Assembly (NCBI GenBank): GCA_963402885.1
Contig: OY727094.1
Span: forward strand, 4,776,501 to 4,840,500
Origin: Antedon bifida
Lineage: Eukaryota; Echinodermata; Crinoidea; Comatulida; Antedonidae
DNA: 64,000 bases
Direction: 5' to 3'
Shown: piece after piece, positions 1 through 64,000 of the stretch
Layout of the letters: each line of letters starts with the position of its first letter
How positions within the stretch are numbered: position 1 is the first letter of the stretch
Notes under the pieces: generated by a model
Database searches by the model: none
What the model was told of the DNA's origin: nothing
The model's input: the letters and a program-made list of their open reading frames with translations, nothing else
Translations under genes and position numbers: made by a program

Positions 1-209
1 TCAAAACTAGAGGCTTCGTTTTCAGGATTTACCAGCCTATAACGAATATATGAATGTCAAAAGAACACAGACATAATCAAATTGGGTGATTTAATACTTG
101 TATCGGGAGAACAACGAATCTTTAGCTATACTTTATTATAAATATTAAACTTCCAAGTGAAGAACTAACCGAAGAATGTTTCGTCAAAGGAATTTTTAGG
201 CCTATACGT

Positions 210-471
210 AAGCGTGGTTCCCACTAGAGACGCCACCACGCTAGACGAAACGCAAGCGAGCTGAGGTACCGATGAAAAGCGACATGACAATCAATCCATC
301 GCCTGTGATTGGTCAAATCATTTAAGTTTTGTTCCTAGGACGCAACGTACGGACGTAACGCAACGCAAAGTGATTTGACCAATCACAAGCGATATATTAT
401 TCGAACAGTCACCGCTGATTGGTCAACTTGCTTACTTCTTTGCGTTGTGTCTCTCTGTGGGAACCAAGCAT
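210..471. mobile_element. Small inverted-repeat element, GTTCCCAC family, copy 1
   Basis: The left end reads GTGGTTCCCACTAG and the right end reads GTGGGAACCAAGC, so the termini are imperfect inverted repeats about 260 bp apart. The interior is rich in TGATTGGTCAA on both strands. Related copies lie at about 31674-31730 (left end and part of the interior) and 52869-52992. No coding capacity. Superfamily not assigned because no clear target duplication is visible. Confidence 0.6.
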
Positions 472-970
472 TATGCTACTTTATAATTGCTATTTTAATT
501 ATTCATAATGGATGTTTTCGTTATGCCAAATAAAATAATTATACAATTTATCAATTTGCATATACTTACAGGCATAATTGAGGTCAATAGTCGTGCAAAC
601 TGTCAAACTAAAAACTGATACATGTAATAACGAATAATAAATTGATGATAATTGAATAATTGCCGCGTTACTTACCTGACGACCAGAACATGTAAAGTAT
701 CAGTAAACATATCAAATGTTGTCGTAGTTTTACAACTGATGAGATCGGAACCAATGTGGACAACATTATCTGTAAATAGTTGTACAATGTAAATAATCCA
801 TTGTTAACATTATGAATGTTGTTAATACAGGCCTCATTACGTATTTATTCAACTTTACTTAAAACATGTAATAAACAGCTATCGTATGTGTTCATTCAAT
901 CTTTAGCATGATTTTAGAAAATGGTATCCTTCCTCAGGTATGGAAAACATCGGTAATCCACCACCTGCCT

Positions 971-1139
971 AAAGCTCTGTCTACATTATCAAACAAACTT
1001 TATGTGACAAAAAAATGTGATGTGCCCATATATGGACATGATGATGTCATATCACTACCATATTTGGGCATATCACGCCGTATTTACGCACATCACACTT
1101 TTTTTGTCAAACAGGTTGATAGTGTAAGACAGAGCTTAA
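971..1139. mobile_element. MITE, GTCTACACTATCAAAC family
   Basis: One copy of the most abundant short element in the window. The termini are inverted repeats built on CTCTGTCTACACTATC and its complement. The interior is itself nearly palindromic, with GTGATGTGCCC and GGGCACATCAC, ATATGGACATGATGATG, and runs of A or T followed by TGTCA. No open frame of its own. Confidence 0.85.
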
Positions 1140-2984
1140 GACAAATAAGCCATGTGAACCTTTCGTCCAATTGCTTTGCTATATGACAAATATAATAAAT
1201 GTCTGGAAAAAATTGGAAAAAATGGTATATAAATATAGGTCTGTCTGATATTAGACTTTGTCCACCACGTAATGTGCGATGTCGTTTTAGAAATTCATTT
1301 GTGTCAAACTCTATTCATATTTTTAACACCGGTGTCTCTAGAATGTAATTTGTAACAATACGATTTTAACTTTTTAAAGATTTAATTTAATGTTACTGTT
1401 TATTACACTTTTTGTCATATGTCAGTCCGTTTCTGTATGTGTATCTTTTAATCGGATTTCCTGACAACCGACATTTCTTTGTTTTTGACGAAGACAATCA
1501 CATTTTTTTGTATCTTGTATCTTTATTGAAGAGAAGAGAGCTGACATTACAGAAGCTGAACTTCAAGTCGTCTTGTTTCAATCACAGTGCTTGTTTTCAA
1601 ATATGTTTATTAATATTTTTTTTTCTGTCTTTGTTAATTTGTTGATGATTTTTTTAAATTAAAGTGGTAAATGTGATTTTTGTATATTTTTTTCATATTG
1701 TTGATTCGTTTGTACCTGTTCTGAGTGTGTAAATTAAAAAATGTTTACTTTGTTGCATTTAAGGAATTTGATTTGAAGAGATCTTTTACAGAATAAAATT
1801 TAAAAATATATATTAGGCCTAACCATCGATTTTATAAAAGTTAAAAATGCGTGGCTATTACATCTTTGAAGAGTATTTGTGGTAGAAACATCCTTAACTG
1901 TAGTACAACGAATTCCGTAAAACAGCGCCATTTTAGTGTCTCAAAAGCGTCACACGTGTGACATTATTCCATGCGTATGTGGTAGGCCTACACAATTTGA
2001 CGCTGTTGCACGGTATTTGTCTATGGTACTGAACAAAATAATTGTATGTACGGTGAGAATTGGTGGGTAAATCAAATAATTAATATGAGAATAGAAAATT
2101 TGGGAGAGTAAAAGTAGACCTACTAACTAATTAAGTTTGTAAAATTCCGTTTACTTTTCAGAAATAAAATCCCCCCCCCCCCCCCCCACCCACCCACCAC
2201 GCCAAAAAAAAAAGAACAAAAGGGATTGACAACACATTCAAAAATTTTCCCGTGTCTTATAATGATTGTATAATTATTGAGCAGGCCTACTATTTCTTTC
2301 GATTTTTATTAAAAGATTATCACACCCTGAGAGGGGAGGCCCTCCCCTCTCAATTTATCCAACCCACAACCTAGTAAAAAATAAGAGCGTTAGAATAATT
2401 ACTCACAGTTGGTAGATACAAGTTTTTCCAGGCAAATCTATCTGTATTATATCACTCCCTATGTGTCTAGTATCGTCTTAACGGCTCGCTGTCAACGATA
2501 CTGTACGCGCATAACCTTTTTAGTCGCGCATCATAGACTTAATACATGACAGGGCAGAGATATTATACCTCCATCCATCATAAACTATAGAGGGCACTAC
2601 AACAATTTGAAAATTACATCAAACCATAGAGGGCTCTATTAAAAATAAAAATATATTGGCATCTATATAGTAAATATGGGTCATGGCGTGCCAATATATT
2701 ATGTGGTACCAACTAGTTAATATTTCACATATCAATACATAAATTTATTATGAACATTTATGACTTTCATTCATTTCAGATATACACAACATTACATACT
2801 ACTCATTGTTAAACAAAAATAATTTATAATATAAAATCTTTATTTTTTATATTAAATAGAATATCAATAAAATGAAAAATGTAATGAAGAAAGAACAATA
2901 ATTAAAAACTGTTAAATTAAATTTTGTTTGTAAGAAATATTTCTTTTTCTCTCGAATTTTACATCGATGGATGGTCTTACGTTG

Positions 2985-3055
2985 TTCTAAAATTTTAGGT
3001 ACCCCCCATAACAGAGTGCACCCCCTATTGAATTACAAATGACGTCACAGTCTAA
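2985..3055 (-). repeat. Dispersed monomer related to the 10-13 kb satellite
   Basis: Read on the minus strand it shows AGGGGGTGCACTCTGTTA, a GGGGTACC block and AAAATTTTAGAACAAC. The same succession appears on the plus strand at about 14396-14450 and, diverged, throughout the 10.36-13.10 kb array. It looks like a single dispersed copy of the sequence that was amplified in tandem there. Confidence 0.65.
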
Positions 3056-4344
3056 TTTGCATTTGCGAACCGCCCATATTTTTTAGCATCCCCTCTGATG
3101 ATATGGATCGCGTGTGTTAAAAAAGAAGAAGTGTGTACTGTACGTCGTGTGTCGTACGGGATACTAGGCCTAGGTAGTAGGCCTAGGTCTAGGGCCTAGG
3201 CCTAGTTATTTATTAATTATTCTTTTTTAATTAGCCTAGAGGAAGGATATATTTCCCACTCCGTAATAAAGTATACTACTATTATTAAAGACATACACTA
3301 GGCCTAGCATAGGCCTAGGTCTACAAGTCATAGCCTAGGCCTATACTAGGCCTGACTGAGACTGTGAAAAGGTAAAAATAAATGGGGTCGGATGGTGGTG
3401 GTGAGTAGGGGCCGTATCCCGTAGGGCCAGGCCTACTACCCAAGTAGTAAGGGATTCCCGTGTAGTAAGCATTCTACTAGAATATAAAAGAAAGTTTATT
3501 AATTATTGTCTACTCTACTAGCCTTATTAGGTAAAGTAATACTACTACTATAGGCCTAGGCTTATTCCTAGTAGATGGTGGTAGAGATAGTACTTATAGT
3601 AGTTACTAGCCTACTCAGTAGAGACCTAACTAGGCCTAGGCGTTTATTTTTTAGGTGTAATGTGGTAACAGGAAATACAGTATAAATCAAAGAAATATCC
3701 CCTACTACTAGTACTAGCTATGAAAAAATTTGGCACCTCTATTTAAACGTCAAACTTTTGTGTTGTGTGATCTGTTCTTTGTAGGGCGTCATTTAAAAAC
3801 TTATTTTAAATATTTTATATATATAAAGTATAAGTGAATACAGTGAAAATTGTATTATCAAAATACTTGGTAAATTGTAGATCATGTCATTCTACTACAG
3901 ATTGAAATGTGATACACAATTGTGTATAATGGATTTGGCGGAGCCTTTATTAAAAATCATGTTCTATTGGGAGAGTGGTGCGTTTATTTTAAAAAATTCC
4001 ACTATTGGTAGGCTTCTTAGACCTAAAATACTTCAAATTTGGTTAGAAATCATAAAACTTGGTATGGCAAATTGTATCGAAAATTTGCAACTTTTAACAA
4101 TTTCAAATTTGAGACCATTTCAATTTTGACATTTGACCTCGTAAAAACACGAAAATAATGACAAATGATGCAGAAGTATTGCCTGGTAAGGTTTTATGGT
4201 ATAAAATTGAAACCTTATTTAAAATTGAGGGCACTTTCAACACTCCAAAAGCACTTGAACAAAACGACACAATTGTGAAAAATGTTAAAATTAAATTGAT
4301 GTAGAAAGGCGTACTGTACTTTGGACAAATTAACAACACTGGGG

Positions 4345-5097
4345 TTATTCATTCATTCATTCATTCTTTTATTTCGGAATCTCTGGTCCATAGAAAGTGA
4401 AAATTACATATAAATGAAATAAAATAAACAAGACTAATTACTACTACTACTGTAATCCACCTAGAGGGCATCTTCGACTTAACTAAGACGTTGCTTATAA
4501 TTGTTGAGACTAAAATATTTTCGCTTGCATTTAGTCTACCCATCAGGCCATATATTGATTTCTTGACAATTCATAAAAAGAAGGAATTCTACATTCCGTA
4601 AACATAAGGCTGACACTGCAATGTCGAGGCCTTTGTAGCAACATTCTTAAACCATTATTGTAGCATACCTGGAGAGATCGCAAGGTACCTTGATTATAGT
4701 TGCACCATAATGTAGCGCAATACATATTTACACAATATGTTCTAAATAAAACACATTTTACATTGATAGAACACATACTAAATTTTCTGACCAAGGAGTT
4801 GGCTCGGATACACAAAGATCTGTATTGCCGCTTTATATCGATAACATGACCAAGATATATGGTTGAGTCAACATATTCTAAGCTTTTGTCATTAATGGTA
4901 ATAATAGGTTTCAATTGAATCCTCTGTGATTTAGGACAGATTATCATACAAGATGATTTCTTAGCATTGTAAGCAATATCATTTTTGGCCGCATTCAGAC
5001 ATATTATACAATTAAAAGAAAGATTACAACAACAATATGAACGGTGGAGAAAGTGCACACATTTTTTCCATGGAAAGTCAGAAAGGAAACTGATCAT
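4345..5097 (-). mobile_element. 3' end of a non-LTR (LINE) retrotransposon, 5'-truncated
   Basis: The minus strand encodes the C-terminal part of a LINE reverse-transcriptase protein (about 4543-5010). Visible landmarks are a YNAKKS...MI..P segment, a YLG motif (ST-IYLG), and the thumb/C-terminal region FRTYCVNMY..LW...GTLRSLQVCYNNGLRML and PSFYELSRN, typical of the CR1/L2/Rex side of the LINEs. The frame stops after RNQYMA, and the continuing sequence (MGRLNASENI) is in another frame, so this copy carries a frameshift. The 3' end is a run of GAAT units (4345-4366), the expected simple tail. It is a dead insertion fragment downstream of the integrase gene. Subfamily uncertain. Confidence 0.8.
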
Positions 5098-5228
5098 GAA
5101 TTAAAATTGAATATACTACATCAGAAGATTTAAAATAAATACGTTCAGTTCAACATACATTTCCACTTTTGTATTTTAGTTAACATAAACAATATCGACA
5201 ATTATATTTATAAAATATTACAACTTAC

Positions 5229-6285
5229 CTGGCTCTTGAGGCTCTGTGATGTTATCTAATAAAAAATAAAAAAATAATAGCATAATTCAATAACATAATT
5301 AAATCTATGTACTGTAATTAACATGAACAATATCGACAATTATATTTATAAAATATTCCAACTTACCTGGCTCTTGAGGCTCTGTGATGTTATCTAATTT
5401 AAAAAAGCAAATATTAGCATAATTCAATAACATAATTAAATCTATGTAATTAACATGAACAATATCGACAATTATATTTATAAAATGTGATGTTATCTAA
5501 TTTTAAAAAGCAAATATTAGCATAATTTAATAACATAATTAAATCTATGTAATTAACACGAACAACATCGACAATTATATTTATAAAATATTACAAATTA
5601 CCTGTATCTTGAGACTCTGTGATGTTATCTAATTTTAAAAAAAGCAAATATTATAAGCATAATTCAATAACATAATTAAATCTATATAATTAACATGAAC
5701 AATATCGACAATTATATTTATAAAATATTGCAACTTACCTGGCTCTTGAGGCTGTGTAATGTTATCTAATAATAAAAAAAAAATTATAAACACAATTTGA
5801 TAACATAATTAAATCTATATAATTAACATGAACAATATCGACGATTATATTTATAAAATATTACAACTTACCTGGCTCTTGAGGCTCTGTGGTGTTATCT
5901 AATAAAAAAAAACCAAATATTACAAACATAATTACATTTATATAATTACCATGAACAATGTTTTGAATTGGTTTTTTTTTCTAAATAACAACTTACCAGG
6001 CTTTTGAGACTCTGTGATGTTCCACTTTTTTTAAAGCAAATATTATAAACATAATTTGTCGATAATATAATTCAATCTAGATAATTACATGAAGACTTTT
6101 GTATTGTATTTAAAATTTAGCAACTTACCTGGCTCTTGAGATTCTGTGTTACCTAGTTTATAAAAAAAAAAATTTAATTTGAAAAAATAACTAAATTTAT
6201 ATAATATAATAACAACCTTGACAGTTAGTTGTAATTTTAAAATAATCACAACTTACATGGCTCTCTCCAAACTCTGTGATATTTT
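5229..6285 (-). repeat. Tandem array of about nine mini-exons (27 nt, period ~130 bp)
   Basis: In transcript order the units are 6257-6285 (degenerate, acceptor AG mutated to GG), 6129-6152 (24 nt), 5997-6024 (28 nt, would shift the frame), 5872-5898, 5739-5765, 5602-5628, 5487-5497 (remnant without donor), 5367-5393 and 5229-5255. The five 27-nt copies each sit between a tract ending in TTAG or TCTAG-like acceptor and a GTAAGT or GTAAT donor. They encode nine residues, consensus DNITEPQEP, with variants such as NTTEPQEP, NITQPQEP and NITESQDT. Phase is 1 at both ends and matches the end of the integrase exon at 6427, so any number of copies can be joined in frame. Flanking intron sequence is duplicated with each exon. 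Confidence 0.85.
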
Positions 6286-9200
6286 CCAATAAAAACACAG
6301 GGAGATATTATAAAAATAATTTAAATGAATAATTAGGAAAATATCATTAACACTTTGTAATGCGAAATTTCGCTTTAGAAATTATCCAACTACGGTAAGG
6401 TAATCGTATCGCTGTGGTGAACTTACTTTCGGTGAAAATGTTGGCATAGTCGACATTTACGACTCTAACCCTCTTTTCATCTGTAACGGTCAAGACTTTG
6501 CCATTAACATCTAAAACTTTAAAGGGTCCTGTAAAATTAGGACCAAGTTTTTCGCCCTTTATGTTCCGCTTTCTCTGATTGCGGACGAGCACTTTCATGC
6601 CGGCTGTTATCGGCGTACCAACAGTTTTCTTCACACTCTTCCTGACTTGTGCCGATTGTTTTTGTTGAATGTTCCTTAAAACCTGCTCCTTTGTAGTTTT
6701 TACCTTCGTTTTTATTGCTGCCTGGTTTTGTTCCGTCGGCATTGACGTTTTTGGTATGTCTGATAGCTATCATAATGGAAAAAGATGACATTCACTAATC
6801 AAAAAAATGTGTAAATAGGCCTAATGCAAAAGTTTGGTGTTAAAAGGGAGGTTTCGCAACCTTACGAATACGATAACGAAAACGGATACGTCATACATTT
6901 GTGAAACTTTTGAGCTGATCCCCATTTCATATTCGTAAAGCGTATTCGTGTTGACGAATATCACCAGTCATATTCGTAACTACAAAACGAGTATAGTTTT
7001 TGATCTATTTTGCACATTTTGCATTTGAATTAGGAATGATTCATGATTATAATATAATTATAGATTTATTGAAAGTAATTTACTAAAGTAATTTACTAAA
7101 ATGCCAGATCAATTTAGATAAATAGCAGTTTTTAAAGTCCTCACTCGCTCCCCAGTTACGCTAGGCCTAGGCAGCCAAGCACCAAGCAACACGTACCTGC
7201 GCTTCGCTCAAATTTACCGCAGTCATATTTTGGACGCGCCTCGATATTTCGTTGCCATGCGAAACAGATTTTTTGATGGCTTACGAAAACGAATACGTGT
7301 GCGTGACGTATCTGTTTTCGTTATCGTATTCGTAAGATTGCGAAACCTCTCTATTATCAAAATAGGACCTTCTTACCCAAACCAGGTCCTCATCAGTATA
7401 TTCCGCAGGTATTTTTGGTTCGCGGTTATACAGTAAAAAAAATGGAGAATACTTTGTAGTTGTTTGGATTTTCGTATTTAACGCAAATACGGCCGCATCT
7501 AGATACGACTCCCAATCGTCTTGATTGTCATTAACTAATTTGCTCAAACATCTGAAATAGACAAAATAAAGAAAAAAAAACATTGTGGCTTGGAGTAGAA
7601 AACATCTTAATGGTGTCTAGAAAACTAAAATCTATAAAACTAAGACCTAAGATATCTGAGTTTGCTAGAGATATCGTAGGTCTTAGTTTTCTAGATCCGA
7701 TGATGGGTGTCTAGAAAACTAAGATCAAGAAAACTAAGAATAAAGATATCTTAGTTTTTTAGATCCAGAAAAGAATTGACAAAAAAGATTTTTTTTGTCA
7801 AGGGTAATGTATTTTTAGTGACTTTTTAATTGTTTTAATTAGACAACAACAATTTAGATTTTCTGTTTGGATAGACAAATAGTATACATTATAAATTATA
7901 ACTATTTTATCCAGTGGTTTTACTAATAGTGCTAAAAGTACTACTTAGTAATAAATATTCAGTGATTCATTTAATAATTTGCTTGCTTCTTGTACTTATC
8001 TATATTTATACAAACAGGGTGATGAAATATGTGAAAAATTGTTACTTTTTGTTTGAGTTTACTCCTGTCCTGTCTACATTCACAACACACACACTCATAT
8101 AATTATTATTTGGTACCTGATTTAGTCAGTACAATTTTGCACATGTACTTATCACCGCTATCACAAATAAATTAATATTAAATAATTTGAAATTAATCTG
8201 CCCAATTACTAAAACAAAAAGAATAAATAAATAAGAAAGTAATAGTACTGTATTTTAACTTGATTTGTAAGAAAATAAATGGAGGATAGTAATACCCATT
8301 TTTTCATAATATTGTATTGTATAAATTCACTAAAAATGGTACAATCGCCCATTAAAAAATCGTAGTTTTCTAGATCTAGAAAACTAAGATATCTTGGTTC
8401 TTAGTTTTCTAGATACCCATCATTGGATCTAGAAAACTAACACCTAACATATCTTAGTTTTCTAGAAAACGATATGTTAGGTGTTAGTTTTAAGTTATGC
8501 ATTACAATTCTTTGGTTTAAAGTGTGTTTTTTTTGTTACTTACTGTTTTATTTTTTTGTTTGTGCTCTCGTCCAGTCCGTTTGTCTGCGGGTGATAGGCT
8601 GTTGTCTTCCTGTGTTCGATACCCAGGATACCATACAACCGTTTGTTTACCTTACACAACAAAATTAATATTTGAAAATTATATATTTTAAATAAAACTT
8701 AATGAAATACCCACAATTGTTTTTAATGTATCGAATTAAAAGAAATCAATTTACTTTAACGAAAAAAATTGGAAATACTGTTTATATCTTATCACGACGT
8801 ATCTTATTTCTTAATACAAAACGTTATGGATATAAATCGGTGTTAATTAATAAACTGATAAAAGCATTACCTCGTTAACAAATTCTCTACCGTTGTCACT
8901 AATAACAGTCTGAACAGCACCATGCCTGTAATACACCTTTACAAGACATCTGGCAACGTGCTCGCTTGTTTTGTTCGGGATGATCATGGCTTCACACCAT
9001 TTTGTGAAATAATCAGTGGCAGTAAAGATGTATTTTTTTCCACCACCTGCTACTTTGTATGGGCCCATCAAGTCGATACCCATCATTTCAAAAGGACCCG
9101 TAACCTTAAAGAAAATTAATATATTACAAAAGTTTCAAAACAACCTATAATATTAAAAATGTCATGTAATCATAAGTTCAACTTTAGTAGGCTTACAAAA

Positions 9201-9943
9201 TGCAAATGTAGGTCTGTTTCTAAAAAAAATCATACTTTAGATTTATACGTACCTCAATAGGTTGAACTTGTTTTGCCACAGATTTAATTTTTTCACTTTT
9301 CTGGCATTTCTCACATTTCTTTATCTGATTTATAAAAAGTTGTGGACAGTGGCAATACATAAAAAAAGAAAAACATCTTTAGATAGAGCTATAGTAATAA
9401 TTTTATAATATTATATATTTCCTTACTTTAAAATACCTACCCAATTTTTTATGTCAATGGTTTGCCCTGGCCAATAAAATCGTTTACAAACAAATGCAAC
9501 TGTTTTGTTTTGGCCCTGATGGCCACCAGACGGCAGATCATGAGCTTCCCTTAAGATTTCTTTGATTTCTGAACGATCTTTAATGCAGCGTGATGTTCCA
9601 CCATCTTTGGTTTTGTGATAGAGGTAGTCACCTGCCAACAAACAAAACAAAACATTTATAGATCCATGCTATTATAACAGCCTGGAATACAATTCCCGAC
9701 AGAGAGAGGGGGTGGGGTGGGGGTGATATAAATTCAAATTGTTATTTTGGCTATTAATTAAAGTTTTATAACGTCTATTGTCAATTTGGTTCGCCTTGCT
9801 AATTACAGCGTAAGAAAAAAAAAGTTACCTTTTATTTCAAAAAGCTTGGCCTTTCTCCTCAAGAGGTTTTTTGCCGTTTTTGTGTATTCTGGTGGATACT
9901 CACCACTAAAGATATACTTGAAAATAGGTTCGTAGTCTTCCAT
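5229..9943 (-). CDS. Spliced integrase gene (GINGER/KRBA2/GIN1-like) with C-terminal mini-exon array
   Basis: Seven coding exons, all with GT-AG borders and matching phases: 9829-9943, 9441-9631, 9253-9324, 8871-9104, 8544-8650, 7377-7551, 6427-6766 (411 residues plus one base). The start MEDYEPIFKYI matches the N terminus of KRBA2-like proteins. The zinc finger is H69, H76, C106, C109 (HDLPSGGH ... CEKC). The catalytic triad is D137 (GIDLMGP), D196 (SDNGREF) and E232 (YHPQTNGLDE), spacing D-x35-E. A VLVRNQRKRN...GPNFTGPFKV segment follows in the SH3-like C-terminal domain. The last exon ends in phase 1 and is followed by tandem phase 1-1 mini-exons. No RT, RNase H or gag is present, which fits GINGER DNA transposons and their domesticated relatives better than a Ty3 retrotransposon. 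Retention of the exon 7 intron would end the protein about 27 codons later. The true 3' end is not found. Whether it is a host gene or a transposon is unresolved. Confidence 0.88.
6848..7349. mobile_element. Inverted-repeat DNA element inside the integrase gene
   Basis: The ends are inverted repeats of about 45 bp beginning GAGGTTTCGCAA and containing TTACGAATACGATAACGAAA, about 500 bp apart. The element lies wholly in the intron between integrase exons 6 and 7. The interior repeats CGTATTCG-type words. No protein is encoded. A target duplication could not be identified, so the superfamily is open. Confidence 0.75.
7613..8497. mobile_element. Fold-back element with many TCTAGAAAACTAAGA blocks
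   Basis: Two clusters, 7613-7772 and about 8358-8497, carry the word TCTAGAAAACTAAGA or its complement ten or more times in alternating orientation, often joined as GATATCTTAG or TAGATC palindromes. About 590 bp of AT-rich DNA separates them. It occupies the intron between integrase exons 5 and 6 without damaging either exon. It could be a fold-back (Foldback/Galileo-like) element or a locally grown hairpin repeat. Confidence 0.65.
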
Positions 9944-9959
9944 CTCGAATTGTCGGAAA

Positions 9960-10360
9960 ATGTGACGATCGTCTGACTTTTAATCCGTTATATACCAGTT
10001 ATCTAAATGATTCATCGACCATCAAGGGATTTGGCGGTTAAACTTGATAAACGTAATTTCTTGTCTGTATGATAAATTACCTGAGTAACATTGTTGGACA
10101 GGAGGGACCACAGTGAATTTGGTTTACAGTTACATTTTTTTTAGAGCTGCTGCCTTTCAAAATAAAATAGAAAGTGGTAATGTTTTAGGGTGGTCACTAG
10201 CTTCCTCATATTCAAGACACACCATCAAATATGAGTTTTTAGTCGCGTGGACGACTCTATAGTTCACTATGTCGGTCGGTCGGTCGGTCGGTCGGTCGGT
10301 CTGGTATCACTATGCGTTTTAGCACGCGACTTATGGCAGTTGGCCTTGTTAATGATAAAT
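9960..10360. other. Region upstream of the integrase gene, with (GGTC)n microsatellite
   Basis: This covers the likely promoter side of the minus-strand integrase gene. The only clear structure is an uninterrupted run of about eight GGTC tetranucleotides at 10271-10301, preceded by TCGCGTGGACGACTCTATAG, which looks like part of a dispersed repeat. No further exon was recognised. Confidence 0.5.
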
Positions 10361-10361
10361 T

Positions 10362-13101
10362 ATACGGAGTGCAATCTGTCACAGGGGTGCATAACATTCT
10401 AGGCAGTCCGTAATATATTGCACCCCTATAATAGATAGTAAATTAACTGTTATTATAGGGGGTGCAATCTGTCACGGGGGTACCTAATATTCTAGACAGT
10501 ACGTAATATATTGCACCCCCTATAATATAGTTATTATCCTGTTATATTATAGGGGTGCAATCTGTCACGAGGGTACCTAATATTCTAGACAGTCCGTAAT
10601 ATATTGTATCCCCTAAAATAGATAGTAAATTAACTGTTATTATAGGGGTGCAATCTGTCACGGGGGTACCTAATATTCTAGACAGTCCATAATATATTGC
10701 ACCCCCTATAATATATAGTTATTAACTGTTATATTATAGGGGGTGCAATCTGTCACGGGGGTACCTAATATTCTAGACAGGCCATAATATATTGCACCCC
10801 CTATAATATATAGTTATTAACTGTTATATTATAATGGTGCAATCTGTCACGGGGTACCTATTATTCTAGACAGTCCATAATATATTGCACCCCCTATAAT
10901 ATATAGTTATTAACTGTTATATTATAAGGGTGCAATCTGTCACGGGGTACCTATTATTCTAGACAGTCCATAATATATTGCACCCCCTATAATGTATAGT
11001 TATTAACTGTTATATTATAAGGGTGCAATCTGTCACGGGGGTACCTAATATTCTAGATAGACAGTTCATAATGTATATTGTATCCCCTAAAATAGATAGT
11101 TATTAACTGTTATATTATAGGGGTGCAATCTGTCACGGGGGTACCTAATATTCTAGACAGTCCATGATATATTCTATCCCCTAAAATAAATAGGTATTAA
11201 CTGTTATATTATAGGGGTTCAAATCTGTCACGGAGGTGCATAATATTCTAGGCAGTCCGTAATATTGCACCCCTATATCATATCAGTTATTTTCTATATT
11301 TCAAATTTTTCTTATTCAGATTTTTAGTCTTATATAATTAATTTTACTTTTCTGTTTTTGTTAATAAAATAAATAAATAAAATATAATAGATAGTAAATA
11401 AACTGATTTTATAGAGGGTGCAATCTGTCACGGGGGTACCTAATATTTTAGACAGCCCGTAATATATTGCACTCCCTACAATAGATAGTAATTAACTGTT
11501 ATTATAGGGGGTGCAATCTGTCACGGGGGTACCTAATATTTTAGACAGCCCGTAATATATTGCACTCCCTACAATAGATAGTAATTAACTGTTATTATAG
11601 GGGGTGCAATCTGTCACGGGGGTACCTAATATTTTAGACAGCCCGTAATATATTGCACTCCCTACAATAGATAGTAATTAACTGTTATTATAGGGGGTGC
11701 AATCTGTTACGGGGGTACCTAATATTTTAGACAGCCCGTAATATATTGCACTCCCTACAATAGATAGTAATTAACTGTTATTATAGGGGGTGCAATCTGT
11801 TACGGGGGTACCTAATATTCTAGACAGTCCGTAATATATTTGTAATGTATTGATCTTGATTAATATTACCAATTATTTATACTTCCTTCACCTGTTACCA
11901 TATATATTATGTTAACCCTTGGCTACTTATGGTCACTAATGGCTAAAGTAGACCCTCTGCTGAGACCACTAAACATTCCACCTTGACAGATTAATTACCC
12001 TGTTATTATATAGTAGATGTAGAATAAAGAATAAACATTCAGCTTTCAACTTCTCTTTCTCTCTCTCACTTATTTGTATTAAAAACCGGTACATTACAAT
12101 ATTGCTGCACCTCCTATAATAGATATAACTGTTATTATAGGGGTGCAATCTGTCACGGGGGTACCTATTATTTTAGACAGCCCGTAATATATTGCACCCC
12201 CTATAATATATAGTTATTAACTGTCACGGGGTTACCTAATATTTTAGACAGCCCGTAATATATTGCACCCCCTATAATATATAGTTATTAACTGTTATTA
12301 TAGGGGTGCAATCTGTCACGGGGTACCTAATATTCTAGACAGTCCATAATATATTGCACCCCCTATAATAGTTAGGAAGTAACTGTTATTATAGGGGGTG
12401 CAATCTGTTACGGGGGTACCTAATATTCTAGACAGTCCATAATATATTGCACCCCCTATAATATATAGTTATTAACTGTTATATTATAGGGGGTGCAATC
12501 TGTTACGGGGGTACCTAATATTCTAGACAGTCCGTAATATATTGCACCCCCTATAATATAGTTATTAACTGTTATATTATAGGAGTGCAATCTGTCACGG
12601 GGGTACCTAATATTCTAGACAGTCCATAATATATTGTATCCCATAAGATAGATGGTAATTAACTGTTATTATAGGGGGTGCAATCTGTCACGGGGGTACC
12701 TAATATTTTAGACAGCCCGTAATATATTGCACCCTCTATAATACATAGTAAATTAACTGTTATTATAGGGGGTGCAATCTGTTACGGGGGTACCTAATAT
12801 TTTAGACAGTCCGTAATATATTGCACCCTCTATAATAAATAGTAGGCTAAATTAACTGTTATTATAGAGGGTGCAATCTGTTACGGGGGTACCTAATATT
12901 TTAGACAGTCCGTAATATATTGCACCCCCTATAATATAGTTATTATCCTGTTATATTATAGGGGGTGCAATCTGTCACGGGGGTACCTAATATTCTAGAC
13001 AGTACGTAATATATTGCACCCCCTATAATAGATAGTTATTAACTATTATATTGTAGGGGGTACAATCTGTCACGGGGTACCTCTGACAGTCCGAAATATA
13101 T
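10362..13101. repeat. Satellite array of ~93-bp nested-hairpin units (about 27 copies)
   Basis: Each unit runs TATAGGGGGTGCAATCTGTC, then GGGGGTACCTAATATT, CTAGACAG, and ATTGCACCCCCTATA, followed by an AT-rich spacer with TTATTAACTGTTAT. GGGGTGCAAT pairs with ATTGCACCCC and the inner CTGTC pairs with GACAG, so every unit can form a two-level stem-loop on either strand. Neighbouring units differ at a few positions and by single-base length changes in the G runs. The array is broken at 11284-11400 by AT-rich DNA and at 11841-12098 by a solo LTR. Some units in 11.4-11.8 kb are nearly identical, a sign of recent local amplification. No coding potential. Confidence 0.92.
11841..12098 (+). mobile_element. 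Solo LTR (258 bp) with 5-bp target duplication
   Basis: The element starts TGTAATGTATTG and ends CCGGTACATTACA, so it has TG...CA ends inside short inverted repeats (TGTAATGTA / TACATTACA). It carries a polyadenylation-like AATAAAGAATAAAC near its 3' side and a CT-rich stretch after it. It is flanked on both sides by ATATT (11836-11840 and 12099-12103). The uninterrupted satellite units read GTAATATATTGCACC at exactly this place, so the empty site is known and the 5-bp duplication is certain. This is a single LTR left by recombination of an LTR retrotransposon (Ty3- or BEL-type size of duplication). Confidence 0.9.
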
Positions 13102-14240
13102 TTATTCTTTTATTGTATTATTAACTAGGAGTGAATCAGACGTTCGAAAAAAAAAATAAATATACAATAATAATTCAATTCAACTTTTATTTTAGACAAA
13201 CTTTCCATAGCAACAAATGAAATGACAGTACATTTGATTCTGTATCCATAACAACTAAATTATAATAAATTATTTATTGAAGTGAAGTGTGAAGTTTTCT
13301 GTGGTCCATCAGTTACACCGTCTGTTATCTGACGAATTAGGAATATTATTAATATTATCATTATAATAAACAAGTAAAGATATAGGCCTAACCTTTTAAT
13401 ACAAGAACTACAATATAGTAGGTTTATTATAGTAAATTATTCTGTATAGTAAAATACCAGTTGATTTCATTGGGTACGTAGACTACTTATCTAGCCCGAA
13501 AAATTATTATCGTATCCTCCTAAATAGGCCTACTAACAGTTATTCCAAGGTGTATGGGTCACGGGTGGGCCTCCAAATAGCTGTGTATCCCCATATTATT
13601 ATATTTCTCTAAACGTGTGTGATGCCTTTAATGTTTTGGGCCTGGTTCCTGTTCAATTGGCGTGTGTCCGATTTCCTTCGTAAAATAAAAAAAAACAAAA
13701 AAAAACAATAATGTTATATGGGCCTAAAACAACTTCAGATTAAACATATCATCACAAATCATATAATATATTATAGATAAAATTAGGAGAGCGCTAGGGT
13801 GCTTAGAACAGTGCTACTAACATTCAAATCAAAGTCATTGATTTATATAAAAAATAAACAGTAGGCATATACTGTATAACCGTAGTATAGGGCATGACTT
13901 CATTAATTATTAATAAATAAATAATAGTGAATAATCATTGTATCATAAATGTATAGGCTATATAGTCCAAGGATCGAGTACAATACAAAGACAATTACTG
14001 AACTGAATAAGAGATATAAATGTGCATATATAATATATTATTATTATATTTATAACAGAGAACTATAATAAAAGTGGGACGAACCCACACAAGACAAAAA
14101 AAAGACAATTACTGAACTGTTGTGGGTTTCAGTGACATGATCTCAATGGATACAAAATAAAATAAAGAAAAAGGTAAATCAAAACGATAAAGTAACAGCC
14201 AGAACATTTAGCAGAGCTTTTGGAAAACACTACGCCTTCA
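13102..14240. other. AT-rich intergenic DNA, no gene seen
   Basis: No conserved protein segment, RNA gene or clear transposon end was recognised. The last part (about 14138-14240), with TCTCAATGGATACAAAATAA, resembles the word found in the 70-bp repeats at 16.4 and 56.1 kb. Confidence 0.5.
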
Positions 14241-14241
14241 T

Positions 14242-14450
14242 CAAGTAGGGGGTGCAATTTGTCACGGGGTACTGAAAATTTTAACTAAGCTAAAATATTC
14301 TGTATCCCGGAAAAGAAGCGAGAGTTAGTGATGCATAAAATTCGTTGAATAAACATAAAGTAGGCGGAGCATGCAACCCGTTACTGTTGTAATTCGATAG
14401 GGGGTGCACTCTGTTACGGGGGTACCTGAAATTTTAGAACAACTGTTACG
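14242..14450 (+). repeat. Two dispersed monomers of the hairpin-satellite family
   Basis: GGGGGTGCAATTTGTCACGG at about 14248 is followed by a diverged tail. A second start, AGGGGGTGCACTCTGTTACG, lies at about 14399 and is followed by GTACCTGAAATTTTAGAAC. The second matches the reverse-strand copy at 2985-3055 more closely than the array units. Confidence 0.65.
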
Positions 14451-14490
14451 TCATTGAATTAATGAAAATTCATCAACCATGGGTCCATGA

Positions 14491-14886
14491 CATAGTGGTC
14501 AAATCTGGCATAATTATGCCATCTGGCTGCAATTTTGACCCATCTAGCATTTATGCTAGGCATAATTTTAGAAAATCTGGCATAATCTGGCATAATTTGA
14601 AAAACGCAATTCTACAGCATATTCACCACTATTTAGCATATTATCTGGCATAATTTCGAAATAATCTGGCATAATTTGTACACAATCTGGCATAATTTGG
14701 CCGAAAACCCGAAGACTTTTTTTTTTTTCGCTTCCCACTTTTGTGGTACATAAAACATACACATACACCGCCCTCTAATAAACTGTTTTGGTGCAATCTG
14801 GCCTTTATTGTGTCTGGCATAATTTTGTACTGCATGCCAGCCGGCCACCACCTAGCATAATTTCATTTCGATCGCTGGCCACACTG
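14491..14886. mobile_element. hAT-like non-autonomous element with perfect 8-bp target duplication
   Basis: The 8-mer GTCCATGA occurs immediately outside both ends (14483-14490 and 14887-14894). The ends are CATAGTGGTC on the left and the complement of CAGTGTGGCC on the right, which suit hAT-type termini (CA..G start). The 396-bp interior consists largely of the word TCTGGCATAATTT and variants (CTAGCATAATTT, TCTGGCTGCAATTTT), eight or more times and mostly in one orientation. Long minus-strand open frames here (repeating NYARLCQIMPD-like peptides) are a by-product of that repetition. No transposase. Confidence 0.85.
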
Positions 14887-14894
14887 GTCCATGA

Positions 14895-15628
14895 AAATGA
14901 TCGCAGACAAAACAAAAGTGCAACCAAGATTTAAATTTACATTACAATGAAATACATTCTTTTTATAGACGTATGAGAGAATAAAATGAAATTTCAAAAA
15001 CTGGACTTTTATGACGAACCACCAATTAGGTAGGTAAATAATCATTTAAATCTAAAAACCATAACAAAAGATTTTACACTGTGTCACTGTCAAGGCTTAG
15101 CCTAGTCGTCATAGGCCTACCGTAGTTCTACCAGCCAGGGCCAGACAGAGAAGGCTAACCTAGCCAAAACTTTAATTCCATGTGTTAGGCCTACACAGTT
15201 GACTATTTGCGGGCATAATAAATCCGGTGAATTTGGTGCCTCCATGCAGGGTTTTTCACATAATTAACAGTTGTAAAATACAATCTAACATTAAGTAATT
15301 TAATTGTCATGTTTTTTTTTCTTGTTTATGCAAGTTTTAACTAAAAACTTGGCCCCTATCTATTTAGGCCTTCTAGGCCAGGCCTAGTATCTGAAAATAA
15401 AATGTGTGCAAAATGCCTACACCGCCTACCTCGAGCTCCACAGAGTCCACAATGCGCCCAAGCAATTCGCGTCAACTATGAAGTGTCCAAACTATTAAAT
15501 ATGATTATGAGCAGGATTTCTAAACCTGAAGAAATTGCTAACCTCTAATTTTTAAATTTTCAATCATTTTGAAAGTTCCATTATTTATTTTTCAGATAAC
15601 ACTCAAAGGCATAAGAAAATCTAGTATA
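14895..15628 (+). promoter_or_regulatory. Presumed 5' region and leader of the P5B ATPase gene
   Basis: The first coding exon has a splice acceptor at 15594-15595 (TTTTTCAG), so its 33-base leader at 15596-15628 is joined to at least one upstream non-coding exon that I cannot place. No TATA box stands out. The stretch 15040-15480 has more C+G than its surroundings and several AGGCCTA words, and is the most likely promoter area. Confidence 0.35.
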
Positions 15629-18600
15629 ATGGGTGAACAACATAAGACTGTTCTGAATATAGGATGTGAAGAAGAACTGGTAAGGAATTTCAGATGCTAA
15701 TAATTCACTCTCTGTCTACACAGATCAAACTAAGTTTGACAAAGAAAAGTGTGATGTGCCCAAATATAGTATAGTAGTGATATGATGTTATCATGTCCAT
15801 ATATGGGCACATTACATTTTTGCAATCATGAACAATAACAAATGCCAAGCATCATGTTGAGGGTCTTCCAATAGTAAACTCTCAGGTGACACCCCCATCT
15901 ATAAGGGGACACTTTCCCATGAAAAAAACTTGGGTCAACATGTGTTGACTACAGCCAACACCATCCACTATTCAGAGGACTCAGTAGAAACTCTAATTAA
16001 GGAGAAACTGTGTTTGTAAGATTCATATTTTATAATCATTACGGCACCCGAACAAAAAAAAATAAACAGAATTAAAATTAGACATCTAATATATGAAGAA
16101 TAACCCATATCAAAAATTATTCATTTACTGGCATTTTAGAAGTTCTACTGTAATTAATTTAAATATATGATACTCTTTGCAGGAGTGTAGAGGCTACCGC
16201 CTGACTCAAGGGAGATGGTTACTCTCTGTGGTGCTAAGTGTTCTGACTCTGGGTGCGCTACAGCTAGTCTTCTACTGGAGAAATGATTGGCGTGTTCTTT
16301 TTACGTGTTCGCAGTGCTCACTTAAAGACGCACAAGTAGTGTTACTTCATGTAAGATTGAATATTTAATTTCTATTATTATATTATTATTTATTAATCAC
16401 AAGCCAAATTATTGAAAAAATCACAATGCTGTGCTTATCAGTGGCTGGATATCAATGGAGATACAAATAAAATAAGGACTGAAAGAATGACAATGCTGTG
16501 GGTATCAGTGGCTGGATCTCAATGGAGATTCTGTACAAATAAAATAAGCACTGAAAAAATGACAATGCTGTGCATATCAGTGGCTGGATATCAATGAAGG
16601 TACAAAATAAAATAAGGACTGAAAAAATGACAATGCTGTCACGTATCAGTGGTTGTATATCAATGGAGATACAAGTAAAATAAGCACTGACAAAAATGAC
16701 AATTGTGCAAAGCACTGTCTACACTATCAAACTTTATGTGACAAAAAAAATGTGATGTCACCACCATATTTGGGCACATCACACTTTTTTTGTCAAACTA
16801 GTTTAAACGAGCTTAACGCTAGCCCTTCCTCAGTGCAATATAGTTTTTTATATGGATTACATTGAATTATTAAATTGTATACTCTTTTAGAATAAATTTT
16901 ATCAAGTTTTTCCAGCAGAGGTCAAAACCATTTCACTCAAAGACAGTTTGGAACCTTACATTCACCAGATAAGGTAATGGATATGGTTTGATTGTTCCCC
17001 AAAAACATGAAAAATGAAGATTAATTAAATCAGACTTTGAATAGGCCATTTTGCATTTAATAAAGTTATTCTGTTTAAAAAAAATAATTATTTCACATAT
17101 AAAAAGACAAAAGAAAAATCATAATTTTAACCAAAAACCATTGTCTGACAATTTAAGTACTTGTTTTCAATAAATAAAATCCACAATATACAAAATTAAG
17201 ACATCGATGGATTTACTATTAACAGCCAATCAAGATAAATGATTACAGTATTATTTTTAATATGTTTCAGGCCTACAAAGCATTTTGACAATCAAGACAT
17301 TGGGCCTGGTGGAGACCCATATCTTGACTCTACTGAACATAACACAAGCAGCTCATATTCGGATAATGACATTACCTACCAGGAGACTGACTTACTTATT
17401 AATGATGTTTCAGAGAAACAGGTAATGTACTGCACATACTGTGAATATCAGATCAAAGAATAGGATCACCCCTTAAATTACAGCTGTGCACATGGAATAA
17501 ATTCACCAGTGTAGCATAGCAAAAACCTATAAACTACCTTACTGCTACAGTAAGTACTGTACACATTTATAAAATTGTACAGTATATCAAAAAACACAAC
17601 ACAAAACATATTTACACAAAATACAGCTTGATTAGTAATATTGCACACTTAACATTTTTCGCTGGGTATACAGTACTGTATTATCTTCAGTAGCACAGTA
17701 TACATCGAATGTACTATTGCACGCCATGTGACCCACAATCATCCAATAAAATGACAGAAATTTATTTTGTTGTATACTATACTATTGAAGTGAAATTCAA
17801 TATACTCTTGCATTTTCAAACCTTACAAATACACACCACATAAAAAATCGAGCTAAATGCAGTCTAGAGCAACAGATGGTATGTTATTTAATATTTTGCA
17901 TTGTTTGTTCTGTTCATACAGTATCTACTGTATACAGTACAATTCAGCCATTTTTAATTGAACAAACAAAGAAAAACACATACAAAGAAAGGAAGAATAT
18001 ACTGTTAATGTATTGGCATTTTTGCCATGTAAAATAGTTGATTTGCAGCATTCTTCATAAGCACATACAGGAAATATTGTTGTTAGAAAAACAATACAAA
18101 ACTTGCAATGTCAGCTTATAAGTCTTTTGTTTTACACAATCCAAGGTCATCAAAGCAAAACTGCTCTCAATGTCATAAATAAGGCAAACACATAAAGTGC
18201 TACATGTGTACATTACTGCATCTAATCTATACCCATATCTTGGAGTGGAGTTGTGACTTGGTGGTTATGATACTTGGCTACCAATTCCAGAGTCCTGGGT
18301 TCAAGTCATGCCAGTTTCAAATTGACAATTATAACTCCACTCCCAAATACTTGTAATAAGGAAATATAAATTGGTATCAGTTTTCACAAACATTTGAACC
18401 CAAATGAGACTTTTCCATTGTTACCAACAGACACGCCATCTTGTTTATATAGAGTATCTTACATATGTTTGTCTTGTGGAACAGGATTGCTACCTTCAAG
18501 AAGGATAGTAAAATGAATTCGCTTATGGTTATCCTTGGCAATTTGCCTAAATTTAAAAAAACAAAAAAATATATATAAAAGCAATACTGAATTTACTTTT

Positions 18601-21600
18601 CTTTTTAGTTGACTGATCACATGGTATACTTTGAGCACCAGAAAGTGAAATATATATGGAATAATTTTAAAGAAGATTTTGAACGACTAAGTGCCTTTGA
18701 CGTGGACACGCCATGTTCTAGTTTCAACACCGACTCTAATGGAATTAACAACAATGAACAGAAAAACAAGTAAAGCTCTGTCTACGCTATCAAACTATTT
18801 CATAATATAAAACTTTAAACCTCCTTTACCTAGGAAGAAAGGAAAGCCTTGCTTTAGAGTTCTGTCTACACTATCAAACTTTATGTAACAAAAAAATATG
18901 ATGTGCCCATATATGTACATGGTGATGTCATATCACTACCACATTTGGGCACACCACTACCATATTTAGGCACATCACATTTTTTTTGTAAAACTATTTT
19001 GATAGTGTAGACAGAGCTTAAAGTGTTTGTCACAATCTATGTTGTTTTGAATTTTCACATTTTTCACGCCTGTGTAATAATTAAAACAGATGTGATGCAT
19101 GTGTCTGTACTATTTTCAGTCATCAATTATCTTAATGCTTCATAAAATTAGCATTTGAATTTGTTTACTTCTCCAGTAGTAAGTTTATAATGGTGAACCT
19201 GCACTGAAAAACCCTTAAACCCTAATACTTGTTTGACTTTGTTTATGTAGATAATTTTTATGATAGAATCTGTTGTGTATGTTGTCCTATTATGGATTGT
19301 ATCAGGAAAAGTAACAAAAAAAGTTGTCTTTTGGAATTATCTTGGCAATTGTGTCTAGTACTGTAACCAGGGATGTCACCATGGTGGTCGACGATGGACG
19401 GCGCCCCGTCCATCACTCAGAATTTCCAACCACCATTTTCATGACGCCGACCACCACTCATGACATGCTGGTGACATCCCTGTGTAACATAAATTTGAAT
19501 GTTCCCCCCCCCCCCCACCCCTCATAATCTGTCAATCCATATACTAGCCCCGCCTCCACCCCTGGTGATGCTAATACTCTTTTTTGCTATACTTTCTTTT
19601 TTCTAGGCAAATTGTGTATGGCTATAATGATATTGATGTTGAAGTTAAAAGCTATGGAAAACTACTAATAGAGGAGGTATTCATTATTTAAATTCTTAAC
19701 TTTTAACACATGTTTTTTAAATTAAATCTTATATGAGGGTCAGGTTGTTTTACTGACAGGCAAAATTTGAGGATGGTTAATTATTAGCCCTGTTCTTTTT
19801 CCTATGGTCAAAAGATTTAACCGCATTTTCTGGATCAACCCATATAATTTGTATTCTTGTATCGTTTCGAATTTAGATTCTATTTTTTTTTTTTTTTCAG
19901 GTGTTGAATCCGTTTTACATATTTCAAATCTTTAGTGTAATTCTTTGGTTCTTTGAGGCTTACTATTACTATGCAGTCTGTATCATAGTAATATCTGTGA
20001 TATCTCTAATTATCTCACTCTACGAAACACATAAGGTAAGTACTGAATTATTAATGTTAATTGCTATTATTATGCGGCCTGCTTAAGTGTGATATCTTTC
20101 ATTAATACAAAACACATAAGGTCATACTGAATATTTTAAATAAATTGATTTTTTTTTCACCCTCATCAAATATTTACAAAAATAACAAAATAAATAAATT
20201 AATGAAAATACTGTTGACTCTTTGCTAACTCACAATGTCCAGTTAAAAGAAAGACTAATTTTCAGAAGATAAATAGCCTGAAATTTTCTTATTATTTCAT
20301 TTATTTTATACAGCAAGCTGTAACATTGCGGGACATGGTGGCCCAGAATAGCATCGTAACAGTTCAAAGGTCAAATGGTAAGTTCCAATATGAAATATAA
20401 ACCTATTTTTATTACACTTTATGAACGCATACCTTTGTTTGATTCAGTAATTGATACAGTAGGGGGAAAACAGTAGAACCTCTATTAAGGGGACACCTTT
20501 GGGAACCCATCATAATTTGTGTAGGCAGTAAACTTAAAGATGTATTGTCCCCAAAGACATGAAAAATGAAGATTAAATTACAGTGGTTTTTTGGGTCCAG
20601 TTTTTGGTCAAAGTTATTAAACTATTATGTGACATTAAAATGGCATATTCAACAAAAACATTTTTAAAAAAAAGTTTCACGGAGAAAATACATCTTTAAT
20701 GCTATCAACCATTACTGAAAGATTATATAATATATAATCTGTTTTGGTTTAGACTTTAAAATGGCATATTTAACAAAAACATTTTCATAAAAAAATGTTT
20801 TCAAGGAGAAAATACATTTTAATGCTATCAACCATGACTGAAAGATTATATAATATATAATCTTTTTTGGTTTAGACTTTAAAATGGCATATTTAACAAA
20901 AACATTTTCATAAAAAAATGTTTTCAAGGAGAAAATACATCTTTAATGCTATCAACCATGACTGAAAGATTATATAATATATACTCTTTTTTTGGTTTAG
21001 ACTTTAAAATGGCATATTTAACAAAAACATATTCATAAAAAATGTTTTCAGGAGACAATACATCCTTAAATCAATCAACCATGACTGAAAGATTATATAA
21101 TATATACTCTTTTTTTGGTTTAGACTTTAAAATGGCATATTTAACAAAAACATTTTCATAAAAAAATGTTTTCAGAGGAAAATACATCTTTAATGCTATC
21201 AACCATGACTGAAAGATTATATAATATATAATCTTTTTTTGTTTTTTTTTTATAATTTGTGACTATTTCTATTATTATATTCCATCATGCAGTTGTGTCA
21301 GAGATTAATAGTAAAGAGCTTGTTCCCGGTGACCTGTTACTGATCCCTCCAAATGGCTGTATGATGAGCTGTGATGCTGTGCTTGTAGCTGGCAACTGTA
21401 TAGTCAATGAGAGTATGCTAACAGGTACAGACAAGCTTTGTGATTGGTTGTCTACTAAGTAGAATATGTTTGTATACATTCCACATAGAGTAGCACTGTA
21501 CTCTGACGTCATGGTACTGTGTCACTGCCTATATTGCTATACATCTCACTGCCTATATTGCTATGCATCTCACTGCATATGTTTCCATGCATCTCACTGC

Positions 21601-24600
21601 CAGACTTGATATTGATTCACCAATCCACTTAAAAATTTCCCTTAAGTGGTACTCATTTAAATAGGTAAACTTAAGTTGGTTTATCGAAAGTTACATTTTT
21701 TATGCAATATTAATAATTATTTTGAAACAAGATGAAATTTTTCAAGAATGTAAGTTGTAAAGTCTTATTCTAAAGCCTGAATGGTTACGATTACAGTCCT
21801 TTATCTATAAACCACAAAATTCTAACAAGAATTTCTCGTGTACTATTATTAATTAATGTAGTAGAACCTTATGTATATAACCCATGAGATTTATACTATA
21901 ATTGTAGGCGAAAGCGTTCCTGTGACCAAGACACCACTACCTAACCCACCGGGTTGTAATATTCCCTACTCACCAGACATACATAAACGTCACACATTAT
22001 TCTGTGGTACACAGTTGATACAGACCAGGTACTATGGCGGAGAAAAGGTGTGTGCTATTGTTTCTAGAACAGGTAAGAGAAAGAATTGTTATACCATTGG
22101 AAAGTCCTTATATTATTAAGTGATCAATCTTTTGTACAGTAGGTACTTTTATAAATAGTGATATTATATAATTTTAAGCTTAGCATGGTTGCACCATGTT
22201 TTAGAAAATGATTTTATTGTCAATAACCACCAAACATAAAAGAGTTATAATATAATTTGTCAACATAGGTTTTGAGACTGCTAAGGGGGAGTTAGTTCGT
22301 TCAATCCTCTACCCTAAGAACATTGGATTCAAGTTCTACAAAGATGCTATACGCTTTGTCATGGTGCTTGGATGCCTAGCAATTGTTGGTCTCTTGTATT
22401 CAATTCCAGTTCTGATGAAAAATAATGTAAATATTTTTTTATTTATTTATACAGTAGGAGTCCAATCCAGGGTAGTCCAATCCAGGATAGTCCAATCCAG
22501 GGTAATTCAATCCAGGATAGTTCAATCCAGGGTATTCCAATCCAGGGTATTCCAATCCAGGGTAGTTCAATCTAGGGTAGTTCAATCCAGGATAGTCCAA
22601 TCCAGGATATTCCAATCCAGGTTAGTTCAATCCAGGGTAGTTCAATCCAGGGTAGTCCCATCTAGGGTAGTCCCATCTAGGCTAGTTCAATCCAGGATGG
22701 TCCAATCCAGGGTAGTCCGATCCAGGGTAGTCCGATCCAGGGTAGTCCGATCCAGGGATTTATATATAGGTTTTCACTAGCCATGAAACAAAGATTGTTC
22801 TCCACTAGGTGCATTTATTCTTGTGAAATAAATGAGAATGTTACTTTGATTTTCATAAATAGATTTGTCTGGTGGAAAACTTAATTATGAATTGTTACGC
22901 AGTATCAAGATTTACAAATTTAGAAAGTGTATTACCATTTTTTTCCTAGGCCCATGTAAAAGACATTATTTACAAGGCACTAGATGTGATCACCATAGCT
23001 GTTCCACCAGCACTACCAGCTGCTATGACGGTTGGTACCATCTATGCACAGTCACGCTTGAAGAAGGCTGGTATCTTCTGTATAAGTCCTCAGAGAATTA
23101 ACATGTGTGGAAAGTTGAAGCTCATATGTTTTGATAAGGTTTGTGAATAACCTGTCTGGCAGCCTAACTGTGCTAAATTGCATTCAATTTCTCCTCTCCA
23201 AAAGCTATGTCTACACTATCAAACTAGTTTGACAAAAGAAGTGTGATGTGCCCAAATGTTGGTGGTGTTATGCTTAAATATGGTATGACATCATCATGTC
23301 CATATATGGGCACATCAAATTTTGTTGTCACATAATGTTTGATAGTTTAGACAGAGCCTAAGAGTACCTTAATGTTCACTAAACAGCGCTCATTTATCTG
23401 TCATTTGTTGAATTAAAGCAATTTTTCTATGCCCCTTTTTGTCATAATTTAACATTTAAAAGTTTGTCATTAATAACTGCAATTAGATATTAGATGTGTG
23501 GTAATCGTTTTAGGGTCGTAAGGTCACCAAATAACTTTTTCTGTTGGTGAATTTTGTCCAGCACTGTCGCAGAAAGGATAAAAGCTTCGGATCTGTTCTT
23601 TTGCATATTTTTTATTGTTTATTCTGTATTATGATTTAGATATTAATATGTATTTTTTAAAGACTGGAACACTGACAGAAGATGGGCTGGATATGCTCGG
23701 TGTAGTGCCACTACAAGATGATCACTTCCTGCCACTTATTCAGCATGCTGATGAACTGCCTCGTGGCCCCTTCCTTGCATGTATGGCAGCCTGTCATTCT
23801 TTGACCATCATAGAGGGTAAAATCACTGGAGATCCTTTAGATTTGAAAATGTTTGAAGCAACAAAATGGGTATGTGTCATAGAACAGATTGTAAACTCTC
23901 CAGATAATGGCGATAGTCTCCCAATATTTCATGTCATTTCTCACTCTCATGCTAAAATACAATATTCACGACATTTTCTGCCGTTGGTATGCTATGAAAT
24001 ATCCATGTTTACTATTATAGATGCCAACATCCTTCCATTTTTTATATAGCACCCTAATTCATTTGAGGTAATTTTCAAATTATCATAGCGCCCTTCTATG
24101 GTTATGACATGCTTTTAAAAATCCTCTCGATATTTCAGTTTGGAGGTCTGAGATTGACACCCATGTTATGACTAAAATGTTTAGGTTCTTTCCTATTTAG
24201 GTGTACACTTTGAAAAACAAAAATGCAGTTATTCAATAATTTCTTGCAGATCTTAGAGGAGCAGGGTCAAGACGATACGACCAAATATGGTAACATGATG
24301 CCAACCGTTGTCAAGCCAACCACAACTGAAACGTATCTCCCACAGAATACAGAGCAGGTATAGTTTACTTTGTTCATCTCTCAAATCTTCTATGTAGTAT
24401 TAAGCTCTGTCTACCCTATCAAACTAGTTTGACGAAAAAAGTGTGATGTGCCCAAATATGGTAGTGATATACCCAAATATGGTAGTGATATAACATCATG
24501 TCCATGTATGGACACGTCACATTTTTTTGTTACATAAAGTTTGATAGTGTAAACAGAGCTTTAGAATTTAATCTGAAGTTGACAGTGGTTTTTCTGTCAA

Positions 24601-27600
24601 AATTTTACATTTCAATGAATTGGTATCGTTACACAGTATTTCTCAATTCTACAGTTGCCTTATGAAATCGGAATAGTAAGACAGTTCCCATTTTCATCCA
24701 ATCTTCAAAGAATGAGTGTTATCACTCGAACACTTGGTGCGAAAAACATGGACGTTTACGTGAAGGGTGCCCCTGAAATGATTGCTTCACTGTGCAATAA
24801 ACAAACAGGTTTGTTTTACTTTGTTTCCTGTAAATGTTTGTATTTTGTTTTACTCCAACTGGTTTCTGGTAAGATTTGTTGAGAATAACCATTACAAATA
24901 TTATTTTTTTTAATTGTTAAATCATTTTTAAATGTTATTTTTAGTTCCTATGGACTTCCATTCAACGTTACAAAGTTACACTCAAAAGGGTCTTCGTGTA
25001 ATTGCTCTTGCATGGCGCCCTCTTAGTCAGAAAGTGTCTTGGCGTCGCATTCAGAAATTACCAAGGTATAGTTACTTTTTATTATTATTATTATTTTACT
25101 GTAAACCCAAAAATATTAAATAAGGCCTACAAAAGTTAAACTATTCAAATATGATTATGATGACTAATCTTTAACAGATCAGAGGTAGAAAATGACTTGA
25201 CATTCCTAGGCCTGTTGATTCTACAAAATATGCTGAAACCGCAATCCACACAGGTCATTCATCAGCTGAGAGAGGCTGACATTAGGACTGTTATGGTGAC
25301 AGGTAGAGCCTAACTTTCAACATTATTTTTTATTATTTTTATTTAAAAAATTGATTGACTAGTCTAGCGCTGTATTGTGTGAAGAAGATTATTCAATTTT
25401 ATTTATTTCACTTTCTTATGTTTGTGTTTATTTTACTTGAGGGCCCCTGAATATCAACTCAGCACCAGTATTAATTTGTCCAGCTGGAAGGGTTACCCTC
25501 TATAAATAAAGTTGAAATAAAAACTTATGTTTACTCTATCTAATAAGAACAGTTATTTATTATCATGTATTTATTATTGTCTTTTATGTCATTTCTTGTC
25601 TAATCTGGGCAAATATATTCGAGCGAATTAAACATTCCTGATCTCTGATTGGCTGTGCATCACAAAATAGATTGAAATATGCATTGATGCTTTTGATTCA
25701 CATGAATAAATTCGACTAGTGGAAAACAGACTTTAAAAAAGTTCATTATTCATGTCCACACAATATCAGCCACTGTCAAACACAGCCACTGTGCAATTGG
25801 GACTGGACTGTGTTTACCACCTGTTGGTCCCCATCCTTCATTAATGTACATACATCTTAGTGAGAAGTTGAATAAATAAATATCATGGTAAACTAATCTG
25901 TTTCAGGTGACAATATGTTGACTGCTATAAGTGTTGCCAGAGAATGCGGTATGATTGATCCCAATTCTAGTGTAGTGTTAGTGACTGCTTCTCCACCATC
26001 ATCTACATCTCCTTCTACCATTGAGTGGTCGTACGATGTCCCGCCACAAAACAAAGGAATGCAAATAGAAAATGGTTTCCCTAAACAAGTAAGTTGTCCA
26101 CTAGAGAGACGAACTTTGACACAATCAGCTCAAAACCAATCAACCATGAAGAGTGACCATCAAATATGATCATAATACTGCCTTACCATGATAGCAAAAA
26201 TAAATAAAAGTCATATCTATTGACATATGAGTATACTTTTTTTCAGATTTCTTTTTACATTGGACAATGAATATAATATTTAGTATCTTATTGTTTCAGA
26301 ATTTGTACCAGTATCAAAAACTTCCCACTCCATCTACCAACTTTCATTTTGCAATAAACGGCAAATCATTTGCTGTCATCAAGAACCATTTTGCGGATGT
26401 TATGCCCAAGGTAAGAAAACAAATGTTCTTTTACGATTTTTAGGATAAATAATTTAAATTGTGGGTACAAAACTGCTTTTCATGAACCAACCTCAAATAA
26501 CAATTTAGAAGAGATAGGGCTATACCAGTTATATACGACTATGCGATGGACATTGTAGGATATAGCATGTATACTTCAGTATTCTTTGAATTTCTATAAA
26601 AAAAAAAACTGCAATCAAATCCACATATTTCTTATTTCTACTATTCAGTGATTTTAGCCACAAGAAATAAAGTGGTGTCTGTTCACACCACTTGTTTGTC
26701 AAAGGCTTCTGTCAAAAAGTGTGAGGTTGAAAATTTAACAACCGTACTGGCTACGGCCCTGCTATTCATTACTGTATATATGTCTATATATTTTATCTAT
26801 GATAGATTATACAGAAAGGAACTGTATTTTCAAGAATGTCACCTGACCAAAAACGACAGTTAGTGGAAGCTCTTCAAGAACTAGGGTAAGAACTAGCACA
26901 CAGTTTTATTTCCATATTTTAAATGTTACAAATTTTATCTGTATGTCATGTTGAAATAGTTATTCAATTAATGTGTATTTTTCTAGGTATGGTGTTGGAA
27001 TGTGTGGAGATGGTGCAAATGATTGTGGCGCCCTCAAGTCAGCGCATGCTGGAATATCACTGTCGGAAGCAGAGGCTTCGGTGGCCTCGCCATTTACATC
27101 AAGCATTCCGAACATATCGTGCGTTCCGATTGTTATCAGGTACATACCAACTTTGTGCGTTCAAATTTATATGCCAAGTTGCACAGTGTTGCCCATGTCA
27201 AAAGCTCTGTCTACACTATCAAACAAACATTAATTAAGGCTTGTCAAGATCATGTTCGTGTACTATCGCATTTAAATCTGCCTTGAAAACTCATCTTTTT
27301 CTTTCAGATTGAGCTCTCTCATACACCGCGCCTTTGATCACTTACTGCTGGAATTGGCGCGTTACAAAATCGTACTATTATTATTATTATTAAATATTAA
27401 TGTTTTCATTTTTTTTTTCAGAGAGGGTAGAGCAGCTCTAGTTACATCATTTGGTGTATTCAAGTATATGGCCCTCTACAGTATAATACAGTTCATTTCT
27501 GTCATGATTTTATATTGGGTAAAGAATTGTATCTTTGTTTAACTTTATGGGAAACTTAATATAAAAAAATAATAAAATATAATGATGATAATAATAATAT

Positions 27601-30600
27601 AAAGAAGAATAGATGAACATAATTAAATACATACTGTAGTTTTACACATTGTAGAGTTCACCCTTGATTAAATCAAGTGGTTTTTTTTCTTGAGAAAAAA
27701 AAGTATTATTATTTTTTTTTTACCTATTAATGTTGTCTTTTATAGATAAATTCTAATCTTGGAGATTTTCAGTTCCTGTATGTAGATCTTGTTATCACTA
27801 CAACGGTCGCTATTTTAAGTAAGTATTTTTTACTTAAGGAACTTTATGTAAGGATTTTAGAATTTATGGAAATTTCCAAAGATAACCATAAGTGAATTCA
27901 TTCCCTATCCTCCTTAACAGTGGAAATCTACAAAAAAAACATACAAGATGTTATAGAAACAAAGTCTTGTACTCAACTTTACCAATACCAAACACCTTTG
28001 AGCTTGCAATACATCTTGTTTAACGAATAGTCTGGTATTCGAATGGATTTTTTATGGTAACAAAAATTGTAACCTTTCGGGCCTCATGAAAAATCTGGTT
28101 TTGAGAAAGTTTCTGGTTTTTATAGAGTTCGCTATTGGGAGAGTTGACTGTAATATGTATTTGGGAGTGGAGTTGTTTATGTTATGTGATATGACTTGAA
28201 CCCAGGACCTTGGATTGGTAGCCCAAAATGTTAACTACCAAGCTACAACTCCATTCTTGCACCATTGTTAACTATCCACACCAGGCAGGTATTGTGCAGC
28301 TTTGCTGTTTATTTTGTGGCTACACACCTAGTCACACCTACACACCTAAGAAAGCCACTCCTAAAGACTTTGTTTATGACTTGTGTGTAGTGAATGGATT
28401 GCAACAAAAGATAATGACTGATTCATGTATGGTTATCCTTGCCAATTTGCCTAAATATATTTTTAAAAAAAACAATTATTAGTGTTCTCCTGAAGCAGGT
28501 TTTGCCAGCAAGATTTGCCAGTATAAATTTACTCCAACTGGTATTAAAAATAGTGTAAGAAAATATTACATCACATAAACACTTATCTATTAGTGGTAGG
28601 TTAGGCCTAAGTCACTAAACATAGACCAAGAGCAATCAAAGGCTATATTTTTTCAATTGGATGGAAAAAGTGCAATAATATTTGACTTCTTTGTATTTAG
28701 TAGATAATTCAGTACTCTGCATAATTTTCCGGACTTGATTTCTATATTGGAATAACATTATTTATATTTAATCAATCAATAACATTTATTATATTTTTAG
28801 TGGGCTATAACGGTGCTTATACACACCTGGTAAAGAAGCGACCACCTGGAAGTCTGGTGTCACCTGTCATTCTCATTTCCATTATTCTGCAAATTCTCGT
28901 TCAGATTATTGGACAAACGTCAGCATATTTTCTGTTGTTCACACAAGATTGGTAGGCATAGATTATACTTATTTTTATTACAGTGTTTCAAGGATAACCC
29001 AATAATATCTAGAACATTGTGAATGTAAACAGACTTTTAAAGTACTAATAATATTAAAGAGGATTTCAAAAAACAGAAAAAAAGCTAGAAAATATATAGA
29101 AATTATGTAATCATTATTGAAACATTGACTGAAAGGTGGTGGTTAACCACAAAAGAGGAAAAAAAAAAAATCAAAAAAAAATTCAATTTGGTCAGAGGAT
29201 ATATCTTAAATCTATACTATGAGATCAAAATCATAAATATTATTAAATAAATTCTTCGCATAACTTATATGTTTTTAATTTTGATCAGGTTTGAGCCGCT
29301 GCATCCAAGTCAAGAAGCTGATGAGAACATTCTTTGTCCTGAGAACACGGTCATATTTATTGTCTCATCATTCCAGTACATAATAGTTGCGGCTGCTTTT
29401 TCTCGAGGACCACCCTACAGGACTCCAATATGGCAAAATTGTAAGCGTATTTAACTTGGATAGTGTAAACTGTTTACACTATCAAACTTTATGTGACAAA
29501 AAAATTGTGATGTGCCCATATATGAACATGATGATATCATATCACTACCATATTATTTGGGCACATCACACTTTTTTTGTCAATCTAGTTTGATAGTGTA
29601 GACAGAGCTTTAGTATATTAATTTAGGTGAAAATACTCAATGCCTGTCTAATGTGATTGAATACTGTATGTAACTCACTTCATAAAAGACGTCTTTAAAA
29701 CTTACTTTTTACTCATAAATTAACTTTCGACTACATGTCACAATTATAGTATAACCAAAATGAGATTATTTTAAGAATATATGGATGTAGCCAGAGAAGC
29801 ATAGGAGTGTGTAAAAAATAAAACAGTACTTCTAGGTATCAGAGATGTCTTAAGTGGTGCTATATTTATATTAAGCATGATGGAAGTAATCATATAATAT
29901 AGGCTTAGTACAGTAGAAGAAATTAATAAAAAGATAAATATTTTGGCACATATGGCGTTCCATACATATAATACTTGAGCTCATTATTTCAAAAAATTGA
30001 AACGCTGACGACTGGTGGATTAACATAAGTAATAACTAAGACGATAAAAACTAAAGACTTAAAAGCAAGTCTATAGAAGATATTGAAGTTTGCTCAAATT
30101 TCATGAGTTTTAAAATTTGTTAGTAAATTTTGATTTTTTTTTTTTTTTCGTTTTTTAGTGTGGTTCCTGATCTCGCTGATTGTCTTGTCTATGTACACAG
30201 CCTTCATGTTATTTTACCCAAATTACCTATCATTCCTAGAAACTTTCTTTCAAGTGTATCAACTTGGTCCAGATCACATGAGTTTTTGCTGGATAATTTT
30301 TACTGTTATTATCGTGAATGCAACTCTCACGTTTGCAATTGAAGTAAGTACATCTATGAGACACCTCTTTTAATATATTTTGCTTGCTTGTTCCCCTCAC
30401 CCCCTATATCAAATAAAATGTGTTGGCCACCATTAGCTTAACCCCAGTCATAGATCAAAGAACCTAATCAACTAATAAAAACCTTTCGAGCTGTATGTAG
30501 TATGTTACGACCAACCCACTATCAAACTTTATCTGTTATGTGACAAAAACAAAATGTGATTTGCTCATATATGGACATGTCATATCACTACCATATGTGG

Positions 30601-31637
30601 GCATATCACTACCATATTTGGGCACATCACATTTTTTGGTCACATGTTTGATAGTGTAGACAGAGCTTTAGATCCCAAAGGTAGGAGTTAGGATTTTTAG
30701 ACCTTTTTCAGTTTTGGAAGAACTATATAATCATGAGAGTTTATTGTATTTTTTTAGTGGCTGATGGGTAAGCCTTTTATCAAGACGTTTATAAAGCCAT
30801 GCCGAAAGAAGAACACCTCAAAGAATATCTATAAAAGAATTGAAAAAGAAATTATGAATGATCCTGATTGGCCACCGATTGGTCAGGTGACCACAAGCAA
30901 CTGTGTCAGTTGACATTATATTTGTCTATTTTTACCAACTTGTAGTGTAGTATTATAATGTAGAAATTTGTACATTTTTTAAACGAAGTATTTAAATGTC
31001 CGATTCTCAGTGAAATAAAATAAATTAATTAAGTAACTTTTTGAAGGAGAAAGGAGTATTTTTTTTATATTTATTTAATATTATTGGATACCAGGTTTAT
31101 TTTCAATTTTATTGAAAAAAAAATGTGAAGTGCCCATATATGGACATGATGATTTCATATAACTACCATATTTGGACACATTAAACTTTTTTTGTCAAAC
31201 TAGTTTGATAGTGTAGACACAGAAAGAGTGATGTACTGTAGAACATCTATTAAAGGAACACCATACAGGAACAACCAATAAAATGTCCAGTAAATAGTGG
31301 CCATGGTGTTAAAACATAGATATAATGTGTATAGTAATTACTTCCATCTAGTATCATTTTTTTTCTTTTCAAATAATGTTTAATAGTGCTAATAATTTCT
31401 AAACAATATGTATAAATTAAATATATTCAAAGTGAAAATGTTTCTTCGTTGTTTATTTTCACCCAGGGGTATAAATTGGTACTAGCTGCAATTAACCTAA
31501 TAGTTAACTTTCAATTTGTGATGACCTACAATGACCTACGCATCGATGTCGTCTGGACCTTGACACCACTAAAAGCGTATAGAATAGTTAGGAAGCACGT
31601 CTCAGCATCTCCGCATGCACACAATGAATTAACATGA
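15629..31637 (+). CDS. P5B-type cation/polyamine-transporting ATPase (ATP13A2/3/4-like), 28 coding exons
   Basis: Exons: 15629-15679, 16183-16350, 16891-16973, 17271-17421, 18609-18769, 19607-19676, 19901-20035, 20314-20377, 21293-21424, 21908-22072, 22269-22426, 22950-23138, 23663-23869, 24250-24357, 24655-24808, 24945-25065, 25178-25302, 25907-26088, 26300-26410, 26806-26885, 26987-27139, 27422-27518, 27746-27818, 28801-28951, 29289-29440, 30159-30343, 30758-30886, 31467-31637. All borders are GT-AG. The joined frame is 1241 codons, close to human ATP13A2/3 (about 1180-1230). Landmarks: N-terminal hydrophobic hairpin (about 22-60); actuator LTGES around 337-341; P5B signature PPALP at 465-469; phosphorylated D508 in [15 protein letters not shown] at 651-655; TGDNxLTAISVA; hinge [11 protein letters not shown] from 879; then C-terminal membrane spans with [10 protein letters not shown]5B pumps export polyamines from late endosomes/lysosomes. 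All catalytic residues are intact. I cannot say which vertebrate paralogue it matches best. Confidence 0.96.
15710..15825. mobile_element. Truncated MITE, GTCTACACTATCAAAC family, ATPase intron 1
   Basis: CTCTGTCTACAC starts the copy and is followed by AGTGTGATGTGCCC, ATGTCCATATATGGGCACAT and TTTTGCAA. The right terminal repeat is missing, so it is a decayed copy. Confidence 0.65.
16415..16705 (+). repeat. Four tandem copies of a ~70-bp repeat, ATPase intron 2
   Basis: The unit contains ATCAGTGGCTGGATATCAAT, GGAGATACAAATAAAATAAG and GACTGAAAAAATGACAATGC. CAGTGGCTGG recurs at about 16439, 16506, 16578 and 16647. The same family occurs in reverse orientation at 56108-56362. Intronic; the open frames crossing it are incidental. 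Confidence 0.85.
16710..16817. mobile_element. Internally deleted MITE, GTCTACACTATCAAAC family, ATPase intron 2
   Basis: The left end is AGCACTGTCTACACTATC and the right end CAAACTAGTTTAAACGAGCTT. Only about 108 bp remain because part of the palindromic interior is gone. It directly abuts the 70-bp repeat array. Confidence 0.8.
17640..17780. repeat. Dispersed repeat, inverted relative to 32020-32110
   Basis: The core ATGTGACCCACAATCATCCA followed by ATAAAATGACAG appears as its complement at about 32045-32095, where it reads TGGATGATTGTGGGTCACAT. The two copies lie 14 kb apart, one in ATPase intron 4 and one just after the gene. Confidence 0.6.
18241..18570 (+). mobile_element. tRNA-derived SINE, ATPase intron 4
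   Basis: The head is tRNA-like: box A region GTGACTTGGTGGTTATGAT, then a box B match GGTTCAAGTCATGCC. A conserved body follows (ACTCCACTCCCAAATACTTG ... ATATGTTTGTCTTGTGGAAC), with a tail TATGGTTATCCTTGGCAATT ending in an A-rich stretch. Close relatives lie at 53429-53674 and, rearranged, at 28150-28475. Confidence 0.75.
18770..18803. mobile_element. MITE terminal fragment forming the 5' splice site of ATPase exon 5
   Basis: Exon 5 ends ...AACAA and is followed at once by GTAAAGCTCTGTCTACGCTA and TCAAACT. From the second base on, this is the terminal repeat of the GTCTACACTATCAAAC family. So the donor GTAAAG is built largely from transposon sequence. Only about 34 bp of this copy survive. 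A full copy follows at 18854. Confidence 0.75.
18854..19022. mobile_element. Full-length MITE, GTCTACACTATCAAAC family, ATPase intron 5
   Basis: The termini are TTCTGTCTACACTATCAAAC and GATAGTGTAGACAGAGCTTA. The interior has the usual GATGTGCCCATATATG and GGCACATCACATTTTT blocks. Confidence 0.85.
20625..21240. repeat. Five tandem copies of a ~123-bp repeat, ATPase intron 8
   Basis: GACTGAAAGATTATATAATA recurs at 123-124-bp spacing (about 20714, 20837, 20961, 21084, 21207). Each unit also contains TTTAAAATGGCATATTTAAC and CATAAAAAAATGTTTTCA, a short self-complementary pair. Intron 8 (20378-21292) contains nothing else notable. Confidence 0.9.
21526..21602 (+). repeat. Three tandem copies of a ~27-bp repeat, ATPase intron 9
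   Basis: CTGCCTATATTGCTATGCAT followed by CTCA is repeated three times with small changes (CATATGTTTCCATGC in the third copy). Confidence 0.8.
22453..22757 (+). repeat. 15-bp minisatellite (about 20 copies), ATPase intron 11
   Basis: The unit is GGTAGTCCAATCCAG with single-base variants (GATAGT, GTATTC, TTAGTT, TCCGATC). Because the unit is a multiple of three without stops, exon 11 reads through its donor at 22427 into a long VQSR-type frame. Exons 11 and 12 join perfectly without it and the family has no such insertion, so it is intronic. Confidence 0.93.
23201..23360. mobile_element. MITE, GTCTACACTATCAAAC family, ATPase intron 12 (opposite orientation)
   Basis: The left end is AAAGCTATGTCTACACTATC and the right end TTGATAGTTTAGACAGAGCC. 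The asymmetric interior (AAGTGTGATGTGCCCAAATG first) is reversed relative to the copy at 18854, so the family inserts in both directions. Confidence 0.85.
24401..24563. mobile_element. MITE, GTCTACACTATCAAAC family, ATPase intron 14
   Basis: The left end is TAAGCTCTGTCTACCCTATC and the right end TTGATAGTGTAAACAGAGCT followed by TTAG. The interior repeats CCAAATATGGTAGTGATAT twice. Confidence 0.85.
26646..26770 (+). repeat. Dispersed repeat shared with 63735-63880, ATPase intron 19
   Basis: GTCAAAGGCTTCTGTCAAAA, AGTGTGAGGTTGAAAAT and CCGTACTGGCTACGGCCCTG correspond in order to GTCAAATGCCTCTGTGAAAA, AGTGGTCAGTTTGAAATC and CCGTACTGGTGGCCACGGCC at the far end of the window. Identity is moderate. 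Nature unknown. Confidence 0.7.
27201..27226. mobile_element. MITE end fragment, GTCTACACTATCAAAC family, ATPase intron 21
   Basis: Only the terminal AAAGCTCTGTCTACACTATC plus AAAC is present; the rest of the element is absent. Confidence 0.75.
28150..28475. mobile_element. Rearranged tRNA-derived SINE, ATPase intron 23
   Basis: A head in reverse orientation is recognisable by GGGAGTGGAGTTG, ACTTGAACCCAGGACC (complement of box B) and CAAGCTACAACTCCATTC. It is followed by a forward tail, TATGGTTATCCTTGCCAATT, ending in A-rich DNA. The head and tail orientations differ, so the copy is inverted internally or composite. Related to 18241-18570. Confidence 0.65.
29463..29612. mobile_element. MITE, GTCTACACTATCAAAC family, ATPase intron 25
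   Basis: The left end is worn (TGTTTACACTATCAAACTTT) and the right end is TTGATAGTGTAGACAGAGCT. It begins 22 bp after the exon 25 donor. Confidence 0.85.
30516..30670. mobile_element. MITE, GTCTACACTATCAAAC family, ATPase intron 26
   Basis: The left terminal repeat is shortened to CACTATCAAACTTTATC; the right is TTGATAGTGTAGACAGAGCT. The interior has a doubled CACTACCATATGTGGGCAT motif. Confidence 0.85.
31111..31221. mobile_element. Half MITE, GTCTACACTATCAAAC family, ATPase intron 27
   Basis: Starts inside the element (AAAAAATGTGAAGTGCCCAT) and ends with a normal right terminus, TTTGATAGTGTAGACA. The left end is lost. Confidence 0.8.
31225..31325 (+). repeat. Direct duplicate of 33100-33206
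   Basis: AGAGTGATGTACTGTAGAAC, ATCTATTAAAGGAACACCAT, ACAGGAACAACCAATAAAAT and GTCCAGTAAATAGTGGCCAT recur almost unchanged at 33100-33206, in both places straight after a MITE right end. This points to duplication of the MITE plus flank, or to a larger element that includes both. Confidence 0.75.
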
Positions 31638-32748
31638 CCGAACTTGTAGGTTGTCACATGTCAAAATCTCCCTAAAGCGTGGTTCCCACTAGAATGAGTT
31701 GCATGATGCTGTATTGTGTAATCACAAGTGGGAACTGACGACGTAACACTGCTTCAAACATCGCTACGGGAAATCAAATCAGTTTGATTTCATCTAACAA
31801 CACAAGGCAAAAGAACACCGGAAAACATAGAATGATAACTTCCATTATTCCAATAATTTAATTCACAATTTCGAAATGCCACCTAGTACATAATAGAAAA
31901 ATTAAAATGCTATTTCATTCAGTATATAGTACTCCTAAGGGGACACTTTGTTGGGTCCTAAAGTGTCTCCTTAATGGGTTCTACTGTATGTTATAAAATA
32001 TTAAGCACTTACTGTACAGTATTATATAACAACTATATAAATTCTTGTCATTTGATTGGATGATTGTGGGTCACATGGTGTTCAATAGTACCAACTTTTA
32101 GAATACAAAATGTTTATTTCATTGTTGCCAAACTAAACAATTTAAGCGGACTACATTGGCAGATGTTTGAGGATAATATTCAATATTTCAAATTCTTGTG
32201 GCCTACATACATTTTTTAAGTCCCTATAAGTGTATATTCATTAATTAAGTTATAAACATAACATAAAAAGCCTATTTCATAATTTATTCCACTAACAACA
32301 TACATAACACAGTATGCAAAATATATAATATACAATATTATAAAATATTTTGATTGCAAAATATTAATACAGTAATCATGCAAACATAAATTCAAAGATA
32401 TGTTTTTGTATTGTGATATTGATATAAAAATTGAAAGAAATTGGAAGTCAAAAAGTAACTACTGCATGGCACAAATTTATAAAGGTCTGAGGTGAAATCA
32501 AAAATTCTAATTTAGTTTAAATTATGGTTTTCAAAGATTAAGATTTTGGGGAATTGGCAGCTACAATTGTAACTGTTTAAATATTCAGACTTTATCCAGG
32601 AGATTTTTAAAGAATTCTCCTTTACTTTTATGAGTACAAATATGCTATAAAAATCAAATCTCATGCTTCAACTTCGGGAGATTTTATAAAACTGGTTATC
32701 AAATTTGTGACTCTTCAACACTACTGAACATATACTGACTGGATCTGT
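31638..32748. other. 3' flanks of the convergent ATPase and LZIC genes
   Basis: The ATPase stop is at 31635-31637 and LZIC runs the other way from 35.6 kb, so their 3' untranslated regions face each other here. Contents: a left part of the GTTCCCAC inverted-repeat family (about 31674-31730) and a dispersed repeat (32020-32110). A TTTATT at 32283-32288 would be AATAAA for LZIC. No further gene seen. Confidence 0.5.
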
Positions 32749-32795
32749 TTATAATTCTGTCCATTTTTTGGTAGCAGTAACTATTGCCATGGCCC

Positions 32796-35562
<2,767 letters not shown>

Positions 35563-37269
35563 CTACAAAAAAAACATGGTAGGCATACATATGATCAAAA
35601 CACATTATCTACTGTGTGTTTGTGTAGTAGTATTACTGTAGTAGTATGCCTACAGTAAGCAAGGTCATACAGTACAACACTGTAATTAAATTGGGAATCC
35701 CCTAAATAAAAAGTGTACAGTGTAGGCCTAGGCCTAGTACTAGTAGGCCTAGCCTAATTTAACAAATACAAATCATGCCATACATGAAAAGCATACAAAA
35801 ATGAGACAAAAAAGAATGTTACAATTTGTTAGAGCATTATACATTTCCTTAGCTTCTTTGTAACTTATAATTAATACACTATTGTAGGCCTAGATTAATA
35901 ACGGGAACACCCAGGCGGATTCACACCCAGTCTGGGTCAGTTTCCTGCTGAAAGCCGCCTGTCGCGATATGGGGATGGCCTAGCATGTCATTATCGGTCT
36001 CGTCCAGGCCTAGCCTTTTATTTTTAATGTACAGTATTGTTACTATCTATGTGGTAAGTAGGCAACATGAGCACACAAATGGCCTAGAAATATAGTAAAC
36101 TGTTTGAATAAACCCTTTAGCTTAACATTTTGCGCTTACGTACAAATCTGGCACTGATTTTTGACAGCTTTCCAAGAGAGAGAAACTGATTATTTTGGAA
36201 ACCGATCGATCAGTCTAAAAGAATATCAACAAGTGCGCCCTCTATAACACATTTGATGACTTGGTGAATGGTTGCCACACTTTTAACTTTTACAGTACTG
36301 TAGTTTTTGTGGAAATATCTTGTTTTTGGTTGCGTTTTTATAGCTGTTTTTTTTTTATTCAGACTTATTATTTAGTAAAGTATATTTCAAAAAATATTAA
36401 ACCAAACAAATACGTCAAATACAACACTTGCGTTGTTAGTTTGACATTTGTAGATACCATTTCCATTTTCTCATTAAATATTAAAGTACAGTTTCCAAAA
36501 CATCAATTAGGCCTATACATTTTATTTGACAAAATATTATACTTACGTCACGTAAAATTTAAAAATTGTCAATACACGACACTACTAGTCACAATTATAT
36601 TATTACGTCATGTTTTTGTTGCGTTACACCAGGCCTATTATCAATAATTTACCGTTACGTCATCAATACGCAATATCTTCCAATCGATCTGAACGATATT
36701 AATAATGAGTTTTTTTACTGATCTGATGTTGCAGAACGACTTATCACCTACGGAACCGATGTGAAACCATGAAATGTCAAGGTTGTATATTAAATATGTA
36801 TTAATTAAATCTGTTTTATCTCGTCATAAATCGTGTGATGAAGAAAATAATATTTAATATGCAAAGATGGGCGGTTATTCAACATTAAAAATCGTTTATT
36901 TTTTTATCAGCATAAAACAAATACAATTATTATTTAAAAACAAAAACAACAAAGATGAAAAATGCTGCGCAAGGGTAGCTTAAGCATAAATACATCGCTG
37001 TGACTCAAATGTGTGTGCTGCCCACCCCCCCCCCCTCCCCCCACCTCATAATTTTCATTAAAATTTGTCAATAAATTTGTCTACAAATGTAAAGTAAAAT
37101 TAAAAAGAAAGAAAAAAAGTTCAGTCAAGCAGGTTAGATCGAACGCAAGAAGGATTTCAAGTTGAAAAACAAACTCATCCTTAAGATCATTTCGTAAAGT
37201 AGTAGGAGAAAAATTATGGGGAGAAAAAGATAAAATAAATGTACTTAAGAATGATATTGGTGATAGAGA
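35563..37269. other. LZIC upstream region; no other gene supported
   Basis: Contains TAGGCCTA-rich DNA (35718-35755), a possible LZIC leader exon ending at 36140, and a 128-codon plus-strand frame (36261-36647) that is low-complexity, hydrophobic and without any family motif, so I do not call it a gene. A C-rich tract lies at 37020-37042. Confidence 0.45.
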
Positions 37270-37320
37270 TGCCGAAACACGTATTGAACGGGACGCTCTC
37301 CCAATCTGAGTTCAATTTCT
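37270..37320 (-). pseudogene. tRNA-Phe relic
   Basis: GCCGAAACACGTATTGAACG and GACGCTCTCCCAATCTGAG are recognisable pieces of the minus-strand tRNA-Phe gene, but the anticodon arm is gone and both ends are mutated. It is the outermost relic of the array. Confidence 0.7.
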
Positions 37321-37655
37321 TTAGTGGAGGAATTTTTTTTCTGATTTATTTCTTTTTTTACTTTTATTGTCAGAAAAAGTTCAACAAAAAATGTATATAA
37401 TTTACAAACGGTGATAAGTTGTAGTTAATAAAACTAATCAAAGCTTAACAGCAACCAAAAGTAACCTATTCAAGCTAGTAAAAATTAATGACAAATACAA
37501 ATAACTACAACAAAAAACACACACAAATAGTATAAATTTTTAAAATATTTATATAAAATTGTTTTAAATATGATAAATGTGAAATGAGTAAAAGTAGAAA
37601 AAGAAATGAGTCTACATTGATAGCAATATTGACTGAACCCCAAAAAAACATAATA

Positions 37656-37672
37656 TGCCGAAACCCGGGATT

Positions 37673-37722
<50 letters not shown>

Positions 37723-37728
37723 TTCGGC
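37656..37728 (-). tRNA. tRNA-Phe(GAA), array copy 1
   Basis: 73 nt including discriminator A. Minus-strand order: acceptor GCCGAAA, box A TAGCTCAGTTGG, anticodon arm CAGACTGAAGATCTG with GAA, box B GGTTCAATCC, acceptor TTTCGGC. All stems pair. Downstream on the minus strand lies a T-run (complement of CAAAAAAAC at 37641-37649) suitable as an RNA polymerase III stop. Identical to copies 2, 4 and 6. Confidence 0.97.
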
Positions 37729-37827
37729 AGCTTACATAACTAATGCTGTAGGCCTATACATTGAAAACAATATTATATTATCGTAGAACAAAATGTATGT
37801 TTTAAACAAAAAATAAATGTTGTTGGA

Positions 37828-37844
37828 TGCCGAAACCCGGGATT

Positions 37845-37894
<50 letters not shown>

Positions 37895-37900
37895 TTCGGC
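37828..37900 (-). tRNA. tRNA-Phe(GAA), array copy 2
   Basis: Same 73-nt sequence as copy 1, starting 172 bp further along. The spacer is also conserved (GTAGGCCTATACATTGAAAA and ATTATATTATCGTAGAAC), so gene plus spacer were duplicated together. T-rich stop signal present downstream on the minus strand. Confidence 0.97.
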
Positions 37901-37997
37901 AACTGACATAATTAATGCAGTAGGCCTATACATTGAAAACAATATTATATTATCGTAGAACAAAATATGTTTTAAACTAAGAATAATTGTTGTTGGA

Positions 37998-38069
37998 CGC
38001 CGAAACCCGGGATTAAACCAGGACTTTCAGATCTTCAGTCAGACGCTCTCCCAACTGAGCTATTTCGGC
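37998..38069 (-). pseudogene. Degenerate tRNA-Phe, array copy 3
   Basis: 72 nt. One base is lost near the variable loop/T stem, box B is altered to GGTTTAATCC, a T-to-A change (plus strand) disturbs the anticodon stem, and the discriminator is G. The anticodon GAA and acceptor stem remain. Probably not functional, though transcription cannot be excluded. Confidence 0.8.
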
Positions 38070-38163
38070 AACTGATATAACTAATGCTGTAGGCCTATAC
38101 ATTGAAAACAATATTATATTATCGTAGAACAAAATTATGTTTTAAACAATTGTTGTTGGTGGA

Positions 38164-38180
38164 TGCCGAAACCCGGGATT

Positions 38181-38230
<50 letters not shown>

Positions 38231-38236
38231 TTCGGC
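38164..38236 (-). tRNA. tRNA-Phe(GAA), array copy 4
   Basis: Identical 73-nt gene with intact box A, box B and anticodon GAA, in a 166-bp repeat unit with the same spacer. Confidence 0.97.
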
Positions 38237-38330
38237 AACTGACACAACTAATGCTGTAGGCCTATACATTGAAAACAATATTATATTATCGTAGAACAAA
38301 ATTATGTTTTAAACAATTGTTGTTGGTGGA

Positions 38331-38382
38331 TGCCGAAAACCGGGATTGAACCAGGGACCTCTCCCAACTGAGCTATTTCGGC
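38331..38382 (-). pseudogene. tRNA-Phe lacking its anticodon arm, array copy 5
   Basis: Only 52 nt: the 21 bases that hold the anticodon arm are cleanly missing, with the dinucleotide CT at the junction as possible slippage homology. A C-to-A change also weakens the T-arm side of the acceptor. Box A and box B both survive, so it might still bind TFIIIC. Confidence 0.9.
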
Positions 38383-38474
38383 AACTGACATAAAATGCAG
38401 TAGGCCTATACATTAAAAACAATATTATATTATCGTAGAACAAAATATATTTGAAACTAAAAATAACTGTTGGA

Positions 38475-38491
38475 TGCCGAAACCCGGGATT

Positions 38492-38541
<50 letters not shown>

Positions 38542-38547
38542 TTCGGC
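38475..38547 (-). tRNA. tRNA-Phe(GAA), array copy 6
   Basis: Identical 73-nt gene with anticodon GAA and intact internal promoter boxes. Last intact member of the array. Confidence 0.97.
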
Positions 38548-38650
38548 AACTGACAAATACAATGTATGCGATAGGCCTATACATTAAAAAGAATATTATA
38601 TTATCATAAAACAAAATATGCTTTTAACAAAAAATATTGTTGTTAATAGA

Positions 38651-38669
38651 TGCCGAAACCCGGGATTGA
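38651..38669 (-). pseudogene. tRNA-Phe fragment, array copy 7
   Basis: Only the 3' part of the gene (plus-strand TGCCGAAACCCGGGATTGA) remains, followed directly by array spacer. Confidence 0.85.
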
Positions 38670-38764
38670 CGCAGCTGATAAAACTAATGCAGTAGGCCTA
38701 TACATTGAATTAAAACAATATTATATTATCGTAGAACAAAAATAGAAATGCTTTAAACATAACA

Positions 38765-38822
38765 GATTAGGGATAGAACCAGAATATTCAGTCCGAGGCT
38801 CTCCCAACTCAGCTATTTCGGC
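38765..38822 (-). pseudogene. Degenerate tRNA-Phe, array copy 8
   Basis: GATTAGGGATAGAACC, ATTCAGTCCGAGGCTCTCCC and AACTCAGCTATTTCGGC align with the minus-strand gene, but the 3' acceptor strand is gone and the anticodon arm is shortened. Confidence 0.8.
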
Positions 38823-39827
38823 AGTTAAAAAAAGTACATAATAAAAATGATATGTGTGATAAATTTAAAAAAATGTTGCGTCTAGAGGCGGCAAATTAGC
38901 TGCTATTGAAAAGTACCGACCTTAGCAATCATGGTATCTGGTGGTGCTTTTAGTAGGACCCCTATTTACAATTTTCTGTTTAATTATGTCGACATTTTAC
39001 GAAATAGTTAAATTTAACATATGTTATGCATCCCGTAGGTGAATTTGCAAATTAGTTCCATTGTCTGTAATAAAACTGCATTTTAAGGTCGGAACATATA
39101 ATTAACAATTGGGATTCTACAATTTTTCACTTCTATTGTGCAATTATTAATATTTACGTTTGATGACGCAGAGTCTAAAAATAAAAATAACATGCACCAC
39201 AACAATTGTCAAGATTTACCCCCTCTATAATTGTATTTAATAAAAATGTATAAATTAAAATTATATTCAGTAATAATGTATTATTAACAATAAATATGTG
39301 TTCAATTTAAAATTATCAATTTGGTTATTGTACTTGGGTATATTTATAATAGTTACCATTACGCAACAATATTTTCTCAATCGCTAATATTTTTTTAAAA
39401 AATGTGCATAATTTAGGCTATTCTATTATATTTCAAGGTAATCAATTGTTTTAATTAATTTTACACAAACATATAAAACTGCTTATATGTATAAATAATA
39501 GTCATAAAAATGCAATAATTAATAAAGTGTATATTTATTTGTTTGGTTAATTATAGTTTTGTATAGGGTTTTGATTTAATACATTATAGTGTAATTATTA
39601 TGCAGTTTTAATAATGGAACCTTCTGTTTAATAATGACAGTCAGCTGACGAATTCTGCATCATGTTCGCTCGCGAGTGTCGAGTCACACACACACAAGTA
39701 ACATTTTCACATTGAACGGTCGTGTAGCCATTTTGGCTGACTTAAATATTTTGTCTGTTTTTGGAATTCATTTATACTATTTATTAGAAATTGGACATAC
39801 GATAATAGCGAGCGAGTACTTAAAAGG
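38823..39827. other. Calsyntenin upstream region and leader
   Basis: AT-rich DNA without genes up to about 39600. The stretch 39640-39827 is richer in C+G (GTTCGCTCGCGAGTGTCGAG, (CA)n, GCCATTTTGGCTGAC) and is the likely core promoter and 5' untranslated region of the plus-strand calsyntenin gene. No TATA box is evident. Confidence 0.45.
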
Positions 39828-42800
39828 ATGGCTAGTGCAAGAGCACTATTGGTTGTGGCAGTATATTTATGTGTAAACTGCATCAATTGTGACATAGAAA
39901 CTACGACAGCAGGTATGTTGATGCTAGGCTTTAGGCCTCTTGTTTTTATTGCCGTCGCACGTAAGATACGTGCCGGATGTGAGGCCTACCAACGGGTAGC
40001 ACTAGCAGATCAGTCTGGCCTATTATGCTGTAGTATTGTTTTGTATAAATCTATTAGGCCTACTAGTACTAGGCTAGGCCTAGGACTTAGGTTAGCTACA
40101 AGTACATTTGTTTGTTTTATAATGATGAAGAATTGTGTGTGAGTGATGAATATTTATGAATCGTTCATATTCAATGAAATCATAAAAATAAAATGAATAT
40201 TGATGAAATGGGAATGGGTCGGGCTGGATGGAATTGTGTTCGACTGTTCTTCAGTACATACTAAAAAGTAGTGCTAGTAGTAGTACAGTGAGTGTGAACT
40301 TCCATCTTAAGATATATAATTGTCTTTGTATTGTGATTTTTACCATTTTATTAGCAATGTATGTTTTTAACCTTTTTATTTCTAAAAACAGAATAATAAT
40401 GTAAAACAGGTGATACATACATCATTACCTTATATGGTTTTATCCTGTCTAAATATGTTTTAAATTAAATAAATACATCTAATCTAAACGTGAATGGTCC
40501 TCGCATCATGTTTTTATTTATTTTTTTTAAACTAGGCCTGTGCCTAATTGGATTTTTTATAAATGATTACTCAATATCACAAACAATGTTTAAATTTTAA
40601 GAAGTATTGATTAAGTTTCTGAGTGACAAATGTACTGTCTGTAGATTAATAATAATTTCTGAGAAATGTACAGCGTTGACATTGTTTCCAACCAGAGTTC
40701 ATTTTTAAGTATTATCACGTGTGAAAGTACTGTACATCTTCATCTCATCGTATTTTGTTACATATAGTAGTAGGTATAAACAGGTAGAGACAGTACTTAA
40801 CCTACAGTGTAGGCTAGGTGATTTGGAGGTCCTTAATCACTTCAAAGTAGTTTTGGGACATACTGTACTGTACCAGTGTGGGGATGATTAAAATAAAATA
40901 TGTCTCAATATGGTGAAGTATGGTACATTATTATTATTTTTGAAATTACTTTTGCCTAAACTTTTAATTTTTAAAACATGTATGTAATGCTGTAAAGTAG
41001 CTGAAACTATTTTACCAGTTCTATATGATTGTATCATATTATTTTGTAATTTATATATCTCCAAAAAAACAAATACAGAATACAGTGTACATACAGTACA
41101 AGTTTGTCTGCAGTCTGTATAGTACAGTATGAAGCCACTATCTATTTTATGTTTCAGTATTTATTACCACTTATTCTACATTTTACAGTTATTACACCAA
41201 ATAATATCAATGCTATTTATGGTTTAAAGAGTAGACTGTTTAATTATTTTATTGTATGTTATAAATGATAACAGATAGGCAAATTAGATTACGCAGGTAT
41301 ATGTTAATTGTATGAAGGGCAGGGCTAGGTATTTGTATCATCTTTTAAAGTATAGCCTATTATTATATTAAAGTAAGTGTGAAATAACTACACAATAGAT
41401 TATCTACCACACTTTACTGGTATAGAATAAAGACCGTGACATTGGATGGCTTTCCTAATCTTCCTGACAAAACCAGTAATTTGTCAACTAATCACCTAGT
41501 AATCTCCAACCATTGTCTGGTACAGCAAGGATGAAATACAGCCTGTCTGTCATCAAGTACCTAAGTAGATACCAGTACTAATTAAGTACTGTAATACCAA
41601 TTAATGATAGGCCTATTCCTGTAATGGAGTGGGCCTATGTTGTACTGTACCATAAGTTCATTTTTGTACTGTAGGCCTAACCTACAGTATAGTAAAGTTT
41701 ACTGTGTAAAGTACATTCAATAGCCACATCTGTTGTGTTACAGTATGTATAACAGTATAGCACACTACAGTACTATAGAGTATGAATGAGCACAATGTAC
41801 AGTAATGTATGTATACTACAGTTTTCTGATTAAATAATGTTAATTAGGGGAATTTTTAACATGAATTAAATATAGTTAGCAAATGAATATTTTAATCAAA
41901 TTGAAATACCATTTATTGACTTTATAAACTCCAGTACGCTATCCTACAAACGTTCTTAAATTTAATTATTAAGTATTTTATGAGAACATTATGTTTTAAT
42001 ATGGTGGAAATTCACATCTTCCTGTGGTTTTACACTGTGGTTTGGTCATGCTTGACTAGTTCTGACATAATGTTCTTAATTTATGCATTGAGAAGAAGTT
42101 GACATGACTGACCGTGTAAATGTAAATGCATTTTTAACAGCCTTTAATGTACTGTACTGTGTTACATTTTGTACTGTAGTTATTTTGTCTTAAATTCTGC
42201 TTTGAAAATGGATTTCATAAAAGTGTTGATTTGTACTGTATTAAAAAAAAATAATAGTACTGTACTGTATATGAATTATCCATTATTCATCATCAATACA
42301 GTACATGCTCTAGTCTCATCATTGCAGTAAGGTGACTTTTTAATATCTTAAACAAAAATTAATGATGTCATAATGATGTCATACTGGGAGACTAATGTTG
42401 CTAAATTAAAAAGGTAATTTGATATTAAACCGGATGTGGCTTAACACAAAAGTCATGAAAAGGAAGTCGTCTGAATAGAACAATTAAAATTTACTGTACC
42501 ACGTTTTAATGTCTTTTTACATTGTATTTTGTATTGTAGTGTAAAATTCTGTTAACTTTTCCATTGATCACCATACAATGTACAATAGTATGTGCATTTA
42601 ACTGTACTTTTTGACAGTGAATTTCCCCGAAGTCTGTTTGTATCCTGTTATTATTTCAGTAATGTAAATAAATTTGGTATACTTTTACTGTATAGAAATT
42701 ATAATTTCTATGGTACATTAATTATTCCAAAAATAAACGATGAATGTTAACAAATGAAATAATACAGTAACCAATGCCATTTTGATACAATTTTCCTTTT

Positions 42801-45800
42801 TAAAAGATGAGCAAAACTTTATAAAAAGAAGGGCTGCTTTATGATTAACAAATCATAAATCGTAACTAAGTATAGAACAGATAAAAGGCGAAAAACATTG
42901 GATGACATTGGACAACAAAAAAGAAGATAAAAAAATAAATTTTTATTATAATTAGTCATACAGTAGAACCTATTCGATTAATACAGTTAAATAAGCCATG
43001 TTATTCTGTATTGATTCTGATAGAATTTGTTGATCTTGGCAGAGAAACTGTTATTGAACAAAATGAATAAGGCTTGTTTATTGACCTCGGTTTGACCCAG
43101 TGTCAATATTTGACAGGTTTAAAAAACACTGCCTGTTCTTTAGAAAATTACAAACAATAGAAACGAGTAACAATTGATTATTTTTTGTGTGGATTTCAAC
43201 ATAAGTTAGAGGGTATTTCCCAATGGACTTTTCTGAAATGATTCAACTTTTAATGGTTTGATCAGTTAATTAATATTTATCAAGTATAATTTTAACTGGA
43301 AAAACATGAATTTATTTTAAAATATATTTACTTGATTTGACTGATAACTAATGCCTACACAGTCCTACAGTACTGTACCATGTCTAGAAAAAAAAATTAT
43401 GGTGGTAGTGTGTTGAGATGCCCCCACTTGGCAGTAGAGCTCATGGAATGTACCATTGTCTGATATTATATTTTATTCGAGTTGTATGTTACTCATAGAG
43501 AAATAAGCTAATGTTGGTTTATTCAGGTACAACAGCACTTATAAAGTAGACTACCCATATAAATACCATTAATTTTAGTGGTAAAAATGTTAGATAAAAC
43601 ATTTGTCTAGCACTGGCAGTGGTACAGTTTTCACCTTAAACACTGTGGTCAATTGCAATAAATCACATGATAATAGGTAGTGTGTTTACAAAACAAGATA
43701 ACAATGTGGTGGTTTGTTTGGTAAACATGGCCCAATAGAGCACCTTACTGATAATTAAGGTGCTTGTTCGCTATTTTCACTACCTACTGTACTGTGTACT
43801 TGATGACAGAATGTTATGTTTTAAACATACATTTTATCTTCTCCACTGTAGTTTACTGTAGTACATTTGTTTTTGTACCAAGAACATGACTTCTCTATTT
43901 TTATCTGACTTCATGTCTGACAATTTGATGCGTCTTCAGTGGCGTAGGCGGATCCAATTATTTTTATTTAGCAGCTTAAATTATAGTTTGCAAAAGATAC
44001 TAGAAATGTTTAAGGCCCTACTGTATGTGCTGTACTGTGTCCATGTTCTCAAATATAGAAGTTTCTAAATACAGGTTACACAGCAAATATACTGTAGTAT
44101 GTACTGTATCCACAAAAAAGTACAGACCAGGTACAGTTTTTTTACTATAATTTTTGCCACATTTTATAATTAAATATGCCACAAGCTTTAGGGGCCGTCC
44201 AAAAACTAATTTTCCGCGAGTTCCGCGATTATATACCCTATTACTTACTCAACCATGAAAGTGAACGTCTCTTGCGGTAATGAGGCAAAATCATTCAAGC
44301 TTGATTTTCTCGCGGAACTCATGAATATTAATTAATATCGCGAGACTCGCGGAAGCCTTGCAATATCGCGGAACTCGCGGAAGTATTGCCGATACTGGAG
44401 AATATAGTGTTAACTCGATTAATACGTACTTTTTAGCTTAGCCACGCTAGCCGCCGATCGCTCTATGTCGACAACGGCAATTTGGTGAAAACAATTGTTT
44501 CATTTTAACACGCCGCCGATTTACGTCAAGAAAACGCGAATAGCACCGTGAATCATGTAATGTGGTAAACAGCAAGCTTCCCCCCCCCCCCAACACATTA
44601 AATCACGTGCATTTAGTACGTCGCTGAGATTACATCATCAGTCACGTGATTACAGAATAGGCGATTATCAATTTAGGGATTTAACGAAATAAATATTTTG
44701 CCTACACAGTGGTCGAAGCGCGTTTTTTATAGGTTCGTAAATAGGAAACACCCCATACATAATGGACTCTACCAATTTTGTTTACGATGATCTCGAGATC
44801 GGCACACCACGAGGTCCTGTTGGGCGATGGGTTTTCTTATGCCTGGTTTACCTGTGGAATAATTACACACACTTTTCGCATCACAACTTTAAATACTGAT
44901 TTACACAGCAATTGGCAAAGGATTCATCAAAGAAGAATGAATACGTTGAATAAAAATTCACTTAAGAAATGCCGTAAGCTGTTTTCAAACTATAAATCAG
45001 CCCACTGTTTAGTATTATTGAGACCAACATCATGGTTCTCGCGATAGAATAGGGAATTTCCTGGATAGATGAGTCGAGCGAGAGACGGCGGACCATGGCC
45101 GATGAGTGAGGCGGGGGTAGCAGCTTGGACGGATTAGTTAGCCTAGGGCCTACAATTTCGCTCGGTGGCAATTAAATTTAATGTTTTAATTACGTCTGGA
45201 TATAAACAATACAAAACTCAATTTTGTCATCGGCAATAATATTTCATACATAGTCAATTTTGTTCTGTTTCGCATTTTAAAAGTTTGACGTTTCGTCCTA
45301 AAAAAAAGTGGGCCAAAACGTCCATCGCGCAAAAAATATACCTCCATAAAAAGTTTTTAAAAAAATAAAAAAAACAAATATATTTTTGTGAACTCTTGAC
45401 AAAAGAAAAAACAAAACAGTTTGAAGGTATTAAAGCATAATCTTTTATTTTTACAGTAGTTACAATTATTTTAAGAACGATATAGTATATAAGTACAATG
45501 CATGGTATAAACTATCGTACACAATACACAGAATCCACTCTCAGTCGCAGCAACTTTGATCATAAAAATATATAATATTTTGTAATCGTATTGTTTCCTT
45601 CGTGCGTGTTATACCTACTCAACGGCGAATATAAATTTCCCACGTTGTAAATGAACGTAGAGACACGATCCAACACAATGAACTAGGCCAACTAATAAAA
45701 ATAATATAGCGAACGTCCAGTCGATCCAGAAACGATCCCGACAAAAAAGATCGTAAACAATTCATTCTAAATATAGTATCAGAACGTTCAGTCGGTCGCT

Positions 45801-48800
45801 CAAAAGGACTGCCGACAGAAGACCGTAATTATACAGACCTAGTTTTTTTTTGGTCACATGGCATGAAACACGATACTCTCTGTTTACCGCAACCTCTCGC
45901 ATGTTTTTTTTTCAACTCGGTACGAGGGGTGGCTAATTAAGATCGTGTACCTGGATTTTGTGTCACATGACATGAAACGTAATATAATACTCTTTTAGCT
46001 GCTCTAAACTGTTCCCACGATTCACATGTTTTTTTCCCTCCATCCAAATTCTAGTCGGGCATTTTCTTTACACATGTATTTAATAATTTTTAAAAGGCCT
46101 ATCTTAAATCTTAACATGGAATATATATTTATTTTGCATATTTTATTGTTGGTGTCCTAGCCTAGGTGTCGTTGTTTTTTAAAATTCGCTAACAAAAGGT
46201 AGGATTAAATCATTTATAGTGTAGGCCGCCAAAACAATAAAATTTATTATAATACTACTGTATGACGTGGGTACTACTAACTAGACTGGGCTAGCTGACA
46301 TATCGGCTAGCTGGGCCTAGGAGGGATACTACTGTATACGAGATTATCGTCGTAAAAGGACCTAGTTGATTCATTAGTTCTGAATGTAATGTTTTTCCGT
46401 TTTAGCCTAGTCGTAGTTCCTGGTACATTGTAAACATTTAATTAGGCTCCCCGCGGAACTCGCGATATGTGGGCGGCAACATTTTGATTGTTTATATGAA
46501 TATTCATCAATTGCGTTCCGCGAGCATTCCGAATGAATATTTTTGTATCGCACGTTCCGCGGAAATGAGGTTCAATGAACTATGAAGGTAAAATCGCGGA
46601 ACTCGCGGAAAATTAGTTTTTGGACGGCCCCTTAGAAGCCATTCACATTTAGAAGGCTTACCAAAAGCCATGGACCCACCCTTTTACAGATTGATGACTG
46701 TTAGTGTAACACTACAGATGACATTGACACATGGAATATATTATTACAATCATAGAAACAAAGCCATCACAACACAGACTAGATGACCATTAAACAACTC
46801 ATAACCACAATGGTGTTAAAATAACACTTGCTTTCAGGATATCTTGAAGATGGTTAATCCTGAATTCATAGAATTTTTTTGATTACTGTACTGTACTCTC
46901 CTTCAAAACATACACAGAAATTCATAAGATACAATTTGGTTTTTTAGACATTACAAGCCATCTTGGGCTTCACGATGGTTCCTTTTTGTCAATGGTACTT
47001 TTTATCTGACTGCATTTTTTTGTTTTGGTTGGAAACTCAGACTTGTCATGCGCAAACCCCAAAGCACGTCTGAGAGAAGAGAGTCTATGAGACTATGCAG
47101 AGAGTATACAGTAGTCTGTAGACCTGTTCAATAAACAATGTTTTCGTTTTTCTTATAATAATAAATATAGAATATCATTATCAATAGAAAAGCATCATTA
47201 ATGAAGAAAGAACAATAATTAAGACTGTTACATCAAAAAGTTAAGCAGGGTTTTTTGGAAGAAATATTTATTGTTCATTCTACAGTATTATTAAAGTCTA
47301 TTCTCCAATGTCCATTTTCTCGGTTCACCTACCTGTCTTTTCAATTTAAAAATTGAATTTTTTTTTTATTTCTTAGGATTTATTAAAACACCTGTTAGCA
47401 GTGAGTAGCCTCTATTGACTACCAATACATACTGCAGGAGAGTTTTCCAAAGATTATTAAGATATGCTCAGGGATAACCTGAAAAGTTTAAGAATGTACA
47501 GAATTTATAATTGAACTAAAGAAATGTGGAATTATAAATAGTTGTATGAATATGATGCTGAACTGTATATCAACATATTTCTGTTCTTCTGTCTTTCAAA
47601 AAAATAAAAATTACAAGTAGAATACTGTATGTATTTTTACATACATGCAAACAATATTAATAAATAAACCATTTACAGTTAATAGTATTAATAATAATAA
47701 TAATAATAGTTCATTCTTATATGGCGCATATAAGCAAGCTCTCAATGCGCTGAACATTATTACCCCAGTCATTTTTTTTGGATCAAACACGATGGAAACA
47801 TACTTCCATAATGCAGCTAGTAATCAGCGCAAAGTTGTGTCTTGATCTAACCGAGTACCCATTTATACACCTGGGTGGAATTGATATAAATATAATAAAA
47901 CGAACTGTTTGTTTGTTTGTTACCATAACTATAGGGTGTAAAGAATGTGTAGCCCTGTATAGTGATTGTGCAGGGCGATGTTGAGCAGGGAAATCCACCT
48001 TTAAAGCCTGAACACCACCCAAATCTAGATAACATCCTAAAAGAACTGTATAATTTTCGTTCTCATCACCCACCCTTTTATTTACTGTCTAACCCCTAAC
48101 CGATTCCTCTATTTTGGTTAACTAAAAATTCTATTCGCAATTGTTCCTTGCTCAAACATCACCACTGTTTGTGTACAGTGCATTTAAATACTGGATCGTA
48201 CAGTACAAACAAAAATTTGTTTTTGTATTCAAAGAATGATATTTTGAAGTCGTCTACTGTACTGTACACATTTATATTTTTTAACTTTGCAATACTACTT
48301 TACTCCGCCAATACATGATGTTAATATTACTACAATGTTTTACTTGAATGTGTTGACTTTATTTTGTGTACTTTGGTGCAGTTCAACCTGCTGTGATGTT
48401 TACTTGATAAAAGCAATTGCATCATGTCACCACCAGATGTTTACTGTAGGTGTACTGTAGTGTCATCTGCATATAATAGAGTTTTAGAACCAGGTTAGGT
48501 AAGGTAACCCCTACTGTGATTCCTGACAAACATATATTATTGATTCAGAGTTGATATTCCCTTTTTTGTTAAATCAACATTATTGTTAAGTACTTTTGCT
48601 ACTGTCGGTGTCTACACTATCAAACTTCATGTGACAAAAACAGGTGATGTGCCCATATGGACATGATGATGTAATATCACTACCATATTTTGGCATATCA
48701 CTACCATATTAGGCATACTGTATCACTATCATATTTGGGCACATCACACTTTTTTGTCCAACTAGTTTGATAGTGTAGACAGTGCTTATATATTAATAAT

Positions 48801-51800
48801 TTAATAGCACCCTTTCGATTTACATTTTTGCGATTCTACTAGTAAATATGTTTCAATACAATAAAAGCCCATTGTTTTCTATGTTATTTGTTTGTAAGTT
48901 ATTGTAGATTATACACAGTACAGTAGGTGAGCCAACAATTTGGTTTATCACACAGTACTGTACAATATTAGTCCTACAGTAATAAAGTATACCCAATCCC
49001 TGTATAGCGTTAAGAGAGGCTCAATGCCACGAAGTATGGTACAGTACCATGCAATAGAGCAGCCTCACAATTTTTGTATGAAATTAAATAATATAAAGAA
49101 ACTTTCAAAGTTGAGTGGTTACGGTAATTCTCAATAATTAATAATTCCATCGCATTATCTGATGATGTCATCTAACGAACAAACTCTGACTTGAATAATT
49201 AATAACTTCATCACAGCAGAAACGCACCCATTACAATACATGTATCCAGTATGTATGATTGTTTAATTTTGACACTGTACGTCTTCTGATACCATACTGA
49301 ATACAGATAAAGCACTACCTGATGATGTCATCAAACGAACGAACTCCCGACTAGTTCTGTATCCCAGTGGATACATTAGCAACAGACATGATAATGTTGT
49401 AGATTATGGGGATTTATGAATAAGACATGGCTTTGATCCAAAACAAAGAAAATCAAAGACGATAACATATTTGTCATCCCACTGGACTTACTGTACAAAC
49501 AAATCCCTATAAAATTATATTATCATCAATACCGTATACAGTACATCAATACCAAAAACACATCTTTTTATAGACCTTTTGTAAGTTCTGAAAAAACATG
49601 GAGTTCTAAGTTTACAGTGATGTAAAGTATGACAAAAACATGTTTTAATTGACAAGGTACAGTACTTAAATTGTTTTCACCCCTCTGGGTCCATACAGTT
49701 GTTAGTCCAAGGGGAAGCCTTCTTCCTCTTGAAATGTTTGAAAATGAAATGCACAACTGGGACATTGGGTTAAGTTGTTTTCAGTCCATGAAACAATTAT
49801 ATTGCACAGTCAGTACATAGATTTCATTTTCTTCAGTTATCTAAATCTGATAAAACAGAATTGCAACAATAAAAGCAATATTAACTTTGAGATAAACATA
49901 TTTGCTATGAATTCATCCTAGTACATCACCAGATTTATTAATTTACTAAAAATAGTAAAATGTGTAATTATTTACTTAGTAATTGCAGTTACTCATGTGG
50001 CTAATACAGTTATTAAACTGAACAGAAATTTAAAATTGTAGTGATAGGCATTTAATATTGAATTATTCAGATACAGTTTTTACATAAATGTGAATCCACT
50101 TGTAAGATTTTAAATTATGCAAATGAGATGCGAAGTAAGAAGCAGGTGTTTGTATTGACTTTATAACAATCATATGAATACAATAAAAGCCTGGAATGAC
50201 CTTCTCATTGTTAAAGGTCAAGTGTATCACTAAAGGATCATTTACTTTTTTCTTCTGCTTATTATTATAATAAAGCTGAAAAGAAAACACTGCCAGTTAT
50301 TAAGTAAATAAAGGCATCTTAATTAGCATATTTGTTTGTTTATTTGTTTTGTTTGTTTTACCATATTTCATTCTAGGAAAAGTATTTTTCTATGTGCACA
50401 TTTTTATATATTGGAACAAATAAAGATTTGATTTGAGAATTAATTTATTTATTTAAGGAAAGGAATTAATTTTATTAAAGAAAACAAAATTAAAATGTTT
50501 CTTTTCTGAAAGAGCTGTTTTTTTTTTATATTTGAATACAATTATTCAAATGTTGAACTTTCAACTAAGATTCTTTTGTAATTATTTCATAATACTTGAC
50601 TTATCTTTAAAAATAATCAAAGCAGAACCTTTTATGAAAAATCAATAAAGAGTGTATTGTTGGTTCAACATTCATTTAATCCTATTGTTCTATAACACTG
50701 CAATTTAAATGTAAAATGAAAACCATGCACGATTTAGCTCTTAAAACCCTAGCCATTAATTTATTAACAAAGAACGCATTCAGAATATCGATTTTAAATA
50801 AGGACGTCATTGTATAATGCATTGTTTTTAGAAATCGTAAAGAGGTTATGTACCTTTAGTCTCTGAATTTATGAAAATGTTTTGTGTTGAGTGAGAGATA
50901 TGATGAGTATTCCAAAACCCTGGCTACAGCTTCCCATGTCAAAGGTCAATAAGTACAGTACTTGAATATTTCATTATCATACATAAAATACATCATACAG
51001 TCAAATGAAAAACATCAGAAAACAAAGAAAAAACATTTGATGATGAATTCAATACAACCCAATTATTATTAATCCTAAAAAAGGATTAGTTTCCATTGGG
51101 GTCCTAATAAAATATCAAACCCACAAAACAACAATGAAAACGCCATAAGGGACCCATAGCATGAGCAGCCCCAATGCAACTACAGTACTCTCCTGTCCCA
51201 AACAACTACAAATTCTTCTTATAAACAGTCTAGTCTTTTTCATTGATGCTGTACTGTTCCCGTATAAATTGACATTTAGTTTAATGTTCATTAACACTAC
51301 AAAATCTGCTCCATTGTCGTTAATCTGTGAGCAAGCAATGCATACGTCCCTGGAGACTGGGCTATTACCAATCATAATCAAGTTGCCTTGGCAACAAGTT
51401 ATCAAATGCAATATTGCTAATGAGTATGTACAAATTATTGAGCTTGTATTAATGGAAATTAGAGGCTAACTGCAGAAAAACAAAATGTTGCTGCATTTGC
51501 TGTGTTTCCTTACAGTACATAATAATTTAGCGACCGCAACACAGAGTTTAATCACCTTCTCTGTATTGCATGTCAGCATACTTTTGATTTTTTTTGTTAA
51601 TACCATTGCTACCGATTGATATTATCTGTCAAATTATTATATATTTTTTAATTTATTAATTATCATTTCTTTTATTTCAACAGGTAATACGTCTGTCCAC
51701 AAAATCAATAGTCATAGACCTTATCTAGAAGACGTTAGTTATCATGGAGAGATTGATGAAAATACAAACTCTGTAAATTTACATCCGCACATATTCGCAA

Positions 51801-52735
51801 AAGACGATGACGATGGTGTCAACGGACAAATTTGTACATTCCACGTACTTGATGAAACCGTACCGTTCCGTATCGATCTTATTGATGCGGTAACCGGTCA
51901 GGGAAGTATTGTGGTCCTTGATCCGGAGAGAATCGACTGTGAGCGTCAACCGGAATGGAAGTTTGAAATTCAAGCCGGAGATTGTGGTAAAACGGCACGA
52001 TTTTCTCACAAGTATGTGGATTTAATTACAAATAATTGCATTAATAATTCATAATCATTTATTATATTTGCATGTTAACGAGGCTAATCCTGCCCAGAAG
52101 GAAGTAATTCCTCATGTTGGTTTGTATGAATTGTTACACAGTAAACATTCAAAATATTGAGAATGTATCATCATATAATGTTTGATAGCTGTTACTTCCT
52201 TCCTCTGAACTCCTTCCCTCTATTACTTCCCCCAATATTAAAAAGAAATTGAAGAATTTTACATAAAGAAATAAGACAAAATGTTTATTATAATTTATGT
52301 TATATTCATACTAACTCGAGTGTACCTACTGTAAGGAACCATATCTCATAACTGTATATTTTTGCTGTTGTGACAATAAAGTTTTATCGTATCGTATCGT
52401 AAGAATTAACGTAAAGAAATAAGAACAAATGTATAATATAATTTAAGAATTAACGTAAAGAAAAGTATATATTAAAATGATTTACTGTAACAAAACATGC
52501 AATTTTCTACACTGTGATCCATGTAGATCGACTGTACACATTGTAATGGCAGACATCAACGATAACAAACCGTACTTTAACAAGATTGCGTACGAAGCCG
52601 CCGTGGACGAGGGCGAGATTCTTTACAATTTCACACAAGTAGAAGCTCTTGATGACGATTGTTCACCGCAGTACTCAAAGATTTGCGAGTACGAAATCAT
52701 CACGCCTGACGTCCCGTTTGTTATCGATAACAAAG
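39828..52735 (+). CDS. CLSTN: Calsyntenin, 5' part (signal peptide and first cadherin-region exons)
   Basis: Three coding exons with fitting phases: 39828-39912, 51684-52011 and 52527-52735. Exon 1 encodes MASARALLVVAVYLCVNCIN, a clear signal peptide, and a short acidic linker. Exon 2 gives YLEDVSYHGEIDENTNSV, KDDDDGVNGQICTF, VPFRIDLIDAVTGQGSI, IDCERQ and FEIQAGDCG, the typical calsyntenin first cadherin repeat. Exon 3 carries the Ca-binding linker DINDNKPYF and VEALDDDCSPQYSKICEYEI followed by TPDVPFVIDNKG, start of the second repeat. Calsyntenins are type I membrane proteins that link cargo to kinesin-1 and organise synapses. The remaining cadherin, LNS/laminin-G-like, transmembrane and cytoplasmic parts must lie beyond the window; the exon 3 donor at 52736 is open. 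Introns are 11.8 kb and 0.5 kb. Paralogue number is not assignable, and invertebrates usually have one. Confidence 0.95.
44191..46631. mobile_element. 2.44-kb PIF/Harbinger-like non-autonomous transposon, calsyntenin intron 1
   Basis: Perfect terminal inverted repeats of about 40 bp start GGGGCCGTCCAAAAACTA and continue into TTTCCGCGAGTTCCGCG. The trinucleotide TTA flanks both ends (44188-44190 and 46632-46634), matching the TWA duplication of the PIF/Harbinger superfamily. Both subterminal zones carry several GCGGAACTCGCGG-type words in both orientations, probable transposase-binding sites. The interior has more C+G than the surroundings but only short frames (for example 44778-45047) without transposase motifs. 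A lone end of the same family lies at 59563-59593. Confidence 0.88.
47690..48030. repeat. Dispersed repeat led by (AAT)n, calsyntenin intron 1
   Basis: An AATAAT run is followed by TTCATTCTTATATGGCGC, CTCTCAATGCGCTGAACATT, GAGTACCCATTTATACACCT and GGGTGGAAT. This arrangement is like a repeat I recall as common in marine invertebrate genomes (microsatellite lead, ..GCGC, CTCAATGCGCT, ACCCATT.ACACCTGGGTGG). Small frames across it are not genes. Confidence 0.6.
48604..48788. mobile_element. MITE, GTCTACACTATCAAAC family, calsyntenin intron 1
   Basis: The left end is CGGTGTCTACACTATCAAAC and the right end TTGATAGTGTAGACAGTGCT. The interior has three CATATCACTACCATATT-type repeats, so it is slightly longer than average. 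Confidence 0.85.
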
Positions 52736-52868
52736 GTGAGTTTTATGTTTACTTGCGCTGTTTACTAGCTGCTTTTTCATTTGTCCAGTGTGGAATAGTC
52801 TTCTCTCTTTCAGCCTGTAGAACCTGTATTAAGAAGACATCTGTGTGACACAACAAAGTGTCCCCTTA

Positions 52869-52992
52869 AAACTTGGTTCCCACTAGCATGTCAGCGCAAC
52901 ACAAGTAATTTGACCAATCACAGCACGATAGATGATAAAACTGTCGTTTATCATTGGTCAACTCACTGACATCCTACTGGGAACCCCAGCTT
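52869..52992. mobile_element. Small inverted-repeat element, GTTCCCAC family, copy 3
   Basis: Begins AACTTGGTTCCCACTAGCAT and ends CTACTGGGAACCCCAGCTTA. The interior contains TAATTTGACCAATCACAG and CATTGGTCAACTCA, as in the copy at 210-471. Confidence 0.65.
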
Positions 52993-53428
52993 AATATAAA
53001 TGCTCCCTTTATTTAATATGGGTGTGGTGTTAAAAAAATATATATTTCCAATTGTTTTTATTTTAAAAAAATGTCCCCTTAATAAGGTGTTCCATATTTT
53101 TGTGCAATACAATAGTAATAAATACCTTTCAAAAAGTACCCACCTTTTCTTACTGTAGTTTGGTAGTGTAGGTTTTATTTTATTCTTTCAAAAGTAAAGA
53201 AAACAATTAACTTCACACCTCAACATACAAGCTGTGATCAAAGGCATACCATAGATGAAATTAAGCAAACTTATCTATCTGACAAAACAAACCCGCATTT
53301 GGAAAATTAAACCAGGCATAAATTCAGCTGTAAGAATAGATAAACGAGTCGAAAAGGATTACGGTTAGTCGCTTTTAAATGGTTGGCAAACTACTGCAGA
53401 CGTGCATGACTGATTCTTGGATCAAAGT

Positions 53429-53674
53429 GGAGTGGAGTTGTGGCTTGGTGATTATGATGCTTGGCTACCACTCCAAGGGTCCTGGGTTCAAGTCCCGTCA
53501 TATGTCAGGATTTTTTCTAAGGACAAAATTACAACTCCACTCCCAAAGACTTGTAATAAGACCTTGTTTTTGTAGAGCATCTTGTGTATATGTTTGTCTT
53601 GTGAATCTCTGAGGGTCTCTAATGGATGGATGGATCACCCTCAATAAATATGGTCCAAAAAAAAAAAAAAAAAA
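53429..53674 (+). mobile_element. tRNA-derived SINE with poly(A) tail
   Basis: The head is GTGGCTTGGTGATTATGATG (box A region) and GGGTTCAAGTCCCGTCA (good box B). The body is ACAACTCCACTCCCAAAGAC ... TGTATATGTTTGTCTTGTGA, then TGGATGGATGGATCACC, AATAAATATGG and an A run at about 53657-53674. The long poly(A) suggests that this is the youngest of the three copies. Confidence 0.85.
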
Positions 53675-56107
53675 AGTTCTGCCTACTCTTCAAATCAAAT
53701 AAAGTTGTATAAAGATAGTGTAGTGCGTAGCAATACCTCGATAAACCGACAATAGCCTATATTCTCATTTGGTTCAAAGTGGCACCAAATTACAAATTTA
53801 TGAACATTCATACGTATTTTAGCGGTAGTTAATTGTGTGCACAAGGCCTACCATTGGTATAGTTGATTTTGGAAATTAAAGAAAAACAAAATTTGTAATA
53901 ATGTATAGTATTCCAGTATGTTTGATTAATCATTCACAGACAGCAATAAAATATTAATAATTGACTCCTTAGGCTACTGAGAAAAATAAGCATACATAAA
54001 GTATCAATTTACAAGACCCTCTAGCTAGTAGCTGCACATGCTTTTTTAATATTAATGACCATGTTTAGTATCTTAAACTGAAATATAATTAACGAGCAAT
54101 ATGAAAATGTACATAAATTGATTATTCAGTTTACAGCAGCAATTCTCATTGCAAATTAAAATGGATTCCTGTATAATAAATCCTTGATCGATATGATTCT
54201 GTTGTTCATAATAAATTATGAATTATGAGTGGAGTTGATACAGTATATTTTGTAATGCAAACAAATTATTAAATTTATCAAATGAAATAATGTCATAGAA
54301 TCAGTGATTGAAATTCAGATGTTGTACGGTGTGGAGAGATTGCTAAAACTACATTTTGTCCTAGTGTAAATGGGCCTTAAATATTGTGAAGGTGTTCAAA
54401 ACTATGCTGTTATAACACAACATCAGAAAGATGATATCTGCTATAAAACTAAAAGTAATTGTATTAAGATTGAATTAACAGAATAGATAAAAATCTTAAT
54501 ATATTAGATAACTACAACATGCTAGGCTCGTTTGTGTTATATCTTTTCACGATCATTTAAAATGTTTATACTTCTAAAGTGCCCCGAGGCCCTGTGAGTG
54601 TTTACGAAAGTAACCTCATTTTCACAATCAGTTAAACATTTGCCTTTAGGGGCTTAAATGCGCACCAAAAGTACTTATTCATAGTACGTCAAGTAAACGA
54701 TCACACCAGCCTAGCCTGATGTAAAACATAGTGTAATAAGATAGAGCGATCCAGCTGTGTGTTGGAATATTACCGAGGAGTTGGCTGTTAGACCCGCTGT
54801 TAACAAGTTATTTTCAGTTATGTTTCTTTCTTTGCTTGAAATTCTTAGCCAGTGATGGTGAATTATTTTTTAAGCCTTTGAAGTTTAAAATTTCCTAATG
54901 TGGTTTTAAAAGAATTTTAAAAAAAAGGAGAGTCTGTGGACTATGGTTATACAGTATTATTACTCCTTTTCCTCGTTGAAATGTTCTTAACAATTTTATT
55001 GTACAGTGCGTTATTTTATTATTCAAATAGTTACTTTTAGTAGATAGATAAATTTACATTTAAATTAATACTGTAGACATCGATATTTTTGGGTTTTTTT
55101 GTTTTATATTAAAGCTACTGTACTGTGTACACTAATGCCATTTAGATTTAAATTTATTTTAAAATCCTATTAAACAATATATTTTGAATTCAACCGTAAA
55201 ATGATAGATAATCAACCCAAATATGCCGCTTCAATGGTTTCATCCAATCAAACCTCTAATAAATATTTATTACAACCTAATCAATTTATTCCATAATCTT
55301 GTATAAGGGAATATTCCTTGCAATTAAATATATTTATGTATCCTCCATTAAATTAATTAAGTAATCAGGACTTAATTTGGTAATTATGGTAAAAAAAGAC
55401 AAGGATCCTCTGTGCTAATTATTTTTTATAATTAAAAATTAATTTAGTGAAAAAGGTCTAGGGTTCAATCCTGGCCTACAGTACTGTAGTGCTACGACTC
55501 ATTCAACTTCACCCCCAAAGGCTCAAATAAGACTTAAGCGTGATAATTTATCAAATATTTTATCCATCCTGTAAATACTTGCTGTTGGATGTGTATGAAA
55601 TATACAGTAATACTGTTATAGAGAATACATACTGTACAGTAGTGTACATACAGTAAATGGTAGGCGAAATGTTATTGAAGTTAGCAATGCCAGTTGTAAA
55701 CACAAAATCTTGTACAGTACCATACTATTGACTTATTTATGCAAGCTTCAATATCATGAATAATTGTTATTGATTTTCAATAGTATCAGTTGCGTGTTAG
55801 TACGTTGAGATGCATAATTATATACAGTAGTCTTATTTTGTTCATACATGCTGTAGTAGTGTACACAATATGAATATAAACTTATGCATGTTTCCAATTA
55901 ATTGCTATTTTACATTTCAGAATTTTACAAAAATCAATTTTGATTCTTGAATAATGTCAATAACATAACAAGCATGTTGACATTTGTAATAGAAATTATA
56001 ATAAAAGAACTGATCCGTAGTCTTAACGGACAATATGATGGACGAATTGTTTTTCAAATATTTGGAACTTTCTTTTTTGATTGTTTTTTTATTTAGCTTT
56101 TTGATCA

Positions 56108-56362
56108 TTTTATTTGTATCTCCAATGAGATCCAGCCACTGATGATACCCACAGCATTGTCATTTTTCCAGTGCTTATTTTATTTGTATCTTCATTGAGA
56201 TCCAGCCACTGATACAGACAACATTGTCATTTTTCCAGTGCTTATTTTATTTGTATCTTCATTGAGATCCAGCCACTGATACCCACAACACTGTCATTTT
56301 TCAGTGCTTATTTTATTTGTATCCATTGCGATCCAGCCACTGATAACCACAGCATTGCCATT
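56108..56362 (-). repeat. Four tandem copies of the ~70-bp repeat also found at 16.4 kb (inverted)
   Basis: GATCCAGCCACTGATACCCA, CATTGTCATTTTTCCAGTGC and TTATTTTATTTGTATCTTCA recur four times at about 70-bp spacing, the reverse complement of the unit at 16415-16705. Copy number and unit length are the same in both arrays. Confidence 0.85.
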
Positions 56363-57012
56363 TTTTCATTAGTTTTGCCATAGAATTGATAAATAAAAAT
56401 ATAATATAAATGCATTAATATTTTGTTATATTCTATCTCTTTTTCTTATTATTCTTTTATCAGAAATTAATGCATATTCTCTATACCTACTTGAAATAAA
56501 TATTAATAATAATAATAATAAACCAAACTCATTCAATAATTTCTATACTGTTTATAATATTTTACTGTTGCTAAGATACCAATGCTCAATCTCACAGTGT
56601 ATTCAAGCTTCAACAATTATGGACGAAATAAAGAATTAATGTACTGTACTATTTAAAATGTCAGTGTAGCGTTTGATTTTATTAGCAATAGCATTCATGA
56701 TTTTTCAGCGTCTTTCAGACATTTAGGAATGGTGTTGGAAATTATAATGTACCAATATTTTTGTATTAGTTAGAGTGAAATCGATTGTAAAATGATGTGC
56801 AATATGAGTTTAATAATTTATAATTAAAATATTTTCATTATTCATTTTTATTATGATTGCATAAATATTGATTACACCGCCAGGATTGTGGTAGTTCTTT
56901 TTTTTTAAAAACAAAATTCTTCATGAGCTAGACCAGCTAGTATACCTATTACCATCACTTCTGCTCTTTTGCATCTCCGAAGTTTTGTATGGTGTCTGCC
57001 ACAGTGTGTGTA

Positions 57013-57389
57013 TACCTGCCAACTCTCACGCATAATGCGTGATTCTCGCACATGAGTGCCGATTTTTTTATGCCTCACGCGTGCGTAGCTATTTCCCACG
57101 CATCCATAAAAATATTCAGAAAAAACATTTTGAAATTAACTTGACTAATTTGAAGGAAAAATAGCCTAGGACTGCACATTATTTAATTAATTTGAGCATA
57201 CAGTAATGAGCCTACTGTCCTATGTTTATTTGTGTTTTATGGTTGATGTAGTACAGGAAAGTCAACTTAATTCGTTGAAAAAGTAGAGGGCGTATTTCAT
57301 GATTATTTTGAGTTAAAAGAACATACAGTAGTGGGTGCTACTTTAATTTAATGTTCACACATTGGCCACTTGAAAAGTTGGCAGGAATA
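57013..57389. mobile_element. Inverted-repeat element, ACCTGCCAACT family
   Basis: The left end is TATACCTGCCAACTCTCACG and the right end GAAAAGTTGGCAGGAATA, giving an imperfect terminal repeat of about 16 bp across ~375 bp. The left part is rich in CACGCATAATGCGTGATTCT-like self-complementary words. Flanking TA on both sides would suit a TA-targeting family, but this is not decisive. Confidence 0.55.
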
Positions 57390-57496
57390 CATTATGTGTG
57401 TAAACATCAAAGTTAAGCTACAATAGGCAATGTGAAAGAAAAGGTACATTATACAGTAGTCTCTAGTTTGAAATCGCACCATTTTTACATTATATT

Positions 57497-57860
57497 CACC
57501 ATCAATCAATCAATCGTTCGATTTATATAGCGCCATTCCAACATTCATTGCTCATGGCGCTGTTAACAAAAATCAGAAAAGGTGAGTTTTGAGTAGTGAC
57601 TCAATAATGATGTGTGTTTAATGTTCAAGGGTAGGTGGTTCCAGAGCCTAGGTCCAGCAACACTGAAAGTCCGATCTCCACAACTATGTTTGCTCCATCA
57701 CTCACTTTAGGTAGGCCAGCCCTCAACAAAGTCAATCTGCGACACAATGACCACATTAAGGCCCTGCATGCGTTGCATACATGTTGACTAGCATAGCCAA
57801 GTGCACAGGACATATCCCTTAGCCTACCTGCCAATCCAATGCTCAACCTTGATAGCTAGT
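57497..57860. repeat. Dispersed repeat led by (ATCA)n
   Basis: An ATCAATCAATCAATCG run is followed by TTTATATAGCGCCATTCC, CTCATGGCGCTGTTAAC, GGTGGTTCCAGAGCCTAGG and CCACATTAAGGCCCTGCATG. The start is characteristic of repeats seen widely in invertebrate deuterostome DNA (from memory, unverified). The 73-codon minus-strand frame here is not a gene. Confidence 0.6.
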
Positions 57861-58885
57861 TACAATTAAGGCATACTTTCACACAATTTTCGTCATTATC
57901 CTGAGAGAGAGTGACAAACTTTTCTAATTAGTGGCAAGCACTCTTTGTACTGTAAAATGCAGGCGTGAGAATCGCTTGTTTACACGGTCACAAGATGACC
58001 CAGGCATGGATATCCTCTGAAACATGTGTTTCTTTTTGATCTCTGTATCAGAAGGCACCAGAAGCTCCCCCTCCACTCTCTTTACCCCAACCGGAGTCAG
58101 TCAGGTATAATTCTGAAAAAGTATGGATAATATCTTTAGGATCATGTCAAAATTGACATGATTTTACTTTGTTTCATTAAAGATGTTTATAATTTAAAAC
58201 AGTCATTGCAATAATTGTTTACAAACAATGTGTTATCCAAAAAAGACTTGTTAAATATTGCATAATCAGGTTTTTAAGTCAAAATTGACATGATTTTACT
58301 TTGTTTATATTGAAGAGGTTTATGAAACAGTCATTGCAAATATATATTTACAAACAATGTTTTATCCAAAAAAAGACTTGCTAAATATTGCAGGTTTTTA
58401 AGTTAAACAAAATTAGGTACTGCAGTAGCATAATTTTGACATGGTTCCTTTAGTATATTTATTATTCATTTTATAACATCTGCTCACTGAATGAATTCTT
58501 GAATGTGAATATTATACCGAAAAATTGCATAAAAAGAATATAGAAAGTTTATCTGTTTCGGCTCATCATCATTATTTAAAATTACACTTAATTATTTTGA
58601 TAATTTTCAATATAATCTACTTGACCTTTAGTGCTTCTCATGGCTTTACGCAGGTCATTTATCATTCCATTAATATTTCATCTTTTCCAATTACTTATCA
58701 TTAACCAAGTCCTTAAGTATTTCCAAAATTTAATATAAATATTGTACATCATTGTAATCATATTTAATGCATAAAATTGTTAATTATCCTCTCAACATTT
58801 CTCATCTACCGTGATATTATGCTTTCTACACTATCTTTCCAATTTTGTTTGTTAAGGGTCAGGATGTTTTTTTTACAATATTATA

Positions 58886-59051
58886 TTAAACTACATTATC
58901 AAACTTAATTATGCACCAAAAAAATGTGATGTGCCCATATATAGACGATGATGTCATATCATCACTACCATATTTAAGCATATCTCTACCATATTTGGGC
59001 ACATCACACTTTTTTTGTTTAACTACTTTGATAGCTAGCGTAGACAGAGCT
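58886..59051. mobile_element. MITE, GTCTACACTATCAAAC family
   Basis: The left end is worn (AAACTACATTATCAAACTTA) and the right end is TTTGATAGCTAGCGTAGACA followed by GAGCTAG, with a four-base insertion in the right repeat. Confidence 0.8.
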
Positions 59052-59562
59052 AGTCTTTTGATTCATCCAGTTAATTTTTTGTCTTCCTTCTTTTACTGTT
59101 AATTAACATACATTATTAGTTTAAAAACTATCATACAAACAATTATTAAATGAAGGAACGTATAGAGATTTGGATAACCTTATTCTGTAGTTCCTTTTCT
59201 TTATCTCCTGTCAGCTTGTCTCATAACATTTTCATCATCTCAACCGTTTTCTTTCTCTCACTCCCGTCCATCGTTAAAAAGATCGATGTGGACACTAATT
59301 TATATTCTTACGTTTCATTGTGCATCTAGGTTACTTCATGTAACCCGTAGTATAGTCTTAGCGGATGCTGCACAAGATGCTTCCAGGCTTTAGTAACATA
59401 ATATTATTGCCTTTTACTCTTTGTAATAATAATGCGTATGCAGATAATAATAACGTGTGTAATGTGCATACTATTCCCAAGGCCTGTTATACTTATACAT
59501 TATTCAGAATATGCTGCCAACTGCTTTGTGGGTTTAAGCCTACAGTATTAGTTCATTATCAT

Positions 59563-59593
59563 AGGGGCCGTCCAAAAACTAATTTTCCGCGAG
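59563..59593. mobile_element. Lone end of the Harbinger-like element
   Basis: GGGGCCGTCCAAAAACTAAT followed by TTTCCGCGAG is identical to the end of the 44191-46631 element, then the similarity stops. No partner end was found in the rest of the window, so it is a truncated copy. Confidence 0.8.
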
Positions 59594-61656
59594 ATTTTAT
59601 CAGATTCTATAGCATTTTGATCAATCTTACATTATCTATAGCATCGACATTATTTTAAGTAATTTTTTTAATAAATTAATTTATGTGTCTCTAGGTTATA
59701 GGTATGTTAGCAGTTTAGAGATCATGTCAATAATATTTTACTGCAGTTACTGTAGTAACTATGTTTTGTTTACTCTTTAACCTGTTTAACATATAATTTA
59801 TTTAGCATTGTACCAAGCCTTTTTTTTTTGGTAATTATTACACACAGTTCATTGCAGTTGAACAATGTTGTTACTGCAGCAACTGTAGTAGAATCATTTT
59901 AACATGATCCCTTATTTTGTGGCAATGAAAAGCGTTTTCTCTTTTCATTTGTGCCTTTAATTATCTTATTCATGTCATTTATATTCATTCAATTACTGCT
60001 ACGCATACAGTTTGGAACATGGCAAGCAATGTAACAATCTAACGATAATCTGACGATATAAATACCCTAATCATAATTCGCTGTTCCCTTGGGCCATTAG
60101 TTGCCAGGTAATTCCAATAATTACCTGTCTAATTATCGACTAGTGGTGTAGGTAGCAACGTTTTGCAAATTAAAACCATTTTTAAATCTCAAGTTTAGAA
60201 TTTGTTAATTTGTGACAATTGGCACCATGGTATGCCTCACTCATATGTTACTGATTTTAATGCTCCCTGGCCTACTGAGCGTGAGCAGAATGTGGGATTA
60301 CTAATTAAGTTAATTTGTAATAAGGAAAATCGTGTAATTTTTGCTTTTTAGAGGTCTGCATATAGAAAGTCTTGAAATTACATTATTGATTAATTTTATA
60401 CATGAATCCAAGGTGGCATTTCGGTTATAGCTATTATGGTAATTTAGGGCTAGCTATCCAGGATTCTATATTAATATTAATAAATGAAGAGGCTTCCAAT
60501 TTCTGATTGGCTGTTCATAATTTATGTGTGAAAGCATATATGCAGTAGTCTACATAATTATGCGTAAATATAACAACAAGCACTATATGAAAATAGTGCG
60601 TAAATAGTACTGTATAGTACCATGTTATTACTTATGTTTTTAATTTGAAAATATTCTGTTTATGCTTTTCAACAACAAAATTATTTCCATTTCAAATGGT
60701 CTGTAGCTCTCCAACTTGCTACCAAATTTCTAAAAATAGAAACCAACACAAACTGTAAAAATGACTATATGACGGAGTATAGTTAGGCACGTGGTCTGAA
60801 TCGAAATTTGGCAAAAGTTTATTGGGTGGGGTTATACTCGAATCTTGTCTATACCCCTGTATATTGAATAAATTAGGGGTGGAATTATATTTGAACATGG
60901 ACACTTGATCATGGGATTATACTTGATTATTACAGTAATTATATATGAAGTTAGGTATTTAAAAGTCTATTAATAGCTGGTTAGCTGCCTGATTACTAAT
61001 ACAGTTTCTATTAGTATTTTTCAATGTTTTAAAATAGGGCTGTTCTAAATCGATTTGCTTCTTGTACAGTTAAAAATATCTAGACTTTCTATTGATGTTA
61101 TTTTATTACTGAATTTCTAATTACAAACCTGTCAATGTATGAAACCGAAATCATATGTTAGACGGTTCCCCACCGTTGGACCAGGGATAGAAACCTTCAG
61201 GGACCTGTTAACCTCCCTTGGTGTTTGTCTGCGGTGCTGTCAGCCTAGTGACAATATGAATAGGTGTCCAGGTCAAGTGTGTATCAGATTTGATGTTAGT
61301 TGTGAGAGTTTTTATGACAACACCACAAAATTCAAATGTTTTTTTATGGTCTTTTACTGTAGTTTCATGTGGTTTTCATGTTCATGGGTTTTGGCATGGA
61401 GTTATTATGGTTAGCATATTACTGTGGGTCTATTGCCATTTTTATGGCCTTGTTTGTTTACAGGTTTCTCTGCTAGAGGCATCTCCAATTAAAAGCTTGC
61501 TATAAGAAATAGTTCTAAAATTGTAATAAATGAGTAAGTTTTTAATTATAACCAAATTAATGTGATACAAATACAGAATTTGTTCTGGTCAAAAAAGGGT
61601 CAAAATGTATAGTGTCGTGTTCCCTTCTTCTTGAAATTGCTTTTTTTTCTATAGAT

Positions 61657-61806
61657 CTAAATCCTTGCCTACACTAACTTTATATGACAAAAAAATGTGA
61701 TGTGCCCATATATGGACATGATGATGTCATATTACTACCATATTTGGTCATATCACTACCATATTTGGGCACATCACACTAGTTTGATAGTGTAGACAGA
61801 GCTTTA
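61657..61806. mobile_element. MITE, GTCTACACTATCAAAC family
   Basis: The left end is diverged (AAATCCTTGCCTACACTAAC) and the right end intact (TTTGATAGTGTAGACAGAGC). The interior is close to the copy at 32937. Confidence 0.85.
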
Positions 61807-63734
61807 TATTCCATTATAAAAAATTATGTGACATATTTTGAGACATCTACTTTAATTGAATACTAAGCAACAAACGCATGAATCACTATTCAAGTTTTTG
61901 AATATAATTATGTAACACAACAATGCAAATAATTTATGTGTTTTATTCAGCATCCTTTGTATAATACTGTAATGAATTAACTCACCAGAACTAGACATAT
62001 ATAATTATACAGTGCTATACAGTAGGTGAAATTTAATAAGAATATTATTAAAAGATGCTACAAATAGCCATTATCGATGTTATTGACAAATTTCTTGTTG
62101 TAAAATGTTATTCAATACTTCAATCATTTTCAAACAATGGGTTGTTTAATGTTGTTGTATTATGAAGGTATTGTCTTCTGGACGTTAGTGATGAATTTGA
62201 TTAGATTACATAGGCCAGGGTTATTAACCAGGGATGACAATAAGAGTATCCAGGGGCCAAATATTATCTGTTTATCAATTTTTATGAAGATTGATTCAAG
62301 ATTTTATGAGATGCATAAATTTAATTGGTAGATTATTTGGTAATAATAGCCAACCACTAAAAAATAATGTAATTAACAATAGATGTAAACCTGTTGTTCA
62401 TTGGAAATGCAATAGACACATCACAGCCTTGTAATTAAATAGCGAATAGTGGTTTGAAAAGATGCGGTAAAAACTATTACAATGACCCTCAACCGATTGG
62501 TTGAAAGAGCATCACATGACCATGTGTACATTTACTATTTTCAAACGTTGAGCATGTTGGAGAAAATAGTCCAAATTTGACATTAGAATAGTAGGCCTAC
62601 CTATTTGCCAATACATGAGTGAGACACCTGCCCTATAAATTTTGTACCCACACCAAAAACAAAACCTCAAATGATATCCCTACTATTTTAGGCAACTCTT
62701 ACCATTTAGGCATGATTTTTAATACAGAAAATTACATTTTTTATTTAAATTGTGTATGGAATTTGCTTTGTGGGATTGCAATAAAATAGCACAGTTGGTT
62801 GGCACTGTATACTGGTTAGAATTGACCTTTTGACCTTTACTGGATTTATCCTAAATTAAGATAAGGTATTGGTATTCCTTGGAACTAAGGCATTTGTAAG
62901 TTTGAATTTTGAAATTTGTTTGTTTTTAATTAACCACCATAAACAAAGTACTATTAACAATTAATTTTTTCAATTTGTTGGAAATTTTTGAACACTTATT
63001 TGCATGTTTGTTGTTCGAGGAATCAAGACGCATTTGATATTCATGAGTGGATTTGCGTGAATTTTCTTTGAATTTACAATCACTTAATGAACTTGGTTCA
63101 ATAAAATTCTGATATCTGTCATCACCTGAACTATAAATACCAAATGCTATCATAAAAATGATTTATTTATCGCAAAAAAATAAGAAGTTTGCTCTGCTTA
63201 GTAATGTGGTAGAAATGTAAACTTTGAATGATGAATTGTCTGTTCTCTGAATTATTACGTTGATGTCACTAAAATCTATTGCATGGAGAATTTGTAAATT
63301 CCCAAGTACACAGAAACTGGGACAAACGTTAGCGAACGAAACACATTTTAATTGCGTTGTGTATCGGATGTTTTTCTTCCATCGTTAACTCCATTTATGA
63401 ACGAAGTGTCGATAGTCTGCATTGGTGGCTAAAAAGAAGAAAAAAATGGCTATTTATTTTATTTGAATACAATTGAATGTTGATGAAGTCATATGAAACT
63501 GTTTACATATAATATATTATGTACCTTTCATATACAGTATCATATTCAATTCATAATTAATTTGATTTATGAAATTTGCCTTTCTTAAATTTAAAAAAGA
63601 CAATGTGAATAAAAAAAAAGAAACTTTTAAATATATTTAGGTAACTTTATTTGCAATTCCAATTCATTTATTCAACTCATAAATTCATTTAATTTTAAAT
63701 GAACACTTGTGGCCTGAAATGTTGCCTTCTTTGT

Positions 63735-63880
63735 CCAGTGATGTAGCCACAATAAATAAAATGGTCGCAAGAAAAGGGAACAATCTCTGTTAAGACATTG
63801 GGTTGTCAAATGCCTCTGTGAAAAAGTGGTCAGTTTGAAATCACAAACCGTACTGGTGGCCACGGCCCTGATTGTCACAG
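63735..63880 (+). repeat. Dispersed repeat shared with 26646-26770
   Basis: Contains GTCAAATGCCTCTGTGAAAA, AGTGGTCAGTTTGAAATC and CCGTACTGGTGGCCACGGCC, parallel to the ATPase intron 19 segment. Boundaries are uncertain. Confidence 0.65.
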
Positions 63881-64000
63881 AACAATATATATAAGGCACT
63901 AAATAAAAAAGAACATGCATCTAGTGCTAAAAAAATGTCAATATTAAAATTATAATGAGTAAAAAAAATACAGTACATTGTTATTACACCATATCATTCT

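Follow-up and report, generated by a model that had tools for sequence, protein, structure and literature searches.

A tandem array of candidate mini-exons behind an integrase gene assigned to the Ginger1 clade in Antedon bifida

Behind the last exon of an integrase gene in the crinoid Antedon bifida, on the minus strand from 6284 to 5229, stand nine tandem units, each made of a very small core and an adjoining intron. Positions refer to the window, by which we mean the whole 64,000-nucleotide stretch of DNA that was analysed, and the array was read from one allele. The tandem array is real beyond doubt. We propose, and rate as somewhat more probable than the reverse, that the gene is a Ginger1-clade integrase in which a linker exon of 27 nt was copied together with its intron to nine units, the copies being includable in frame.

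The Integrase Gene

The gene runs from 9943 to 6427 on the minus strand, and its seven exons keep 411 codons open without a stop. The exon borders were set from AG and GT sites together with homology, and the exon sizes range from 72 to 340 nt, as follows.

9829..9943, minus strand: integrase exon 1, with the start codon; exits in phase 1; border from a GT site and homology
9441..9631, minus strand: integrase exon 2, in which the H2C2 finger starts; exits in phase 0
9253..9324, minus strand: integrase exon 3, with the remainder of the H2C2 finger; exits in phase 0
8871..9104, minus strand: integrase exon 4, core with D137 and D196; exits in phase 0
8544..8650, minus strand: integrase exon 5, core with E232; exits in phase 2
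7377..7551, minus strand: integrase exon 6; exits in phase 0
6427..6766, minus strand: integrase exon 7, with a GPF motif near its end; exits in phase 1

The predicted protein contains an H2C2 integrase finger (Pfam PF17921, E = 2.2e-20) and an integrase core (PF00665, E = 3.8e-14). The DDE triad is intact, with D137, D196, and E232 aligning with the residues of relatives, and the sequence TGPFKV encoded by exon 7 aligns with the GPY of relatives P0005, P0008, P0011, P0018, and P0020. Ahead of the finger, YP, F, and YLY stand at the place expected for YPYY, as judged by eye in a region to which few relatives extend. The first-pass annotation had spoken of a transposase-derived integrase gene; the open frame and the triad bear this out and support the prediction that the gene is intact. 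When the donor of exon 7 is ignored, the reading frame stops 26 residues later. It follows that a complete protein can be encoded without the mini-exons.

Organization of the Array

The cores of the nine units start 103 to 138 bp apart, in agreement with the earlier count of about nine copies at a spacing of roughly 130 bp. Their positions are as follows.

6257..6273, minus strand: unit c1, donor CAT/GTAAGT retained, acceptor lost
6129..6152, minus strand: unit c2, predicted 24-nt mini-exon with a 3-bp deletion and both borders
5997..6024, minus strand: unit c3, 28 nt, acceptor weak, frame broken
5872..5898, minus strand: unit c4, predicted 27-nt mini-exon
5739..5765, minus strand: unit c5, predicted 27-nt mini-exon
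5602..5628, minus strand: unit c6, predicted 27-nt mini-exon, donor GTAATT
5487..5496, minus strand: unit c7, core shortened by a deletion, donor absent
5367..5393, minus strand: unit c8, predicted 27-nt mini-exon
5229..5255, minus strand: unit c9, predicted 27-nt mini-exon, the last of the array

Across the array, TRF reports periods of 103, 133, 138, 240, and 373 bp, with a top score of 1092. Inspection core by core confirms the earlier description of five cores of exactly 27 nt and one of 24 nt, all six bordered by AG and GT and all in phase 1, the phase in which exon 7 exits. The three other copies are decayed, also as described: c3 has 28 nt, c7 is without a donor, and c1 has lost its acceptor. 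Because the copies descend from one unit, their matching phases are inherited and count as a single observation. We therefore rejected the treatment of five matching phases as five independent pieces of evidence. The chance that a core length is divisible by three is about one in three.

Splice Signals and Conservation of the Cores

Five of the six perfect CAG/GTAAGT donors in the window, both strands included, are in the array, with 0.39 expected from base composition. The donor is perfect in five cores and scores 8 of 9 in three more; the seven donors of the integrase gene itself score 6 to 8. Conservation was compared over seven units, c1 not being aligned and c7 having been dropped. With columns taken as independent, core plus donor columns are 0.907 alike against 0.775 for intron columns without the T tract (permutation p = 0.00065), and the core alone is 0.880 alike against 0.764 for all intron columns (p = 0.0066). 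Tests on pairs of an old and a young unit, which overlap one another and make the same assumption about columns, gave p < 0.05 in five of nine cases; none of the three pair tests with c3 was significant (p from 0.067 to 0.25). In c5, c6, c8, and c9, the four youngest units, the core (0.907) has no excess of conservation over the intron (0.949, p = 0.88). We read these comparisons to mean that the older copies retained their splice signals and that the newest may be drifting.

A hand count of changes in the core gave seven nonsynonymous and three synonymous, a near-neutral ratio. This count suggests that the mini-exon peptide is under little or no amino-acid constraint and is free to change. 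The founder unit was, we infer, very probably a functional exon.

Growth of the Array

The introns preceding c6 and c8 are identical at 91 of 93 positions, though these units are not adjacent. For neighbouring units the identity is 88 of 93 (c8 and c9) and 83 of 94 (c5 and c6), and the 240-bp TRF period spans 5245-5726. The likeness of the c6 and c8 introns, taken with the 240-bp period, fits a duplication of two units at once besides the duplication of single units. Growth by unequal exchange of a whole exon unit had been suggested at the outset. The part of that suggestion that the comparison supports is that intron and exon would have been copied together; unequal exchange or slippage is the putative mode of duplication, a mechanism deduced from the pattern of the copies.

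Predicted Tail and End of the Array

The introns between adjacent cores, from c2 to c6 and from c8 to c9, measure 98 to 111 nt and could, at this length, be recognized across the intron. Since the mini-exon is symmetric, entering and leaving in phase 1, any intact copy can be skipped or included with the frame kept. Possible candidate tails would have up to five DNITEPQEP-type nonapeptides and one octapeptide, and would be rich in Pro, Glu, and Asn. Such a tail is most likely a flexible spacer with little amino-acid constraint. When the donor is left unused, c4, c6, and c9 reach a stop directly after GKL or GNL. A scan past c9 gave seven pyrimidine-rich acceptors, with phase-1 frames of 3 to 13 residues, and no convincing terminal exon; the poly(A) signal AATAAA is absent between c9 and 4373.

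The Clade and the Linker Region of Relatives

A tree of 69 rows places the integrase in a group of seven (98/97), together with two Ulp1-bearing fish proteins, one protein from Tegillarca, one from Pelobates, and two unnamed proteins. A wider group of 16 (99/92), to which it also belongs, contains all four rows labelled Ulp1 and none of the 21 labelled RT, which separates it from integrases of the Gypsy type. The labels were assigned by us: RT denotes a row with listed domains of reverse-transcriptase or RNase H type, and the Ulp1 label of P0011 was given for its likeness to P0008, Pfam finding Ulp1 in P0008 and P0020 and not in P0011. Because of this grouping and the GPF motif, we assign the integrase to the Ginger1 clade, an assignment by sequence in a tree made without a named Ginger1 reference.

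A script found tandem peptides in four of 120 relatives. In three of them, the repeats occupy the linker that follows the integrase region: P0008 has six units of a 13-residue peptide, P0011 has 12 units of a 13-residue peptide, and P0020 has a tandem peptide of 19 residues. The fourth, P0092, has a short acidic repeat of five residues. An alignment of P0008 with P0011, 711 columns long and with 77 gaps, gives 74% identity; the two differ in the number of repeat units. A comparison of tail repeats among relatives, which the first-pass annotation had called for, is thus informative about unit number, six against 12, and about position, which in these three linkers is the same as that of the array; the peptide sequences are others. 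A further difference is that the repeats of P0008, P0011, and P0020 are known as one stretch of protein, whereas here they would come from separate candidate mini-exons.

The C-terminal part of the integrase with the tail had no relative at E ≤ 1 among 937 candidates, in a search that is insensitive, since it also missed other GPY/F proteins. No Ulp1 or OTU sequence was found downstream: in a tblastn search with the 120 relatives, all 356 matches were inside the integrase gene, and the nine downstream frames held no such domain, their lone weak match being to DUF4620 at E = 0.56, below the cut-off. A search of viral contigs for relatives gave five pattern matches, none of which was confirmed.

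We suggest the following course of events. In relatives, the linker beyond the last integrase exon leads to a Ulp1 protease, and this linker would be prone to tandem peptide repeats. Here, its starting point would have been a single genuine exon of 27 nt, bordered by a strong acceptor and a perfect donor. The intron-plus-exon unit would then have been copied by unequal exchange or slippage, at times two units together, until there were nine. Each intact symmetric copy would be optional, giving a Pro/Glu/Asn-rich tail with a variable number of nonapeptides. It is tempting to go further and to picture a transposase, its catalytic residues intact, in which splicing of a repeated symmetric mini-exon determines how long the tail is. 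One locus would then make a ladder of enzymes identical but for a disordered spacer, and that spacer would evolve as entire exon units are gained or lost; we consider this extended proposal unlikely as a whole. If true, a transposase linker could grow and shrink by whole exon units with the frame preserved, which would provide a natural ladder of spacer lengths.

Comparison with Known Systems

Ginger1 transposases have an H2C2 finger, a DDE core, a GPY/F motif, introns, three of them at conserved positions, and a distinct region after GPY/F (Bao et al. 2010, PMC2836005). As far as the accessible part of that source goes, the locus has in common with them the finger, the core, GPY/F, introns, and a separate stretch following GPY/F. 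It differs in that Ginger1 has OTU or Ulp1 domains and a CCGG/CCGT duplication, neither of which was found here, and the same part of the source mentions no tandem mini-exons.

Genes derived from Ginger1 are also known in hosts. The sections available on Imagin, an integrase gene with introns in malacostracan crustaceans, describe the amphipod form as having a low-complexity repeat at its end, predicted to be disordered (PMC12863088). Unlike our locus, Imagin has lost the DDE triad, and the amphipod form is also without the integrase core; in those sections, its repeats are not described as tandem exons. The vertebrate genes GIN1 and GIN2, likewise derived from Ginger1, have six to eight introns; GIN1 is said to retain its catalytic residues, and GIN2 is without the triad (PMC3424704, PMC2836005). 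These are vertebrate host genes, and no exon array is mentioned for them in the accessible portions of the two papers. To that extent of the sources, the intact triad sets the locus apart from both GIN2 and Imagin.

In small exons, the array resembles the micro-exon genes of schistosomes. In these, the frame is preserved whether a small symmetric exon is used or skipped, and the protein varies accordingly (PMC4350168, PMC10526429). The likeness is partial. From what is accessible of those descriptions, schistosome genes encode secreted parasite proteins, have mostly diverse small exons, and have no transposase attached. In genes of the schistosome type, most of the coding sequence is in small symmetric exons, whereas here only the tail is, and no signal peptide was seen by eye in the integrase protein. 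Tandemly repeated exons of 81 bases were reportedly described by Davis et al. in 1988, to judge by the title.

The first-pass annotation knew of no such amplification on a transposase-derived integrase. Given the repeats of P0008, P0011, and P0020 and the end of amphipod Imagin, as described in the accessible text, a repeat tail on such an integrase is not new. The narrower statement stands: within the literature surveyed on small and tandem exons, on Ginger and GIN genes, and on schistosomes, most of it outside subscription journals and judged by the titles and abstract openings listed, no tandem mini-exons in a transposase gene are described, and the feather-star genome papers surveyed have nothing on a mini-exon array. 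What is new in relation to this literature is the combination, in which the linker of a transposase would have been amplified by entire mini-exon units. The linkers of P0008, P0011, and P0020 and the end of amphipod Imagin may be tied together with the array by a hint that repeats grow after GPY/F.

Alternative Explanations

Alternatively, the transposase gene might be old or silent and the array a minisatellite located in its last intron or 3′ flank. The founder unit would have contained an exon, or something resembling one, but the copies would stay unspliced, and the protein would end 26 residues past exon 7 or not be made at all. We hold this to be less likely than not. In its favour, the young cores drift at the pace of the intron, the hand count gives no amino-acid constraint, three of the nine units are broken, a stop lies 26 codons beyond exon 7, no terminal exon was found after c9, and repeats have probably been inserted into the gene. 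A minisatellite does not, however, account for the strong donors and acceptors retained in six units, nor for the better preservation of core and donor than of intron in the older units, and a perfect donor 27 nt past a good acceptor is unlikely to arise by chance.

The frames of c4, c6, and c9, which stop four codons past the core after GKL or GNL, raise the question of whether the units are copied terminal exons. The sequence GTAAGTTG would then be coding, the protein would end in DNITEPQEP-GKL-stop, and each transcript would use one unit. The failure to find another terminal exon agrees with this, but in five units GTAAGTTG forms a perfect donor, the frames of c2, c5, and c8 continue further, and a transcript ending there would lack an AATAAA as far as 4373, so that we judge copied terminal exons improbable. 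More improbable again, to the point of being a marginal candidate, is that the units are repeats near the end of a transposable element, preserved because the transposase would bind them and not because they are exons. Inverted repeats do surround the gene and the arrays, and a 93-bp satellite upstream includes part of them; the array, however, shares no match longer than 35 bp with the satellite or the arms, and the conserved part of the unit is the splice-bordered core. A linker exon copied with its intron remains our preferred reading.

Mobile Element or Host Gene

An inverted repeat of 58 bp encloses the gene, as follows.

2981..3038, plus strand: left arm, 58 bp, a possible element end
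14387..14443, minus strand: right arm, 93% identical to the left arm

The repeat starts with GTTGTTC and surrounds both the gene and the arrays. Ginger1 transposon ends, in contrast, are inverted repeats of about 40-270 bp that start with TGTNR. Directly at the outer ends of the 58-bp repeat there is no target duplication; TTACG occurs at the left end and again past the right end, three bases out, a match seen by eye to which we give no weight. No matching pair of ends with a CCGG/CCGT duplication of 4 bp was found around the gene. A 93-bp satellite lies upstream of the gene at 10359-13102, and about 43 bp of each of its units is common to the 58-bp repeat. The enclosing position of the inverted repeat and its partial presence in the satellite hint at a putative element of 11.4 kb bounded by the repeat. 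A Ginger1 transposon in the strict sense was considered and, with neither a CCGG/CCGT duplication nor a downstream protease domain, is not established.

Of 129 relatives, 120 were listed, most of them unnamed; no crinoid name is among those listed, in a database that has proteins of Antedon and Anneissia, and the best-scoring relative is 41% identical. The lack of a named crinoid relative leans toward a gene that is, or recently was, mobile. Inverted-repeat insertions at 6838-7359 in intron 6 and at 7612-8492 in intron 5 resemble small non-autonomous elements, and these repeat-rich insertions lean toward some age of the gene. As GIN1 reportedly keeps its catalytic residues, the triad alone cannot decide between a mobile element and a host gene.

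Neighbourhood of the Locus

Just behind the mini-exon array, the segment 4351-5100 is what we take, by eye, to be the probable end of a non-LTR retrotransposon. Its part 4351-4623 is 72% like 34899-35185, and the segment gave no confident Pfam match.

On the other side of the integrase gene, the plus strand carries an ATP13A3-like polyamine-transporter gene at 15629-30910. The best match of a query joined by hand, with approximate borders, is the polyamine-transporting ATPase 13A3 of Antedon mediterranea (91%). That protein, P0121, aligns with the window in 26 pieces, which range from 58% to 100% in identity and of which 19 reach at least 83%, for 1168 of 1397 positions overall, the pieces of low identity partly overrunning exon ends. 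The identities point to a host closely related to A. mediterranea, though probably of another species. A 15-bp minisatellite of 19.9 copies at 22459-22757 lies beside an exon of this gene, within a long open frame that encodes VQSR-type repeats.

Farther along the window are a tandem array of five tRNA-Phe (GAA) genes at 37655-38548, repeated every 167 bp or so, and frames with cadherin repeats on the plus strand at 51620-52845, presumably from a calsyntenin. An interspersed repeat of about 170 bp occupies 968-1141, and many other copies or parts of it are present across the window.
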